In this document: positions 1 to 64,000 of the stretch, in pieces
How the letters are laid out: every line of letters starts with the position of its first letter
How positions within the stretch are numbered: position 1 is the stretch's first letter
NCBI GenBank assembly: GCA_031315865.1
Contig: JALDRJ010000002.1
Coordinates: forward strand, 2,764,001 to 2,828,000
Source of the DNA: Nitrospirales bacterium
Lineage (GTDB): Bacteria; Nitrospirota; Nitrospiria; Nitrospirales; UBA8639
DNA length: 64,000 nt
Direction of reading: 5' to 3'
Translations under genes and position numbers: made by a program
Notes under the pieces: generated by a model
The model's database searches: none
Told to the model about the DNA's origin: nothing
The model's input: only the letters and a program-made list of their open reading frames with translations

Positions 1-1113
1 GCCGAGGCGTTCACGCCAACGGCCACAGAGGCCAAAAAACCAGCCACCCACGAGACGGAAGCCGTCGAAACGGTGACGCCCCCTGATCTATTGGAGTTGC
101 ATGTGGGATATGGGCTTGTGCCGTTAGTGGACACGGCTCAGGGAGGAGAACTTCTCGAACGAGTCCGAGCCATTCGCCGGCAAACGGCGCAAGACTTGGG
201 ATTTGTGGTGCCTTCTGTCCACATCAGAGACAACCTCCAATTGAAACCGCATGAATACAGTATTTTGCTCAAAGGGGTACAGGTGGCGAAAGGAGAACTC
301 GTGCCCAGGCATCTACTGGCGATCAATCCCGGCTCTGCAAAAAAGGGGATTGAGGGAAAGCCTGGAAAAGATCCTTGTTTTGGCTTGCCGGCATTGTGGA
401 TCACTCCACAAGATAAGGAGCGAGCGCAGATGGATGGGTATACGGTCGTCGATGGGGCAGCGGTCATTGCCACGCATCTGACCGAAATTATCCGCGCAAG
501 TGGGCATGAAATTCTCGGTCGTCAAGAGGTCCAGAACTTGCTGGATAATCTAGCTAAGATGTATCCCAAAGTGGTCGATGACTTAATCCCAACGCAGTTA
601 TCCCTCGGCGCCGTCGTGCGAATTCTGCGAAATCTCCTGCGGGAACGGGTATCTATCCGAGATTTGAGGACGATCTTGGAATCAGTCGCTGACTACACGA
701 TTCAGACGAAAGATCCCGACCTCCTGACAGAATATGCCCGGCAAAATTTATCTAGGACGATCACGAACCAATATGCCACTCCTGAAGGACTCCTGCACGT
801 GATAAGTCTGGAGCCAATGCTAGATCGGCGTTTGGCCGAGGCGGTCAATCCTGCACAGGGCAGTTTGCCGAATATCTCGCCCTCTTTCATGAATCAGTTC
901 GTTGAATCCTTGAAGAAAGCGATAGAAAAAACAGTCGGACAGGGGTATCAGCCCATCGTGTTATGTTCTCAGACGGTTCGAAGCTATGTGTATAAGTTGA
1001 TTTCTCCCGGGCTCCAAACGTTAGCGGTCCTTTCGCCGAATGAAATTGACGGAAAGGCCAAAATTCAAGCCATAGAAGTTGTGAGGTTGCCGCATGAAGC
1101 TGAAACGGTTTGA
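1..1113 (+). CDS. flhA: Flagellar export apparatus protein FlhA, C-terminal part (5' end outside window)
   Basis: FlhA is the large inner-membrane component of the flagellar type III export gate; its cytoplasmic domain forms the nonameric ring that docks chaperone-substrate complexes. Only the cytoplasmic domain is visible. The frame is open from base 1, and the first ~24 codons (rich in Ala, Thr and Glu) look like the linker after the membrane domain. The typical cytoplasmic motifs follow: LLELHVGYGLVPLVD, then VHIRDNLQLKPHEYSI, and later the PALWI segment. A GTG at 73 is internal, not a start. The 3' end overlaps flhF by 20 nt, so the genes are co-transcribed and probably translationally coupled. 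Identity is secure; the membrane half cannot be judged. Confidence 0.96.
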   Translation, partial: AEAFTPTATEAKKPATHETEAVETVTPPDLLELHVGYGLVPLVDTAQGGELLERVRAIRRQTAQDLGFVVPSVHIRDNLQLKPHEYSILLKGVQVAKGELVPRHLLAINPGSAKKGIEGKPGKDPCFGLPALWITPQDKERAQMDGYTVVDGAAVIATHLTEIIRASGHEILGRQEVQNLLDNLAKMYPKVVDDLIPTQLSLGAVVRILRNLLRERVSIRDLRTILESVADYTIQTKDPDLLTEYARQNLSRTITNQYATPEGLLHVISLEPMLDRRLAEAVNPAQGSLPNISPSFMNQFVESLKKAIEKTVGQGYQPIVLCSQTVRSYVYKLISPGLQTLAVLSPNEIDGKAKIQAIEVVRLPHEAETV

Positions 1114-2431
1114 AGCATTGACTCTGCAGGGTGCTCTTGAGTCTGTCAAAGCCGAGTTAGGGCCGGATGCCGTGATTGTCTCCACTCGGCGGGTGAATAA
1201 AGGGGGAGGCCTCTTTGGGTTGCTCAGTCAACCCGTCGTCGAAGTGACGGCCGCGGTGGATCGTCAAACCAAAAAGAAACAGACTGAGACGACGATTCTG
1301 GAACGAATTGCTCGCTCTCATGAAGCGGCTGATCCGACCCCGGTCGAGGTTTCGTCACAGGTTGATGCGGTGTCTGAAACGCCAAGAGGTGACAGTTTTC
1401 ACGATCAACTTCGAATGGCCACGATGTTAGATCCGTTTACCGAACAATTAACCGCGGTACGAGAGGAATTGAAGCGATTGCGAGAAGAGCGCAATGATCC
1501 AGAGTCTGTCGTCAGACCGTTACGGCAGGAACTCGAAGGGCTTCGGATTATCGTGGGAGAAGCTCTGGGCGATCGTATGCGGAAACAGGTCGATGCGTTG
1601 CCGGGGAATCTGACGTCCGATTATGAGGCCCTTGTGAGTCAAGGCGTGCAGCCGCAGCTGGCTCATGAACTTCTACGGTCGGTCGTCGAGACACTAGGAA
1701 CAGCCGGCATCAAAGACCGTGTCATCGTGGAAGAAATGCTTCAAGAGCGAATTGAGCAAGCCATCTCGACATCAGGATCATTCTTGCCGACCAATGGACT
1801 GCAAAAAATCGTGATGCTGGTCGGTCCGACGGGTGTCGGAAAAACCACCACAGTGGCAAAACTTGCCAGTCTTGCGACCCAAGTGGAACGGCCTCGAAAA
1901 ACGGTATTGATCACGCTTGACACGTATCGGATCGCCGCGGTCGAACAGCTTCGTGTCTTTGCCAAAATCCTGAAGCTTCCGTTAGAAGTCGCGATGTCTC
2001 CGCGTGATCTTTGTTCGTGTATCGCCCGGCATCCAGAGGCTGAATTGATCTTAATCGATACCGCCGGAAGAAGCCCTCGAGATCGGACAGGTCAAGAAGA
2101 ACTCAAGGTGATCGCCGAACAGCAGTTAAAGATCGAGACGCATCTCGTCTTGGCCGCGCCGACCACTGAATCGGTTCTTCATGACGTCATCCAACAGTAT
2201 CGAAGCATCCCGATTCACCGGCTGTTGTTCACGAAGCTCGATGAGATCACGCATTATGGAAAATTGTTTAATTTGCTGCACTACACGGGATTACCACTTT
2301 CGTATGTCTCGATGGGACAACGGGTTCCCGAAGACTTGGAATTAGCTTCCAGTCGTCGTGTGGTGGAATTGTTGAAGGCCAATTCAGGTAATTCGATGGA
2401 TCTTACGCAATTATCAGGAGCGTCTATATGA
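1094..2431 (+). CDS. flhF: Flagellar biosynthesis GTPase FlhF (SRP-type)
   Basis: FlhF is a signal-recognition-particle family GTPase that fixes the site, usually polar, and the number of flagella. The 445 aa start MKLKRFEALTLQGAL, the usual FlhF N-terminus (recognised as the B domain). A variable charged linker of ~150 residues follows, then the NG domain with P-loop GPTGVGKTTT at about residues 244-253, LITLDTYRIAAVEQLR, the DTAGRSPRD switch and the TKLDE base-recognition motif near 380. All catalytic motifs are intact. The start lies inside the end of flhA and the stop overlaps flhG as ATGA, giving a compact flhA-flhF-flhG-fliA operon. FlhF and FlhG normally act as an antagonistic pair setting flagellar place and number. 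Confidence 0.96.
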   Translation: MKLKRFEALTLQGALESVKAELGPDAVIVSTRRVNKGGGLFGLLSQPVVEVTAAVDRQTKKKQTETTILERIARSHEAADPTPVEVSSQVDAVSETPRGDSFHDQLRMATMLDPFTEQLTAVREELKRLREERNDPESVVRPLRQELEGLRIIVGEALGDRMRKQVDALPGNLTSDYEALVSQGVQPQLAHELLRSVVETLGTAGIKDRVIVEEMLQERIEQAISTSGSFLPTNGLQKIVMLVGPTGVGKTTTVAKLASLATQVERPRKTVLITLDTYRIAAVEQLRVFAKILKLPLEVAMSPRDLCSCIARHPEAELILIDTAGRSPRDRTGQEELKVIAEQQLKIETHLVLAAPTTESVLHDVIQQYRSIPIHRLLFTKLDEITHYGKLFNLLHYTGLPLSYVSMGQRVPEDLELASSRRVVELLKANSGNSMDLTQLSGASI

Positions 2432-3369
2432 CCCCGAGACCTCATCGAGCGATGAACGCGGATTGGAAACGTCCTGCTACGCATGTCATCGACCAGGCGA
2501 GTGGCTTGCGCGCTGCGGTGCAAGCGCACAGTCCGAGAACGCAACCGGTGCAGGTTGTCGCCGTGAGCTCAGGGAAGGGCGGGGTCGGCAAAACCAATGT
2601 CGTGACCAATCTGGCGGTGGCATGCGCGAAACATGGGCGAAAGGTCCTGGTGATGGATGCCGACTTAGCGCTCGGCAATGTCGATATTCTGTTAGGGTTA
2701 GCCCCGTCGGCGACGATCGAAGATGTCTTAACCGGAGATCGAACGTTAGAGGAGGTGATTATCAAGGGGCCCGAAGGAATCAGTATTCTGCCAGCGGCAT
2801 CAGGCATACAAGAATTATCGAATTTAACCTATGAACAACAATTGCGGTTGCAAGCAGGGTTTTTGCAATTGTCGAATCCTCCGGACCTTTTGATGATTGA
2901 TTGTGCAGCAGGGATTTCTTCGAATGTTTTGTATTTTAGTCTTGTGGCGCATGATACGTTAATCGTGGTCTCACCCGAGCCGGGATCACTCACCGATGCG
3001 TATGCGCTCATCAAGATTCTTTCGACCCGCTATCACCAGCAGCATTTCCGGCTTCTGGTGAACATGGTGCGTAAGCCCAATGAAGGCAGAGAGGTCTTCC
3101 GAAAATTGAGTCTTGTCACCGACCGATTCCTGAATGTGTCCTTGGATTTTGTTGGATGGATTCCGTTTGATGATTGCGTTCCACTCGCTGTCTCTCAGCA
3201 ACGTCCTGTCCTGGTCGCCTTTCCACGGGCCATGGCCAGCCGCGCCCTGAGCCAGGTGGGTGAAAAAATCGGCAAATGGACGTATGACCGTCATCTGCGG
3301 GGGGGGTACCAACTGTTTGGTTCCATGGGCTTTGGACCGATACATGAAGAAATGGGGAAAACAGCATGA
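2428..3369 (+). CDS. flhG: MinD-like ATPase FlhG (FleN/YlxH)
   Basis: FlhG is a MinD/ParA-family ATPase that limits flagellar number by acting on FlhF and, in several bacteria, on the flagellar master regulator. The 313 aa protein has a deviant Walker A, SSGKGGVGKTN, near residue 50, the Walker A' DADLALGNVDILLG, and a Walker B region LLMIDCAAGIS. About 40 residues precede the P-loop, which leaves room for an FlhF-activating N-terminal segment. A C-terminal extension with several aromatic residues is present. ATGA overlaps on both sides (flhF and fliA) indicate translational coupling. Confidence 0.94.
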   Translation: MTPRPHRAMNADWKRPATHVIDQASGLRAAVQAHSPRTQPVQVVAVSSGKGGVGKTNVVTNLAVACAKHGRKVLVMDADLALGNVDILLGLAPSATIEDVLTGDRTLEEVIIKGPEGISILPAASGIQELSNLTYEQQLRLQAGFLQLSNPPDLLMIDCAAGISSNVLYFSLVAHDTLIVVSPEPGSLTDAYALIKILSTRYHQQHFRLLVNMVRKPNEGREVFRKLSLVTDRFLNVSLDFVGWIPFDDCVPLAVSQQRPVLVAFPRAMASRALSQVGEKIGKWTYDRHLRGGYQLFGSMGFGPIHEEMGKTA

Positions 3370-4145
3370 AACGAGCAATCGCCGAAAAAGAACCTGTGAA
3401 CACCAAACCCACGATTCCTTCCAAGATGATCTTGAAAGGCGATGAGCGGGAACAACTCATCCAGGATTTCGTGCCAGTCATCAAGTATATGGCCTTACGT
3501 TTGGTCATGCGTGTGTCGAGCGGGCTGAATGTCGAAGATTTAATCAGTGCCGGCACCGTAGGATTGCTGGACGCCATCACCAAATTCGATCCTTCCCGTG
3601 AAATTAAATTCCGAACCTATGCGGAATTCAGGATTCGAGGAGCGATGTTGGATGAAATCCGTGCGATGGATTGGGTGCCTCGATCTATGCGGGAACGGAT
3701 CGGAAAGATCCAGCATGCCGCTAACGAGTATACGAAACGGAAAGGCCGGCCGCCAACCGAGGCAGAACTGGCCAATGAATTGGGTATGGAACCAGAGGAA
3801 GTCGATGAAACGCTGTTGCAAGCCAAGGGGTCGGTCATCTTAAGCCTTGAAGATTTGGGAAGCAACGATGACGATTCTCATCCTATCCTTGATGCGTTGG
3901 CTGATCGTGATCAGCCGAACCCTTTGGAATCTCTTCTCTCAGAAGATACGAGGAAAATCTTGGCCGATGCGATCGACCATCTGCCCGAACGACAACGCCT
4001 GGTCCTCACGCTGTACTATTTTGAAGAATTAACCATGAAAGAAATCGGTGCCACCCTTAATGTGACCGAGTCACGAATCTGCCAGCTCCATGCGCAGGCG
4101 ATGATTCGGCTGAAGTCACACCTGCATAACCGTTTGTCACGATAA
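3366..4145 (+). CDS. fliA: Flagellar RNA polymerase sigma factor FliA (sigma-28)
   Basis: FliA directs late flagellar and chemotaxis transcription. The 259 aa protein has region 2 (LNVEDLISAGTVGLLDAI, then KFRTYAEFRIRGAMLDEIR), the signature WVPRSMRE, region 3 (KRKGRPPTEAELANELG) and region 4 with a helix-turn-helix (LPERQRLVLTLYYFEELTMKEIGATLNVTESRICQ, in part). The reading frame begins at the ATG that overlaps the flhG stop. Sigma-28-like promoters found elsewhere in this window (flgM, fliW, second cheA cluster) are its expected targets, and its antagonist flgM is at 54441. Identity is secure from motif order and operon position. Confidence 0.96.
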   Translation: MKRAIAEKEPVNTKPTIPSKMILKGDEREQLIQDFVPVIKYMALRLVMRVSSGLNVEDLISAGTVGLLDAITKFDPSREIKFRTYAEFRIRGAMLDEIRAMDWVPRSMRERIGKIQHAANEYTKRKGRPPTEAELANELGMEPEEVDETLLQAKGSVILSLEDLGSNDDDSHPILDALADRDQPNPLESLLSEDTRKILADAIDHLPERQRLVLTLYYFEELTMKEIGATLNVTESRICQLHAQAMIRLKSHLHNRLSR

Positions 4146-4450
4146 GCCCTTAGCCGGACATGCGTCGTTAATCTCTTCGATTCGATCTTCTGCGTTCTCT
4201 CCTGACCGTTCTTGCGTTTATTTTGTGTTGTCGCGTCTTTTCTTTTCTTCCTGAGAGCACTCGGACCCTGTCCTTCGCCCGGCATACCTGATGCCGATCA
4301 CCACCTCTAGTTTCAAGGGTGTATCACCGAAGAAGGCAATGAGACCGAACATTCTCGGCATGTTCCCCCCTGCACCCATTGAACAAAGCCGGTGTGGAAA
4401 TTCGCTCATGCTGAGAGGTGATAGCTTACCCATCGGACAAGGGACACGAG
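4146..4450. other. Intergenic gap after fliA, no gene recognised
   Basis: About 300 bases separate fliA from the next gene. No open frame here has both a ribosome-binding site and protein-like composition, and I see no hairpin followed by a T-run. A GCCGATCA at 4293 resembles a sigma-28 -10 element but has no -35 partner. The gap probably holds the end of the fliA operon and the promoter of the receiver-PP2C gene, neither of which I could place. Confidence 0.5.
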
Positions 4451-5668
4451 ATGAGCCTTCAAGATACGCCCATCGCGCAAGACGGTTCACAGGTCAATGA
4501 TGAGTCAGAGGGCGAGACGACGCTTTTACTCGTCGAAGATGAAAAAGTCGTGCGTATGGTGACGAAACGACGTCTGGAAATGCTGGGATATGTAGTTCTC
4601 GAGGCCGAAAACGGTGCTCAAGCCTTAGAGGTACTCAAGACGAGAACGGTCGATCTGATCTTGTCGGATTGGATGATGCCCGTGATGGATGGCCTTGCAC
4701 TCTGTCAGATCGTCAAGGCAGACCCCACATGGCAGACGATTTATTTCATACTCATGACGGCGTTGGAAGAGTCGTGCCAAATTGCCGAAGGCCTCATACG
4801 GGGGGCTGATGATTTTTTGCCAAAGTCAGCGAGTGAGGAGGTGATCGATGCGCGAGTCAAAGCCGGGATACGATCGTGCCGGCTCATCAGAAAACTCGAA
4901 CATTCTCATCGGGTGATCCTCCAGCAGCAGGCTGAGTTGGACGCCGAACTGCAGTCAGCTGGGAACTTCGTCCTGTCGCTGTTGCCTCTGGAGGGATCTC
5001 CCGTTCCTAACGTTCAGGTGGCATGGCAATACTTGCCTTCCTCGCGGCTTGGAGGAGACCTGTTTCAGGTTGCTCGATGGGGGACAGAACATCTTGGGTT
5101 GATGATTCTTGATATGTCAGGTCATGGGATTGGTCCCGCGCTCAGAGCCGTGTCTCTCGCCATGAGATTTCGAGACGAACATATTGTTCAGTTACACCCC
5201 ACGTATGACCCCGGAGAGATCGTGGAACGATTGAATCGAGAGAACCCGCTGACTGATCAAGGGGAGTACTTTACGATCTGGGTGGGAAGTCTGCATTTAC
5301 CTACTTTGCGTCTACGTTATACGACGGCTGGACATCCAGGCGTGATTTTGACCAGGCAAGGCAACAGCATGGATGTGTTGGGCGCGAAGACATGGCCCAT
5401 AGGTTTTGGACTAGATCAGTCCTATGACAGTCAAGAATGTCAACTGAGTCCCGGAGATAGACTGTATTTGTTCAGCGATGGTCTGTATGAGGTCACGTCA
5501 CCCGCCGGCGAACTCTGGGATCGAGAAGGTCTTGAGGCAGCCTGTCGGACAGTCCATGGAAAACCAATGAAAAAAGCACTGGAATGGGTCATCCAGCAAA
5601 GCCAGGCTTGGCAAAAACAGACCAACTTTTATGATGATGTGGCCCTGGTGGGAGTCGAAGTCATATGA
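4451..5668 (+). CDS. Response regulator with PP2C (SpoIIE/RsbU-type) phosphatase output
   Basis: A receiver domain (TLLLVEDEKVVR, phospho-acceptor D73 in LSDWMMPVMDG, conserved K in FLPKSASEE) is joined by a short coiled coil to a SpoIIE/RsbU phosphatase domain. The phosphatase motifs are intact: GGDLFQ, LDMSGHGIGPAL, TAGHPG, LFSDGLYE and a final DDVALVGVEV, which supply the metal-binding acids. Such proteins dephosphorylate STAS anti-anti-sigma factors in partner-switching systems. STAS genes at 10230 and 33683 and RsbW-like proteins at 5720 and 38747 are the plausible partners (inference). I chose ATG 4451 (405 aa); an in-frame ATG at 4418 would add 11 residues without clear homology. Confidence 0.88.
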   Translation: MSLQDTPIAQDGSQVNDESEGETTLLLVEDEKVVRMVTKRRLEMLGYVVLEAENGAQALEVLKTRTVDLILSDWMMPVMDGLALCQIVKADPTWQTIYFILMTALEESCQIAEGLIRGADDFLPKSASEEVIDARVKAGIRSCRLIRKLEHSHRVILQQQAELDAELQSAGNFVLSLLPLEGSPVPNVQVAWQYLPSSRLGGDLFQVARWGTEHLGLMILDMSGHGIGPALRAVSLAMRFRDEHIVQLHPTYDPGEIVERLNRENPLTDQGEYFTIWVGSLHLPTLRLRYTTAGHPGVILTRQGNSMDVLGAKTWPIGFGLDQSYDSQECQLSPGDRLYLFSDGLYEVTSPAGELWDREGLEAACRTVHGKPMKKALEWVIQQSQAWQKQTNFYDDVALVGVEVI

Positions 5669-5719
5669 GCCGACAACTCCTGTTTCTTCCTCCTGGCCGT
5701 TCGCAACCGGAAGAGAAAA

Positions 5720-6673
5720 ATGATGCGTCTTTTACTCGTTGATGATGATCCGGTAAACCGCCATATCTTGCGTGAATACCTGGAGGACCAGGGGTACGAT
5801 CTCGACGAGGCCGGAGATGGGCAACAGGCCTGGGATAAACTTGTCCATGAAGACGCTGCCTATTGTGTCGTTCTCCTCGATCGGATGATGCCGAAAGTCG
5901 ACGGGCTTACCATCCTCAAGCGCATGCAAGAGGACGACAGACTCAAGTTCATTCCGGTCATCATGCAAACTGCAGCCGGCGCTTCCCATGAAATACGGGA
6001 AGGAGTCGAAGCCGGAGCGTTTTACTACCTGACCAAACCGTTTGACCAGTCCATCCTGCTTGAGATCGTGGGAGCGGCGATTCGAAAGGGTCTGAATCAT
6101 CGGGAAATTCAGGATGATGTCGTACGGCAGTCCCGTTCGATTCAAAGTCTCCAGACAGGGGAATTTCGAATTCGGACTGTCGAAGAAGCCCATGATCTCG
6201 CGGTACTCATCGCCAAGGCCTGCCCTGAATCAGATAGAGTCGTCATGGGCCTCAATGACATACTGATGAACGCGGTTGAACATGGCAATCTCGGCATTAC
6301 CTACGAAGAAAAAGGGGTGCTTCAGGAAACCGGCGAATGGGAACAGGAAATTCAACGTCGTCTTGCGTTGCCTGTAAATGCAGCGAAGTTTGTGGAGGTC
6401 ACGTTCGAGCGGTTTGAGCAGGACATCTTGATTCTGATCAAAGATCAAGGCCAGGGGTTTGATTGGAAGAAATACGAACATTTCACGCCGGAATTGGCGT
6501 TGGCGAGTCATGGGCGGGGGATCGCGATGGCCAAAGCCCTGTGTTTCGACCGCTTGGAATATCATGGGGTCGGTAATGAAGTGCTGTGCGTGATTGCCGG
6601 CAATCCTGAACGAGGAGCCATTCAAAGAAAGCATGAGCCAGATGAAGTCACGACTCGGACGAATGTAAACTGA
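5720..6673 (+). CDS. Receiver-HATPase protein (RsbW-like serine kinase under two-component control)
   Basis: The N-terminal receiver (LLLVDDDPVNRHILRE, acceptor D54 in LLDRMMPKVDG, K in YLTKPFD) is followed by a linker and a Bergerat-fold ATPase domain of the anti-sigma-factor kinase type: N-box ILMNAVEHGNLGI near residue 185, G1-box IKDQGQGFDW near 245 and G2 SHGRGIAMAKAL near 270. There is no HisKA or phospho-histidine, so it should act like RsbW/SpoIIAB, phosphorylating a STAS protein or binding a sigma factor rather than being a histidine kinase. It lies ~50 bp after the PP2C regulator. A paralogue of the same layout is at 38747. Alternative start ATG 5723. Confidence 0.85.
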   Translation: MMRLLLVDDDPVNRHILREYLEDQGYDLDEAGDGQQAWDKLVHEDAAYCVVLLDRMMPKVDGLTILKRMQEDDRLKFIPVIMQTAAGASHEIREGVEAGAFYYLTKPFDQSILLEIVGAAIRKGLNHREIQDDVVRQSRSIQSLQTGEFRIRTVEEAHDLAVLIAKACPESDRVVMGLNDILMNAVEHGNLGITYEEKGVLQETGEWEQEIQRRLALPVNAAKFVEVTFERFEQDILILIKDQGQGFDWKKYEHFTPELALASHGRGIAMAKALCFDRLEYHGVGNEVLCVIAGNPERGAIQRKHEPDEVTTRTNVN

Positions 6674-6827
6674 GTCATCTCACCTGCTTGTCCATCCGCG
6701 AGCATCGTACAGCTTCAGAAGACCTTCTTGAGAAGACTTCAGGAATGTTCGCCACAGGAACATGTGAAGACGCGTAAGACCTCAGGGGATATCCGTTGAC
6801 GGCCATGTCTCGTCCCGCCATCGATGG

Positions 6828-9800
6828 TTGAATGCCATGAACGCAGATGACACTCCCTCCTTTTGGACGACCTATCAGTTGACCTTCCCTGTCGGTGTGG
6901 TCCTTGTCCTGTTCTTTGGTATTGGATTGCCACTTCTCGGTAGCGCGGTTTCCCTATTGGTCTTAGCTGAATGGCACTGGGATGATCAATCCTTTCACAT
7001 GCTCATCGAAATTCTCGGAGGGCTGTTAGCCTTACTCTTAGGGGCGCTGTTGCAACGGCAAGCACATCTCCAAGCGCCGCAGCTCTATTATTGGGTGAGT
7101 TGTGGTTTGATGGCCATGGGTATCTTGGACATTTTCCATGCCTTGGTGGAAGTGGGGAAAATTTTTGTGTGGTTTCATAGCGCCGCGACTTTTATTGGCG
7201 GTGTCTGTTTCATGATGGGAGGGTATCGACTCGCCTCCACGGATCGTCCTCTGACCTTTAAAGGTCCATTGTGGATTGGTCTGTTGTCAACGCTGGGAGG
7301 CGTGCTCTCCCTGGCACATCCAGAAATGATTCCCATGATGGTTTCGCAGGGGGAGTTCACAGGGGCGGCGCGAGGGCTCAATATCCTTGGTGGACTCGGA
7401 TTTTTCCTGACGGCCGTTCGATTTATTCAGCGCTTTCGAGCAAGCGGTGGGTTAGACGAATGGTTTTTCGCCGTCCACTGTACATTGTTCGGGTCGGCAG
7501 GGGTCTTGTTCGAACTCTCGTCCTTATGGGACGCCAGCTGGTGGTGGTGGCATTTCTTGCGATTGTTGGCGTATGGCACAGGCTTGCAATGTGTGTTTGC
7601 GATGTTGCTGCGACAAAGAGCGTCGAACGAAAAGGCGAACCTGACATCGATAGATAAAGGCCGAGAACCGGACTTTCAAGAAGCGATAAAAAAGAAAGCC
7701 ACCTATTGGTTTCCGATGATGATCGTGGGCATCGTGGTGAGCAGTCTCATCACAGGAGGACGGATGATCTACCTCATTCATGATCATTTCATGGAAAACG
7801 AAGGACGGTCTTTATCGGCCTTGGCGTCTCTCTCGAGTCAACGGCTGACCGACAATATGTTCGAGCGCAAAGGAGATATTCAACTGCTGGCACAAGCACC
7901 AGTGTTTCGCACGGCCAATGCCGACGAAATGTCTCGGTACTTGAAAAAAGTGGCTCGAACGTATCAGGCCTATCTCGCGTTAAGCTTCGTGAATGCTCAG
8001 GGTGTGGTGGTTGCCTCAAGTTCAACGGGTCTGATTCAGGAAGACTTAGCTGGAGAATCGATCGTTGAGGCCATGCGACAGACTCCCGGTTTTCACTTTG
8101 CCGATGTCGAACGAGTTCCCACATTCATGGAGCTTCAGGGCGTGGCCTTGGCCTCACCAGTTTTTCTCGTGAATGGACAGTATCACGGCATGGTGCTTGG
8201 TTACGTCGGCATTCCATATTTGCAAGGCATTGTGACCCGTAGTCTTCAAGCGTTTGTCGAGAAGAAGGAAGAAGTGGGTTCAACGTTCGAATGGCAACTC
8301 TTGAAAGAAGATGGCACCGTCATCACCGATTCCAAGCCTACCCTGGAACAAGTGGTCAATCTTCGGACTTTGGGGCTGCCTTCAGCGAATCTGATCGGGA
8401 TGAACGCGATGGGTTATGTGAAAGAACGCCATTTACGCCGGGACGTAGCCGTGATTAGCGGATATGCAGGAACTTCCGAACTCCTTGGCCTTCCTGGGAA
8501 GTACTGGGGAGTCTTGATGCGGCGAGATCAGGAGACCACCTTGGCTTCGTTAAAAGCCATAGAAGCGAAACTCGGACTGGCCGGATTGGTCGTCGTACTT
8601 CCACTCATCGGACTTATCCTTGCAAGCGTGCATCGAATGGAAAAAGCGCAAACGATCACCACCTATGCCTTGCAAATGGCCGAATCGAGTGCAACACAAA
8701 CACGACTTATCCTCGATTCGGCTGCGGAAGGTATTTATGGCCTTGATGTTCATGGTCAGATCAGTTTCGTCAATCCTTCCGCCTGTCGAATGTTGGGCTA
8801 TCACGCGACGGAATTGATCGGAAATTCCATGCATGCCATCGTGCACCATTCGAGGGCTGAGGGCGAACCCTATCCGCGCAGTGAATGCCCCATGCATTGC
8901 ACAGCGGCGGATGAGCAGACACAGCGTGGTGAAGATGAGATCTTGTGGCGCAAAGATGGGACAAGCTTTCCCATCGCCTACACGAGCACACCGATCGTGG
9001 ATGTGCATGGGCAGGCAATCGGCGCCGTGGTCACATTCCAAGATATTACAGAGCGGAAACAACATAAATTAGCCTTACAACATCACTTGGAACATTTAGA
9101 AGAGGTCGTCGCGAATCGTACGCAAGATCTCGCGAAGGCAAAAGAACGGGCGGAAGGGGCCAATCGGGCCAAGTCTGAATTTCTGGCCAATATGACGCAT
9201 GAATTGCGAACCCCGATGCATGCGATCTTGAGCTTCGCGTCTTTGGCGATTTCACGGTTCGATCGCTCGCCTCGCGAGAAACTCCTGTCTTATGTGACTC
9301 AGATTCAACAGAGCGGCACGAGACTACTCGGTTTGGTGAACGACCTTTTGGACCTGTCAAGGCTCGAGGCTGGAAAAATGCCGCTTCAATTGGAGGACAT
9401 CGACTTGAAAGAGCTGGTGTTTTCGATGAAAGCGCAAATCAACGCATTGATTCAAGAAAAGGAAATCAAGATCTCATACGAACATGAGACGGATGAAACC
9501 TCAATCGTCGGAGACAGGCAACGTTTAAATCAAGTCTTATGGAATCTTGTCTCGAATGCGGCCAAATTTTCCCCAGTCAGAAGTCGTATCCTGATCGGTA
9601 TTCGTGAAGTGCATGTCAAGGGTACCCCAGGACTCTCAGAGTCAAGGCCGGTTCCAGGCCTCAAGGTGACCGTGCGTGATGCCGGCCCAGGAATACCCGA
9701 AGAAGAGCTGATGCGAATTTTCGAAAAATTTGAGCAAAGCAGCCTGACGAATACCGGGGCGGGAGGAACAGGGCTCGGGTTGGCCATTTGCCGTGAAATC

Positions 9801-9935
9801 GTAGAACTTCATGGTGGAATGATCTGGGCCGAAAACCATCCAGAGCAAGGCGCGATGTTTCATTTTGCGATTCCGCGAAAAGAAAGGAAAATGAACGACC
9901 AGGAACAGGTGACGGCACATGCCATAAAGGCGTGA
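6828..9935 (+). CDS. Membrane sensor histidine kinase (MASE3-like, Cache, PAS, HisKA, HATPase)
   Basis: This 1035 aa kinase starts with about seven hydrophobic helices (residues ~12-260) containing HMLIEILGGLLALLLGA and GILDIFHALVEVGK, features of the MASE3 membrane sensor. Another helix near 290-310 leads to a large extracytoplasmic segment (~315-575) of probable Cache fold, then a helix at ~583-603 (LAGLVVVLPLIGLILASV). The cytoplasmic part has a PAS domain (~620-745), a coiled coil, HisKA with H791 in NMTHELRTPMHAIL, and HATPase with N-box LWNLVSNAAKFS and GTGLGLAICREIVELHGG. No receiver is fused. It may feed the receiver proteins just upstream (inference from position). ATG 6837 is an alternative start. 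Confidence 0.85.
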   Translation: MNAMNADDTPSFWTTYQLTFPVGVVLVLFFGIGLPLLGSAVSLLVLAEWHWDDQSFHMLIEILGGLLALLLGALLQRQAHLQAPQLYYWVSCGLMAMGILDIFHALVEVGKIFVWFHSAATFIGGVCFMMGGYRLASTDRPLTFKGPLWIGLLSTLGGVLSLAHPEMIPMMVSQGEFTGAARGLNILGGLGFFLTAVRFIQRFRASGGLDEWFFAVHCTLFGSAGVLFELSSLWDASWWWWHFLRLLAYGTGLQCVFAMLLRQRASNEKANLTSIDKGREPDFQEAIKKKATYWFPMMIVGIVVSSLITGGRMIYLIHDHFMENEGRSLSALASLSSQRLTDNMFERKGDIQLLAQAPVFRTANADEMSRYLKKVARTYQAYLALSFVNAQGVVVASSSTGLIQEDLAGESIVEAMRQTPGFHFADVERVPTFMELQGVALASPVFLVNGQYHGMVLGYVGIPYLQGIVTRSLQAFVEKKEEVGSTFEWQLLKEDGTVITDSKPTLEQVVNLRTLGLPSANLIGMNAMGYVKERHLRRDVAVISGYAGTSELLGLPGKYWGVLMRRDQETTLASLKAIEAKLGLAGLVVVLPLIGLILASVHRMEKAQTITTYALQMAESSATQTRLILDSAAEGIYGLDVHGQISFVNPSACRMLGYHATELIGNSMHAIVHHSRAEGEPYPRSECPMHCTAADEQTQRGEDEILWRKDGTSFPIAYTSTPIVDVHGQAIGAVVTFQDITERKQHKLALQHHLEHLEEVVANRTQDLAKAKERAEGANRAKSEFLANMTHELRTPMHAILSFASLAISRFDRSPREKLLSYVTQIQQSGTRLLGLVNDLLDLSRLEAGKMPLQLEDIDLKELVFSMKAQINALIQEKEIKISYEHETDETSIVGDRQRLNQVLWNLVSNAAKFSPVRSRILIGIREVHVKGTPGLSESRPVPGLKVTVRDAGPGIPEEELMRIFEKFEQSSLTNTGAGGTGLGLAICREIVELHGGMIWAENHPEQGAMFHFAIPRKERKMNDQEQVTAHAIKA

Positions 9936-9974
9936 TGTTTTCTGATATTGCTGAGAATCTCTTGAGGAAAACTC

Positions 9975-10001
9975 TTAAGTCTTGAAAGGAGCATCCGATA
10001 C
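9975..10001 (+). promoter_or_regulatory. Candidate sigma-28 promoter before STAS gene
   Basis: TTAAGTCT, an 11-nt spacer, then TCCGATAC. Against the enterobacterial FliA consensus (TAAAGTTT-N11-GCCGATAA) each box matches 6 of 8, and the spacing is exact. The -10 box is identical to those before flgM and the HTH gene at 39770. The predicted transcript would have a ~220 nt leader before the STAS gene at 10230, longer than usual, so confidence is moderate. Confidence 0.45.
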
Positions 10002-10229
10002 AGTCTTTGAACTCGAATCTTGGATGTTTCACTGCCAACGCTTGATCATTGTGACATTCGAGAGTGCTGAAAGGAATGGTCGTCTACGTCAACGAAGAGA
10101 CGAAAGTTGCCTTGATTGACTGGATACACGTCCCTCGTAGACTTGCCTTCGATCGAGCGTTCTCATTTCTTTCATAAATTGTTCTCGAGTTATTGGTGAG
10201 CGACGCAACCGTATCGTGGAGATATTCAT

Positions 10230-10514
10230 ATGGAAATCAAAAACCGTGCAGGCGTGGCCGTGCTGCAGCCTGAAGGGGATCTGACGATCTTCGAAGCTGC
10301 AGATTTTCGTGATGCCTTGTTGACGCTACTGGAGCATGAAGGTCCTGTTGAACTCGATCTAGCCGGTGTTGAGCGGGTGGATTCATCGGGAATACAGATG
10401 TTGGTCGCTGCCGCTCGTCAAGACCGATTCTCCGTTACGGGCATGTCTTCTGCCGTGAACGAAAAGGTCGCAAGCATTGGTTGCGCTCATTTTTTACTGA
10501 AAAAAGAACCGTAG
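10230..10514 (+). CDS. STAS-domain anti-sigma factor antagonist
   Basis: This 94 aa single-domain STAS protein starts MEIKNRAGVAVLQPEGDLTIFEA and carries the phosphorylatable signature VERVDSSGIQML with S52/S53. STAS proteins of this type (SpoIIAA/RsbV) are phosphorylated by RsbW-like kinases and reactivated by PP2C phosphatases; candidates for both are encoded just upstream at 5720 and 4451. The gene heads chemotaxis cluster 1. STAS genes beside cheY-cheA-cheW-MCP-cheR-cheD-cheB are a recurrent arrangement, but the biochemical link to the chemotaxis proteins is not established by sequence. A candidate sigma-28 promoter lies at 9975. Confidence 0.85.
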   Translation: MEIKNRAGVAVLQPEGDLTIFEAADFRDALLTLLEHEGPVELDLAGVERVDSSGIQMLVAAARQDRFSVTGMSSAVNEKVASIGCAHFLLKKEP

Positions 10515-10575
10515 AGCGAAAGAGAGTGGACGGTGGCTATCCGTTCTCTGTTTCACCCTCTAACAGGAGCGAGAC

Positions 10576-11727
10576 ATGAGTCCTAATTGGTGGTGGGTAG
10601 GTGGAGCGTTCGTTGTGGGCGGCGTCTTCGGGGCGTTGTGCAAACGACGGGTGTCAGGTGTCGACCAGACCAGCGTTCAGCCTCAATGGGTATCTGAGCA
10701 TGAATTTCAGAAGGAGCGCAGCATTGCCACGAGTTGGGAAGCATTTGCTCGGGCATTGACCCCATTGCTGCCTGTCTTTGTCGCGCAGATGAAGTCGGTG
10801 ATCAAAGAGACCGAGGAAGCTTCGAACGGGCTTATTCAACGGTTTCAAAAAATCTCGCAGAGGGCGAGGGAGCAAGCCTCTGAAACCGAGGCGCTTATCA
10901 ATATGGGGGAAAGTTCGAGTGATTCGGAAGATGATTCCTCTGTTGAAGGGATATTGCACGCCACGAAAAGTACCATGGATATGTTCGTGAATCAGGTGAG
11001 TTCGACCTCCGCCGTCACCAACAGCACCATGGGAGTGATGGAAGAAGCCGTGGCCTCGACCACAAGAATTTCGAGCGTCGTTGAGGAAGTAGAGTTTATC
11101 GCCGATCAAACCCGCCTGCTCGCGTTGAATGCGGCGATTGAAGCTGCACGAGCGGGAGAGCACGGACGAGGGTTTGCCGTCGTGGCTGATGAAGTGACGA
11201 AATTAGCCAACCGATCAGGTCAAGCGGCTGAACAAATCCGAACGTTGGCGACGACCGTGAAAGGCACGACAGAATCCGCCATGAAAGAGCTGCAAGGGCT
11301 TGCCGCGATTGATTTGACCGAGACCTTAGGGGCCCAGCAGCGCGTGCTTGAGATGACGGAGGTGATGGCGTCAAAAAATGCGGCGTTGAGAAAGAACATG
11401 AGTCAAAATAGTCAACGGGCCCAGGAGTTGGGGAACGATATCGCACAAATTGTGATGGCGATGCAATTTCAAGATATCACTCGGCAGAAACTGGAACATG
11501 TCTATGAACCTCTTGAACTCATCTATGATCCCTTGCACGCCGTACAAGCCAGCGGTGATCATCAAGAATTTCCGGCGGATGTACTGAACCAACTGCAAAA
11601 ACTGGAGATGTCCTACACGATGGAGTCTGAACGGACGATCATGAAAGCAGCCAAGGATGGGAAAGAAGTCGTGGTCGTGGGAACCGGGACCAGCGTAAAC
11701 GAGGAAGACGCCGTCACGCTGTTTTAA
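10576..11727 (+). CDS. Short membrane-anchored MCP-like protein with CheZ-type C-terminal motif
   Basis: This 383 aa protein has one N-terminal hydrophobic helix ([18 protein letters not shown]), no periplasmic sensor and no HAMP. A coiled-coil region leads to the strictly conserved chemoreceptor hairpin tip, with [18 protein letters not shown] near residue 175 and then [15 protein letters not shown]. After the returning helix comes [14 protein letters not shown] with D300 and Q304. This resembles the CheZ catalytic helix (FQD-x-x-x-Q; compare D131 and Q135 in the CheZ at 41142). I infer a tip that joins receptor arrays and a helix that may bind or dephosphorylate CheY. A paralogue is at 22490. 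Routine annotation would call it a methyl-accepting chemotaxis protein. Confidence 0.8.
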
Positions 11728-11866
11728 AGAGACGAAAAGCGAGAGACCGGAAACGAAAGGCAGTGAAGGGATGGAGTGCAGCAGGCGTGAGCTGTATCGA
11801 GAGATGTCATGTTCTGTTGTGCGAGGCAATCAAGATCATCATCAATATCTGCAATGAGGACAAGCC

Positions 11867-12238
11867 ATGGGTAAAACTGTTTTAGTCGTAGATGATTCCG
11901 TGTCGATGAGGCAAATGGTGACCTTTACCCTACAGGGAGCTGGCTTTGAAGTCGTGGAAGCTGGAGATGGAAAGGAAGCGGTCGAAAAGCTCAATGGTGG
12001 CGCCAAGCCCAATCTGGTCATCACCGATCTCAATATGCCCAACATGGACGGCATTTCCCTGATCAAAGCCATTCGTGGAATGCCAGCTCATAAATTTACT
12101 CCGGTCCTGATGTTAACGACAGAATCGGCGGACGATAAGAAAAAAGAAGGGCAAAGCGCCGGAGCGACTGGCTGGATCGTCAAACCGTTCAATCCGGAAC
12201 AGATGTTAGCGACGATTGGAAAAGTGTTGCCTGCCTAA
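11867..12238 (+). CDS. cheY: CheY-type single-domain response regulator (cluster 1)
   Basis: The 123 aa receiver has an acidic pocket and switch motifs in order: VLVVDDSVSMRQM, phospho-acceptor Asp in ITDLNMPNMDG, LTTESADDKK (conserved Thr) and WIVKPFNPEQ (conserved Lys). No output domain is fused. It sits 30 bp before cheA1, the expected phosphodonor. This is one of three CheY-like proteins in the window (also 30129 and 40699). The one at 40699 next to cheZ is the better candidate for the flagellar-motor ligand, so this copy may serve another output or act as a phosphate sink. Confidence 0.92.
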   Translation: MGKTVLVVDDSVSMRQMVTFTLQGAGFEVVEAGDGKEAVEKLNGGAKPNLVITDLNMPNMDGISLIKAIRGMPAHKFTPVLMLTTESADDKKKEGQSAGATGWIVKPFNPEQMLATIGKVLPA

Positions 12239-12267
12239 TCGTTGGAATTCGAGCATAAGGAGTCGCC

Positions 12268-14373
12268 ATGGCGGTAGATCTTTCGCATTTCCAAGAGTCC
12301 TTTTTTGAAGAGTCAGCTGAGCATGTTGAGACGATGGAGACCGGGTTGCTCGACCTGGAGCAACGGCCCACAGATCTCGACTTGCTGAATCGAATCTTTC
12401 GCGCGGCGCATTCCATCAAGGGCAATGCAGGCATGTTCAGCTTCACGGCTATTAGCGGGCTAACACACAAGATGGAAAACGTCTTGGATAAACTGCGCAA
12501 TAGTCAGATGGTGGTGACCAAGGACATTATCGATCTCCTTCTCCAAGCGTTGGATGGCCTCAAATCGCTGCTGGATGCGGCGCGGGGGAATGGGGAGATT
12601 GATGTGACTCACATCGCGGCGCTGGAAGCGCGGCTGGTGGATTGTTTCAATGGAGGTGACGCGAGTCCGTCAACCGCTCAAGCTGCTGGCGTAGAGCGCG
12701 CCTCCTCCGTGACGGCTGCTGCCGGCCTGCGAACTGTGACGATTTCATGGAGGCCTTTGGCGGAACTCTTTCAACGAGGTCTGGACCCATCTCAATTATT
12801 CAGGGAACTTGCAACGCTCGGCAAAGTGTTGGAATTGGACGTGCATGTCGACGTGCTTCCTGATCTCGCAACCATGGACGCTGAACGTTGTTACTTATCA
12901 TGGACGCTCGTCGTCGAGACCGACAAGCCGGTGAAAGACCTTGATGCGGTGTTCGATTTTGTCCGTGATGGGAGCGAGCTACAGATTACCGATCAAAATG
13001 AAGCGGATGACGAGTATAAGCCGCTCGGCGAAATCCTGGTGGATGAAGGGGCCGTTTCGCCAGAACAGGTAGACGCGGCTTTGGCGAAACAAAAGCCCCT
13101 CGGCCAGATTTTGGTAGAGGAGAAGGCGGCAACACCGCAACAAATCAATCAAGCGCTCAGTAAACAACAACAGATGAAGAAGGCCGAAAGTGCGTCGATT
13201 CGTGTTGATACGGAAAAGATCGACAAGCTGATCAATCTGGTCGGGGAACTTGTCATCACTCAATCCATGATCACGGATCTTGGAGAAAAATTTACGATGA
13301 GTCAGCTCCCTGTCCTTCAGGAGCGGATCATTCAATTGGAGCGCAACACGCGGGAATTGCAAGAACGAGTGATGTCCGTTCGGATGGTCCCGATCGGTGC
13401 CACAGCCTTTAATCGATTTCCGCGTTTGGTTCGAGATCTCGCTAGCAAGAGCGGCAAAAAAATTCAATTACTCATGTCCGGGGAAGAGACGGAATTGGAT
13501 AAAACCCTGATCGAGGCGATTGGCGATCCCCTGACTCATCTTGTCAGAAATTCGGCAGATCATGGGCTTGAAGGACCGGAGGAACGTGTGGCCGCAGGAA
13601 AGTCGGAATTAGGGACGATCCGACTCAATGCCTATCACGATGGCGGCAGCATCTGTATCACGGTTGAGGATGATGGGCGAGGGCTTAATCGGAGCAAAAT
13701 TCTGAAAAAGGCGGTTGAGAAGGGATTGATCATCGAGAATAACCAGCTTTCTGATGACGAAGTGTGGCAATTGATCTTTAGGCCTGGTTTTTCGACGGCG
13801 GAGACCATCACGGATATCAGTGGGCGCGGTGTGGGGATGGATGTCGTGAAGAGAAATATCGAAGCCCTCGGAGGAAGTGTGGCTGTCCAATCGAACGAGG
13901 GAAAAGGGTCGAAGTTGACGCTCAAGCTGCCACTGACGCTCGCCATTATCGACGGCATGACCGTTCGTGTGGCGAATGAGAATTACATCATTCCTCTGAT
14001 CTCGGTGACGGAGTCGATACGTCCGAAACTGGAAGATCTTCAAACGGTGGTGGGCAAAGGAGAAGTAGTGAATCTCCGTGGTGAGTGGGTGCCGATGGTG
14101 CGACTCTACGATGTCTTTGGAGTCGAAGCAGAGTTCACGAACCCGGCCGAGGCCCTTCTCGTGATCGTTGAAGCAGAGGGGAAACGTGTGGCGCTGTTCG
14201 TGGATGAACTGACCGGTCAACAGCAGGTGGTCATTAAAAGTCTCGAACAGAATTATGAAAAGGTCGAAGGCATTTCGGGGGCGACGATCCTGGGCGATGG
14301 GCAAGTGGCCTTGATTCTGGATATCACAGGTCTGGTCAAACTGTCCAGGATGGCCAAGACGGTCGCGGCCTAA
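12268..14373 (+). CDS. cheA: Chemotaxis histidine kinase CheA1 with tandem MshEN-like motifs
   Basis: CheA phosphorylates CheY and CheB in response to receptors. Domains in order: HPt with H48 in FRAAHSIKGNAGMF; a poorly conserved middle region; two adjacent ~24-residue motifs at about 252-275 (PLGEILVDEGAVSPEQ, ending ALAKQ) and 277-300 (PLGQILVEEKAATPQQ, ending ALSKQ); the dimerisation domain; HATPase with HLVRNSADHGLE, VEDDGRGLN and ISGRGVGMDVVKRN; and a C-terminal CheW-like domain. All kinase motifs are intact. The twin motifs resemble the LGxxL...LxxQ halves of MshEN c-di-GMP-binding domains. It lies between cheY and cheW of cluster 1. Confidence 0.94.
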   Translation: MAVDLSHFQESFFEESAEHVETMETGLLDLEQRPTDLDLLNRIFRAAHSIKGNAGMFSFTAISGLTHKMENVLDKLRNSQMVVTKDIIDLLLQALDGLKSLLDAARGNGEIDVTHIAALEARLVDCFNGGDASPSTAQAAGVERASSVTAAAGLRTVTISWRPLAELFQRGLDPSQLFRELATLGKVLELDVHVDVLPDLATMDAERCYLSWTLVVETDKPVKDLDAVFDFVRDGSELQITDQNEADDEYKPLGEILVDEGAVSPEQVDAALAKQKPLGQILVEEKAATPQQINQALSKQQQMKKAESASIRVDTEKIDKLINLVGELVITQSMITDLGEKFTMSQLPVLQERIIQLERNTRELQERVMSVRMVPIGATAFNRFPRLVRDLASKSGKKIQLLMSGEETELDKTLIEAIGDPLTHLVRNSADHGLEGPEERVAAGKSELGTIRLNAYHDGGSICITVEDDGRGLNRSKILKKAVEKGLIIENNQLSDDEVWQLIFRPGFSTAETITDISGRGVGMDVVKRNIEALGGSVAVQSNEGKGSKLTLKLPLTLAIIDGMTVRVANENYIIPLISVTESIRPKLEDLQTVVGKGEVVNLRGEWVPMVRLYDVFGVEAEFTNPAEALLVIVEAEGKRVALFVDELTGQQQVVIKSLEQNYEKVEGISGATILGDGQVALILDITGLVKLSRMAKTVAA

Positions 14374-14398
14374 GGACGTCAAGACGAGTATGACGCGT

Positions 14399-14410
14399 CA
14401 GGCGTGAGAC
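14399..14410 (+). repeat. Intergenic GGCGTGAGAC-type motif
   Basis: The cheA1-cheW spacer contains AGGCGTGAGACTGACG. The same GGCGTGA/ACGTGAG core recurs in other non-coding spacers of this window (about 11783, 17378-17402, 18063-18075, 35450-35465 and 52747-52772) and in all of them lies outside genes. It may be a short dispersed intergenic element; function unknown. Confidence 0.35.
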
Positions 14411-14519
14411 TGACGATGAGCGACGAATAATGCAAAGAGTCCAGGTCGGGGTGAGGAAAACATATCGTGCGATGTAACCGTTTACACCTCATGCCTGGCC
14501 GATTGAGAAGGAGGCAAGA

Positions 14520-15038
14520 ATGTCTACAGCGATAGCAGAGGTCACGGAAGTCACGAGTGGATTGAGTGCGGATGGCCAGCAATACCTGACGTTTGACCTG
14601 GCCGAGGAACATTACGGAGTCGATATCTTAAAAGTTCAAGAAATCAAAGGCTACACGGCTGTCACCAAAATTCCGAACACGCCGGAGTATTTGAAAGGCG
14701 TGTTGAACCTGCGAGGGACGATCGTTCCAATCGTTGACCTGAGGTTGAAGTTCGGGATGGGAATGACCCAGCCCACGGCGTTTACGGTCATCGTGGTGGT
14801 TAACGTGTGCAAACGGGTCATGGGCTTTCTGGTGGATGCCGTATCGGATGTCTTGGAGTTCGCGAATAAAGACATTCAACCTCCGCCGGAATTGGGCAGC
14901 ACAGTCGACATCACATTCGTTTCGGGGATCGGAAGTTGTAACGACCGTCTGGTCACATTACTGGATATTGACCGAGTGTTAATTGATACGGAAGTCGCGG
15001 CCGTGACTGCGGCCAGTCAAGAGCAAGGAGAGCAATGA
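14520..15038 (+). CDS. cheW: Chemotaxis coupling protein CheW (cluster 1)
   Basis: CheW couples CheA to chemoreceptor tips. The 172 aa protein shows the usual order: [59 protein letters not shown] and the closing LLDIDRVL. It has a good ribosome-binding site (GAAGGAGG, 13 nt upstream of the ATG) and is followed directly by an MCP gene. Other CheW proteins are at 26636 and 47269, with a CheV at 43899, so each CheA in the window has its own neighbouring coupler. Confidence 0.95.
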
Positions 15039-15115
15039 TGAGCCTACATGCACAGTCCGTCAATGTATCACGTCTTTTCAAACAATCACAGAAGACACGA
15101 GGGGGTGAGGGAGCG

Positions 15116-17368
15116 ATGAAACAAGTCATGCAGACGTTTTTAAGCTGGGGCATCGCGGCCAAACTGGTCACGCTATTCCTGATATTCGGGGTCCTTCCGA
15201 TGGCCGCAGTCGGAATGATTGCCTACAACGCCGGCGAGGATATGAAAACCGGAGTCGGGATGCGCTTCCAGACGACCGCAGTAGAGTTAGCCAATAAAAT
15301 CGATCGAAATTTGTCTGAACGATATGGCGACGTTCAAGCCTTCGGGTTCAACGATGCGGTTCATCGTATTTCGCAATGGTATGATCCCACCCCGTTCAAT
15401 TCAATCAGTCAAGTCATGAACCGGTATTCCGCTGCGTATGGGATCTATGACCTGCTTATCATGGTCGATACCAGGGGCGATGTGATCGCAGCCAACTACA
15501 AAGACCCGAATGGTAAGCCTATCAATAGCCAGTTTGTCTTCGAGAAGAACTACAGTAACACTCCGTGGTTTAAGGCCCTCTCGAACGGGGAATTCACGAC
15601 CAAGCAGCCCTTCACCGCTCCAGGAAACGATACATGGACGGGGACGTATATCGAAGATGCTCATGTTGACTCTGATGTTGCGAAAGCAACAGGGGGCGAT
15701 GGGTATGTGATGGGATTTTCCGCGCCCGTGTATAACGACGTCGGTGAAGTCGTGGCCTATTGGACCAATCGGGCCAGCATGCGCGGTGTCGAAGAAATGT
15801 TCCAGGATGCCTATAGGAGTTTAAAGTCACTTGGATTTCCCGGGAGCGAAATTACGTTGTTGGATGCACACGGACGTATCCTCGTGGACTTTGATCCATC
15901 GACGCATTCCACCGATGAGGTCGTCAGAAATTTTGACGTGTTAATGAAACTCAATCTGGCAGAGAAAGGCGTCGAGGCGGCTCAGCAGGCCGTCGCCGGA
16001 AAATCAGGAAGTCTCACGGCCCAGCACATGCGTAAACAAATCAGCCAGGTTTCGGGGTATACGCATCTGGTCGGAGCGAACGGATTTCCCGGGATGAATT
16101 GGGGAATCATGGTGCGGGTGCCGGAGGGAGAAGCTCTCGCCGATGCGAACAGCGTCCAGAATTCCGTGTTGCAAACGGGATTGATTTGTTTGGCCATCAT
16201 CGCTCCGATCGGATGGTACGTCGGTCGAAAAGGTGCGGCCAATTTGATCAAAGTGAGCGATGTGGCCCAGAAGGCCGCCAATGGCGACTTGACGCATCGC
16301 GCAGAGATCACGAGTAAGGATGAATTGGGGCAATTGGCCGGGGCATTTAACGCGATGATGGATAACCTGACGAGGGTCGTCGGCGACGTCCGGCAAGCGG
16401 CCGAGCATGTGTCGACGGGATCAGCGGAGATTACGCAAGGCAATGAGGATCTGTCCCAACGGACATCTCAACAAGCCAGCGCGTTGGAGGAAACCAGTGC
16501 GTCGATGGAAGAAATGACTTCGACCATCAAGCAGAACGCCGACAACGCCAAGCAGGCCAATCAGCTCGCTGTCGCGGCCCGTGAAGTCGCGGAAAAAGGC
16601 GGCGCGGTGACGGAAAACGCCGTGAATGCGATGAGTGAAATCAATAAGAGCAGCAAAAAGATCGCCGATATCATCAACGTCATCGATGAAATCGCGTTTC
16701 AGACCAATTTGCTGGCCTTGAACGCGGCTGTTGAGGCGGCCAGGGCCGGTGAGCAAGGCCGGGGCTTTGCCGTCGTCGCGTCGGAAGTTCGAAACCTGGC
16801 CGGCCGATCCGCGACGGCCGCGAAGGAAATCAAGACCTTGATCAACGAATCCGTGCAAAAAGTGAGCGATGGGAGCGATCTGGTGAATCAATCAGGTCAA
16901 ACGTTGGAAGAAATCGTCAATTCAGTCAAACGCGTCACAGACATTATTTCAGAGATTAGCGCCGCTTCACAGGAACAAGCCGCGGGTATTGACCAGGTCA
17001 ACAAGGCCGTGATTCAGATGGATCAATCCACACAGCAAAATGCGGCGCTCGTCGAAGAAACGACATCGGCTTCACAGTCCATGCGGCAGCAGGCGAGTGA
17101 GCTGTTGCGGCAAGTGTCCTTTTTTAAGACGGACGAAGAAGACGGTGAAGATTCCGGCTACGGAAAAGTCGCGCAAGCAGGACGAGCCGCGCATGGGCAA
17201 CCGAAAGCGAAGGCACCTGTGTCCTCCGCTCCAGTTGTGAAAGCGGCCAATAAGCCAGCGTCGGCGCCAGTCGCGAAATCTCCTCAGGCTCCAGAGCCGG
17301 CCGGAGTCGGGGCGGGCAATGGTCATGAGCGCCGAAAGGGCAATGATGATTTTTTTGAAGAATTCTAA
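15116..17368 (+). CDS. Methyl-accepting chemotaxis protein with periplasmic dCache-like sensor
   Basis: A transmembrane chemoreceptor of 750 aa from ATG 15116, preferred because GAGGGAG lies just upstream and [11 protein letters not shown] leads straight into the first membrane helix. An ATG at 15035 overlapping the cheW stop would add 27 residues. The periplasmic part (~residues 40-340) has the size and [19 protein letters not shown] repeats expected of a double Cache domain. A second helix and HAMP follow, then the signalling domain with [19 protein letters not shown] and [15 protein letters not shown]. The Ala/Pro-rich tail ends NDDFFEEF, reminiscent of the xWxxF tether for CheR but with Phe in place of Trp. 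The ligand cannot be told. Confidence 0.93.
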
Positions 17369-17373
17369 AAATC

Positions 17374-17437
17374 GTTAGGCGTGAAGCGTCGGACGTGAAG
17401 TGAGAGGTCTTCACTTACCGTACGTCTTCCGCCTAAC
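17374..17437. repeat. Imperfect intergenic inverted repeat
   Basis: The MCP-heme protein spacer begins GTTAGGCG and ends CGCCTAAC, with an inner GTGAAGTGA opposite TTCACTTAC. The arms form an interrupted hairpin of about 64 nt. There is no T-run after it, so it is not an obvious rho-independent terminator. It includes the GGCGTGAA and GACGTGAA forms of the intergenic motif seen elsewhere in the window. Confidence 0.5.
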
Positions 17438-17469
17438 CTCTCAGGAACACTGTTTAAAAAGGAGTGTGT

Positions 17470-18045
17470 ATGAAATACGTATCAAAGAACAAAATCTGGT
17501 CAACGATCATGGCCGTGATGCTGATTGTGGTGGTCGGCAGCATGACGTTGTTGACGAACGGTCAGGCCGCCATGACGAAAGACTTTACCCTCGATCGCGA
17601 CGCCATGACCAAGTATATCTTGGCCACGGTGCAGGCTGCCCGTACGATCTACGTAAAAAGTGTGCTTCGTAAAATCAAGAAGGCTGGGATGACGGCTTCT
17701 GAGGACTGGGTCAAGGAAGACCACGCAGTGATGTTGCCAGCCCAGTTCGTCAAATCCTTGGGGTATGAGATTCAAGGCTATGAGTTGTCTCTCGTCGGGA
17801 CAGATCCTTTGTACGACACCAATTTACCGAAGACCCCAAAAGAGAAGGAAATGCTGGGCAAACTGGCGAGCGGGAAAGAGAAAATGATCACGTTCCAGGA
17901 TGGGACGCAATACAAGGGCATGTCCGCGGACTTCGCGATTTCGCAGGGCTGCGCAGACTGCCACAACCAACATAAACGCACCAAAAAACGGGACTGGAAG
18001 AAGGGTGATTTCATGGGCGCCATCATCATCCGGATGCGGGGATAA
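17470..18045 (+). CDS. Exported heme-c DUF3365 (Tll0287-like) protein, copy 1
   Basis: The 191 aa product has an N-terminal signal/anchor (VSKNKIWSTIMAVMLIVVVG) and a Tll0287-like (DUF3365) domain. Its features are ILATVQAARTIYVKSV, a central MLPAQFVKSLGYEI, LVGTDPLYDTNLPKTP and the heme-c site C161-A-D-C164-H165 in GCADCHNQH. It should be periplasmic and carry one covalent c-type heme. AAAAGGAG precedes ATG 17470; the GTG six bases earlier is unlikely. Its close relative follows at 18261, and the MCP at 44987 has the same kind of heme sensor built in. This suggests a redox or diatomic-gas sensing role tied to chemotaxis (inference). Confidence 0.82.
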   Translation: MKYVSKNKIWSTIMAVMLIVVVGSMTLLTNGQAAMTKDFTLDRDAMTKYILATVQAARTIYVKSVLRKIKKAGMTASEDWVKEDHAVMLPAQFVKSLGYEIQGYELSLVGTDPLYDTNLPKTPKEKEMLGKLASGKEKMITFQDGTQYKGMSADFAISQGCADCHNQHKRTKKRDWKKGDFMGAIIIRMRG

Positions 18046-18062
18046 GCACGAAAAAACGTCAT

Positions 18063-18106
18063 ACGTGAGACGAGAAACACGAGGAAAACATCGTCTCGTC
18101 TCACGT
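18063..18106. repeat. Perfect 13-bp inverted repeat in intergenic spacer
   Basis: ACGTGAGACGAGA (18063-18075) is exactly repeated in inverse as TCTCGTCTCACGT (18094-18106), with an 18-nt loop. It lies after the first heme-c gene. A T-rich stretch follows only loosely (CATCTTTTGC), so termination is possible but not convincing. The arm belongs to the ACGTGAG motif family seen in several other spacers. Confidence 0.6.
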
Positions 18107-18260
18107 CTCCCATCTTTTGCTTCCGTTGCACGACTGCTTGTATCTCCTCCTGTATAGAAACCCAGACAGATTGACATTCCCCAGTTCAATCGCTACCGTA
18201 CGCACTTCAGAATGAGGCGTTCTTAGCCATTATTATCATCACTCTAATGGAGGGGGTGTT

Positions 18261-18800
18261 ATGAAGAATAGGTTGAGAGTTTCGACTGCGGTTTGTGCGT
18301 TAATCGTGGGGGTGGCGATGGTGCTTCCATCGGCGCAAGCCGAGGACATTAGCAAGGGCCAGGCGGCTGAGTTCATTCTGGCCACAGCCAAGGCTGCCCG
18401 TACCGTGTTCGTGCAAGACATCATCGCCAAGGCTAAGGAAGGTGGAGTGAATCCCAATGAAAATTGGGCGAAGGCTGATCATTCCATTATGTTGCCGGCG
18501 CAATTCGTGAAAGCCGTGGGTTCGCAAATCACGGATTTTGAATTAGGCCTCGTGGGCACCGATCCGTTGTATGCGGCCAATGCGCCCCAGACGGATGCCG
18601 AGAAAAAGGCGCTCGCCGATCTTGCAGCCGGTAAAGTGAAAGTTGTGACGTTCGAGGATGGCGGAAAAACGGTGGGTATGTCTGCGGACTTTGCCATCGT
18701 CCAAGGCTGCGCTGATTGTCACAACCAACATCCTAAAACCACGAAAAAAGACTGGAAGAAAGGTGATTTTATGGGAGCAGTCGTGGTCCGCATGAAGTAA
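18261..18800 (+). CDS. Exported heme-c DUF3365 (Tll0287-like) protein, copy 2
   Basis: This 179 aa protein has a clear cleavable signal peptide (MKNRLRVSTAVCALIVGVAM, with a probable AQA cleavage site near residue 27) and a Tll0287-like domain parallel to the gene at 17470: ILATAKAARTVFVQDI, MLPAQFVKAVGSQI, LVGTDPLYAANAPQTD, MSADFAIVQ and GCADCHNQH with heme-binding C150, C153 and H154. The two are clearly tandem duplicates that have diverged. A strong terminator ends the transcript at 18828. Likely a soluble periplasmic monoheme protein. Whether it acts as an electron carrier, a gas sensor or a partner for the upstream MCP cannot be read from sequence. Confidence 0.85.
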   Translation: MKNRLRVSTAVCALIVGVAMVLPSAQAEDISKGQAAEFILATAKAARTVFVQDIIAKAKEGGVNPNENWAKADHSIMLPAQFVKAVGSQITDFELGLVGTDPLYAANAPQTDAEKKALADLAAGKVKVVTFEDGGKTVGMSADFAIVQGCADCHNQHPKTTKKDWKKGDFMGAVVVRMK

Positions 18801-18827
18801 CCCAAGGCCTCTGAATAGCAAGACTTG

Positions 18828-18864
18828 AAAAGGCACGAGGGCATCCGCCCTCGTGCCTTTTTTT
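18828..18864 (+). terminator. Rho-independent terminator
   Basis: A 15-bp perfect stem (18828-18842 with 18847-18861), built around AGGCACGAGGGC and GCCCTCGTGCCT with an ATCC loop, runs into a T tract. It lies 28 bp after the stop of the second heme-c gene and separates it from the DUF420 gene. Confidence 0.92.
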
Positions 18865-19073
18865 CTACATCCCCTCGCATCGTCACGCACGTCTTTCTGC
18901 TCACGTTTTTTGATCGTTCCTTCCCCGCATTTTTTCCTCTCATGCCGTATGAGTAATCAAGGTTTACGCTTTATTATTTTCGTCTTCCAGCCGATATAAG
19001 GTTCATCGTGTGTCGCAGCAGAGTGGGGGGTGGACACTCCGTAGATGCGGCTTCCAATCGTTCGTTCGTCTCA

Positions 19074-19541
19074 ATGGCTATTCATGATCTCATCTGGTAC
19101 GGAGTGCTGGTCAGCATGACCATCGCCTACGGTATTGCGTTGGTTGGCGTTCGCGCGGCCAAGCAACATGACGTGTTCCATCATTCTCAATGGATGGTCC
19201 TATCATGCTCGTTAGTGGGGCTGTGGCTCGTGGGGTACGTCACGAAACAAGTATTGTTTGGCCGTGATCAATTTGGCGGAACCACAGACCAGTACTGGAC
19301 GTATTACGTTCCCGTGTTGGTCCTTCATACGATGCTGGCGATCACGACGGTTGGCCTGGGAATCATCAACCTCTATTCGGGTCTCACGAAGCTGCGGTAT
19401 GGCACGGGAGTCGGGGCCATGGTTGCAGGTGTCACCCGGCATCGGGTGTTGGGGAGGGTCTTGATCGGGACATTTTCTGGGACGATTCTGACGGCCTATG
19501 TTGTTTATTTAATGTTGTTTCAGTGGTTCTCCGAACCTTGA
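19074..19541 (+). CDS. DUF420-family integral membrane protein
   Basis: A protein of ~155 aa with four predicted membrane helices. It keeps the histidine pattern of the DUF420/YozB family: KQHDVFHHSQWMVL after helix 1, YYVPVLVLHTMLAI at helix 3 and VTRHRVLGRVLIG before the last helix. DUF420 members are often found near heme-copper oxidase assembly genes, and their histidines suggest heme or copper binding, so a place beside two heme-c proteins is interesting. An upstream GTG at 19008 would add 22 residues, but ATG 19074 starts the recognisable helix. A GCCGATAT at 18990 could be a weak -10 element. Confidence 0.72.
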   Translation: MAIHDLIWYGVLVSMTIAYGIALVGVRAAKQHDVFHHSQWMVLSCSLVGLWLVGYVTKQVLFGRDQFGGTTDQYWTYYVPVLVLHTMLAITTVGLGIINLYSGLTKLRYGTGVGAMVAGVTRHRVLGRVLIGTFSGTILTAYVVYLMLFQWFSEP

Positions 19542-19631
19542 CACGCATACCATGGGCGAAGGCATGAAGTGTAAGGGGTACGAAGCGAGCCATGATTTGA
19601 ACGATCAACCATTATCGAAGGTGAACCGGGA

Positions 19632-20471
19632 ATGAATGTCACGACCCTTTCTGACACCGAGTACGAACAGTTTCAGGCGTTTATTTACGCACAAGTCGGG
19701 ATCAAGCTTAATGGCGACAAAAAAACCTTGCTGGTCTCTCGATTAGGAAAGCGACTTCGACAGCTTGAGCTTTCATCCTATCAAGAATACCTGGATTACG
19801 TTCGCGGCGAAGCCGGCCACGAAGAACTCACAAATCTTTTGGATCTCGTTTCGACGAATAAGACGGACTTTTTCCGTGAGCCGATTCATTTTGATTTTCT
19901 TCGGCAAACGATCATTCCTTCACTCATGGATCGGCGTCAGATTCGAATTTGGTCTTCGGCGTCTTCCTCTGGCGAGGAGCCTTATACGATCGCGATGACG
20001 TTGTATGATGCCGTGCAACGTCCGGATCAATGGGATTTTAAGGTCTTGGCCTCGGATATCTCGACGCGTGTCTTGGCCAAGGCGGCGGCGGGCATTTATG
20101 ACGATGAACGGGTGAGCAGTTTGGATCCGGCACTGGTTCGTCGACATTTCCTCAGAGGGCGGGGGGAGCAATCACATTCCATCAAAGTCAAACCGCATAT
20201 CGCAAATCTCGTGCGGTTCCGGCGTATCAATTTAATGGATGAGACGTTTCCGATCAAATCTGCCTTGGATGTGGTGTTTTGCCGTAATGTCATGATTTAT
20301 TTCGATCGAGACACCCAGTCCCGGCTCGTGAAAAAATTCTATCGATATTTGAAGCCAGGAGGGTATCTCTTTATCGGGCATTCCGAGAGTCTTCAATGGG
20401 TTGATCATCCATTCGAGTACGTGCAGCCGACGATCTATCAAAAGCCCGAAGAAGGCCTGCAAAAGCCTTGA
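19632..20471 (+). CDS. cheR: Chemoreceptor glutamate methyltransferase CheR1
   Basis: CheR methylates receptor glutamates using S-adenosylmethionine. The 279 aa protein has the N-terminal helical domain (KLNGDKKTLLVSRLGKRLRQL), TNKTDFFREPIHFDFL, the SAM-binding SSASSSGEEPYTIAM, LASDISTRVLAKA and the C-terminal VVFCRNVMIYFD followed by GYLFIGHSES. All conserved regions are intact, in contrast to the second cheR at 31733. It is followed by cheD and cheB, making a complete adaptation set for cluster 1. Confidence 0.95.
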   Translation: MNVTTLSDTEYEQFQAFIYAQVGIKLNGDKKTLLVSRLGKRLRQLELSSYQEYLDYVRGEAGHEELTNLLDLVSTNKTDFFREPIHFDFLRQTIIPSLMDRRQIRIWSSASSSGEEPYTIAMTLYDAVQRPDQWDFKVLASDISTRVLAKAAAGIYDDERVSSLDPALVRRHFLRGRGEQSHSIKVKPHIANLVRFRRINLMDETFPIKSALDVVFCRNVMIYFDRDTQSRLVKKFYRYLKPGGYLFIGHSESLQWVDHPFEYVQPTIYQKPEEGLQKP

Positions 20472-20567
20472 AGAGTGAACCGTAATCTGTCAAACGATGC
20501 ATTCAAAAAAGGATCTAGCTCTTTGATTCACTGCGCGTGATGGGATTATGCGTCACTTGGAATCGTG

Positions 20568-21158
20568 ATGGACTTTGCTCATATCAGACGTATGACGGAT
20601 ACACGATTTCCGCATGAGATCGCGGTCATCCTTCCAGGCGAGTACTTTTTGAGTGAAACTCCAATGGTGGTGTATACCGTGCTGGGTTCCTGTATTTCCG
20701 TGTGTCTTCGCGATCCCTATGTCGGGGTGGGCGGAATGAATCATTTTATGCTTGCCGCGCCGAGCGCATATGGGGGGAGTGACAGTTGGGCTGAGTCAGG
20801 CCGCTACGGGAGTTACGCGATGGAAATGTTGATCAACGGTATCTTGAGTCGCGGAGGACAACGGAATCGACTCGAGGCGAAGGTGTTTGGTGGTGGAAAA
20901 ATCTATGAAGGCAGTCTGGATGTGGGCGCCAAAAATGCCGCGTGGGCCATGGATTATCTGGAGCAGGAAGGTATGCCGCCGATTAAGGCTGATGTTGGTG
21001 ATGTCTGTCCGAGAAAGGTGTATTACTTCACCAATTCCGGAAAAGTCTTGATGAAAAAATTAGACCGCCTGGAATCGCATTCTATCGTTCAAGAAGAGAA
21101 ACGCTACAAATCGACGTTGGAAACGACGACGACCAAAGCAGACGTGACGTTGTTCTGA
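20568..21158 (+). CDS. cheD: Chemoreceptor glutamine deamidase CheD
   Basis: CheD deamidates receptor glutamines and in some bacteria interacts with CheC/CheX-type phosphatases. The 196 aa protein carries the family core VYTVLGSCISVCLRD with the active-site Cys and Thr, GVGGMNHFMLA with the His, and KVFGGGKIYEG. ATG 20568 is preferred over the GTG three bases earlier. It lies between cheR1 and cheB1. It is the only cheD in the window and might serve the receptors of all three clusters. Confidence 0.95.
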   Translation: MDFAHIRRMTDTRFPHEIAVILPGEYFLSETPMVVYTVLGSCISVCLRDPYVGVGGMNHFMLAAPSAYGGSDSWAESGRYGSYAMEMLINGILSRGGQRNRLEAKVFGGGKIYEGSLDVGAKNAAWAMDYLEQEGMPPIKADVGDVCPRKVYYFTNSGKVLMKKLDRLESHSIVQEEKRYKSTLETTTTKADVTLF

Positions 21159-21266
21159 ATCGATGAGGCGCGCACGTAGGCTGAGGCAGGTGATGGGAGC
21201 CGGCGTGGCAAACCCCGGAAGATATAAAGCGGAACGTGCAACACGAGAGGGAAAAAGGAGTGAAGA

Positions 21267-22328
21267 ATGACTGGGAAAAAGATTCGCGTACTGATCGTGG
21301 ATGATTCTGCATTAATTCGTGGGGTCATGACCGAGCTCTTATCCCACGATCCTGAGATTGAAGTGATCGGGACGGCAACTGATCCCTATGCGGCCAGGGA
21401 TAAGATTAAGAGCCTCAATCCGGATGTCTTGACCCTTGATGTCGAAATGCCAAAGATGGATGGATTGACCTTTTTACAAAAAGTCATGCATGGGCATCCG
21501 ATGCCTGTGGTGATGGTCAGTTCCCTTACGGAGTCCGGGTGTGAGACCACTCTGCGCGCGTTGGAATTTGGTGCGGTTGATTTTATCACCAAGCCCAAGA
21601 TTGATGTGCAACACGGCATGGAAGAGCTCGCTGAGACGATCACGAGCAAAATTAAGGGTGCTGCTTCGGCGTCGGTTCGAAAGCGTACTCCGACACACTC
21701 GAATCAAGCACGCATTCGGGAGTTGGCCAGCCATAGCTCCATGATCAAGACCACCGATACGATCATCGCCATTGGCGCTTCGACGGGAGGCACTGAAGCC
21801 TTGAAGGAACTTCTTGAAGTTCTGCCGCCGAGTGTTCCTCCGATTATCATGACGCAGCATATGCCTGAACGGTTTACCAAAACTTTCGCAGATCGTCTCA
21901 ATCAAGTCTGCCAAATCGGCGTGAAGGAAGCCGAGGAGGGGGATAGCGTGATTCCCGGACAAGCGCTCCTTGCGCCGGGGAACTATCATATGGAATTACG
22001 ACGGAGCGGAGCGCGGTATCATGTCACGCTGAATCAGAAGCCGCCAGTGAATCGGCATCGTCCATCAGTGGACGCGATGTTTCAATCGGTCGCTCAATAT
22101 GCGGGCTCCAATAGTCTTGGGGTTATTCTTACGGGGATGGGCAATGATGGGGCGGCGGGCATGTTAGCCATGAAAAAGGCGGGAGCGTTTAATTTGGCGC
22201 AAGATGAAGCTTCTTGTGTGGTCTTCGGGATGCCGAAAGAAGCGATCAAGGCCGGAGGCGTAGACAAAATCCTTCCATTACATGACATCCCCAGCGCGAT
22301 GCTCGCACATCTCAAGTCTTTGGGGTAG
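21267..22328 (+). CDS. cheB: Receptor methylesterase / response regulator CheB1
   Basis: The receiver (VLIVDDSALIRGVM, acceptor in LDVEMPKMDG, FITKPKI) is joined to a methylesterase domain with the catalytic triad motifs intact: Ser in IGASTGGTEAL, His in TQHMPERFT and Asp in GMGNDGAAGM. The protein has 353 aa, normal for the family. AAAAAGGAG precedes the ATG. It closes cluster 1, with cheR1 and cheD upstream. Confidence 0.95.
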   Translation: MTGKKIRVLIVDDSALIRGVMTELLSHDPEIEVIGTATDPYAARDKIKSLNPDVLTLDVEMPKMDGLTFLQKVMHGHPMPVVMVSSLTESGCETTLRALEFGAVDFITKPKIDVQHGMEELAETITSKIKGAASASVRKRTPTHSNQARIRELASHSSMIKTTDTIIAIGASTGGTEALKELLEVLPPSVPPIIMTQHMPERFTKTFADRLNQVCQIGVKEAEEGDSVIPGQALLAPGNYHMELRRSGARYHVTLNQKPPVNRHRPSVDAMFQSVAQYAGSNSLGVILTGMGNDGAAGMLAMKKAGAFNLAQDEASCVVFGMPKEAIKAGGVDKILPLHDIPSAMLAHLKSLG

Positions 22329-22489
22329 TGAGGCATGGAACGTGATTGCGTCATCATCCATGATCCGTTACGTGTCACTCGTGTTCCTCCTATCAAGTTC
22401 TTGCAGGTGGATACCGATTGAAGAGACATAAGCGGACGGTCTTTCTCAAAAGCTAGAGGGCATTTCATGAGTTGTGCAAAGGGCGATAG

Positions 22490-23491
22490 ATGATGGATGT
22501 TTTCTACAACGTCGCGACATTTTTGATGGGCGCAGGTTTAACCTATGTGATCTCGCTTAAATACCTATGGCCTATGAAAGAGGCAAAGATTCAAGCGGAG
22601 CTCCGTGCGCGAGAACGAAATGAGTCCAAGAAGATGGACGTCAGTACGTTGGTGCCGGTTATTGAGAAAACGAAAGCCCACGTTCGGGAAGTTGTGGATA
22701 TTGTCGAGGAAGCGGTCCTAGAACTCATCACGCGATTTCAAATGATTACCGATTCGGCCATCGCGGAGTCCAGAACAACAGCCGAACGTTTGAGCCGGGA
22801 AACACTGAGTGGGGAAAGTAGTGAGAGTGATCAGTCTTTGCTCGGTGAAACGAACCGGATTATGTCGAATTTCGCCGAAAGTGTGGTGGAATCATCGAGA
22901 CTTGGAATGGATGTCGCGACCGTGGTCGAAGAAGTCGAAGTAAGCACGAAACGGATTCCTCCGCTGTTGGAAGAAATCGAATTTATCTCAGATCAGACGC
23001 GATTGCTCGCGCTCAATGCAGCGATCGAGGCCGCTCGGGCCGGAGAACATGGACGTGGCTTTGCGGTGGTCGCGGAAGAAGTCACCAAGCTTGCGACTCG
23101 ATCTCAAGTCGCGGCGGCCAATATCCAAGATGTCATCAAGGCCATGAATGAGAGTACGGAAAAAGCCATTAATTCACTGCACGGGTTTTCGTCGATCGAT
23201 TTAACGGGGGCCCTCGATACAAAAGAACGAATCACTGAAATTACGAAAGTGATCGAGGCGAAAAACCTCGCCATGCAAGAAGGTGTCGTGCAGGCGACCA
23301 ACGCCGCACAAAAGCATGCCAATGAAGTCACGGATATCGTGATGTCGATGCAGTTTCAGGATATTTCTCGGCAACGGCTTGAACGAGTGATTCAGGATCT
23401 TTCAGGCCTTCAGGAGATCATACAATCGTTTCAGGTTCATGCCGACAAGTTGCCCGGCCAGGAAGAAGGACTGGCTTCTCTTTCTGTTTGA
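22490..23491 (+). CDS. Second short membrane-anchored MCP-like protein with CheZ-type motif
   Basis: The 333 aa paralogue of the gene at 10576. It has one N-terminal membrane helix ([19 protein letters not shown]), no sensor domain, no HAMP, coiled coil, and the receptor tip [18 protein letters not shown] followed by [18 protein letters not shown]. The C-terminal helix has [17 protein letters not shown] with D291 and Q295 in the spacing of the CheZ catalytic residues. The two paralogues share the layout tip, amphipathic return helix, [10 protein letters not shown]-like segment and FQDI motif. It lies between cluster 1 and the promoter of cluster 2. Probable role: array-localised CheY phosphatase or adaptor (inference). 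Confidence 0.8.
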
Positions 23492-23694
23492 CCAGAAAGG
23501 CTCGTTTATCCTATCGGAAGCAGGCTTGAGCTTCTCCTCCTCGTCCAGATCTTTTTTCTATCGACAGACGTAAATCTTATCATGCCCTTTTCAATGTCTT
23601 AGGGAAAGTATCTAAGAACAATCGGCAAATGTTGCTTCAGAAATTCCGAGAAAACATGAAATACTCGACCTGAGTTGAGTCGAGACGTTGTGTT

Positions 23695-23721
23695 TAATTT
23701 TTTCCCAATTCATACCGATAA
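23695..23721 (+). promoter_or_regulatory. Candidate sigma-28 promoter of the cheA2 cluster
   Basis: TAATTTTT, an 11-nt spacer, and ACCGATAA. The boxes match the FliA consensus at 6/8 and 7/8 with exact spacing. The predicted start near 23729 leaves a ~125 nt leader before cheA2. The rest of the ~360 bp gap (23492-23854) is AT-rich and has no gene. Confidence 0.7.
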
Positions 23722-23854
23722 TTCTTTTGAGCCTGTTGACCATTTCTGGCATCGTCTCTTCATAAAACATCTCCTGAATTGAATACCAAACGGAGACATT
23801 TTAATCATATTCGTTGGATATGTGCTGCCTAGTACCTGAAAGGGACGTTCTTCT

Positions 23855-26632
23855 ATGAGTGATATGGATGCGGCTGTCTCAGAATTTCTCATCGAAAGTG
23901 ATGAAAACCTCAATCATGTCGAACGGGATCTGATTAACCTAGAGGGAACACCGGACGAAAGCACGCTTTCCAGCATTTTTCGGGCGATTCATACGATTAA
24001 AGGGACGTGTGCCTTCCTCGGCTATTCGAAACTCGAGAGCCTGGCTCATACAGGGGAAACTCTGCTGAGTCTTGTGCGCGACGGGGAATTGTCGTTGACT
24101 CCCGAGATGACCAGCGTTCTGTTGGCGATGGTCGATGCGATTCGCCAGATGCTGGAATGTATCGAACAGAGTGGAGGAGATGGCGAAGATGAATTCGTCG
24201 AACTTAAGGCACGATTGACGGCCCTGCAGTCCCGTGACCCGCAGCCGATCGCATCGGAGGAACTGTCGACGGTTGTTCCTCAATCTGCCGTTTCTCCTAC
24301 GGAAGAATCCAGAGGGTCTGACCCGGTTCAGTCCGATCCATCTTTGGATGAGGCGGTCTCAGAATTTCTCATCGAAAGCGATGAAAACCTGAGCCAAGTC
24401 GAGCGTGATCTTGTCGATCTGGAAGAACATCCGGATGAACAGACCTTGTCGAGTATCTTCCGTGCCATCCATACCATCAAAGGAACATGTGCATTTTTGG
24501 GGTACGTCAGGCTGGAAAGTCTCGCGCATACGGGAGAGACGCTGCTTAGCCTCATTCGAGATGGCGAACTTGTCCTCACGCCTTCCAGGACAAGCGCTTT
24601 GCTGACGATGGTGGATGCCATCCGTCAGATGCTCCAGAGTATCGAACAGCACAAGCATGACGGAACGGACGATTTCGCTGAACTCAAAGCACAGCTGACC
24701 GCACTGCAAAGCGATGCTGAGGCATCGTCGTCTGCTCCTGTCTCAACCTTATCAGAACCCGAGTCAACTGGGTCGGACGATTCTCCAACGGGGATGCCTT
24801 CTGCAGAATGTCTTCCGGCTGATGTTTCCGCCCCTTCCTCATCATTCTTGAGCCCCGGAACTCCTCAAGTGGAATTTGAATCCAAGTCGGACCCGAAAAC
24901 CTTAGCTCCAGGCGAGGCCAAAGGCCCGTCAGCAGCTGAATCTTCCATCCGTGTGGATGTCGGTTTGCTGGATAAATTAATGAACATGGTCGGCGAACTG
25001 GTCTTGACACGCAATCAAATCCTGCAATGTACGGGAACTCAGGATGATGCGGGTTTACTCGCATCGTCCCAGCGGCTGAGTCTGATTACGTCGGAATTGC
25101 AGGAAGGCATCATGAAAACACGGATGCAGCAAATCGGCAATGTATGGAGCAAGTTTCCACGAGTTGTCCGTGATTTGGCCATTTCATGCGGAAAAGAAAT
25201 CCGCCTTGAAATGGAGGGCAAGGATACTGAACTGGATAAAACCCTGATCGAGGCCATCAAAGATCCCTTGACTCACCTGGTCAGAAATTCAGTCGATCAT
25301 GGAATAGAGCCCCCCGATGTTCGGGAACAACGTGGAAAGGCCCGTGAAGGAATACTCTTGCTCCGAGCCTATCATGAAGGTGGTCAGGTCAATATTGAAA
25401 TAACTGACGACGGAGGCGGCATCAACGCGCAACGTGTGGCCGAGACAGCCGTAAAACGGGGAGTGGTGACACAGGAACAGGTTTCCAGGATGCCAGAACG
25501 GGAACTGCTGAATCTTATTTTTCTCCCAGGGTTTTCGACCGCAGCCAAGGTGACGAACGTCTCCGGTCGCGGCGTGGGAATGGATGTCGTCAGAACGAAC
25601 ATCGAAAAAATCGGCGGCACGATTGATATTTCGACGAAATTGGGTGAAGGCACCACCTTCAAGCTTAAAGTCCCTCTGACGTTGGCGATTATTCCTGCGC
25701 TGATCGTAACCACGAGCGGTGAACAATTCGCGATTCCACAGGTGAGCCTTCTAGAGCTTGTACGGTTAGAAGGCGAGATGATCCGGAAATCGATCGAAAA
25801 TATTCACGGCGCCCCGGTCTGTCGACTTCGTGGCCATCTCCTGCCATTAGTGTACTTGCACGAAGTGATGCAACTCACCCCGAGCGCCTGTCATGGAGAG
25901 GATGATTCGGAGGTTGTGAACATCGTCGTCCTGCAGGCCGACGGTAATCGCTTTGGACTCGTGGTGGAAGACATTAATGATACCGAGGAAATCGTGGTCA
26001 AACCCTTGAGCAAACAACTCAAAGGGATTCCTGTGTTGGCGGGAGCGACGATTATGGGTGATGGACGCGTGGCCTTGATTTTGGACGTCATGGGATTAGC
26101 CCATCGCGTGGGCCTGGCAGTCGAAAGCGGCGAGCATATGCCCGGAGATCAGTTGGATGGTCGGAACATGGAAGGAAGTGGGAGTCGCAAAGCCCTACTG
26201 ATTATTCAGGTCGGAGACAGAGGACAGGTTGCGATTCCCCTCGATATGGTCGCGCGTTTGGAAGAAATTCCCGTGTCATCGCTTGAAGTCGCTGGGGGAC
26301 AAGAAGTGATTCAGTACCGGCAGGAAATTCTTCCCGTCATTCGACTTTCCTCGGTCTTGTCGACTCATGGGTGTGCTTCGTCATGTGAACAAGAAACGAT
26401 TCAAGTGGTGGTGATTTCGCAAGGAGACCGTCAGGTGGGATTGGCGGTGGACCGCATCGTGGATATTGTCCAGGAAGAGGTCAAGGCCAAAACGACGTCT
26501 GCTCAGCCCGGTATTCTTTGTTCGGCAGTCGTTCAAGAACGGGTCACGGATTTACTCGATGTGCAAGCGGTCGTGCAACAGTGCCGTCTGGCACCCTTTA
26601 AAGAAGCTTATCAAGAAGTGGTGGGAGTCTAA
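23855..26632 (+). CDS. cheA: CheA2 kinase with two HPt and two CheW-like domains
   Basis: A 925 aa CheA with an unusual layout. Two HPt domains have phospho-acceptors H46 and H206, each in FRAIHTIKGTCAFLG and exactly 160 residues apart. An acidic Ser/Pro-rich linker follows, then dimerisation, HATPase (HLVRNSVDHGIE, ITDDGGGIN, VSGRGVGMDVVRTN) and two successive CheW-like domains (LTLAIIPALIVTTSGEQFAIPQ in part, and KALLIIQVGDRGQVAIPLD). No receiver is fused. The HPt copies are also very similar at DNA level, which points to tandem duplication. The HATPase motifs look functional. cheW follows after 3 bases, and a sigma-28-like promoter is at 23695. Confidence 0.93.
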   Translation: MSDMDAAVSEFLIESDENLNHVERDLINLEGTPDESTLSSIFRAIHTIKGTCAFLGYSKLESLAHTGETLLSLVRDGELSLTPEMTSVLLAMVDAIRQMLECIEQSGGDGEDEFVELKARLTALQSRDPQPIASEELSTVVPQSAVSPTEESRGSDPVQSDPSLDEAVSEFLIESDENLSQVERDLVDLEEHPDEQTLSSIFRAIHTIKGTCAFLGYVRLESLAHTGETLLSLIRDGELVLTPSRTSALLTMVDAIRQMLQSIEQHKHDGTDDFAELKAQLTALQSDAEASSSAPVSTLSEPESTGSDDSPTGMPSAECLPADVSAPSSSFLSPGTPQVEFESKSDPKTLAPGEAKGPSAAESSIRVDVGLLDKLMNMVGELVLTRNQILQCTGTQDDAGLLASSQRLSLITSELQEGIMKTRMQQIGNVWSKFPRVVRDLAISCGKEIRLEMEGKDTELDKTLIEAIKDPLTHLVRNSVDHGIEPPDVREQRGKAREGILLLRAYHEGGQVNIEITDDGGGINAQRVAETAVKRGVVTQEQVSRMPERELLNLIFLPGFSTAAKVTNVSGRGVGMDVVRTNIEKIGGTIDISTKLGEGTTFKLKVPLTLAIIPALIVTTSGEQFAIPQVSLLELVRLEGEMIRKSIENIHGAPVCRLRGHLLPLVYLHEVMQLTPSACHGEDDSEVVNIVVLQADGNRFGLVVEDINDTEEIVVKPLSKQLKGIPVLAGATIMGDGRVALILDVMGLAHRVGLAVESGEHMPGDQLDGRNMEGSGSRKALLIIQVGDRGQVAIPLDMVARLEEIPVSSLEVAGGQEVIQYRQEILPVIRLSSVLSTHGCASSCEQETIQVVVISQGDRQVGLAVDRIVDIVQEEVKAKTTSAQPGILCSAVVQERVTDLLDVQAVVQQCRLAPFKEAYQEVVGV

Positions 26633-26635
26633 CCC

Positions 26636-27088
26636 ATGTCTGATGCAAAACAATATTGTACGTTTTATCTCGATGGCCTTTTTTTTGGCGTTGATGTGTT
26701 GAGTGTTCAAGAGGTGATTAAATTCCAGGACATGACGAATGTACCGCTGGCTTCGAAAGTTGTTCAAGGATTGATCAACCTGCGAGGACAAATCGTGACC
26801 GCTATCGATCTGCGACGGCGATTGGAGCTGAATGAGCGTTCGCCAGATCAAGAACCCATGAATGTCGTGATTCGGACGGATGACGGGGCGGTGAGTCTCT
26901 TGGTGGATGAAATTGGCGATGTCATTGAAGTGACGGATGACACGCTGGAGTCTCCTCCGAATACAGTCAAGGGAGCGGCCCGTGAACTCATTTGCGGAGT
27001 CCATAAGCTCGAAGGTTGCTTGCTGCTGATTTTGGATACGGAAAAAGCTATCACCGTACACCATGCATTGGCAGGGGTCGGAGAATAA
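26636..27088 (+). CDS. cheW: Chemotaxis coupling protein CheW (cluster 2)
   Basis: The 150 aa CheW starts right after cheA2. Motifs: YCTFYLDGLFFGVDVLSVQEVI, VVQGLINLRGQIVTAIDL, SLLVDEIGDVIEV and LLLILDTEKAI. It should link CheA2 to the globin-PAS receptor encoded immediately downstream. Size and motif order are normal. Confidence 0.95.
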   Translation: MSDAKQYCTFYLDGLFFGVDVLSVQEVIKFQDMTNVPLASKVVQGLINLRGQIVTAIDLRRRLELNERSPDQEPMNVVIRTDDGAVSLLVDEIGDVIEVTDDTLESPPNTVKGAARELICGVHKLEGCLLLILDTEKAITVHHALAGVGE

Positions 27089-27133
27089 TGACGAGAAACA
27101 CATACGCAAGGCATTTCAGCAGATGGAGAAAGG

Positions 27134-29980
27134 ATGGAGACTTCAATGACGACCACAGTACAGACGGGTAAACATTCCACTTCGATCTTTGAACAAATCG
27201 GAGGCTCAGAAAGTGTGACAGCAGCGGTTTCAGCGTTGTATCAGCGTGTGTTGGCTGATCCGATGCTTCAACCGTTTTTTGTCAATGTGGACGTCTCGAC
27301 GCTCAAGGCCAAGCAAGTGCTGTTTTTTACTCAAGCGTTAGGTGGACCGGCAGTTTACAAAGGCCCCCCCATGAAGCCGGCTCATGCGCATCTTTCGATC
27401 ACACAACATCATTTCGATCGTGTCGCCGAACACCTGGTGGAGACGTTGAACAGTCTCAATGTCTCATCGGAATTGATCGACCAGATTGTCGCGCTCGTCG
27501 GACCACTCGCATCAGATATCGTGAATACGATCAATCCCATACAAGAGAACCACGAGGAAACTGAATCTTTACCAAATCAGGGGAGGAAGAAGAATATGGG
27601 TACAGTAGGATCTCAAGGGGCGACTGCCGTGATGGATGTACAGACGGAACATGTGGGCAATGTTGCGGAACTCAAAAGTCTGTACGAAGCGATGGATAAA
27701 GTGCAAGCCATCATCGAATTCAATATCGATGGCACGATCATCACGGCCAATGACAACTTTTTAAAGACCCTGGGCTATTCCCTCTCGGAGATCCAAGGCC
27801 AACACCATCGGATGTTCGCGGAGCCAGCGTATGCCGCCAGTCCCGAGTATGCCGCTTTTTGGGCCAAACTGAACCGTGGTGAGTTTGATACCGGAGTCTA
27901 TAAACGGTTTGGTAAAGGCGGAAAGGAAGTCTGGATTCAAGCTTCGTATAACCCCATGTTTGACGAGTACGGAAAACTCTATAAGGTCGTGAAGTTTGCC
28001 ACGGATATCACGGAATTCAAGAAACTCAACGAAGAATATGAAGCCAGAAACACCGCGGTCGGTAACGGGAACGCGGTCATTGATTTTTCGATGGATGGAA
28101 CGATCCTGGACGCCAACAAAAATTTCCTGAACACGATGGGGTATACGCTCGATGAGGTCAAGGGAAAGCACCATCGGATGTTCGCGGAACCAGCCTATGC
28201 CGCCGGTCCAGAGTATGCCGCTTTTTGGGCCAAACTGAACCGTGGTGAGTTTGATGCCGGAGTCTATAAACGGTTTGGTAAAGGCGGGAAGGAAGTCTGG
28301 CTTCAAGCCTCGTATAACCCAATCGTGGATTCAACCGGTAAACCCATTAAGGTGGTGAAGTTTGCGACGGATGTGACGGAAGCCAAACAGGTGGAAATCC
28401 AGGCCGCTCGTGTCTCCAACATGATGGAGAATGCTCCTGTAAATGTGTTGTTTGCCGATAAGGACTTGCGTATCAGGTATGCGAATCCAGCCTCGCTCAA
28501 AACGCTCAAGACTCTTGAGCAATACCTGCCGTGCAAGGTGGATGATCTGGTCGGGCAGAGTATCGATATCTTTCATAAGAATCCTTCACATCAACGGAAT
28601 TTTCTCAGTGACCCCAAGAACCTGCCTCATCAGGCCAATATTCAAGTGGGGCCGGAGATGCTCAGTCTCCTGGTGAGTGCGATTCATGATCATGCCGGCA
28701 ATTATCTTGGGCCGATGGTTACCTGGGAGGTCATTACCGAAAAGCTCAAGACCGAAACGGAGATGGCCCGGGTGAATTCCATGATGGAAAATGCTCCCAT
28801 CAATGTGATGTGCGCGGATCTGGACCTGAAAATTCAATATATGAACCCGGCTTCCAGGAAGACATTGAAAACGATCGAACAATATCTGCCGATTCCGGTC
28901 GAACAGATGCAGGGACACACGATTGATGTCTTTCATAAGAATCCTACGCATCAACGTCAATTGTTGAAGGATCCCAAAAACTTACCGCATAAGGCCCACA
29001 TTCAAGTCGGCCCTGAAACATTAGATCTTCTGGTAAGTGCCATCTATGATCAAAACCAAAAGTATCTCGGGCCGATGGTCACCTGGGAGGTCATCACAGA
29101 AAGGCTGAAGCAGGAAGCTGCGATTAAGGAAGCCAATGAACGTGAAAAAGCCACGGCGGCCCAGCTGAAAGATGGTGTGAGCCAAGTCGCGGATATTTCG
29201 ACAACATTGGCGAGCGCATCAGAACAACTCACGGCCGTCAGTCAAACGATGGGGACGGCTGCGGAAGAAACGTCGAGCCAGGCCAACGTCGTGTCTGCGG
29301 CTGCTGAAGAAGTCAGTAAGAATGTTCAAGGGGTCGCGACGGGCTCTGAAGAACTCAGCGCGAGTTTTAAAGAAATCGCCAAGAACACGACTGATGCGGC
29401 CAAGGTTGCGAGTGAAGCGGTCTCCGTCGTTGAAGAGACTAACATGACGGTCGGAAAGCTCGGTGAGAGTAGTGCCGAAATCGGCAGCATCATCAAAGTC
29501 ATCACTTCGATCGCGCAACAAACCAACTTGCTCGCGCTCAATGCGACGATTGAAGCCGCTCGTGCAGGTGAAGCCGGTAAAGGGTTTGCTGTCGTCGCGA
29601 ATGAAGTCAAGGAATTGGCCAAAGAGACGACCAAGGCGACTGAAAATATCGGCAAAATGATCGAGACGATCCAGGGCGATACGAAAGGCGCAGTGGATGC
29701 GATGGGACATATCAGTGGGATCATTAAGCAAGTCAATGATTTCATGAATACGATCGCCAGTGCCGTTGAAGAACAGTTAGCGACCACGAACGAGATGAGC
29801 CGGAATATCAACGAAGCCTCCAAAGGCACCGGGGAAATTGCTGGCAATATTTTGAATGTGGCGCAGGCGGCAAAGGGCACGTCAGAAGGTGCCGTACAAA
29901 CGCAGACCGCCTCGGCTGAGCTCTCCAGAATGGCGGCAAATCTGCAAGCCGTCGTTCAACAGTTGACGACATTGCAATAG
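27134..29980 (+). CDS. Soluble chemoreceptor: group I truncated hemoglobin, four PAS, MCP signalling domain
   Basis: This 948 aa protein has no membrane segment. Residues ~16-130 are a group I truncated hemoglobin aligning by eye with mycobacterial trHbN: Y36 at B10, L57 at E7, Q61 at E11 and the proximal F8 histidine H84 in PPMKPAHAH. Two near-identical PAS domains follow (~180-300 and ~302-420, each with [12 protein letters not shown]), then two of another PAS type (~425-545 and ~546-665, with MMENAP, FHKNP and MVTWEVIT). The signalling domain has [19 protein letters not shown] and [15 protein letters not shown]. It probably senses O2 or NO through heme, with PAS domains as further redox or ligand inputs. 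A second ribosome-binding site and ATG occur at 27596. ATG 27146 is an alternative start. Confidence 0.9.
27579..27598 (+). promoter_or_regulatory. Internal ribosome-binding site and ATG at the globin-PAS junction
   Basis: GGGGAGGA stands 8 nt before an in-frame ATG at 27596 (codon 155), at the junction between the globin domain and the first PAS. It is at least as strong as the gene's own start site. It could yield a 794 aa receptor lacking the globin, or be the relic start of an independent PAS-MCP gene before fusion. Confidence 0.5.
27803..28300 (+). repeat. Tandem PAS duplication inside the globin receptor gene
   Basis: The stretch from CACCATCGGATGTTCGCGGA (27803) recurs almost unchanged 366 bp later (28169), with near-identity over about 130 bp through the GGTTTGGTAAAGGCGG segment. 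A second, more diverged pair starts at 28421 and 28781 (360-bp offset). This implies stepwise duplication of PAS units of 122 and 120 codons. Confidence 0.85.
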
Positions 29981-30128
29981 CGTACGCAAACGTATGATGA
30001 AGGACGGTACGCGGAATATTGAATCTCTGTCTCTGCACCGTGGACCGTCTTCCGTCTCGCGTTGTCCGATGAAAAGTTCCGAGAGGAGTTCATGAGCCGA
30101 ATAGGCGCAATCGCATAGGGAGGGAAGT

Positions 30129-30494
30129 ATGAAGGCATTGGTCATCGATGATTCAAAGGCGATGAGGATTATTCTGAAGCAGATCCTCGAGTCGGTAGGA
30201 GGAAAGGTTGAGGAAGCCGGCAATGGCAAGGAAGGGCTCGATAAGTTGAAATCCATGGGCAGTGTTGATGTCGTGCTCGTTGATTGGAATATGCCGGAAA
30301 TGAATGGACTTGAATTCGTGCGCGCCATTCGTTCAGACGCGTCTCATCGAAAAACGCCCGTGATGATGGTCACGACCGAGACGGAAGCGTCTCAAATGGG
30401 GAAGGCGCTTGCCGCGGGCGCGAATGAGTATGTCATGAAGCCTTTCACGAAAGACGTGATTCAAGAAAAGTTGAAATTGTTGGGCATTAAATAA
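30129..30494 (+). CDS. cheY: CheY-type single-domain response regulator (cluster 2)
   Basis: The 121 aa receiver has ALVIDDSKAMRIILKQ, acceptor Asp in LVDWNMPEMNG, MVTTETEASQ and YVMKPFTKDVIQ. It follows the globin receptor and precedes cheB2. GGGAGGG precedes the ATG. No output domain. It resembles the CheY at 40699 more than the one at 11867 (WNMPxM and KPFT motifs), so it might also reach the flagellar motor (inference). Confidence 0.92.
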   Translation: MKALVIDDSKAMRIILKQILESVGGKVEEAGNGKEGLDKLKSMGSVDVVLVDWNMPEMNGLEFVRAIRSDASHRKTPVMMVTTETEASQMGKALAAGANEYVMKPFTKDVIQEKLKLLGIK

Positions 30495-30580
30495 GACGAA
30501 AGACAGAGCACGTCGGACGCAAGGCGAATCTCTTCTGGAATTTCCAGGCTGACGTGTTCCGAAAAAAGGGATACCCCACA

Positions 30581-31699
30581 ATGGCCAAAATACGCATACT
30601 GATCGTTGACGACTCCGTGGTGATTCGCCGGCTTCTTTCCGACGAATTGAGCAAAGATCCGATGATCGAAATCGTCGGAAAGGCTGCTACCGGCAAGATT
30701 GCTCTCTCGATGATCGAGCAGGTGAATCCCGATGTCGTGACGATGGACATCGAAATGCCGGAGATGGATGGATTAACGGCTGTGAGTGAAATTCGGAAGA
30801 CCCATAAGACTCTTCCCATCATTATGTTCAGTACCTTAAGCCAGCGCGCCGCCAGGGAAACGCTGGAGGCATTGTCACGGGGAGCCAATGATTATGTGAC
30901 CAAGCCGGCGAATGTGGGCAGCGCGGCTTTGGCCATGCAACGTGTGAGGGATGAGCTACTGCCCAAGATCAAGTCATTGTGTTCATCACGTTTTCCTCTA
31001 GCCTCACCAGCGCCAACAGTGTCTCCCGTTCGGATGACGACGGTGAAGCCGCAACCCATGTCGATCCCTGAGAAAAGGGAACCATCGCGTATTGACGTGA
31101 TCGCCATTGGCGTGTCGACCGGCGGTCCCAATGCACTCGCCGAGGTGCTGCCGTCTATTCCCAAGGACTTTCCCGTGCCGATCGTGATTGTTCAGCATAT
31201 GCCTCCGGTGTTCACGAAATGTTTAGCTGAACGCCTCACGGCGAAATGTCATCTGCCGATGGAAGAAGGCATAGCTGGTGCGGCCGTTCACTCAGGGAAA
31301 ATGTGGCTCGCTCCGGGGGATTATCACATGGTGGTCGTTAAAAAGGGGGCTTTTATCGAGCTAGCGCTGAATCAAGATCCACAAGAAAATTCTTGCCGTC
31401 CGGCTGTCGATGTGCTGTTCCGTTCCGTGGCCCAGGTGTATGGCGAACATACGTTGGCTGTCATCCTGACTGGGATGGGACAAGATGGGCTTCGAGGGTG
31501 TGAGGTCATTCGTGAGGCTGGAGGGCAGGTAATCGTACAAGATGAACAGACTAGCGTTGTATGGGGTATGCCCGGCGCTGTGGCTCAAGCAGGGTTGGCG
31601 GATAACATTCTTCCTCTTTCGGAAATCGCTGCTGAGATTCAAACACGTGTCATGATAAGCCGTCTTGCGGCGGCCGTTGGTGCCTCGCATCATCGTTAA
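30581..31699 (+). CDS. cheB: Receptor methylesterase / response regulator CheB2
   Basis: The receiver (ILIVDDSVVIRRLLSDE, acceptor in MDIEMPEMDG, YVTKPANVG) is joined by a linker to a methylesterase with Ser in IGVSTGGPNAL, His in VQHMPPVFT and Asp in GMGQDGLRGC. ATG 30581 (372 aa) is preferred; a GTG at 30554 would add nine residues before the strand-1 motif. It is followed within ~35 bp by the interrupted cheR2, so cluster 2 once had its own adaptation enzyme pair. Confidence 0.94.
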   Translation: MAKIRILIVDDSVVIRRLLSDELSKDPMIEIVGKAATGKIALSMIEQVNPDVVTMDIEMPEMDGLTAVSEIRKTHKTLPIIMFSTLSQRAARETLEALSRGANDYVTKPANVGSAALAMQRVRDELLPKIKSLCSSRFPLASPAPTVSPVRMTTVKPQPMSIPEKREPSRIDVIAIGVSTGGPNALAEVLPSIPKDFPVPIVIVQHMPPVFTKCLAERLTAKCHLPMEEGIAGAAVHSGKMWLAPGDYHMVVVKKGAFIELALNQDPQENSCRPAVDVLFRSVAQVYGEHTLAVILTGMGQDGLRGCEVIREAGGQVIVQDEQTSVVWGMPGAVAQAGLADNILPLSEIAAEIQTRVMISRLAAAVGASHHR

Positions 31700-31732
31700 T
31701 CTATCTATTCACATTCGAGAAATGGCAAATCC

Positions 31733-32557
31733 GTGGAACTACCTCCTCAAGATCTAAAATTTATCTGTGATCTCGTTCGTGAGCGAGCGGCAATCGTGTT
31801 GGAACCGGAAAAAGAGTATCTGGTTCGTGCTCGACTTGAGCCGATCGTGAAGCAAGAAGGTTTGGCTTCCCTCAGTGAACTCGTCATGAAACTCCGTGGC
31901 GCGCCCTACGGAAAATTACATGAGCGGCTGATCGAAGCCATGACAACCAACGAAACGAGCTTTTTCCGGGATTTGGTTCCCTTTGAGGTTCTGAAAAATA
32001 CGATTCTTCCCGATCTGTTGGAAAAACGAAAAAACGAGCGACGCTTACATTTCTGGTGTGGGGCTAGTTCGAGCGGGCAAGAGCCTTATACAGTTATGAT
32101 CGTGTTGCGAGAACATTTTCCACAACTGTCCTCCTGGAAAGTTCAATTCGTGGCGACTGATTTGTCGACTGAAATGGTGAGACGGTGTCAAGAAGGCAAG
32201 TACTCCCAATTGGAAGTGAATCGTGGGCTGCCGGCCAATTTGCTCGTGAAGTACTTTGCAAAGAAAGGTCTGATGTGGCAAGTCAACGATGACATTCGAA
32301 ATATGATCGAATTTCGTCAGATGAATCTCATCGGGAAATGGTTGACGTTTCCTAAACTGGATGTCGTATTTTAGCGCAATGTCCTCATCTATTTTGACGT
32401 GGAAATCAAAAAACAAATACTCAGAAACATTCGGGAAGCTCTCAGTCCCGACGGATATTTATTTTTAGGTGGTTCGGAAACAACCCTGAATCTTGATGAT
32501 GCCTTTGAGCGGGTATCAGTCAGCGGAACATCATGTTATCGGCTTCGTCAGACATAG
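31733..32557 (+). pseudogene. cheR: CheR2 methyltransferase interrupted by one in-frame TAG
   Basis: Translation from GTG 31733 gives a good CheR: ERAAIVLEPEKEYLVRARLEP, TTNETSFFRDLVPFEVL, CGASSSGQEPYTVM and VATDLSTEMVRRCQ. A TAG at 32372-32374 then falls within the conserved VVF-x-RNVLIYFD motif. The same frame continues for 60 codons (RNVLIYFDVEIKKQ through YLFLGGSETT) to a normal stop at 32557, giving a 274-codon CheR of ordinary length. In CheR1 here the equivalent residue is Cys, and Leu is common in other CheR proteins; TTG to TAG is a single change. The 213 aa product would lack the end of the catalytic fold. The stop at 32557 overlaps the ribosome-binding site of the next gene, as in an intact operon. 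Confidence 0.85.
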
Positions 32558-32570
32558 GAGGAGAATGCGT

Positions 32571-33020
32571 ATGCAATTTCTTGAGCAAGAAATTTTAGAA
32601 ATCACGGAGGCCACATGGCAGTCCATGCTTGGCTTGGACATTCAAGCGACGCAATGCGCCTCTGCCCCGGACATCGAGGCAGGTTCGTTAACGGGTCATG
32701 TAAGCATTTCTGGTTCCTGGAATGGTGTGGTGATCTTACAGGGATCCGAGAAACTGACCCGTTCAGCCGCGGCGGTAATATTCGGCAAAGAGTCCAATGA
32801 AGTCACAGAAGAAGATCAGCAGGATGCGATGTATGAACTCTCGAATATCATCGCGGGCAATATCAAGGCGCTTCTCCCCGAGCCCTGTCAATTGTCGCTT
32901 CCCACCGTTAACCCTTCGACATGTGAAAGCGAGCCTGTTTCCAGTCATACGCGAGTCAGTGAATTACTGTTTAATTGTCAGGGAGAACCACTGTACGTCA
33001 CGGTGTGGCAACAAACGTAA
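32571..33020 (+). CDS. CheX-like chemotaxis phosphatase
   Basis: A 149 aa protein with the CheC/CheX/FliY-type helix MYELSNIIAGNIKALL, whose E89-x-x-N92 pair corresponds to the catalytic Glu and Asn of CheX. The GHVSISGSWNGVVILQGSEKL sheet region (in part) also fits. CheX dephosphorylates CheY-P. The start at 32571 is fixed by GGAGGAG seven bases upstream; ATG 32565 is too close to it. It lies after cheR2 and before a PilZ gene. The family is called on fold pattern and motif, so another CheX-like role is possible. Confidence 0.78.
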   Translation: MQFLEQEILEITEATWQSMLGLDIQATQCASAPDIEAGSLTGHVSISGSWNGVVILQGSEKLTRSAAAVIFGKESNEVTEEDQQDAMYELSNIIAGNIKALLPEPCQLSLPTVNPSTCESEPVSSHTRVSELLFNCQGEPLYVTVWQQT

Positions 33021-33052
33021 TTGTGATCTGCGCCAGGAAGGAGAAACACCGT

Positions 33053-33475
33053 ATGTGTGAAAGCGATAACCGTCGAGAGTTTACACGGGTTCAGGTCAAA
33101 CTGGAAGCCGAATTGCAGGCCGGAGGCAAAGCCTTAATCAAGGGACATCTTGGCGACATCAGCATGAACGGGATGTACTTGGAATGTGCGGGGAGATTGC
33201 CGCTGAACTCCCAATGCCGCGTCATGTTGATCCTGGACGGCGGGCTTGACGCGCTCTGCATTCAAGTCCGAGGGGTCGTGATTCGAGTTGACGACTTGGG
33301 CATGGCCGTGCATTTTACCGAGATCCTGGGAGAGGAAAGTCTCGGTCACCTCCGAAATCTGGTTCTGTTAAACAGTCAGGAGCCGACTTCGCAAGTGGAA
33401 CAGGAATTCCAAGCCCACATTGGAATCAAGCGTAAAGAGCCGAGAGATACTATCGATCCGTTGGCCGTAGAGTAA
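33053..33475 (+). CDS. PilZ-domain protein (candidate c-di-GMP effector)
   Basis: A 140 aa protein with the PilZ c-di-GMP-binding signature: RREFTRVQV (RxxxR) near residue 6 and GDISMNGMYLE (DxSxxG) about 35 residues later, followed by a beta-barrel. AAGGAG precedes ATG 33053. PilZ proteins transmit c-di-GMP to motility, secretion or transcription machinery. A diguanylate cyclase (58560) and an HD-GYP phosphodiesterase (34133) in this window could set its ligand level. Confidence 0.85.
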   Translation: MCESDNRREFTRVQVKLEAELQAGGKALIKGHLGDISMNGMYLECAGRLPLNSQCRVMLILDGGLDALCIQVRGVVIRVDDLGMAVHFTEILGEESLGHLRNLVLLNSQEPTSQVEQEFQAHIGIKRKEPRDTIDPLAVE

Positions 33476-33551
33476 GGGCACCGCATATGGGTATCAGAAA
33501 TTCTCTGATTCACTCCTTCATTTTTTCCTACCAATAAATAGCTTTTTGCCT

Positions 33552-33578
33552 TAATTCCTTGGGTTTTCTGACCGATAA
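33552..33578 (+). promoter_or_regulatory. Candidate sigma-28 promoter before second STAS gene
   Basis: TAATTCCT, an 11-nt spacer, and ACCGATAA. The -10 box matches 7/8 and is identical to the cheA2 and fliW candidates; the -35 keeps only the TAA core (4/8). The predicted start is near 33586, about 100 nt before the STAS gene at 33683. Confidence 0.5.
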
Positions 33579-33682
33579 GATTGGCAGGGCCATTTTTTAT
33601 CATGATTTATGACTGAAAATGGACTGTGGCGCAAGGGTATTGGAGCTAGTCAGACATGGGTTTCTGATGAGAGGAGGTTCCT

Positions 33683-34042
33683 ATGCAGATCTCTGAACAG
33701 ACAGGAGAAGAGGGCATTGTTGTCCTTGACCTGGAAGGAAGGTTTGATTTTTCGTCGAGAAAGGCATTTAAAGATACCGTTGAGCGCATTCAAAAAGAAG
33801 GCTGTTCGCATATTATCATCAATATGGATCGCGTCTCGTTCGTGGATAGCTCAGCATTAGGGCTCTTAGTGATCGCTTCACAGAATTTAAAATGCAAACA
33901 CGCTCAGCTCAGCATCGTCAATCCCCAACCGTATGTGCGCCAAGTATTGGACCTGGCGAATGTGCCGAAAATGGTCCCTGTATATTCGTCGCTGAATGAA
34001 GCCAAACAACAGTCGCCCAGTCCGGCAACCGCGACATCATAA
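33683..34042 (+). CDS. STAS-domain anti-sigma factor antagonist (second copy)
   Basis: A 119 aa STAS protein with the strand-helix signature VSFVDSSALGLLVIAS, including the phosphorylatable S56/S57, plus a Ser/Pro-rich tail. It starts at ATG 33683 after GAGGAGG. It is longer than the STAS at 10230 and differs enough to be a separate regulator. Partners could be the receiver-HATPase proteins (5720, 38747) and the receiver-PP2C phosphatase (4451). In Pseudomonas a comparable HsbR-HsbA switch acts on FlgM. A direct FlgM link here is inference, though the gene carries a sigma-28-like promoter. Confidence 0.87.
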   Translation: MQISEQTGEEGIVVLDLEGRFDFSSRKAFKDTVERIQKEGCSHIIINMDRVSFVDSSALGLLVIASQNLKCKHAQLSIVNPQPYVRQVLDLANVPKMVPVYSSLNEAKQQSPSPATATS

Positions 34043-34132
34043 GTCCGTTGGTCTGTGACCCGTCGGAAATCCTAGGTGAATGTTTGTGGTCGATGACGCC
34101 TGTCAGCGCGATAGTATGAGTCTTGTATTGCC

Positions 34133-35434
34133 ATGAGGGTATCTTCTCCTTTTGTGCGACCTTCTTCTACATCAAGCATGAAGCGAATTCCCACCAGTCA
34201 ATTGACGAGAGGGATGTTTCTCGTCGGAGTTGACGAGTCATGGTGGAAGTCTCCCTTCTTTCGACACAATCGTCTTTTGGAAACCCAAAAAGAAGTCGAT
34301 CTCCTTCGAAAATCCGAAATCAAGGAAGTGATCATCGATCCTTCACGCGGACTGGATGTTGGCGAACATGATCAAACAGAAGTGTTTGAGGCAGAGTCTA
34401 GGCAGACGGACGTTCTTGTCGACAATGATGCGCAAGGTGGAACGACCTTCAATCAAGGGGATGAGAGCAAACCGGCCGTCCACTCACATGAACCGACTTC
34501 GTCCCATGTGGCAGAGGAAGTACGGAATGACGCCATCAAAGCGATGGAGAGTATTTTTGACGGGATCAAAACTGGCGAAGCCATCGACGAACCCAAGCTT
34601 CAACGAACAGTCAATGCCTTGTTGCAGCGCGTGATGACCCAAGGCGAAGGCCTGGTTGAGGCGATGCTTATTCAAAATCTTCGTCAGTTTGACAAAGCCC
34701 TCTATGGACATGTGGTCGATGTCGCCGTGTTGTCGACCATGGTCGGCATCCAACTCGGGATGAATGAAGAGTCGTTGCGGCTGCTGGCGCTGGCAGGATT
34801 GCTTCACGATGTGGGCCATGTGCGGGTGCCTCGAAATATTTTGCGTCGCAAGCATCTGCTCGTCGGGGATGAGCAGGCAGTGTTCGAACGGCATGTCGAG
34901 TGGAGTCTTACCATTCTTGGAGAATGCCAAACCATTCCGCCGGAAGTCCATCGAGTGGTGAAGGAACATCATGAGCGACAGGATGGGTCAGGCTATCCTG
35001 ATCATCTCACGGCCGAACATCTGTGTGATTTGAGTGATGTCGTGGCGTTAATCGATCAATTCGATCTATTAGTCAGTCCTTGGGGCCTTCAACCGTCAAC
35101 GCCTACGGCACTCGCGATGCGATCGCTCTATCGTGACGCGCATGCCGGGAAGTTGCGTGCTGTGTCTGTCGAAGCGCTCATTCGATGCGTGGGCGTGTAT
35201 CCGTTAGGCAGTCTCGTGAGTTTGTCGACGGGGGAGCGTGCCATCGTCATAAAAACGAACCCGCTCGAACGGTTAAAGCCGACGGTGAAAATTATCGTCG
35301 ATGCGCAAGGGAAGCGTTGTCACGTGCCCATCACCGAAGATTTAGCCGCGCATAGTCCTAAGCAAGGTGAACGAGTCATCCAAGACATCCTGAATCCTGC
35401 AAGCCTGAAAATCGATCTGGCCAAATACTTATAA
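34133..35434 (+). CDS. HD-GYP domain protein, probable c-di-GMP phosphodiesterase
   Basis: The 433 aa protein begins with a DUF3391-like region (LTRGMFLVGVDESWW) and continues with an HD-GYP domain. The motifs are LLHDVGHVRVP with H225/D226, FERHVEWSL with a further metal ligand, and KEHHERQDGSGYP with H279, H280 and the signature GYP at 287-289. All ligands of a catalytic HD-GYP enzyme are present. Expected reaction: hydrolysis of cyclic di-GMP to pGpG or GMP in the cytoplasm. No promoter or strong ribosome-binding site is evident; ATG 34178 is an alternative start. Confidence 0.87.
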   Translation: MRVSSPFVRPSSTSSMKRIPTSQLTRGMFLVGVDESWWKSPFFRHNRLLETQKEVDLLRKSEIKEVIIDPSRGLDVGEHDQTEVFEAESRQTDVLVDNDAQGGTTFNQGDESKPAVHSHEPTSSHVAEEVRNDAIKAMESIFDGIKTGEAIDEPKLQRTVNALLQRVMTQGEGLVEAMLIQNLRQFDKALYGHVVDVAVLSTMVGIQLGMNEESLRLLALAGLLHDVGHVRVPRNILRRKHLLVGDEQAVFERHVEWSLTILGECQTIPPEVHRVVKEHHERQDGSGYPDHLTAEHLCDLSDVVALIDQFDLLVSPWGLQPSTPTALAMRSLYRDAHAGKLRAVSVEALIRCVGVYPLGSLVSLSTGERAIVIKTNPLERLKPTVKIIVDAQGKRCHVPITEDLAAHSPKQGERVIQDILNPASLKIDLAKYL

Positions 35435-35557
35435 GGATGGAAGAGAGAAGGCGTCGAACGTGAGCTGTGGGGAGTACAGAAGCAGAAGGAACGTCTGGAA
35501 ATTTTGATCTTCCTTTTTCCACACTCGGTACACGATGAATCTTTGAGGTAAACATTG

Positions 35558-38500
35558 ATGAGCTGTCCAGAGTCTCCACAAGAATTTGAACAGGCATATC
35601 GTCAACAACTGTTCATGAATCAGGCTCTCCTGAAAGCCCTATCCGTCGGAGTATGTCTGATTGACGAAGCCGGAGCGATCGTCTCCTTAAATCATGCGGG
35701 TTCTCGACTGCTGGGATGGAGCGAATCGTCAGTCAAGGGGAAGCCGGCCCATGATCTTTGGGAATGTGTGCTGCCAGAGTCTGACCGGGAGAGGCCTGCT
35801 TGTCCTCTTCACATCTGTCAGGAAACCCAGTCGCCGATCTGGTCGCCAAGTGTGAGGTTGCGGACACGTCAAGGAGAATGGTTATGGGTTGAATTGTCGT
35901 GTCTCGCAATGACGGAGATGGGCGGGGTCGGGACGATGATCACGTTCCGTGATTTACGGACGGAAATACAATTACGTGAGGAATCACGACAATTGTCTTC
36001 TATTCCCGAGGAAAGCCCATTTCCCATGATCGAAGTGGATGCATCGGGAAATCTCTTGTATGCCAATCCTGTGATGACCCGATTGATGCAGGAGTCGGGC
36101 ATCGGGAATTCGGGATTTTCTGAGGCATTTCCAGCACATTTTCTCAGCTTGATTCATGACTGTTTGACGACGAATACGATCCGACAAAATATCGAAGTCA
36201 ATGTCGGGCAGAATCAGTATGCGTGGGTATTCAGTCCACATCCTGAAGCGGGGCTCGTGCGTGGGTTCGGAATGGATATTTCAGAACGGAAGCTAGCCGC
36301 AGATAAGCTTACGGCTTTTGCCCGCCGGATGGAATGCAACAATCGGGAACTCGATCAAGCCCTGATCAAAGCTGAAGCGGCGACCAAAGCCAAAGCCGCA
36401 TTTTTGGCGACGATGAGCCATGAAATACGGACCCCACTCAACGGCGTGATTGGTATGACAGAAATGCTCATGGACTCGACGTTGACCTTGGAGCAACGTG
36501 AGTGGACGACGCTTGTTCGTTCTTCTGCTGAGGGACTCTTGACGATCGTTAATGACATTCTCGATTTTTCTAAGATCGAAGCTGGAAAACTGCAATTAGA
36601 AGTCGTCAGGTTCGATGTACGGCTCGTGCTTGAGGATGTCCTTGATGTGTTCGCGGATCGTGCCCACAAAAAAGGTCTTGACCTCGCCGGATATGTGCAC
36701 CACATGGTGCCGCGTTACTTACATGGCGATCCTAATCGCCTTCGTCAAATTCTGACGAACTTTATCGGGAATGCTATCAAATTTACCGAACATGGCCACG
36801 TATTGGTGAAAGTGACGGACGTCTCGGCGGAACGGAACGTTGGGAAAGATGTGAGGTCTGAGAAGGATCAGGAAGTGCAAGACAAGATACCGCAACCCGA
36901 TGACCCGTGGTCTTCTCCCGGTTCATCTCATTCGTGTTCTGTCCATCTACGGTTCTCCGTGGAAGACACTGGAATTGGGATACCAGAAGACGCTCAGCAG
37001 CGACTGTTTGAGGCGTTTTCGCAGGCGGATGTGTCGACCACACGAAAGTATGGTGGAACCGGACTTGGGCTGGCGATTTCTCGTCAACTTGTAGAATTGA
37101 TGGAAGGCAGTGTCGGCGTTAACACCACTGACGGAGGCGGGGCGACGTTTTGGTGTCACATCCCTTTTATCTCTGAGCCGGATGATCGGCAAGAGCAGGC
37201 GATGGTTGTCCAGTTCTCTGAAGAACGTGTGTTAAGCGTCGGCTGTTTGCCTGCGACAGCCAGTGCGTTACACGGGGTATTCCGGGAATGGTCGGTCAAA
37301 TGGGAAGCGACGACTGACTGTGCAAAAGCTCATGTTTGGTTGCGTGAGGCGGCAGTCAAAGGTCAGGGCTTTTCCATATTATTTGTGGATGCCTGCATTC
37401 CAGAACCTTACCAGCAAACGTTCATCCTAGCAGTGAAGGCCGATCCGCTTCTGCATCACCTTCGTGTGGTGTTGCTCGCGAATATTGGCGTGGGTGTGCT
37501 TCGACATCAAGATGAAGGCTGTGAGATTGATGCGTGCTTGAACAAACCGGTTCGTCGATCTTCATTACTCCGCTGTTTATCCGGCATGGCTGAATCCGAT
37601 CAGGATCAGCCCAGTGGTATGACGGTCGAGTCATCCGCTTACGCCGATAGACCTGATCATCAGCACATTCAAGTCTTACAGAGTCCAGGCCTAGCGCAAG
37701 GGCCGAAGGTTCTGGTCGTGGAGGACAATGCTGTCAACCAAAAAGTCCTCACTTGGGCGCTGAAAAAAATGGGATGTCTGGTGACGCTCGCGGGAAATGG
37801 CCGGGTGGCTCTGGATGTGTCTTGTGGGGAGGAATTTGATCTGATTTTCATGGATTGGCAGATGCCGGAAATGGACGGGTTGGAAACGACCCGGGCGATG
37901 CGGATTCGCGAAGTGGAAGATGAGGAGCGAGAGGCGATTCATGATCAAGGCAATAGACGGCACGTGCCGATCATTGGGATGACGGCCAACGCGATGAAGG
38001 GTGATCGGGAGCAATGCTTAGAGGCCGGGATGGATGACTATCTCTCCAAGCCTGTTCGAGCGCAGGATCTTCGAATCATGCTGGAGAAGTGGGCTCCCGA
38101 CTTCTTTTCCGAGACGCCATCGTCTTCCAGGGAATCGTCAGAGGAGCTGCATGACGCAATCACACAGGAAGGACCGATGGCTCCTTCAGGAATGGAGGAG
38201 TCTGACTCTCTCTCTTTCCCTGATACCGCTCCGGTGTATGACCTTGATCATGCCCTACGGGAATTAGAAGGTGATGAGAAGCTTTTACTGAGTCTTGTTG
38301 AAATTTTTCTCCAAACAGGTCCGGAATTGATGCATGCCATACACACAGCATTTGAGGAGCAGAACTATCATGAACTAGAAAGACAGGCTCATCAACTGAA
38401 GGGAGCATCGGGGACTTTGCAGGCTCATGAGGTTTCTGGCGCCTCAGCACGAGTCGAGAAGGCCGCGCGTGCCAAAAATCTTGAGGCGCTGCGGAACGCG

Positions 38501-38611
38501 TTCGTTGAACTCGAACATGAGTTTGTGCAGTTATGTCCAGTCCTGGAAGGTCTTGTTGCACGAGGCATTCAAGCATCCTGTGAGTCCAATCGTTCCGTCA
38601 TGTCGAAATGA
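35558..38611 (+). CDS. Hybrid sensor histidine kinase (PAS-PAS-HisKA-HATPase-REC-REC-HPt)
   Basis: A soluble 1017 aa phosphorelay kinase. Two PAS domains (~20-135 and ~145-245), HisKA with H288 in SHEIRTPLNGVIGM, HATPase (FIGNAIKFTEHG, DTGIGIPEDAQ, GGTGLGLAISRQLV), a first receiver (~555-680), a second receiver with VVEDNAVNQK and acceptor D766 in MDWQMPEMDG, and an HPt with H945 in AHQLKGASG. The first receiver keeps the acceptor-like Asp in LFVDACIPE and the Lys in LNKPVRR, but lacks the N-terminal acidic pair (LSVGCLPA), so it may be inactive. The TTG just before ATG 35558 is unlikely as start. The final acceptor may be the receiver-HATPase protein at 38747. Confidence 0.9.
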   Translation: MSCPESPQEFEQAYRQQLFMNQALLKALSVGVCLIDEAGAIVSLNHAGSRLLGWSESSVKGKPAHDLWECVLPESDRERPACPLHICQETQSPIWSPSVRLRTRQGEWLWVELSCLAMTEMGGVGTMITFRDLRTEIQLREESRQLSSIPEESPFPMIEVDASGNLLYANPVMTRLMQESGIGNSGFSEAFPAHFLSLIHDCLTTNTIRQNIEVNVGQNQYAWVFSPHPEAGLVRGFGMDISERKLAADKLTAFARRMECNNRELDQALIKAEAATKAKAAFLATMSHEIRTPLNGVIGMTEMLMDSTLTLEQREWTTLVRSSAEGLLTIVNDILDFSKIEAGKLQLEVVRFDVRLVLEDVLDVFADRAHKKGLDLAGYVHHMVPRYLHGDPNRLRQILTNFIGNAIKFTEHGHVLVKVTDVSAERNVGKDVRSEKDQEVQDKIPQPDDPWSSPGSSHSCSVHLRFSVEDTGIGIPEDAQQRLFEAFSQADVSTTRKYGGTGLGLAISRQLVELMEGSVGVNTTDGGGATFWCHIPFISEPDDRQEQAMVVQFSEERVLSVGCLPATASALHGVFREWSVKWEATTDCAKAHVWLREAAVKGQGFSILFVDACIPEPYQQTFILAVKADPLLHHLRVVLLANIGVGVLRHQDEGCEIDACLNKPVRRSSLLRCLSGMAESDQDQPSGMTVESSAYADRPDHQHIQVLQSPGLAQGPKVLVVEDNAVNQKVLTWALKKMGCLVTLAGNGRVALDVSCGEEFDLIFMDWQMPEMDGLETTRAMRIREVEDEEREAIHDQGNRRHVPIIGMTANAMKGDREQCLEAGMDDYLSKPVRAQDLRIMLEKWAPDFFSETPSSSRESSEELHDAITQEGPMAPSGMEESDSLSFPDTAPVYDLDHALRELEGDEKLLLSLVEIFLQTGPELMHAIHTAFEEQNYHELERQAHQLKGASGTLQAHEVSGASARVEKAARAKNLEALRNAFVELEHEFVQLCPVLEGLVARGIQASCESNRSVMSK

Positions 38612-38746
38612 ACATGCGGCCAGTCCCCGAGTAGAGGAATGATTAATCCGCTGAGCCATTCGATGACAACCATACCTTGGATCAGGTCATGAGAGTAAAT
38701 GAACAGACCTGGCATTGGTTAGCTGATTAGTAGTTCAGAGCGTGCT

Positions 38747-39688
38747 ATGAAGAATCCAGTTGTTCCGGAACGTATCCTTGTCGTTGATGATGAACAGTCG
38801 ATCTTGGAGGCGATGGCTGAGGCAATTCGCATGTTGAACTTTACTGTGAGTACCGCGCAGCACGGCGATGAAGCCTGGAAAAAATTCGAAGAAGAAAAAC
38901 CGGACGTTGTCGTGACCGACGTTCATATGCCTCATCGTGACGGGTTAGCGTTGACGAGTCAGATCAAAGTGTTCGCTCCCTCTTGTCCGGTCATCGTCGT
39001 AACGGGGTTCGGGAGTGAGGAAGCTGCCATCTCGGCTCTGAAGGCCGGAGCGTCGGATTATCTTGTTAAGCCTTTTCAATTTTCAGCTCTTCGCCAAGCT
39101 GTTGAGCGGGCATGTACGCTCGTTCGAGCCAAAAAGGCCGACGAACAAATTGTCCCTGTCGTCGATCAGGTGGACGGAACCTTTATCCTCGATAATATGC
39201 CTGAAATGGTTGGAAGCGTCGTCAATGCTGCGCTGCGCACACTCAGTGGATGTATGTCGGAAAAGCAAATATTAGGTGTGCGAGTAGCTTTGCAAGAATT
39301 ACTCATCAACGCGATGGAACATGGGAATTTAAATATTTCTTCCGATGAAAAGAGGCGAGCGATACTTGATGATACGTATGAGGAGCTCCTGGAAACCCGC
39401 CGTGACAGTCCAGCATACCGAAACCGTCGCGTTCGTCTTTCCTTCTGTCACGATGTATCAATGGGAACGGTGGAATTTCGAGTTCATGATGAGGGAGACG
39501 GGTTCGATTGGAAATGTCTGGTGAACAGGAATGAGGATCAATTGTTGTCCGCATCGGGGTCGGGCCGAGGCATTTTTTTAGTCAGAACCCTCATTCACGA
39601 CATTCGGTATGTGGGCAAGGGAAATGAGGTTGTGCTTCATGTCACTCATGCGATCGATGAGGAAAAAGTTCACGAAAGAGTTTCGTAG
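38747..39688 (+). CDS. Receiver-HATPase protein (second RsbW-like response regulator)
   Basis: 313 aa with the same layout as the gene at 5720. Receiver: ILVVDDEQSILEAMAE, acceptor D58 in TDVHMPHRDG, YLVKPFQFSAL. The Bergerat ATPase has N-box LLINAMEHGNLNI, G1 VHDEGDGFDW and G2 SGRGIFLVRTL. It lacks HisKA. It lies 135 bp after the hybrid kinase, which could phosphorylate its receiver. Expected activity is serine phosphorylation or sequestration of a STAS protein, controlled by two-component input (inference from architecture). Confidence 0.85.
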   Translation: MKNPVVPERILVVDDEQSILEAMAEAIRMLNFTVSTAQHGDEAWKKFEEEKPDVVVTDVHMPHRDGLALTSQIKVFAPSCPVIVVTGFGSEEAAISALKAGASDYLVKPFQFSALRQAVERACTLVRAKKADEQIVPVVDQVDGTFILDNMPEMVGSVVNAALRTLSGCMSEKQILGVRVALQELLINAMEHGNLNISSDEKRRAILDDTYEELLETRRDSPAYRNRRVRLSFCHDVSMGTVEFRVHDEGDGFDWKCLVNRNEDQLLSASGSGRGIFLVRTLIHDIRYVGKGNEVVLHVTHAIDEEKVHERVS

Positions 39689-39704
39689 TTTCTTCTAATA
39701 GTCC

Positions 39705-39732
39705 TCAAGTTTATTAACGAGAACTCCGATAC
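39705..39732 (+). promoter_or_regulatory. Candidate sigma-28 promoter before the HTH gene
   Basis: TCAAGTTT (7/8 to the FliA -35), a 12-nt spacer, and TCCGATAC (6/8). The spacer is one base longer than the norm. The -10 is identical to those at 9994 and 54405. The predicted start near 39740 leaves a ~30 nt leader with a GAGGT ribosome-binding site. Confidence 0.5.
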
Positions 39733-39769
39733 GGAAAACATTAGCAACCTTAAGGAACGAGGTACCTTC

Positions 39770-39994
39770 ATGAATGATTTGCTCACATTACACGAGGTTT
39801 CTACATTTTTAAAAGTCCCGAAGTCGACGATATACAAATTGGCTCGCGAAAGACGTCTTCCCGGTCATAAGGTAGGTAAACACTGGCGCTTTGTCAAAGA
39901 AGAAATCGAAGCCTGGGTGCAAAATGCGGGGATCGAAGAGGCCGTGGGCGTCGGGGCTTCTCATAACGCTCACGATCGGTTTAGTTTGAACTGA
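39770..39994 (+). CDS. Excisionase/MerR-type helix-turn-helix DNA-binding protein
   Basis: A 74 aa protein almost wholly made of one winged HTH of the excisionase/BldC type: LLTLHEVSTFLKVPKSTIYK, LARERRLPGHKVGKHWRF and KEEIEAWVQ. No integrase or phage gene is nearby, so a regulatory role is more likely than excision. It is transcribed in the direction of the chemotaxis genes and has a sigma-28-like promoter, which would make it a late-flagellar-class regulator. The target is unknown. Confidence 0.85.
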   Translation: MNDLLTLHEVSTFLKVPKSTIYKLARERRLPGHKVGKHWRFVKEEIEAWVQNAGIEEAVGVGASHNAHDRFSLN

Positions 39995-40698
39995 CCGTGA
40001 TCGGTTTTCTGCGTACGCCGAAGTATCCTGCATTTTATTCTCTCTGTCTTTTGCTCATGTTTTATCACGTCTTCATATTCAACAAGTTCACGTGGGGGCT
40101 CTGCCCCCGCTGAATTTCTTGGCCGATGTTGGCCCTCCGCAAGTGTTCACGCTACAACCTTCCTCTCCATGTGACTTCAGAGAATTAAGTTTTCACGAGT
40201 CTTCGGGCCTTGATTGGCACCCATGGTGCATGCTCGCCTTGACGATTGATGAGGACTGTATGTTCCGGCTTATTAAAAAAGTCTCATCGAAAATGGATTT
40301 TGGTCTTGCCTGACTGAGTGGAGATATCCAACTTTCGATGGAGTATGGCGTGCTTCTCATCATGATCAGGGTCGAGAGTAGGATCATCGTAAACTGATGA
40401 ATCGGAACACCGCGAATGAAATGTTTGATTCGTGAACATGGCCGGACTGACTGTTTGCGTTTTTCCATTCATCCGATCGAAATATTCGAGGTTCGTTGCT
40501 TAAGAAATACTTTACCTTGACCGATGCTCACTATGAGATTCAGAAAAGGTTTTGTCAGTGAATACTGGTTTCTGCACTGAATCTTTTCGCTTCTGCGTGA
40601 ATTGCATGCAGGTCTAATCTGAAGGGGAGGGAAATCGTGTTTGCAAGAATTCCTCGAACTGTGTGGATAGTTAGAGTAACCGAAGGAGGGTTGACGTT
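39995..40698. other. 700-bp gap before cheY-cheZ-cheA3, no convincing gene
   Basis: No open frame here has both a ribosome-binding site and protein-like composition; the longest (40092-40313 on +, 40193-40468 on -) look random. A GGGGGC-TCT-GCCCCC hairpin lies at 40095-40109, without a T-run. TTAAGTTT near 40186 resembles a sigma-28 -35 box but has no -10 partner. The promoter of the flagellar chemotaxis operon should lie near the 3' end, but I could not identify it. Confidence 0.5.
40095..40109. repeat. GC-rich hairpin
   Basis: GGGGGC, loop TCT, GCCCCC: a perfect 6-bp stem extended by weaker flanking pairs, in the gap after the HTH gene. No T-run follows. Could be a transcription pause or a dispersed palindrome. 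Confidence 0.5.
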
Positions 40699-41082
40699 AT
40701 GTTGGACACGAATATGAAAGTCTTAGTGGTTGATGATATGTCAACCATGCGACGGATCGTGAAAAATGTGTTGAAGCAGATCGGATATTCGGACATTGCC
40801 GAAGCCGAAAATGGCCAAGATGCGATGGCCAAACTCAAGACTGGTGGATTTGGGCTTGTGGTATCCGATTGGAATATGCCCGTCATGCCGGGCATCGAAC
40901 TGCTCAGGAATGTCCGCGCTGACGCCGACCTGAAATCCTTGCCGTTCCTTATGGTCACGGCAGAGGCGCAAAAAGAAAATATCATAGAGGCGGTGCAGGC
41001 AGGCGTGAGCAATTATGTCGTGAAGCCTTTCACGGCTGAAGCCCTGCAGGAAAAGCTCGAAAAGATCTTTGCCAAAAAATGA
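40699..41082 (+). CDS. cheY: CheY, probable flagellar-motor response regulator (cluster 3)
   Basis: The 127 aa protein is the most classical CheY of the three: [20 protein letters not shown], acceptor in [23 protein letters not shown] and [15 protein letters not shown]. It is 59 bp upstream of cheZ, and a GAAGGAGG site precedes the ATG. CheY-P binds the flagellar switch and is dephosphorylated by CheZ; the cheY-cheZ-cheA3 order and nearby motAB support that role. Confidence 0.95.
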
Positions 41083-41141
41083 GTGTTCGGGAGGATTGCG
41101 TAATCCTTGTCGCGGGTGTGGCTTAATACAAAGGAGATCAT

Positions 41142-41753
41142 ATGCTGGTAGACCGGGGATTTGATGAACCAAAAGAAGACCTGACCGAGACTTCTGAGCA
41201 ATCGATCTATGATGAATTGGGAGAATTGACCAAATATGTCGAAATGATGACTCGAACGATTGCTGAAATGGAAGTGCCCGTTGCTTCTACCTCTGATCAG
41301 CTGCCGGATGCTACCGCGCATCTTGGGGAGTTGGCCAAAATTACCGAAGAAGGCACACACAAGGTCATGGCCTTAACCGAGGAAATGACCCATTCTCATG
41401 GGCAAATGAAAAAACTGCTGAGAGAGCTGTCGGGGCAGCCTGAGTGGGAACAGAAGGTGCAGGATATCATCAAGTTGATCGATGAAGATGAAGCACGCAT
41501 TACCAACATTACCGTCTCGCTTGGGTTCCAAGATATTGTGGCTCAACGTGTCGCCAAACTGATGACCGTTCTTGATGAAGTCCAACATAAGCTCTTAAAG
41601 CTAGTCGTGGTGTTTGGACTTCAGAATAAGAAAGATAAGACTAAGAAGGAAGGGCGAGGATATGAAATGTTGCAGCAGCTTGAAGCCTCGAAGAGTACCG
41701 CGTTGAAACAGGACCTGGTAGACGACATTCTATCCGAGTTTGGGTTCAACTAA
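41142..41753 (+). CDS. cheZ: CheY-P phosphatase CheZ
   Basis: A 203 aa, helix-rich protein. The catalytic segment LGFQDIVAQRVAKLMTVLDEV contains D131 and Q135, matching D143 and Q147 of enterobacterial CheZ. The C-terminus DLVDDILSEFGFN is the CheY-binding peptide. The long central helical hairpin fits the dimeric four-helix bundle. AAAGGAG precedes the ATG. It is also the template for recognising the FQD-x-x-x-Q helices in the short MCP-like proteins at 10576 and 22490. Confidence 0.93.
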   Translation: MLVDRGFDEPKEDLTETSEQSIYDELGELTKYVEMMTRTIAEMEVPVASTSDQLPDATAHLGELAKITEEGTHKVMALTEEMTHSHGQMKKLLRELSGQPEWEQKVQDIIKLIDEDEARITNITVSLGFQDIVAQRVAKLMTVLDEVQHKLLKLVVVFGLQNKKDKTKKEGRGYEMLQQLEASKSTALKQDLVDDILSEFGFN

Positions 41754-41875
41754 AGGAGTCGAGCGGATCTGAAAGACAAAGGGGAATGAGAAGAAAAATA
41801 CTCCGATGACGAAGCCTCTCGTCCACACCGTATTCCGCTTCCTGTCTGCCGTTTCACGAACATGTGGAGTCTGTC

Positions 41876-43789
41876 ATGAATGATGAGATGAAAGAGATAT
41901 TGAATGACTTCCTCGCCGAAGGCTCCGAGATGCTGGAAGCCCTGGATCAGCATTTTGTGCAATTGGAAGCTGATCCGAATAACGCTGATTTATTGAATGA
42001 GATCTTTCGAGCGATGCATAGCATGAAAGGTTCTGCGGGCTTTCTTGGCTTTGCGAATCTTGTGGAAGTGGCCCATCAGGGTGAAAGCCTTCTGAATAAG
42101 TTACGGCAGGGAGAGATGGACGTCTCTCCCTTTGTGATCGATATCATTCTCGAGGCCGTCGACGCCGTGAAACTCTTGCAAGAGGACATCCGTGATACGG
42201 GAAAAGATACCCACGTTGACACGAGCCTCATCGTGAACAAACTTTCCCTGGCGATTGATAGCGCCCCTGTGGTGACAGGAACTGCCGCGTCTCCTCGAAC
42301 GGAACCGGTCACGAGTGAAGAGGCTGATGGAACCCTCGAACGTCTTCTACCTGAGGCGCCTGAGCCCTCCTCAGATGTCGTTTTACCTGTGCCTTCTCTT
42401 GAAGTGTCCATGGAAGAGCCGCCCTCTCCAATTGAAGTATCGGAGTCCGACGGTCAAGCTACAGAACCGAATCCATTACTGGAGGCTCAGGCGAATCTCT
42501 CATCCATGTTGGGGAAGGTAAAGGATGTGGCCAGCCGTACCATGCAAGCCGCCAAGCCTGCTCAAGCCAGGTCCGCGTCTGGGAAAGAAGAAGATCAGAC
42601 CGTTCGCGTCGAGACCCGTCGTCTTGATCATGTCATGAATTTGGTCGGAGAACTTGTCCTGGGCCGTAATCGGTTGATGAAGTTGGGCTTTGGTCTCGAA
42701 GAGCAGTTTGAGAACGACCCACACGTTCGTGAGCTGGGACTGACGTTGGCGCAATTAAATCTCGTGACGTCCGACCTGCAACTTGCGGTCATGAAGACCC
42801 GCATGGTGCCGATCCGGAAAGTCTTCGCCAAATTTCCGCGTCTCGTCCGTGATGTTTCGAATAAGCTGGGGAAGCAAGTTCGTCTTGAATTGCGGGGAGA
42901 AGACACGGAAGTCGATAAGTCCGTCGCTGATGAGCTGGGCGATCCCTTGGTCCACCTTGTTCGCAATTCGATGGACCATGGATTAGAAGTGGCATCTGAG
43001 CGGCAAGGGAACGGCAAATCACCGGAGGGCTATGTGCGGTTGACGGCGTCTCAGGAAGGCAACAGCATCGTCATCCGAATCGAAGATGATGGACGAGGGC
43101 TGCAGGTTCAAAAAATAAAGCAGAAGGCTTTGGAAAAGGGCCTCGTGACCGAGGCTGATCTTGCGACGATGGGTCCTCGCGAAATCATGAATCTGATCTT
43201 TCTTCCTGGTTTTAGCACGGCAGATCAAGTCAGTGATTTGTCCGGTCGGGGTGTTGGCATGGATGTGGTGCGAACCAACATCAGTCGGATGAACGGGAGC
43301 ATCGAATTGGATTCAGAAGTGGGGTTAGGCAGTTGCATCACGATTAAGCTTCCCTTAACGGTCGCGATTATTCAAGCCCTGATGGTCGAGGTCGAATGTT
43401 GCACGTTTGCGATTCCCTTGGCCTCTGTGATCGAGGCTGTGAAGGTGACGAAAGAGGAAATCAAGACCATTAATGGACAAGCGGTGTTAAATCTTCGAGA
43501 ACGCATTCTTCCCCTGCTTCATCTGTCTGAAAAATTTCAGATACCCGTGAATTCCGAGACCGACGAATGTTATGTCGTGGTGATTGCGATCGGAGAACGT
43601 CGTTTTGGCGTCGTGGTCGATCGGCTGCGTGCTCAAGAAGAAGTGGTGATTAAATCGCTCGGAGAATTTCTTGCCGAAGTAACTGGAGTGGCCGGCGCGA
43701 CGATCACGGGAGATGGAAAGGTTGTGCTCATCTTAGATATGGCCGATTTGGTCCAGGACGTGCGTGGCACCTCGATGGTCATGGGATGA
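41876..43789 (+). CDS. cheA: Chemotaxis histidine kinase CheA3 (flagellar cluster)
   Basis: 637 aa from ATG 41876 (GGAG upstream; the in-frame GTG at 41864 is less likely). Domains: HPt with H48 in FRAMHSMKGSAGFLG, an acidic Pro-rich linker, dimerisation (ETRRLDHVMNLVGELVLGRN in part), HATPase (HLVRNSMDHGLE, IEDDGRGLQ, LSGRGVGMDVVRTN) and CheW-like regulatory domain. It is the smallest of the three CheA proteins and the one linked to cheY-cheZ and motAB, so it is the likeliest kinase for flagellar switching. Confidence 0.95.
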   Translation: MNDEMKEILNDFLAEGSEMLEALDQHFVQLEADPNNADLLNEIFRAMHSMKGSAGFLGFANLVEVAHQGESLLNKLRQGEMDVSPFVIDIILEAVDAVKLLQEDIRDTGKDTHVDTSLIVNKLSLAIDSAPVVTGTAASPRTEPVTSEEADGTLERLLPEAPEPSSDVVLPVPSLEVSMEEPPSPIEVSESDGQATEPNPLLEAQANLSSMLGKVKDVASRTMQAAKPAQARSASGKEEDQTVRVETRRLDHVMNLVGELVLGRNRLMKLGFGLEEQFENDPHVRELGLTLAQLNLVTSDLQLAVMKTRMVPIRKVFAKFPRLVRDVSNKLGKQVRLELRGEDTEVDKSVADELGDPLVHLVRNSMDHGLEVASERQGNGKSPEGYVRLTASQEGNSIVIRIEDDGRGLQVQKIKQKALEKGLVTEADLATMGPREIMNLIFLPGFSTADQVSDLSGRGVGMDVVRTNISRMNGSIELDSEVGLGSCITIKLPLTVAIIQALMVEVECCTFAIPLASVIEAVKVTKEEIKTINGQAVLNLRERILPLLHLSEKFQIPVNSETDECYVVVIAIGERRFGVVVDRLRAQEEVVIKSLGEFLAEVTGVAGATITGDGKVVLILDMADLVQDVRGTSMVMG

Positions 43790-43898
43790 TGGATCAGGAA
43801 ACGTTTACCGTAATCCGTGAAAAGTCAGCACGTGAAATGAATACCCCGGATTGTTCCTGCGTACTTTTACGACTTACCGCTCTTGAGGGAGAACGAAC

Positions 43899-44840
43899 AT
43901 GTCGACTTTGATGGCAGAAATCGATCAACGGACCGGATTGGCCGGGGCCAACAAGATGGAACTCCTCATGTTTCATCTTGGGACGGCTGAGATCTACGGG
44001 CTCAATGTCTTCAAGATTCGTGAAGTCATGAAAATCCCTCAGGTCACCAAAATTCCTGACTCCGATGCGCGCATTGTGGGTATCGTGAATCTTCGAGGCG
44101 AAAATATTGCTCTTGTGGACTTGAAGCAAGCCATCGGGTTGGGGCCAGTCGACCCTGAAGGCGCCAAGCTCATCATTACGGAATATAACGATAGAAAACA
44201 GGGATTTTTGGTCTCAGGAGTGGATCGCATTATCCGGATGTCCTGGGAACGTGTGCATATCCCGCCCCCCATGGTCCAGTCCAGCCGCCAAGGCGCGGTG
44301 ACGGCGGTGACGAAACTTGATGATGGGCGAATGGTGTTAATTCTTGATGTCGAGAAAGTTCTCGTGGAATTACATCCAAAATCGGATGAGGAAATGTACA
44401 TCGGTGTCGAGCCAGTACCGAGCCTGGCTGGAAAGCGATTGTTGATTGCTGACGACTCGGTGGTGGCACGGAAACAAATAATCAAGACCTTAGATCGCGT
44501 CGGTGTGATCTGGGAAGAAACATGTACCGGCAAAGAGGCTCTGAATCGTTTGCGGTTTTACGCACAAAGCGCTGAGGAAACGGGGAATCCTCTGAGTACG
44601 TACGTGGATGGACTGCTTACGGACATCGAAATGCCGGAGATGGATGGATTTTCACTGACAAAACTCGTTCGACAGGATCCTCGATTTACCGGTCTGCCTA
44701 TTTTGATGCATTCTTCATTGTCGGGACGCTGTAATGTCGATAAAGGGAAATCAGTCGGGGTGACCGATTTCGTGACTAAATTTGATCCCAGGGTTTTACG
44801 TCAAAAATTGATTCAACATGTCGGAACGGTCGCAGGATGA
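43899..44840 (+). CDS. cheV: CheV coupling protein (CheW-receiver fusion)
   Basis: A 313 aa CheW-like domain (LLMFHLGTAEIYGLNVFKIR, IVGIVNLRGENIALVDL, LILDVEKVLVEL) is followed by a receiver domain (LLIADDSVVARKQIIK, acceptor in LLTDIEMPEMDG, and FVTKFDP in place of the usual KPF). CheV couples receptors to CheA and is itself modulated by phosphorylation. It lies between cheA3 and the heme-c receptor. Confidence 0.95.
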   Translation: MSTLMAEIDQRTGLAGANKMELLMFHLGTAEIYGLNVFKIREVMKIPQVTKIPDSDARIVGIVNLRGENIALVDLKQAIGLGPVDPEGAKLIITEYNDRKQGFLVSGVDRIIRMSWERVHIPPPMVQSSRQGAVTAVTKLDDGRMVLILDVEKVLVELHPKSDEEMYIGVEPVPSLAGKRLLIADDSVVARKQIIKTLDRVGVIWEETCTGKEALNRLRFYAQSAEETGNPLSTYVDGLLTDIEMPEMDGFSLTKLVRQDPRFTGLPILMHSSLSGRCNVDKGKSVGVTDFVTKFDPRVLRQKLIQHVGTVAG

Positions 44841-44986
44841 AGACCGTTTAGGGGCAGAGCGTATCGAGTAAGACTATCGACGCGCAGTCAGGAGCAGGGC
44901 ACAGACTCGCTATTGTCATCGTATGATGCAAGTCCATATCGCATTGATCTCTAGGTCGGTTTTTCTTGTAAGAAAGGAACGTGTCC

Positions 44987-46660
44987 ATGAATAGCATGAA
45001 GATCGGGACGAAGTTTATCGTCTCACTCGGATGTATCGCCGTGGTGATGATTCTGGTTGGCCTGTTCTTTATTTTTCATCAGGAAGAGCGTCGATTGCAT
45101 GCGATGCTTGAAGAGCAAGGCGCAATGGTTCAAGCCCAGGTTGAAGTGACCCGCGCGTACATCGCGAAAAATTATGTCGGAAAAATTAAGCAGTCGACGA
45201 TCGGTTCAGATATTGTGGTTGCGCGAGAGCATGGTATCGATCCGCAGGCCATTCCATTTCCGGCGACCGCCACTCAAGAAATCGGGAAAGCATTGGGGGA
45301 GAAGGGGATATTTGAAGCCAGATTAGTCAGCGATCAACCGATGAACCCCGCGAATGCGCCGAAGGATACCTTTGAACGTGATGCCCTGGCCGCTATCATG
45401 GCCGGCGCGGATTCTTATTCTGCTGAAGAAATGGTGAATGGAGTCCTGACCTATCGTCGGGCGAGTGCGGATAAAGCATCGGTTCAGGCGTGCGTGACGT
45501 GTCATGTTGGCAAGGAAGTTGGCGATTTAATCGGTTTGCTAGCGGTTTCCATGCCGATGACCAGCGCCAAAGAAGGCATGATGACGTCCATGGCCCAAAC
45601 CGGTGGATTATTGGTTAGCGTCATTCTTGCCTGCGTAGGGTTAGTCTATGTTTTGATGCAGAAGTTTGTGTTGACGCCGTTACAAGGATTAACGCAAATC
45701 TCTCGTGATATTGCCCAGGGGCAAGGCGATTTGACCAAGCGAGTGCCTGTCCACAGTCATGATGAGATCGGGGAATTAGCCAGGTATTTCAATCTTTTTA
45801 TCGAAAAAATGCATAAATCGATGACGAAGGTCGCGGGCGCTATTGATCGTATTGCCTCTTCCGCCACGGAGCTTTCCGCCACGGCTGAACAGCTGTCATA
45901 TAGCGCTAATGGTCAGAATTCCCGTATGGTCCAATCGGCTTCAGCCGTGGAAGAGATGACCATGACTGCGGGAGAAGTGGCAAGGAATTCGACGGAAGCT
46001 GCTCGTATCGCTCAGGAAACGTCCGAGACGGCTCGAACGGGTCATGAAGTTATGGCGCAAACCGTCTCTGGCATGCAGCAAGTCTCCGATGCCGTCGGAC
46101 AGTCCGCCAACATCATCATGACGCTCGGGAAATCATCCGATCAAATCGGAGAAATCGTGCGAGTGATCGAGGATATTGCCGATCAAACGAATTTGTTGGC
46201 GTTGAATGCTGCGATTGAAGCTGCGCGAGCAGGAGAGCAGGGACGGGGATTCGCAGTCGTGGCAGATGAGGTGAGAAAACTGGCGGAACGAACGACCAAA
46301 GCCACCAAAGAAATCGGGGATATGATTCGGCAAATTCAACAAGATACGAAGAGTGCTGTGGCTTCAATGGAAGATGGAACTCAGCGAGTGATGGGCGGTG
46401 TGGAGTTGGCGAACAAAACCGGAGAAGCTCTTGAAAAAATTCAATCAATGGTCAACCAAACGACCTCGATGATCCAGCAAATTGCCGATGCCGCAGAAGA
46501 GCAATCTTCCGCAACGAGGCAAATTGCGAGTGATCTTGAAGCCGTGGCCAAAAGCACAAAAGAGGCTTCGGGTGGTGTCTCGGAATCTGCAAAGGCGAGT
46601 CATGATTTGAGTATGCTCGCGACAGAACTCCAGTCATTGATCGGAACATTTCGAGTATAA
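44987..46660 (+). CDS. Methyl-accepting chemotaxis protein with periplasmic heme-c DUF3365 sensor
   Basis: 557 aa from ATG 44987 (AAGGA eight bases upstream; the GTG at 44981 is unlikely). One membrane helix ([19 protein letters not shown]), then a periplasmic DUF3365/Tll0287-like domain ending in the heme-c site C169-V-T-C172-H173, a second helix (~205-230), HAMP ([20 protein letters not shown] in part), and the signalling domain with [18 protein letters not shown] and [19 protein letters not shown]. The covalent heme implies redox or O2/NO sensing in the periplasm. The sensor is related to the free heme-c proteins at 17470 and 18261. It belongs to the flagellar chemotaxis cluster. Confidence 0.93.
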
Positions 46661-46712
46661 ACTCTGTGAGTATCTGAAAGTACCCTGCTTCGCTTCTGCC
46701 TCGTGAATTCTG

Positions 46713-46985
46713 TCAGGCCGCATCGGGGTCGGCAGGAGGAGGAAGTTCTTTAGAGAAAAATGGAGGATCCTGATCTCGTCGTTGGTTGACTGCGCGTTCC
46801 AGGACGACGACGGAATCCTTTAAAAGGTCAGCGGCACAGGAAAGTGTGACATGAAGTTGTTGCATGGCATCATCCCATCGGCCTTCTTTTTGCAGTTCCT
46901 GAAAACGACGATGTTGTTCTTGGAGGATAGCTTTCTTTGCGTCGAGCATGAGGCGTTCCGCTTCGGTACTGGGTTGACGGTTCAT
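46713..46985 (-). CDS. Small hypothetical protein on the minus strand
   Basis: The only plausible minus-strand gene. From ATG 46985 it encodes 90 aa (94 from ATG 46997): MNRQPSTEAERLMLDAKKAI, then helix-rich LQEQHRRFQELQKEGRWDDAMQQL, DLLKDSVVVLERAVNQR and a Pro-rich tail. GGAAA precedes the ATG, and no plus-strand gene competes here. The composition is amphipathic and coiled-coil-like, as in small chaperones such as FlgN or FliT, but I recognise no family. It is convergent with the MCP gene at 44987. Confidence 0.5.
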   Translation of the reverse strand: MNRQPSTEAERLMLDAKKAILQEQHRRFQELQKEGRWDDAMQQLHVTLSCAADLLKDSVVVLERAVNQRRDQDPPFFSKELPPPADPDAA

Positions 46986-47268
46986 AGGAATTTCCAATCT
47001 TTATAAGAAGTTATAGATGATGAATGCTGGTTTTCAGACTATCAGAGCGCCAGAAATCCTTTCAAGAACTCATTGTTTTCAGTTCTGTGCTCTTGTTGGA
47101 AAATTGATGACATTCATCGTGGCTCGTGAGTTTTCGAGATACGTGAGTCGTTGTTTGTTCGTGAGAGGACGGAAGGGAATGGACCTCGCGCAGACTGTCT
47201 GAACCAAGGGATAGAGGTAGAGTGTGGAAGTTCTAAGCACTCATGATTGAGAGACGGAGGATTGACCC

Positions 47269-47754
47269 ATGTATGAATCATCAACGGAAATGTCAGCGGT
47301 CCTCGAGGCGACTGGCGAAGATGGTGGAGACCTCCTACAGCTGGTGAGTTTTCATGTAGGCGAAGAAGAATTTGCGATTGATATCCTGGGAGTCCAGGAA
47401 ATCATCCGAATGGTCGAATTAACGCCGGTGCCCAATGCCCCGCATTTTGTCGAGGGAGTCATTAACCTCCGAGGAAAGGTTATCCCCATCATCGACTTGC
47501 GCTCTCGGTTTGGTCTTCCATCGGCGGAACGGACCAAAGATACGCGAATTATCGTTGTGGAGATTTCGAATACCGTTCTCGGGTTCATCGTCGACTCAGT
47601 GGAGGAAGTGCTGCGTCTTCCAGAAAGTTTGATCGAAAATCCACCAAACACCGGACGGGGCGGAAGTTCGGACTTTCACAGAGGTATCGGTCGAGTCGGA
47701 GGGCGATTGCTCATTTTGCTCGATCTCGGCCAGATTCTGGGAATAGGAACCTAG
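47269..47754 (+). CDS. cheW: Chemotaxis coupling protein CheW (cluster 3)
   Basis: 161 aa: LVSFHVGEEEFAIDILGVQEII, VVEGVINLRGKVIPIIDLRSRF-type core (seen as VEGVINLRGKVIPIIDL), GFIVDSVEEVLRL and LLILLDLGQIL. A GACGGAGG site precedes the ATG. It ends 26 bp before motA and probably serves CheA3. The ~270 bp upstream (46998-47268) holds no recognised gene. Confidence 0.95.
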   Translation: MYESSTEMSAVLEATGEDGGDLLQLVSFHVGEEEFAIDILGVQEIIRMVELTPVPNAPHFVEGVINLRGKVIPIIDLRSRFGLPSAERTKDTRIIVVEISNTVLGFIVDSVEEVLRLPESLIENPPNTGRGGSSDFHRGIGRVGGRLLILLDLGQILGIGT

Positions 47755-47780
47755 GGACAGTTCGAGTGGAATAAGACCAT

Positions 47781-48542
47781 ATGGATATTCTTACCATTGT
47801 CGGGCTCGTTGTGGCTGCTGGCGCGATTCTCGGTGGTCAGGTGCTGGAGGGGGGGCATATCAGCTCGATCGTACAGCCGACTGCGGCGCTCATCGTCTTC
47901 GGCGGGACCATTGGCGCCGTGATGATTAACTATCCGATGTCGATCTTCATGAAAGCGATGGGAAGTTTGGGAATGGTCTTTGGGAATGTATCCGTCGATC
48001 AAAAGGGTATCATCACGAAAATCGTGGAATTAGGGAATATTAGTCGCAAACAGGGGCTCTTGGCACTTGAAGGACAGATTAAAAGTCTGACGGATCCTAT
48101 GATGGCCAAAGGCGTGCAATTGGTGGTTGATGGCACGGAACCTCCCAAAATCCGGGAAATCTTAGAGGTTGAAGTCGAAATGTTCGAGGAAGAATATACC
48201 CTGGCAGGAAAAGTCTGGGAATCGTTCGGCAGCTACGCGCCGACTATTGGAATTTTGGGTGCCGTCATGGGCTTGATTCACGTCATGGAGAATCTTGCCG
48301 ATCCATCATCTCTTGGCGGCGGCATCGCAGTCGCATTCGTCGCGACGATTTATGGTGTTGGCGGCGCGAATCTCATCTTTCTGCCAGCGGGGGGGAAAAT
48401 TAAATTAAAAGCGAAAGAATTAATCATCGGCAAACTCATGGTGATTGAAGGTCTTGTCTCGGTCGCTCAGGGTGAGAACCCTCGCATGATTGAAGAGAAA
48501 TTGAGCGGATATCTGTCTGAAGCAGAAAAGAGTAAAAAATAG
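47781..48542 (+). CDS. motA: Flagellar stator protein MotA
   Basis: The 253 aa protein has four membrane helices (ILTIVGLVVAAGAILGG, TAALIVFGGTIGAVMI, YAPTIGILGAVMGLIHVM and VAFVATIYGVGGANLIFLPA) and a cytoplasmic loop between helices 2 and 3. It forms the ion channel with MotB and delivers torque at the C-ring. The size matches the MotC/PomA type. motB follows after ~85 bp. Confidence 0.94.
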   Translation: MDILTIVGLVVAAGAILGGQVLEGGHISSIVQPTAALIVFGGTIGAVMINYPMSIFMKAMGSLGMVFGNVSVDQKGIITKIVELGNISRKQGLLALEGQIKSLTDPMMAKGVQLVVDGTEPPKIREILEVEVEMFEEEYTLAGKVWESFGSYAPTIGILGAVMGLIHVMENLADPSSLGGGIAVAFVATIYGVGGANLIFLPAGGKIKLKAKELIIGKLMVIEGLVSVAQGENPRMIEEKLSGYLSEAEKSKK

Positions 48543-48626
48543 ACGCCCACCGGATTCTCTCTGCACATCTCGTGTAGAGAAAGATGCTACGCGTTCTTGG
48601 GCTTCGTGGAGTAAGAAGGCTCCGTC

Positions 48627-49370
48627 TTGAAAAAAAAACACGAAGAGCATGAGAATCATGAACGTTGGCTGGTGTCATATGCCGACTTTATCACGCTGTT
48701 ATTCGCCTTCTTTGTCGTGATGTACGCGGTCTCTTCGGTGAATGAAGGAAAGTACCGGACATTGAGTGAATCGATGGTCAGCGCGTTCAGTAATCACAAG
48801 CCATTGGGCAACCTGTCGATCATTGAACTGCCATTCGAAAAACGTAAAGAAGTATTGACCACCGACCCTCCAAAAGTCAGGCAAAATGTTCGGGCGTACG
48901 TGAAGATCGCTAATGCGATTCAGATGGCAAAGTTACCTGAGGGCGTGACGGTCACGTCAGGCAAACGCGGGTTGAACATTCGCATTGCCGACGATGCCCT
49001 GTTTGCCAGCGGCAGCGCGTCTCTTCGACCCGATGTGAAGGAATTTCTCGATTTGATCGCGGGGCTGGTGAAGAACCTGCCTAATTTCATCAGCGTCGAA
49101 GGACATACCGATTCTGTCCCGGTTCGAAAAGGGCCTTTCCCGTCAAATTGGGATCTCTCCGCTTCTCGCGCAAGCATCCTGGTGCGGTATTTTACGGAAA
49201 TTCGCGGCTTGGACCCCAAGCGTTTTTCAGCGACGAGTTTTGCGGAGTTTCGACCGGTCGATACGAACGAGACTGCCAACGGGCGAAGCGCGAATCGCCG
49301 GGTTGAAATCGTGATCCTTCGGCATACGCATGCCCCTCATCAACCGTCTCATCCCTTCCTGGATTCGTAG
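48627..49370 (+). CDS. motB: Flagellar stator protein MotB (TTG start)
   Basis: 247 aa: lysine-rich N-terminus, then WLVSYADFITLLFAFFVVMYA with the ion-binding Asp in the single membrane helix, a plug/linker region, and an OmpA-like peptidoglycan-binding domain (ISVEGHTDSVPVRKGPFPSN in part, LSASRASILVRYF, ANRRVEIVI). The start is TTG 48627 followed by three Lys codons, since no ATG or GTG gives the usual KKKKHEEH N-terminus. A weak GAAGG lies upstream. Confidence 0.93.
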   Translation: MKKKHEEHENHERWLVSYADFITLLFAFFVVMYAVSSVNEGKYRTLSESMVSAFSNHKPLGNLSIIELPFEKRKEVLTTDPPKVRQNVRAYVKIANAIQMAKLPEGVTVTSGKRGLNIRIADDALFASGSASLRPDVKEFLDLIAGLVKNLPNFISVEGHTDSVPVRKGPFPSNWDLSASRASILVRYFTEIRGLDPKRFSATSFAEFRPVDTNETANGRSANRRVEIVILRHTHAPHQPSHPFLDS

Positions 49371-49635
49371 TCTCTCGCCGCTTTTTGTGTTGTGTGAATA
49401 CCGTTGTGTGTTTTCCTGATAGGCAAAAGATCCTTGCACGGCAAGTTTTGCTCGATCATCATGAACCCCCAAAAAGTTTGAGTGTGAGCAAGATGGAACA
49501 TGTCTAGGAAATAACTTCATCTTACATGGAAGGATTTTCCTGATTAGCCGATATTCACGACTCCTGTTTGTGATTGTTCACTCCGTTCATTCTGTAATTC
49601 GCCCGTTTCCCCAAGTCTAGTGCTGTTTCTTCCAT
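49371..49635. other. motB-flgF intergenic region
   Basis: No gene. A bulged hairpin at 49423-49451 (GCAAAA, bulge GATC, CTTGC, loop ACG, GCAAG, TTTTGC) may end motB transcription, though no long T-run follows. GCCGATAT at 49547 looks like a sigma-28 -10 but has no -35. The sigma-54 promoter of flgF follows at 49636. Confidence 0.5.
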
Positions 49636-49651
49636 TGGCATGTCCGTTGCT
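49636..49651 (+). promoter_or_regulatory. Sigma-54 promoter of the flgF operon
   Basis: TGGCATG, four bases, TTGCT: a full match to the sigma-54 -24/-12 consensus (GG at 49637-49638, GC at 49649-49650, ten bases between). The expected start near 49662 is 25 nt before the flgF ATG. This fits a middle-class flagellar promoter needing an FlrC/FleQ-type activator, which is not in the window. Confidence 0.8.
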
Positions 49652-49686
49652 TTTATCCACATCATGATCATTTTGAGGATTAGACG

Positions 49687-50406
49687 ATGAATCGAGGCAT
49701 TTACCCACCATTAGCCGGGGCCATTTCGTTCGAGCGACGGCTGGAAGTCCTTTCTCACAACATCGGCAATGTCAATACGACTGGGTATAAGAAAGATAAG
49801 CCGGTGTTTGAGACCATCCTTGGAGCGGCTTCGGCGAGACCCTACGCCGGGATGGATTTGTTTCCCCGCGTGGGCAACATCATTCCTGAAGTAGCTCAGG
49901 GCGCGCTGGAACAAACAGGGCGCGAGCTGGATGTCGGCCTCAATGGGCCGGGGTTTTTTGTCGTCAAGACTGAAGAAGGTAATCGGCATTTTCGAGGCGG
50001 CCGTCTTTTTATGAACGAGAGCGGTCAATTAGTGACCCATAGTGGAGATCCCATCCTGGGCAAAAAAGGGCCGGTCACCGTCCCGCCAGGAGCCATCTCT
50101 ATCGATGCCAATGGGGCGATTAGCGTCAACAATCTTGTCATCGACCAGCTGAGAATAGAGGACATCCCCGCGACGGAAACGCCCGTGAAAGCAGGGGACT
50201 TGTACTGGAATATTCCAGCACAGGTGATCGGGGCACCGAACACGACGGTACAGCAGGGCATGTTGGAAAAATCAAACATTAACCCCGGCATGGATCTTGT
50301 GGAACTGATTAAAGTGACGCGTGCTTATGAACAAATGCAAAAGGCGATTCAAACGATGGATCAGTTGGCGAGTCAGGTGATCCAAGTGGCGAGAGTACAG
50401 GCGTAG
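49687..50406 (+). CDS. flgF: Flagellar proximal rod protein FlgF
   Basis: The 239 aa protein has the rod/hook-family N-terminus (MNRGIYPPLAGAISFERRLEVLSHNIGNVNTTGYKKD, in part) and a C-terminal EKSNINPGMDLVELIKVTRAYEQMQKAIQTMD-type helix. It forms part of the rod crossing the periplasm. First gene after the sigma-54 promoter, followed by flgG. Confidence 0.93.
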   Translation: MNRGIYPPLAGAISFERRLEVLSHNIGNVNTTGYKKDKPVFETILGAASARPYAGMDLFPRVGNIIPEVAQGALEQTGRELDVGLNGPGFFVVKTEEGNRHFRGGRLFMNESGQLVTHSGDPILGKKGPVTVPPGAISIDANGAISVNNLVIDQLRIEDIPATETPVKAGDLYWNIPAQVIGAPNTTVQQGMLEKSNINPGMDLVELIKVTRAYEQMQKAIQTMDQLASQVIQVARVQA

Positions 50407-50504
50407 ATATAGAGGATGTGAGCCGGAAAACGTGAGGTAGAGGGGGCCAACCGACAAGATAGAGGTCCACGGAATATCAGAAAGGCCAGCAAGGAGCAAC
50501 ACAC

Positions 50505-51296
50505 ATGATTCGAGCCATGCATACAGCCGCGACAGGAATGTTCGCGCAACAACTCAACATCGATACGATCGCTCATAACCTCGCCAACGTGAATACGACT
50601 GGGTTCAAGAGAGGCCGAGCCGAGTTTTCGGACTTACTGTATCAAATTTCACGTTTGCCCGGGTCGAGCGCTTCGGCGGTCGGGGTGTTTCCCGTCGGAA
50701 TGCAAGTCGGCCTCGGTGTGCGTCCTGTGACCGTTGCCAAAGAGTTTGTCCAGGGAAATTTAAAGCAGACGTTTAATGATCTGGACCTGGCCATAGAGGG
50801 GCGTGGCTTTTTCCAGGTCCTGCGTCCTGACGGCACGACCATGTATACCCGTGGTGGTTCGTTTAAGCAAGACAACACCGGCAATGTCGTGACGGGGGAC
50901 GGCGATACCCTGGTGCCCACCATCACGATCCCATCCGGTGCCCTGAAGGTCGATGTTGGTCAAGATGGCACTGTGTCCGCGCTGCTTCCCGGTGTCGCGA
51001 CGGCGACACAACTCGGACAAATTCAACTCGTGCGTTTTGACAATCCGGCAGGCCTGGTTGCGCAGGGGAATAATCTGTTTTCCGAGAGTGCGGCCTCCGG
51101 AGCCGCGCAACAAGGTACTCCTGGTTTTTCAACGGGGTTCGGACTGATTCAGCAGGGGTTCTTAGAAACATCGAACGTCAATATCGCGGATGAGATGGTG
51201 AATATGATCATCGCGCAACGCAGCTATGAATTGAATGCCAAAGCGATCCAGGCCTCGGACGATATGATGCAAGTGGCCAATAATCTCAGGCGGTAA
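50505..51296 (+). CDS. flgG: Flagellar distal rod protein FlgG
   Basis: 263 aa, the standard FlgG length: [48 protein letters not shown] and a C-terminal [26 protein letters not shown] precedes the ATG. It builds the distal rod inside the P and L rings. Followed by flgA within 3 bases. Confidence 0.96.
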
Positions 51297-51299
51297 ACC

Positions 51300-52052
51300 A
51301 TGAACCTTCTCATCATTGTCAGCCTGTTGGTTAGCGCTTTGTCCGGATCGAACGCGTTTGCCCAGGAAAAGGGTGAATTGACAAAGTCTGCCGCAGGTCC
51401 ATTAGCGAAAACTCCTGTCGTGTCAATTGGAGAGTTGAAAGCGGCGATCGTCAAGAAAATGCAAAGTCGTATTCCTTCTTCCGACATGAAACTGGCTGTT
51501 GAAGTGTTGTTCCCAAAGACTCCTGTGCCAGTCCCCAAGGGGCGTATCACCTTACATGTTCCGGACGATCAATTTGGCAATGCGGTGGGGCGTCGTGCGT
51601 TTCGTGTGCGGATCACTCTCGACGATACGCCGGTCAAGACGGTGAGTGTGCTCGCTTCTGTCACTCTGGAAACTGAAGTGGTGACGCCGGTACGTTGGAT
51701 AAAGGTTCACGAGATTTTACGAGAAGAAGATCTTGTGCGAAAGACCGTGAGCCTTCGGACCTTTACCCCAGATATCCTTCGGCGGCTCGACGATGTTGTC
51801 GGCAAGCAAGCCACTCGATCGTTGCCTCCTCATCAGCCCCTTTCCGCCTCGTTCGTCTCTGATCCTCCGCTCGTTCATAAGGGCGATCGAGTGATGATCG
51901 AAGTGCGGCGTGGAGGCTTATTCATTCAAACGATAGGGGTCGCCAAGGCATCCGGACAATCTGGAGAGCTGATTCCAGTGACGAATCAGTCATCAGGGCG
52001 CGAGATTCTCGCCACCATTTTGTCTCCAGGAATCGTTGAGGTCCGATTTTGA
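51300..52052 (+). CDS. flgA: P-ring assembly chaperone FlgA
   Basis: 250 aa with a signal peptide (MNLLIIVSLLVSALSGSNAFA). The C-terminal SAF-like part has VTPVRWIKVHEILREEDLV, VVGKQATRSLPPHQPLSA and VHKGDRVMIEVRRGGLFIQT (in part). FlgA is the periplasmic chaperone for FlgI P-ring assembly. It overlaps flgH by four bases (TTGA). Confidence 0.93.
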   Translation: MNLLIIVSLLVSALSGSNAFAQEKGELTKSAAGPLAKTPVVSIGELKAAIVKKMQSRIPSSDMKLAVEVLFPKTPVPVPKGRITLHVPDDQFGNAVGRRAFRVRITLDDTPVKTVSVLASVTLETEVVTPVRWIKVHEILREEDLVRKTVSLRTFTPDILRRLDDVVGKQATRSLPPHQPLSASFVSDPPLVHKGDRVMIEVRRGGLFIQTIGVAKASGQSGELIPVTNQSSGREILATILSPGIVEVRF

Positions 52053-52744
52053 AATCTATGTACTCTTGGGTGCCGATCGGAGGCCTTGTGGGGGCGTTGA
52101 TTCTCATGTATGGGTGTTCCACTCCTCAGCAAACAGTCAAAAGGGTCGAGGAGAAACCCTTTGAGCAGCCGCCGCTCTCTCTTCCCGAGACAACTGGGTC
52201 GCTGTGGCAGGAAGAGAACGGCCGGGCCTATCTGTTTGAGGATCGTCGAGCCAGTCGGGTAGGCGATATCGTGGTGGTTCAGATCGTGGAACAGCATCGG
52301 GGTTCGAAGACGGCCAGTACGACCGCCGATCGTGAGTCCACGTATAGGAATTCTATCGGAGGCTCCATATTCGGGTTCAATAATTTTGCCTCGACGTTTA
52401 CGGAAGGACTCGGAATCGATTCAAGCACGCAGAATGAGTTTGAGGGCTCGGGCTCAACGAGCCGGGAAGATACTTTGACCGGTACGATCGCGACACGTGT
52501 TACCGAGGTGCTGCCCAATGGAGATCTGCGGATACAGGGTAAGCGTGAAGTGACCGTAAACAGTGAAAAGCAGACGATGATCCTGAACGGCATCGTGCGT
52601 CGTATCGACCTGGACACATCAAACAGCGTTCTTTCTTCAGCCGTCGCTGAGGCGAAGATCGAATATACCGGGCTCGGAGTCGTGGATGATGTGCAGCGGC
52701 CGGGTTGGCTTGTGCGGATTCTTGATTGGATAATTCCCTTTTAG
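52049..52744 (+). CDS. flgH: Flagellar L-ring lipoprotein FlgH (TTG start)
   Basis: 231 aa with a lipoprotein signal ending LMYGC (C23), then SLWQEENGRAYLFEDRRASRVGDIVVVQIVE (in part) and the final IEYTGLGVVDDVQRPGWLVRILDW. The L ring surrounds the rod in the outer membrane, so this gene implies a Gram-negative envelope. The TTG start overlaps the flgA stop and has GAGGT at the right distance; ATG 52058 is an alternative. Confidence 0.93.
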   Translation: MKSMYSWVPIGGLVGALILMYGCSTPQQTVKRVEEKPFEQPPLSLPETTGSLWQEENGRAYLFEDRRASRVGDIVVVQIVEQHRGSKTASTTADRESTYRNSIGGSIFGFNNFASTFTEGLGIDSSTQNEFEGSGSTSREDTLTGTIATRVTEVLPNGDLRIQGKREVTVNSEKQTMILNGIVRRIDLDTSNSVLSSAVAEAKIEYTGLGVVDDVQRPGWLVRILDWIIPF

Positions 52745-52764
52745 CAAGGCGTGAGGAATGATAC

Positions 52765-53934
52765 GTGAGTCGCAAGGAGTCTAGATTGCCATACGCTTCA
52801 TTGACGCATCGTCTGTCTTCTTGTACCTGGTATGTGGTGCTGATGACGGTGATTGGCCTTGTCTCTTCCGCAGATGCAGCCCGCATCAAGGATATCGCGT
52901 CAGTTGAAGGCGTGCGCGAAAATCAATTGATCGGTTATGGCCTGGTCGTGGGACTCGATCGTACAGGGGACTCGGTAGTTGGCGGACAGTTCACGGCCCA
53001 AGCGATCATGTCCATGTTGAATTCGATGGGTATTAATCTCAAGGTCAATCCTATTCAGTTGTTGACCAAAAACACGGCCTCGGTGATGGTGACCGCCAAG
53101 CTTCCTCCATTTGCCCGTCCGGGCATGAAATTGGATATTCAAGTGTCCTCCCTGGCGAACGCCAAAAGTCTGAAAGGGGGGACCTTGTTGTTGACGCCGT
53201 TGAAGGCTCCCAATCAACAGGTGTATGCCGTCGCGCAGGGACCGATCTCCACATCCGGGTTTGAGGCCGGCGGGTCCGGAAGTTCGGTAACGAAAAATCA
53301 ACAATCTGGCGGGATCATTCCAGGCGGGGCTATCGTGGAAAAAGCGGTTGACCTCAACATCGAAGAGTGGAAGTCGTTTTCGTTAACGATTCGACAGGCG
53401 GATTTCACGACCTCGCTTCGTGTGGCCGAAGCGATTAACACGCATTTTGGGCCCGGTGTGGCGTTTCCCGTCAGTTCCGGGCAGGTCAAGGTGGGGATGC
53501 CGGAATCGTTTCAAGGGAAAATTGTCCAGTTGATCGCGGCCGTGGAAGGTCTGAATGTCGATGTGGACACCCAAGCGAAGGTCATCGTGAACGAGCGAAC
53601 AGGGACGATCGTGATGGGTGAACATGTTCGTTTATCCAGCATGGCCATTTCCCATGGCAGTCTGACGATCAAAATCAAGACGAAATTCGATGTGTCTCAG
53701 CCTGAAGCGCCAGGTCTCGTCGGCAATGCCGCCGGTCAAACAGTTGTCACATCGGAGTCGGATGCCAGTGTGGAGGAAGAGCCTGGACGTGTCATTCAAA
53801 TCGATCAATCGGTCACGCTGGGCGATTTGGTCAAAGCCCTGAATTTTATCGGCGTTACTCCACGTGATCTTGTCGCCGTCTTGACCGCGGCTAAAGCCGC
53901 TGGAGCCCTTCAGGCTGATATGGAAATGATTTAA
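52765..53934 (+). CDS. flgI: Flagellar P-ring protein FlgI
   Basis: 389 aa from GTG 52765, with an N-terminal signal (VVLMTVIGLVSSADAARIKD around the cleavage site) and family motifs RIKDIASVEGVRENQLIGYG, VGLDRTGDS, SMLNSMGI, VMVTAKLPPFARPG and RTGTIVMGEHVRLSSMAISHG-type region (seen near 280). It forms the P ring around the rod. Directly after flgH. Confidence 0.95.
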   Translation: MSRKESRLPYASLTHRLSSCTWYVVLMTVIGLVSSADAARIKDIASVEGVRENQLIGYGLVVGLDRTGDSVVGGQFTAQAIMSMLNSMGINLKVNPIQLLTKNTASVMVTAKLPPFARPGMKLDIQVSSLANAKSLKGGTLLLTPLKAPNQQVYAVAQGPISTSGFEAGGSGSSVTKNQQSGGIIPGGAIVEKAVDLNIEEWKSFSLTIRQADFTTSLRVAEAINTHFGPGVAFPVSSGQVKVGMPESFQGKIVQLIAAVEGLNVDVDTQAKVIVNERTGTIVMGEHVRLSSMAISHGSLTIKIKTKFDVSQPEAPGLVGNAAGQTVVTSESDASVEEEPGRVIQIDQSVTLGDLVKALNFIGVTPRDLVAVLTAAKAAGALQADMEMI

Positions 53935-53972
53935 GTCATGGGGCGCGGGATCAGTGAAAGGAGTGAACGGAC

Positions 53973-54332
53973 ATGCTAGACGGAATACTCGGTCTTGGGA
54001 ATGTGCCGCCGGTTGACGCGCTTCAGTATTCCAAGATTGAAAAGTTTGAGCGTCTTCAGGGTCGTGAAAACATTCGGCAGGCCGCCCAGGAGTATGAAAG
54101 TTATTTTCTTGCCTACCTGATGAAAATGATGAGAAATACCGTGCCAAAAGGCTCGTTAACCTCAAATCCGATGGGGGAAACGTTCTACTCCTTCTATGAT
54201 GAAGAAATCGCCAAGCGGGCGGCTCAGGCCGGAGGTGTCGGACTTGCCGATTTCGTCTTGTCTTCTTTAGCTCAGGAAGGCGCCAAAGCTGGACACATGG
54301 AAAGTGAGACCGACCTGGAAGAATCTCAATAG
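53973..54332 (+). CDS. flgJ: Rod-cap protein FlgJ, N-terminal domain only
   Basis: 119 aa: AAQEYESYFLAYLMKMMRNT followed by SNPMGETFYSFYDEEIAKRAA and GLADFVLSSL, the rod-binding domain of FlgJ. The C-terminal peptidoglycan hydrolase domain of enterobacterial FlgJ is absent, a common form in other phyla, so the hydrolase is presumably encoded elsewhere. It is the last gene before the flgM promoter. Confidence 0.9.
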   Translation: MLDGILGLGNVPPVDALQYSKIEKFERLQGRENIRQAAQEYESYFLAYLMKMMRNTVPKGSLTSNPMGETFYSFYDEEIAKRAAQAGGVGLADFVLSSLAQEGAKAGHMESETDLEESQ

Positions 54333-54385
54333 AGTGGAATTGACGTTAAAAACTCACCTTTGGGCATGGTTGTGAGCCGTCCAGT

Positions 54386-54412
54386 TAAGTTTTTGCTGAT
54401 TGCCTCCGATAC
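54386..54412 (+). promoter_or_regulatory. Sigma-28 promoter of flgM-flgN-flgK-flgL
   Basis: TAAGTTTT, an 11-nt spacer, and TCCGATAC (6/8 in each box; read with a 12-nt spacer the -35 is TTAAGTTT, 7/8). It lies 28 bp before the flgM ATG and fits the known late-class control of flgM in many bacteria. Confidence 0.65.
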
Positions 54413-54440
54413 AGGATAATAAAGAAGGAGGCGTGAAATT

Positions 54441-54761
54441 ATGACAATTTCCGGCCTGGATCCCAATGGTGAGCTCGGGCGACTGTTTTCTGCTCTCCAG
54501 CCCCGTGCGGTTTCTCACTCCGAGCAGCGCTCCTCGAATCAAGTTCTGAGTGGAGGGCCCCGAGACGATGTGGCCTTGTCAGATTTGGCGAAAGAAGTTC
54601 GCGCGGTCACAGCACGAGCGGAACGTGTGCCTGATGTACGTGTCGATCGTGTCCAGGCGAGTCGTGAAGCCGTAGAGTCTCAGCAAGTATTGGCCACGTC
54701 CGGTCAAATCGCCGATGCGCTGTCTCGTGAGACGATACTCAACGCGCTCGCCCTATCATAA
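54441..54761 (+). CDS. flgM: Anti-sigma-28 factor FlgM
   Basis: A 106 aa, mostly disordered protein with the C-terminal FlgM pattern: DDVALSDLAKEV, then RVDRVQASREAVESQQ and GQIADALSRETILNAL. FlgM holds FliA inactive until it is exported through the finished hook-basal body. It heads the flgM-flgN-flgK-flgL unit under its own sigma-28-like promoter, giving an autoregulatory loop with fliA at 3366. Confidence 0.9.
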   Translation: MTISGLDPNGELGRLFSALQPRAVSHSEQRSSNQVLSGGPRDDVALSDLAKEVRAVTARAERVPDVRVDRVQASREAVESQQVLATSGQIADALSRETILNALALS

Positions 54762-54787
54762 TCCTGCTTGCATCGAGGTGATATGCG

Positions 54788-55279
54788 ATGAACACTGAGA
54801 AGCCATGGGGTGAGCTTCAACGCCTATTTCAGGAAGAATGCGCCGCGTACCGTCGACTGGCTGACGTGCTCGAAGAGGAGTGGACGCTGTTAAAGCGGCT
54901 TGACCATGCACGGCTACATGATATCTCCGACCGGAAAGAAGACATACTCAAGCACATTGAAGGTTTGGAACGCTCCCGCACTCACTGCGTGCAGCTACTT
55001 CATCCGATTGATTCGTCGAAACAATCGCTGGAATGGGTCGTTCATACACAGGTTCCGGAATCCATCCCCGTGAAGCGAATCTTACGGCAGCTCATCTCAA
55101 TCGGAAAACGCGTCAAGCAGTTGAGCGATCAAAATTCTCGATTGATCAGTCGCGGCCTGCATATCGTACGAGAAGCCATGCAGGTTGTGCATGAAGGGTT
55201 AGGGTATCAACCGATGTACGGAGAGACGGGCGGTTTGCGGTTTCCTGGACGTCCGACATCCTTGGATATCAAAGGGTAA
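54788..55279 (+). CDS. flgN: FlgN, export chaperone for hook-filament junction proteins
   Basis: 163 aa, all-helical, with the family pattern LQRLFQEECAAYRRLADVLEEEW (in part), HARLHDISDRKEDILKHIEGLE and a C-terminal QNSRLISRGLHIVREAM. FlgN is the cytoplasmic chaperone for FlgK and FlgL, encoded immediately downstream. Call rests on helical pattern and gene order. Confidence 0.85.
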   Translation: MNTEKPWGELQRLFQEECAAYRRLADVLEEEWTLLKRLDHARLHDISDRKEDILKHIEGLERSRTHCVQLLHPIDSSKQSLEWVVHTQVPESIPVKRILRQLISIGKRVKQLSDQNSRLISRGLHIVREAMQVVHEGLGYQPMYGETGGLRFPGRPTSLDIKG

Positions 55280-55285
55280 TCAGAA

Positions 55286-56944
55286 ATGTCTGGGATTGGA
55301 CACATTTTCGAGATTGGTCGAACGGGGATTCGAGCGCATCAACAAGCACTCGCCACGATCTCTCACAATATCAGCAATATTGAGACTAAAGGGTACTCTC
55401 GGCAGGAAGTCGTCCTTGAAACAGCGTCTCCGGCAAATGGTCAAGAAGCTTCCGGGGTCCGGGTTCATGAGATTCGGCGGAATGTCGATGTGTTTTTGGA
55501 AGACCAGATTACCAAGCTCAAGGAAGATGTCGGCCGGTTGGATTCCCGTCATAATTTTTTAGTGCAGGCCGATGGCGTCTTTACCGAAAGTGATAATCAG
55601 GGCATTGCCCATGGATTGACGGAATTCTTCAACGCCGTTCGTGATGTGGCCACAAACCCTGAAGGCACCGTTCAGCGAACGGTCCTTCTCGGAAAAGGGA
55701 ATGCGTTAACAGACGAAGTCAATCGCGCTGCCACAGCCTTAGATCAGATTCGACGGGATGCGGATGGCCAAATTGGTCGACATCTGACGACGGTGAACAG
55801 TTTAGCGACAGAAATTGCGACGTTGAATGATTCGATCTTCCGGGCTGAAGCCAGCGGCGGGGCTGCCCTTGATCTCCGAGATCAGCGCCAACTCCGCGTC
55901 AATGAACTGGCCGAACTGGTCGATGTCTCAGTCGTCGAGGGGAGAGACGGGTTGACGATCAATGTCGGGGGACATTTGTTAGTGGGTGGGAATCATGCCA
56001 ATACTCTCGTGCAAACGCCAGATGTGGACAACCCGCCGCTCAATGATGTGGCCATCGTTCGGAGTGACGGAACCAATCTGGTGATTACTCCGCGGATAGC
56101 CGATGGACGGATAAAAGGCCTTCTGACGCTGCGCGACACGGATATCGTCGGGTTCCAGGATCGTCTGGATCGTACGGTCGCCGTCCTCGTCAACGAGTTC
56201 AATCAGCAGCATGAGGCGGGGTATGACTTAGATGGTGATACGGGGAATGCGTTCTTTACGGCATTGAGCCCCGATGCTCCGGTTGCCAGCGATAGCAATA
56301 CCGGTGGAGCCGAGGGAACGTCCGTCGCCGTATCCACGGCGAGCTCGCTCACATTCAGCACGTATCAAATTTCTTTCACCAACGCGACGACGTTTGATGT
56401 GCTGGATACCACGAATGGCACCACGGTGCTCAGCGGGCAGACGTATACGTCGGGGAACAATATCGTGTTTGATGGTCTCACCACGGTGATCACCAATAAT
56501 ACCGGCGCGCCGGCTGCCGGTGACGTCTTTACGGTCAGCGCCCATAAAGGCGCGGCGGCGGATCTGTCTGTAGCCCTCACGGATACCGATGACATTTCGG
56601 CCTCCTCGACTGCCGCGGGGGTACCAGGGAATAATCTGAACGCGCTGGCACTCGTCGATATTCATACGACGCGTCAGAGCACTTTGGGCAGCGTGACCTT
56701 GAATGACTACCACACCATCACGGCAGGAAATGTCGGGAGCACGACACGAGAAGTGAATCTATCGCTTATCGCCAAAGAGGCCGAGACGGAACAAGTGGAA
56801 GCATTCCGCGAGGGTGTATCCGGCGTATCTCTGGATGAAGAACTGACCCATTTATTGAGTTTCCAACGTGCCTTTCAAGCCTCAGCTCGTCTCATTACCC
56901 TCGCCGATGATCTGCTCGAAACGGTGCTGGGGCTCGGACGCTAA
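55286..56944 (+). CDS. flgK: Hook-filament junction protein FlgK (HAP1)
   Basis: 552 aa: N-terminal IGRTGIRAHQQALATISHNISNIETKGYSRQEV-type rod/hook helix, GLTEFFNAVRDVATNPEGT, and the C-terminal LDEELTHLLSFQRAFQASAR followed by DDLLETVLGL. The middle third (~residues 330-480) is Ala/Thr/Ser-rich and variable, as expected for surface-exposed domains. The segment ATTFDVLDTTNG resembles TNYDVLNLTTGE in FlgL at 57003, suggesting a shared surface module. Confidence 0.95.
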   Translation: MSGIGHIFEIGRTGIRAHQQALATISHNISNIETKGYSRQEVVLETASPANGQEASGVRVHEIRRNVDVFLEDQITKLKEDVGRLDSRHNFLVQADGVFTESDNQGIAHGLTEFFNAVRDVATNPEGTVQRTVLLGKGNALTDEVNRAATALDQIRRDADGQIGRHLTTVNSLATEIATLNDSIFRAEASGGAALDLRDQRQLRVNELAELVDVSVVEGRDGLTINVGGHLLVGGNHANTLVQTPDVDNPPLNDVAIVRSDGTNLVITPRIADGRIKGLLTLRDTDIVGFQDRLDRTVAVLVNEFNQQHEAGYDLDGDTGNAFFTALSPDAPVASDSNTGGAEGTSVAVSTASSLTFSTYQISFTNATTFDVLDTTNGTTVLSGQTYTSGNNIVFDGLTTVITNNTGAPAAGDVFTVSAHKGAAADLSVALTDTDDISASSTAAGVPGNNLNALALVDIHTTRQSTLGSVTLNDYHTITAGNVGSTTREVNLSLIAKEAETEQVEAFREGVSGVSLDEELTHLLSFQRAFQASARLITLADDLLETVLGLGR

Positions 56945-57002
56945 ACGCGGAGGAGTCTTGAGCTAAGGGTCGGAAAAGGCTGATTGCAAGAAAGCTACAA
57001 GA

Positions 57003-58130
57003 ATGAGAGTGACTGATCGACAACAAACAGACGCACTGATTACTGCCGTACAGAATATCCGACGAACGATTTATGACCGGCAGGAGCAGGTGTCATCCGG
57101 CAAGCGGGTCAATCGTCCGTCTGATGACCCGATTGCGGCCGAGCGCATTAGTCAATTCAAGAATGTGTTGCAGACCACAGAGCGGCGTCTGTTCTCTGTC
57201 CAGGAAGCGGTAGGCAGGTTGAACGTGTCCGACAGCACATTCTCGACGGTGGGTCACGCCGTTCAGCGTGGAAGAGAGCTTGCCATACAGGCGCGGAATG
57301 ATACCAACTCGGGTGTGGAACGGGCAAATATCGCGAAGGAAATCAATCAACTCTTTCAATCACTCTCCGGACTCGCGAACACTCAGTTGAATGGACGTTC
57401 CATATTTGCCGGGCACGAAACCCTCACCGATCCGTATGTTCCCGGGACGGTCACGACATCGGTGGGGTCGAACAACACGGGAACCGGCACAATCTCCGGT
57501 TCCGTCACGACGGCATCGGCTCTTGAACCGAATCTGTACCAGATTCAATATAACGGGACAAACTACGATGTCCTCAACCTGACAACGGGAGAATCCGAAG
57601 TATCGGGCGGGACGAGCCCCCTCACCTTTGACGGGTTGACTGCGACGATAGGCGGGACGCCCAACACGGGAGACGTCTTTTATGCGAGGACCGGCTATAC
57701 CTATCAGGGCGATTCGAATGCAATCGAGATCGAGATTGGAGACGGAAAAACCGTCAGTTCTAACGTGCCGGGAAGTGCCGTGTTCTCCGGCCCCACGGTG
57801 AATATTTTCACAGTGTTCCAGGACTTTCATCAAGCCTTGGTCACGAATGATGAAGACGGTATTGCGGCAGCGATCGCGGGGTTGGATAGTGCCCTTTCCC
57901 AGGTCACGAACGCCCGAGCCGATGTCGGTTCGCGAGTCAATCGATTAGAGACTGTTCAGGAAAGCCTCAGTTTGGTGAATGTTAATATCGATTCGCTTCG
58001 TTCCGATTATGAAGACGCCGATCTGGCTAAGGTGGCTTCAGAGCTTTCCACGCTCCAGGTAAATCTTCAAGCTTCCTTGTCAGTCCTGACACGTCAATTT
58101 GAAACCAGCCTGCTCAATTTTCTTCGTTAG
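57003..58130 (+). CDS. flgL: Hook-filament junction protein FlgL (HAP3)
   Basis: 375 aa, flagellin-like at both ends: MRVTDRQQTDALITAVQNIR, QEQVSSGKRVNRPSDDPIAA, and C-terminal DYEDADLAKVASELSTLQVNLQASL-type helix. The central insertion carries LYQIQYNGTNYDVLNL, resembling a module in FlgK. It ends the flgMNKL unit. No flagellin gene follows in this window. Confidence 0.95.
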   Translation: MRVTDRQQTDALITAVQNIRRTIYDRQEQVSSGKRVNRPSDDPIAAERISQFKNVLQTTERRLFSVQEAVGRLNVSDSTFSTVGHAVQRGRELAIQARNDTNSGVERANIAKEINQLFQSLSGLANTQLNGRSIFAGHETLTDPYVPGTVTTSVGSNNTGTGTISGSVTTASALEPNLYQIQYNGTNYDVLNLTTGESEVSGGTSPLTFDGLTATIGGTPNTGDVFYARTGYTYQGDSNAIEIEIGDGKTVSSNVPGSAVFSGPTVNIFTVFQDFHQALVTNDEDGIAAAIAGLDSALSQVTNARADVGSRVNRLETVQESLSLVNVNIDSLRSDYEDADLAKVASELSTLQVNLQASLSVLTRQFETSLLNFLR

Positions 58131-58559
58131 ATTTCTCATTTTGCTCCATTCGATGGCTTTAGGAGAATCTTATTCATTCCGATAAGGTCTGTAATGGTGT
58201 GCGTTTGAGGTTAATGGGCCCTCGGGTTAGCGTATCTTTGTGGTGGATAATGAGCGTTCGTCTGATAGAAACCTGATCTGGCAGGTCCCCTCGAAATGCA
58301 TGTTCGTCCGTTTGGTTTTCTGCAACGATTAGTTGGGGTGTTGGATAATACGGCGTTGTGAGCCAGCAGCTTCGGGGCGGTTCAAAAAAGTCTTGGCTCA
58401 TCTTCCGTGTTTCAGTTCTGTTGAACACTTCATCATGCGAGGGAAGGGGCCATTGGCGAAAATCATGAGCAATGCGAGCCAAGCAGCAAGGCCGAGAACG
58501 CCGCTGGCGGCTTTTTTCAACTGCCCCTTGGTTGGTCCTGGCACACGAGGAATCCGGCA
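58131..58559. other. 430-bp gap between flgL and the diguanylate cyclase gene
   Basis: No gene recognised. TCCGATAA at 58178-58185 matches a sigma-28 -10 at 7/8, but the -35 position (TTAGGAGA) is poor, and it lies ~375 nt from the next start, so I do not call it a promoter. The open frames here on either strand look like chance. Confidence 0.45.
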
Positions 58560-59519
58560 ATGCGCATATTAGTCGCGGACGATGATCCGATCACGTTGCA
58601 TATGGTGGTGTACCGAATGCGTCAATGGGGGCATGAGGTCGTGATGTGCACTGACGGGGAAGAGGCCTGGCGCATCTTGGAATCTGATGCGCTCCCGCAA
58701 GTGGCGATTTTAGATTGGATGATGCCCGGACTCGATGGCGTGGAAATATGCCGGAGAATACGTACGCGTTCAGGGAATCCTTACGTTTATGTGATTCTGT
58801 TGACGGGGCGGGATGATACGGAGGATATGATTACGGGCCTGGAAGCGGGGGCCGATGACTATTTGTGCAAACCGTTTCATTTGGGCGAACTCGAAGCGCG
58901 CCTCCGGTCTGGAAAGCGTATCGTGGACCTGCAAACTGAACTCATCGAGGCCCAAGAGTCACTACGAATTCAAGCCATGCAGGATCCACTAACGAAAGCA
59001 CTCAACCATGGCGCGATCATGGACTATCTCCATCGAGAACTCTCCCGGGCGCAACGGGACGATTTGCCGGTGAGCGTCATCATGGCGGATTTAGACGAGT
59101 TTAAGCGAGTGAACGATACGTTCGGACATTTAGCGGGTGATTATGTGCTGGTGGAAGCCACGAAGCGTTTTCGGGATTGTCTTCGTCCCTACGATGCGAT
59201 CGGTCGGTACGGGGGAGAAGAGTTTTTGATCGTGCTTCCCGGAAGCGATGCTAATACCGCGATGAAACAAGCTGAACGCATACAGGCTTCTCTCTCGGAT
59301 CACCCCATCCTGCTCTCGAATTCGGCGATTCCGGTGACCGTCAGCCAAGGCATAACGACTTGGGAAGGCACGTGTTCGGATGATGTGAGAGCACTGGTAA
59401 GTGCGGCGGATAATGCGTTGTACCTGGTCAAAAGTAGTGGCCGTGACGGGATTGAATTTTTAGCGTTGGATGAAGAACCGCATGCGAGGCCTTTGATGAC
59501 TCCGAGGCCAAAAGGGTAA
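58560..59519 (+). CDS. Response regulator diguanylate cyclase (receiver-GGDEF)
   Basis: 319 aa: receiver (ILVADDDPITLHMVV, acceptor D52 in LDWMMPGLDG, YLCKPFHLGEL) joined by a coiled coil to a GGDEF domain. The active site is GGEEF at residues 218-222, with NDTFGHLAGDYVL upstream. R209-P-Y-D212 stands exactly five residues before it, the RxxD inhibitory site, so the enzyme should make c-di-GMP and be feedback-inhibited. It resembles PleD/WspR-type regulators. Placed between flgL and fliW, it ties c-di-GMP synthesis to motility. Confidence 0.92.
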   Translation: MRILVADDDPITLHMVVYRMRQWGHEVVMCTDGEEAWRILESDALPQVAILDWMMPGLDGVEICRRIRTRSGNPYVYVILLTGRDDTEDMITGLEAGADDYLCKPFHLGELEARLRSGKRIVDLQTELIEAQESLRIQAMQDPLTKALNHGAIMDYLHRELSRAQRDDLPVSVIMADLDEFKRVNDTFGHLAGDYVLVEATKRFRDCLRPYDAIGRYGGEEFLIVLPGSDANTAMKQAERIQASLSDHPILLSNSAIPVTVSQGITTWEGTCSDDVRALVSAADNALYLVKSSGRDGIEFLALDEEPHARPLMTPRPKG

Positions 59520-59607
59520 TGGCCGCATTTCCTCCTTGCTCCCTTAGGACTCTTGCTTTAGAGTTCCTCTTGGACAGGGTGAATGGGATGCGGAAATCCT
59601 GTCGATT

Positions 59608-59634
59608 TAACTTTTAAAGCGCAATAACCGATAA
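59608..59634 (+). promoter_or_regulatory. Candidate sigma-28 promoter of fliW-csrA
   Basis: TAACTTTT, an 11-nt spacer, and ACCGATAA: 6/8 and 7/8 to the FliA consensus with exact spacing. The predicted start near 59642 is ~70 nt before the fliW ATG. One of the best of the set. Confidence 0.72.
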
Positions 59635-59713
59635 GAGAATATAGAGAAGCAGCAGTGATGCATGGCCCTGGACGAACTTCGTATAATACTCGTGAGGATA
59701 GAAGGATTGCGCT

Positions 59714-60202
59714 ATGAATGTGTCGACGAGCCGTTTTGGAACGGTTGAAGTCTCTGAAGAATCCTTGGTGACGTTCGCTTCTGGTCTTGTGGGTCTCCCG
59801 ACCCATACCAGATATGCGGTGTTTGAGGTCGAGGGAGGAGGGGGCTATCAATGGTTGCAATCGCTCGATGATGAAACGCTGGCTGTTGTCATGATGCCCG
59901 CAGAAATCCTCGAACCGGATTTTGTCCGGACGATTCCACAGGAGAGCGTCGCCGAGTTGGATATTCAAGACGATGATCAGGTGTCGATTTCTGTGATCGT
60001 GACGATTCCTCCCGGGCAGCCGGATCGAGCGACTGCGAATTTTCGCGCCCCCATTGTCGTAAATCTTCGCACGCGCATGGCCAAGCAAGTGATTCTGCAT
60101 GAGTCGATTCCCTTGCATGTTCCGCTCATGCCTGATCATGCGAATGACGGTGTAGCGGTCGAAACTGAACAGGTTTGCCTGGAAGGTGCGATCAAGGCAT
60201 GA
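59714..60202 (+). CDS. fliW: Flagellar assembly factor FliW
   Basis: 162 aa: VSTSRFGTVEVSEESLVTFASGLVGLP (in part), then FEVEGGGGYQWLQSLDDETLAVVMM and LNxR-type region VVNLRTRMAKQVILHE. FliW binds CsrA allosterically and releases flagellin mRNA from repression; it also binds flagellin, giving feedback on filament assembly. csrA follows 87 bp downstream, the usual pairing. Confidence 0.94.
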   Translation: MNVSTSRFGTVEVSEESLVTFASGLVGLPTHTRYAVFEVEGGGGYQWLQSLDDETLAVVMMPAEILEPDFVRTIPQESVAELDIQDDDQVSISVIVTIPPGQPDRATANFRAPIVVNLRTRMAKQVILHESIPLHVPLMPDHANDGVAVETEQVCLEGAIKA

Positions 60203-60289
60203 AGTGATTCTGGATCGTTTCTTGAAGAGAGACAATTTGGATAAGGTATGTAGGACGACAATTCCAACGAAGATGGCCACGGAAGGCGT

Positions 60290-60541
60290 ATGTTAATCTT
60301 AACAAGAAAAAAAGATGAAGCGATTCGTATCGGAGAAAATATTCGAATCGTTCTCGTGCAAGTCAAGGGCGGACAAGTTCGAATAGGCATCGAGTGCCCC
60401 TCAGACATGCGTGTGTTACGAGAAGAACTCTATGAAGCGGTTCGGCAAGAAAACATGAATGCCCTTTCAATCAGCCCGGATCAAGTCAAGACCCTTCCAC
60501 GGCAAGCAGGGGTTGCCCAGCGCAACCAGCCTGATACTTGA
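60290..60541 (+). CDS. csrA: Carbon storage regulator CsrA
   Basis: 83 aa: MLILTRKKDEAIRIGENIRI, VQVKGGQVRIGIECPSDMRVLREELY, then a C-terminal tail longer than enterobacterial CsrA, as in FliW-controlled CsrA proteins. It is an RNA-binding translational repressor recognising GGA in hairpin loops. The conserved Arg in MRVLREE is present. Likely target: flagellin mRNA, encoded outside the window. Confidence 0.95.
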   Translation: MLILTRKKDEAIRIGENIRIVLVQVKGGQVRIGIECPSDMRVLREELYEAVRQENMNALSISPDQVKTLPRQAGVAQRNQPDT

Positions 60542-60889
60542 ACAGATAGCCTTTCCGTTTTCCTCCCCTTTCTTTTTCTGAGTGTTTCAGTCGCGAGGCG
60601 TTCTTGTCGTTGTACCGTCAGGCTCTCCTGTTCCTTTCGCGCTTATTGACTCGAGATTTCCAGCCGCTTAGGCAAAATTTGCCTGTTGAAATTCGACCCA
60701 ACCTCAACTATCCAAGTCTCTGACCGTATCAAATACGTACTGCGTCTTCTCCGATGCCTGAGTGTGGCGTTGGGGAAGTTGATTTGTGGCAGTTAAGACA
60801 TATCTGCATTCTCGAAAGTCTAAAAAATGTCCCTCGCTTTACTGGCCTGGCATAGGACTTGAATTACGTTCGCTGTCAAGGTAGCCCAG
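60542..60889. other. Gap after csrA with a weak sigma-54-like element
   Basis: About 350 bp without a gene. There is a small palindrome AGGCAAAATTTGCCT near 60670 and CGTATCAAATACG near 60726. TGGCATAGGACTTGA at 60848-60862 matches the sigma-54 -24 box fully, but the -12 dinucleotide is GA rather than GC; it would start transcription just before the oxidoreductase gene. Treated as a weak candidate only. Confidence 0.35.
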
Positions 60890-62131
60890 ATGTACGATGT
60901 CATCATAATCGGGGGCGGGGTGCTTGGTTGTGCTATTGCCCGAAGTCTCACGGCTCAACGAAAAACCGTCTTGATCTTAGAGAAAGAGCTGGATGTAGGA
61001 CTCCATGCAAGTGGTCGTGGCAGCGGTATCGTGCATTCGGGCTTTCATCACGAACCTGGCACCCTTGCGGCAAGGCTCTGTGTCGAAGGCAACTATGCCC
61101 TGAAAAAGTATGCTGAATCACGCCGAATTCCATTCGCACAGATTGGAACGTATGCCGTGGCTACCGATGAGACGCAGGTTCCGGTGCTCGAGAGATTTAA
61201 AGGATGGGGTGATCGAAATGGCGTGCCCAACCTTCAACTTGTTCCCGTGTCCCACATACGCCGTCAAGAACCCTCAATTCATGGACATCGCGTTCTCTAT
61301 TCCGAGACCGGGGCCGTCGTGGATTCCCGTGCGTTCATCAAATCGCTCTTGAATGATGCCCTCAGGGCTGGAGCTCATATTCTCTATTTACAGGAAGTCA
61401 CGGAGATTCGGGAAGAAGCTGAGGCCGTACATGTCGCGACGCATGATGACCTGCATTCGGCCCAGCGTGTGGTCAATTGTACAGGGGTCTATGCGGATCG
61501 TCTCGCTCACTCGATGGGAGTTGGGCTTGAATACCGCATGATGCCGTTTCGGGGGATGTACTTTACCGTGAGAGGAGCTGGTTCACCGATGACGCAGTCA
61601 ATAGTCTACCCCGTCAAAGAATTCACGTCGCCTGTTGGTGGCGTGTCTGTGAGTAAGACGCTGCAAGGGTCCGTCATCGTGGGGCCGGGATTCTTCCCGA
61701 CGGTCAATCGTGAAGCCTATGACCGAAGACAAACCCGATTGAAACGAATGACGACCTGGGGGGGACAGCAGGTCATGTGGAAGGCCGTCATACAAAATAG
61801 ACGGCTCCTTCGGCTGATTTGTCAGAAGGATACAATGGCTGTGGCTCAACAGAATCTCTGGAATGAAGCCAGTCAAGTCATCGAAGGCTTACGTCTCCAA
61901 GACTTGTCGCCTAGCCGGCGCGTCGAAATCCGTCCACAGTTAATCAAAACCGACGGCCAACTGGTGGATGATCTTGTCATCGGGACCACTGATCGAAGCA
62001 TTCACGTCTTGAATATGGTCTCTCCCGGGTTGACGTGCTCTCTTTCATTCGCGAAGTGGCTGACGGATCGAATGCAGGATTCTCGGTATGGATCGAGGTT
62101 CAATCCATCGACATTGGCGAGCGTCTCATGA
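60890..62131 (+). CDS. FAD-dependent oxidoreductase, L-2-hydroxyglutarate oxidase (LhgO)-like
   Basis: 413 aa of the DAO/glycerol-3-phosphate dehydrogenase superfamily: FAD-binding IIIGGGVLGCAIARSL, EKELDVGLHASGRGSGIVHSG, ETGAVVDSRAFIKSL and a C-terminal VIGTTDRSIHVLNMVSPGLT. This pattern is typical of LhgO, which oxidises L-2-hydroxyglutarate and passes electrons to quinone. Next to sugar-nucleotide genes its substrate might be a different hydroxy acid or sugar, so the specificity is uncertain. It starts a new functional block after csrA. Confidence 0.8.
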   Translation: MYDVIIIGGGVLGCAIARSLTAQRKTVLILEKELDVGLHASGRGSGIVHSGFHHEPGTLAARLCVEGNYALKKYAESRRIPFAQIGTYAVATDETQVPVLERFKGWGDRNGVPNLQLVPVSHIRRQEPSIHGHRVLYSETGAVVDSRAFIKSLLNDALRAGAHILYLQEVTEIREEAEAVHVATHDDLHSAQRVVNCTGVYADRLAHSMGVGLEYRMMPFRGMYFTVRGAGSPMTQSIVYPVKEFTSPVGGVSVSKTLQGSVIVGPGFFPTVNREAYDRRQTRLKRMTTWGGQQVMWKAVIQNRRLLRLICQKDTMAVAQQNLWNEASQVIEGLRLQDLSPSRRVEIRPQLIKTDGQLVDDLVIGTTDRSIHVLNMVSPGLTCSLSFAKWLTDRMQDSRYGSRFNPSTLASVS

Positions 62132-62208
62132 GAGTGAACAGTGAAGCGGGCTTGGCAAGTCAGAGAGAACGGAATACGAACATATAAGCGACTTGTGAGG
62201 GGATGAGT

Positions 62209-63141
62209 ATGAAAGTCCTAGTGACCGGTGGCGCTGGATACATTGGCTCAATATTGGTTCCGGCTTTATTGGAAAAAGGGTATTGCGTAACCGTTCTTGA
62301 TAACTTTTTTTACCGTCAGAACAGTCTGATGAATTGCTGCGGAGATCAAAAGTTCGAGGTCGTACGGGGTGATTGTCGGGATGAGCGTCTTTTGTATGAT
62401 TTAGTCACTCAGCATGACTGCTTTATTCCGCTCGCCGCATTGGTTGGTGCGCCACTCTGCGATCAAGATCGCTTAGGGGCCCAGTCGATCAATTTCGAAG
62501 CGGTTCAACTGCTGTGTAAGCTGCTTTCTCCTTCTCAGATGATGCTGTTTCCCGTGACGAATAGCGGCTATGGCATCGGTGAACAGGGACAGTACTGCAC
62601 GGAAGACTCCCCACTACGCCCACTGACCTTATATGGGGAGAGCAAAGTGAAAGCCGAACGGGCCGTGTTGGATCGGGAAGCGAGCATCACGTTTCGCTTG
62701 GCGACTGTCTTTGGAGCATCTCCCCGCATGCGGATGGATCTGTTAGTGAACGATTTCGTGTACCGGGCCGTGCATGACCGGGCCGTGACGATTTTCGAGG
62801 GACATTTCAAACGTAATTATGTGCATGTCCAAGATGTCGCACGGGCCTTTCTCTTTGGCATTGAGCATTTCGATTCGATGAAAGGCAGATCATACAATTT
62901 AGGGTTGGATGAGGCAAACCTTTCGAAAATTGAATTGTGTCAGGCTATTCAAGCGGTATTTCCTCAGTTCGTCTACCTTGAAGCGCCAGTCGGAGAAGAC
63001 CCGGACAAACGGGACTACATCGTGTCGAACGCGCGGATTCTCGAAACGGGGTTTCGCACCCAGTGGTCGTTGGAGGATGGGATTCGGGAGTTAGGGAAGT
63101 GCTTTACCATCTTGCGAAAGAATCAATATGCCAATGTATAG
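62209..63141 (+). CDS. NAD-dependent sugar-nucleotide epimerase/dehydratase (extended SDR)
   Basis: 310 aa from ATG 62209 (GAGGGG six bases upstream; ATG 62203 is too close to it). Rossmann motif VLVTGGAGYIGSILVPALLE, catalytic Y-x-x-x-K in YGESKVKAE, the active-site Ser/Thr region FPVTNSGYGIG, and RNYVHVQDVARAFLF. Members interconvert NDP-sugars for surface glycans. The exact substrate cannot be told. Genes on both sides suggest a glycan pathway, perhaps flagellin or LPS glycosylation. Confidence 0.85.
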   Translation: MKVLVTGGAGYIGSILVPALLEKGYCVTVLDNFFYRQNSLMNCCGDQKFEVVRGDCRDERLLYDLVTQHDCFIPLAALVGAPLCDQDRLGAQSINFEAVQLLCKLLSPSQMMLFPVTNSGYGIGEQGQYCTEDSPLRPLTLYGESKVKAERAVLDREASITFRLATVFGASPRMRMDLLVNDFVYRAVHDRAVTIFEGHFKRNYVHVQDVARAFLFGIEHFDSMKGRSYNLGLDEANLSKIELCQAIQAVFPQFVYLEAPVGEDPDKRDYIVSNARILETGFRTQWSLEDGIRELGKCFTILRKNQYANV

Positions 63142-63150
63142 GGAACAATC

Positions 63151-63894
63151 GTGTATGGCCAACAGACCATGGACGTGGTGATTCTTTGCGGAGGAAAGGG
63201 CAGCCGTTTGCGGCCGCTCGTCTCAGATCGTCCGAAGTCCATGGCCTGCTTGCGAGGACGTCCATTTTTGGAGTGGCAGCTATTGGCGCTTCAGGCGAAA
63301 GGATTCTTCCATGTCGTTCTTTGTACGGGATACATGAAGGAGAGCATTCGAAGCTATTTTGGCGAGGGAGAACGAGTGGGGCTACAGATCAGCTACTCGG
63401 AAGAATATGAAGCAAGGGGAACTGGAGGGGCACTCAAGCAGGCGGTGTCCCATCTCCATGCCGACTCAGCATTGGTGCTCAACGGGGATTCCTGGTGCGA
63501 TGTGGACGTGCATCGATTGGTACAGTTTCATGAGTCTCATGAGGCGAAGGGCACGCTCACCTTGACGACGGTCGCTCAGCCGCAACGGTATGGGCAGGTT
63601 GCTTTGGGTCGTCATGGAGAAATCGAGCGGTTTTGCGAAAAGGAAGAGACCAGGTCGTGCGGACGTATCAACGCCGGCATCTATGTGCTGTCGTATGAAC
63701 TGCTTGCCGCGATTCCTTCCGAGACCCATGTCTCGTTGGAATACGATGTGTTTCCAAACTGGGTAGGGAAGGGGCTTTATGGATATGAGGGCGCGCATAG
63801 ATTTTTTGATATTGGAACTCCCACGTCTTACATTCAAGCTGAACGGGAATTTGAAGACGTGTTTCAAGGACTGAGCGTGGAACATCACGTATGA
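63151..63894 (+). CDS. Sugar-phosphate nucleotidyltransferase (HddC/RfbA-like)
   Basis: 247 aa: VVILCGGKGSRLRPLVSDRPKSM (in part), the GxGxR-Lys nucleotide-binding motif; YEARGTGGALKQA; LVLNGDSWCDVD with the metal-binding Asp; and INAGIYVLS. It activates a sugar 1-phosphate to an NDP-sugar; relatives include heptose-1-phosphate guanylyltransferase HddC. GTG 63151 has an AGGGA site; ATG 63169 is the alternative start. It overlaps no neighbour and follows the epimerase by 9 bases. Confidence 0.85.
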   Translation: MYGQQTMDVVILCGGKGSRLRPLVSDRPKSMACLRGRPFLEWQLLALQAKGFFHVVLCTGYMKESIRSYFGEGERVGLQISYSEEYEARGTGGALKQAVSHLHADSALVLNGDSWCDVDVHRLVQFHESHEAKGTLTLTTVAQPQRYGQVALGRHGEIERFCEKEETRSCGRINAGIYVLSYELLAAIPSETHVSLEYDVFPNWVGKGLYGYEGAHRFFDIGTPTSYIQAEREFEDVFQGLSVEHHV

Positions 63895-63904
63895 AGGCAC
63901 CAGT

Positions 63905-64000
63905 ATGAACTGTAGAATTTGCCATTCGAAGGATTTAGATCTCGCCATCGATCTTCAAGATCAGCCATGGTGCAACCATTTTTTACGCGTGGACGAAATC
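63905..64000 (+). CDS. Start of a SAM-dependent sugar C-methyltransferase-like gene (truncated by window end)
   Basis: 32 codons are visible: MNCRICHSKDLDLAIDLQDQ followed by PWCNHFLRVDEI. The C-x-x-C pair and the qPWxNhFL pattern match the putative zinc-binding domain at the N-terminus of NDP-sugar C-methyltransferases (TylCIII/NovU type). It lies 10 bases after the nucleotidyltransferase and fits a deoxysugar or branched-sugar pathway. Confidence 0.7.
   Translation, partial: MNCRICHSKDLDLAIDLQDQPWCNHFLRVDEI

Follow-up and report, generated by a model that had tools for sequence, protein, structure and literature searches.

An McpA-like receptor of Nitrospirota with CheZ-type arms, a candidate array-anchored CheY-P phosphatase

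In the 64,000-nucleotide stretch of Nitrospirales DNA analysed here (the window), the open reading frame at 10576..11727 (+ strand; ATG start, 383 residues) encodes a protein, designated MCPZ copy 1, in which a chemoreceptor hairpin tip appears to take the place of the loop in a CheZ-related helical hairpin. Homology of the arms to CheZ is highly probable from sequence comparison, and the favoured, less secure reading is that MCPZ as a whole is a receptor-tipped CheZ-type hairpin acting as an array-anchored CheY-P phosphatase. Because it falls below the CheZ family cut-off and lacks the CheZ tail, MCPZ should be classed with the McpA-like receptors, as one bearing a CheZ-type hairpin, and not as a CheZ. 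A second copy (333 residues) lies directly after cheB at 22490..23491 (+).

Pfam finds one domain above cut-off in copy 1, MCPsignal (92.5 bits), marking a receptor hairpin tip of the CheA/CheW-binding type (residues 176-212; 11101..11211). It finds neither a sensor domain nor a HAMP, as an earlier sequence-only reading had proposed, and the sensor-plus-HAMP arrangement of a canonical methyl-accepting chemotaxis protein is thus absent. The single membrane anchor of that reading holds up in part: there is one N-terminal hydrophobic stretch (residues 5-22; 10588..10641; AF2 helix from residue 6), but it is Gly/Trp-rich and weak, with a Kyte-Doolittle 19-residue mean never above 1.3, and a single N-terminal anchor, weak by hydropathy, is plausible. 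The N-arm (residues 64-100; 10765..10875) matches CheZ helix 1. The C-arm (residues 285-313; 11428..11514), reading VMAMQFQD300ITRQ304KLEHV, matches the CheZ active-site helix, and its D300-I-T-R-Q304 (11473..11487; D300 at 11473-11475, Q304 at 11485-11487) is equivalent to CheZ D143/Q147. By hairpin counting, the N-arm patch at residues 71-97 and the C-arm patch at 288-313 roughly face each other.

The C-terminal part of copy 1 is looser. It carries YTMESER (residues 347-353; 11614..11634), conserved in long and short forms of the family, and closes with EEDAVTLF, of which D-A-V-T-L-F (11707..11724) is conserved; the would-be pentapeptide has Val at position 2, as in McpA. The C-terminal CheY-binding helix of CheZ (DDLLxxxGF type) is absent from copy 1, the tail being conserved but different. 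Copy 2 has arms and tip as in copy 1, with active-site-type residues D291 (23360-23362) and Q295 (23372-23374), and is without both YTMESER and the VTLF tail. All of these features lie on the + strand.

A whole-protein similarity search with copy 1 over 198 genomes of the phylum gave matches at E<=1e-20 in 41 of them, although the lowest-scoring may be canonical receptors. Seven C-arm residues (Q297, F298, Q299, D300, R303, Q304 and E307) are invariant in the top homologues from this whole-protein retrieval (26/26) and in 71/71 long forms of a larger set, in which [AS]xxFQDxxxQ is likewise universal, this larger set having been retrieved partly by the motif. Tip-to-motif distance is constant among relatives, which, with the invariance in the 26 homologues, lifts the D300/Q304 motif beyond chance. 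Mean column entropy is 0.33 bits in the tip and, outside it, lowest at residues 285-315 (1.01 bits, most other stretches lying at 2.2-3.2). In the N-arm, A82 and F90 are invariant and T79/E80 nearly so; the tail across the family is mostly [NSTA][VI][TVE]LF.

When 84,980 species' genomes were scanned with the C-terminal part of copy 1, it was found mainly in Nitrospirota, and also in Geobacteraceae, other deltaproteobacteria, Acidobacteriota, Delongbacteria and Omnitrophota; a tblastn of plasmids with its C-terminal 106 residues gave no matches. In the loci of 80 relatives the next genes are almost always those for CheY and CheA, with STAS commonly before. The five Geobacteraceae or deltaproteobacterial genomes with MCPZ contain no CheZ above cut-off. 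MCPZ is present in only 3/58 genomes of the Geobacter order, however, and a general replacement of CheZ by MCPZ in Geobacter was rejected on that account.

The sequence-only reading had likened D300/Q304 to the catalytic pair of CheZ by their D-x-x-x-Q spacing. Alignment to FQDLTGQ of E. coli CheZ (1KMI), made through a CheZ HMM and the window's true CheZ, bears this out, and the resemblance reaches beyond spacing to both helices, to profile-profile comparison with its controls, and to tip-less orthologues. The true CheZ (41142-41753; Pfam 61 bits), itself aligned to the 1KMI motif, sits in a separate cluster beside its own CheY and CheA. The joining of AxxFQ to DxxxQ is a published hallmark of CheZ (PMC7750401); MCPZ carries it on helix 2, together with LP..L..V...TE on helix 1, and further shares with CheZ (PF04344; E. 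coli D143/Q147) a hairpin fold and CheY-CheA as neighbours. MCPZ differs from CheZ in that a receptor tip replaces the loop, in its membrane anchor, in the missing DDLLxxxGF tail and in scoring below the Pfam cut-off.

A CheZ-only HMM (44 sequences, receptors strictly excluded) was run against 3400 ORFs; its scores were 26.5 bits (E 7.2e-7) for copy 1 and 27.4 bits (E 3.8e-7) for copy 2. At E<1e-3 it matched 83/89 long and 14/22 short relatives, against 1/58 canonical receptors and 0/3185 other ORFs. The domain alignment consists of two ordered matches, the N-arm to helix 1 (lPeAtdhLqdvikkTEeatnk) and the C-arm to FQDLtgQ. With separate helix models, the helix-2 HMM exceeded 5 bits on 75/75 C-arms and 0/35 canonical ones; the helix-1 HMM did so on 61/75 N-arms compared with 0/35 canonical N-arms, 0/375 shuffles and 2/75 reversed sequences, in a register to the tip that is nearly constant among relatives. 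The helix-1 HMM is, however, not decisive alone, since 10/35 canonical C-arms also exceed 5 bits. Profile-profile comparison, the check envisaged in the earlier reading, was run by hhalign on the family with its tip excised, and returned a 95.8% probability for the long family over both CheZ helices and 90.8% for the short family; canonical MCPs treated alike reached 2.7%, and reversed CheZ <1%.

Library models are in line with these results. Pfam CheZ (PF04344) matches copies 1 and 2 weakly, at the active-site helix (E 0.31 and 0.24), copy 1 scoring 11.3 bits with a gathering cut-off of 30.7. Many family members were picked by a genome search with PF04344, all below cut-off, and among relatives CheZ ranks second by frequency of Pfam match, with 22/26 hitting it (best 5.7e-6). 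NCBIfam CheZ NF041271 matches 50/71 long and 15/15 short forms, and a second NCBIfam CheZ model 23/71 and 4/15. The AF2 model of the long form is a receptor-like hairpin, for which structure comparison (Foldseek, VIA-align) returns receptor cytoplasmic domains; for the short form, an AF2 single chain gives a helical hairpin (pLDDT about 85-92 over the hairpin), which retrieves many unrelated helical hairpins with CheZ not listed among them, and fold search is uninformative for hairpins.

A direct bridge between MCPZ and CheZ is provided by Acidobacteriota proteins above the Pfam CheZ cut-off that carry QFQDITRQK, as MCPZ does. The active-site helix is nearly identical to that of MCPZ in the CheZ proteins of loci L158 and L162 and in the CheZ-like proteins of L151 and L153; these proteins differ from MCPZ in having either a HAMP-CheZ arrangement or a FliM-like N-terminal MDQSEIDALL, and no receptor tip. 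Two of them (L158:1438-2475 (-) and L162:1342-2286 (-)) have HAMP and CheZ both above Pfam cut-offs, forming a HAMP-CheZ fusion that ends in VDDIIAQF. The other two (L151:1480-2064 (-) and L153:1102-1764 (+)) are roughly 200 residues long, and their initial MDQSEIDALL resembles a FliM-type CheY-binding peptide, N-terminal where that of CheZ is C-terminal. Among Nitrospirota CheZ ORFs (L036-L040, L050-L059), many measure ~400-460 residues, of which about 200 precede the CheZ domain as an N-terminal extension.

About 18 of the 80 loci, some Nitrospira included, encode a short form of 170-190 residues with no receptor tip. It occupies the same slot as the long form, in the order STAS-X-CheY-CheA where X is long or tip-less, and keeps the N-arm (WEAFA..A..IPVLKAQM.AVT.ETERAAMELL), the C-arm, YTMEEERRLH and D[SA]VTLF. 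In a midpoint-rooted tree the short forms make up one clade (support 99/98) among long forms, which points to a probable single loss of the tip; what the short forms retain are the CheZ-like parts. With no tip, the short form has no region for receptor methylation, and its retained tail is therefore unlikely to serve as a CheR/CheB tether. The short form, the N-arm match to CheZ, YTMESER with the [DN]-x-V-T-L-F tail, and the McpA-like match had not figured in the sequence-only reading.

Copy 1 is preceded by a gene for a STAS protein (10230..10514), a conserved neighbour, and followed by genes for CheY (11867..12238), the presumed substrate, which keeps D13, D57, N59, T87 and K109 and has Q at the K26 position, and for CheA (12268..14373), whose best tblastn matches among plasmid records are enteric (F7-class) CheAs. 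CheW (14520..15038) and a canonical HAMP-MCP receptor (15035..17368; Pfam) come next, then two Tll0287-like proteins and a DUF420 protein, CheR (19632-20471), CheD (20565-21158) and CheB (21267-22328) and finally copy 2; the genes for STAS, CheY, CheA, CheW, the HAMP-MCP receptor, CheR, CheD and CheB lie, like both MCPZ copies, on the + strand. The order reported for F7 clusters is cheY-cheA-cheW-mcp-cheR-cheD-cheB, an mcpA-like receptor following cheB at stage 1 and preceding cheY at stage 2 (PMC7184735), and the MCPZ copies occupy both of these positions. From gene order and CheA similarity, the cluster around copy 1 appears to be F7-like. Copy 2 could instead belong to a second che unit that follows it (window 23855-29980), comprising another CheA, with two Hpt and two CheW domains, a CheW and a globin-PAS-PAS receptor.

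The two adjacent Tll0287-like proteins within the che cluster (window 17464-18800; Pfam) have weak CXXCH-type matches, and a receptor at window 44981-46660 uses a Tll0287-like domain as its sensor (Pfam). A CheX-type phosphatase is encoded at window 32493-33020 (PF13690, 60.6 bits; genome C2:2796691-2796909), and the genome thus has both CheX and CheZ. Genome-wide there are three systems with a CheA; the phosphatase candidates other than MCPZ are a single CheZ and a single CheX, and no CheC was found. Three candidate phosphatase types for three CheA systems are consistent with one type per system. CheC, CheX and FliY are CheY-P phosphatases and resemble MCPZ in that proposed role; their fold is unrelated to that of CheZ and their active site is of the ExxN type.

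Receptors, like CheZ, are dimeric helical hairpins; lengthening a CheZ hairpin by a receptor tip could therefore leave the bundle intact, which suggests that the two kinds of hairpin can merge. In the proposed mechanism, the N-terminus would anchor MCPZ in the membrane and the tip, judged by its intact sequence, would dock with CheA/CheW, while in the dimer the membrane-near arms would assemble into a four-helix bundle of the CheZ type. CheY-P from the neighbouring CheA may then bind at the arms, where Q304 would position the attacking water and D300 would orient CheY, so that CheY-P would lose its phosphate at the array. Docking of CheY probably falls to the [DN]xVTLF tail, perhaps together with YTMESER, in the manner of CheZ's own C-terminal peptide. 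Phosphatase function is moderately probable on this evidence. Should this hold, the receptor array would itself contain the means of ending a signal, in place of a soluble enzyme, and many genes now labelled chemoreceptors would encode phosphatases.

The substrate side introduces a complication. In E. coli, CheY K26 pairs with CheZ D143, and K26 is present in 16/16 CheYs paired with a true CheZ. Of the CheYs beside MCPZ (76 cases), essentially all retain D13, D57, N59, T87 and K109, but K26 is not retained and T mostly stands in its place; with this partner missing, either docking differs in detail or CheY is bound without catalysis. The latter would make MCPZ a CheY-P-binding adaptor or sink, its hairpin and tail holding CheY(-P) at the array or passing it between arrays, and the difference of its tail from that of CheZ and a reported association of McpA-like receptors with the F6 array (PMC7184735) point the same way. 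Such a role is nevertheless unlikely, as D300 and Q304 are invariant in 71/71 long forms and kept in the tip-less form, and binding alone would not obviously need Q304.

It is also improbable that MCPZ is an ordinary McpA-like receptor that modulates CheA through its tip only, with the QFQDITRQ patch a structural or dimerisation element left from a CheZ-like ancestor. The intact and strongly conserved tip agrees with such a role, as does the reported part of P. aeruginosa McpA/CttP in trichloroethylene taxis (PMC7534058); yet Pfam detects no sensor or HAMP domain, and orthologues at the same place in the operon have arms, motif and tail but no tip, which makes the tip the dispensable part. Chance or convergent coiled-coil similarity without any relation to CheZ is very improbable: heptad repeats inflate scores, the fold searches were weak and helix 1 has some background, but canonical MCPs, shuffles, reversed sequences and a reversed CheZ profile all fail, and bona fide CheZs bear the identical motif.

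The receptor-phosphatase reading bears on a class of receptors that has already been described. McpA-like receptors of F7 systems (CttP/PA0180, VCA1088) are placed in an odd or unassigned ('uncategorized') length class, 24H in the review, and are of unclear function and dispensable for the F7 array (PMC7184735, PMC7534058); their C-terminus is highly conserved, unlike the CheR pentapeptide [HFYW]x2[HFYW], with Val at the second position (PMC7184735). Copy 1 has in common with this class a membrane region and tip, an F7-like cluster and a tail, AVTLF, without [HFYW]x2[HFYW]. The earlier suggestion that the MCP label fails to cover this type is therefore right only in part, as the gene matches receptors described before, whereas the CheZ-type hairpin in them appears to be new: no report of a CheZ-like site in chemoreceptors was found in the literature searched, mostly outside subscription journals.

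Gamma-proteobacterial F7 clusters were reached through CheA on plasmids, and in those of Pseudomonas sp. HR96 and Aeromonas sp. BC14 an McpA-like receptor stands directly before CheY. Both receptors have N-arms of the IW..QIE.SR.QTE.A type, LQFQDRVSQIL.HVR C-arms, YAT.EQR and D[IV]TFF ends. The Nitrospirota N-arm and C-arm HMMs match HR96 at 2e-6 and 4e-9 and BC14 at 9e-4 and 6e-13, and the tip-to-Asp spacing is exactly 116 residues in copies 1 and 2, HR96 and BC14; a Vibrio relative is diverged (ALQFTDIIVQ ... EVELF). MCPZ and F7 McpA-like receptors thus have in common a position beside cheY-cheA or after cheB, a membrane segment, a tip without sensor or HAMP, and Val (or Ile) at position 2 of the would-be pentapeptide, the likeness being drawn through the HR96 and BC14 sequences, with CttP/McpA PA0180 and VCA1088/Mlp44 known by published description. 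They differ in that Nitrospirota MCPZ has FQDITRQ where the gamma-proteobacterial proteins have FQDRVSQ, has one weak anchor where those have two hydrophobic segments, and occurs in a tip-less short form.

Published accounts place the cheZ of stage 1-2 F7 genomes only in the F6 system and have mcpA disappear at stage 3, where cheY and cheZ of F6 were retained as a pair; this distribution fits MCPZ as the F7 phosphatase. It is tentatively proposed, at slightly less than even confidence, that McpA-like receptors of Nitrospirota, Geobacteraceae, gamma-proteobacteria and others are receptor-phosphatases: a form of CheZ that gained a receptor hairpin within its loop or has a common origin with that hairpin. 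In ancestral F7 systems they would have been devoted to dephosphorylating CheY-P, and the enteric lineage would have dispensed with them once F7 adopted the CheY/CheZ pair of F6. This reading would offer an answer to the published puzzle of what McpA-like receptors do in F7 and why their C-terminus is conserved, and to how the original F7 CheY is switched off where cheZ belongs to F6.

Larger proteins with related features occur elsewhere. In Desulfobacterota (L169-L176, L178), proteins of ~620-660 residues have a QF[QH]DITRQQ arm near residue 260-280, a weaker second match later, a receptor-like region and a [DN]NVELF end, and are possibly duplicated MCPZ units without a membrane anchor. After cheB in an F7-like cluster of Azospirillum, a 622-residue protein (L183:17438-19303) with no recognisable FQDxxxQ has LYTGDREREIH and a VDEFF end, and is perhaps a degenerate relative of MCPZ.
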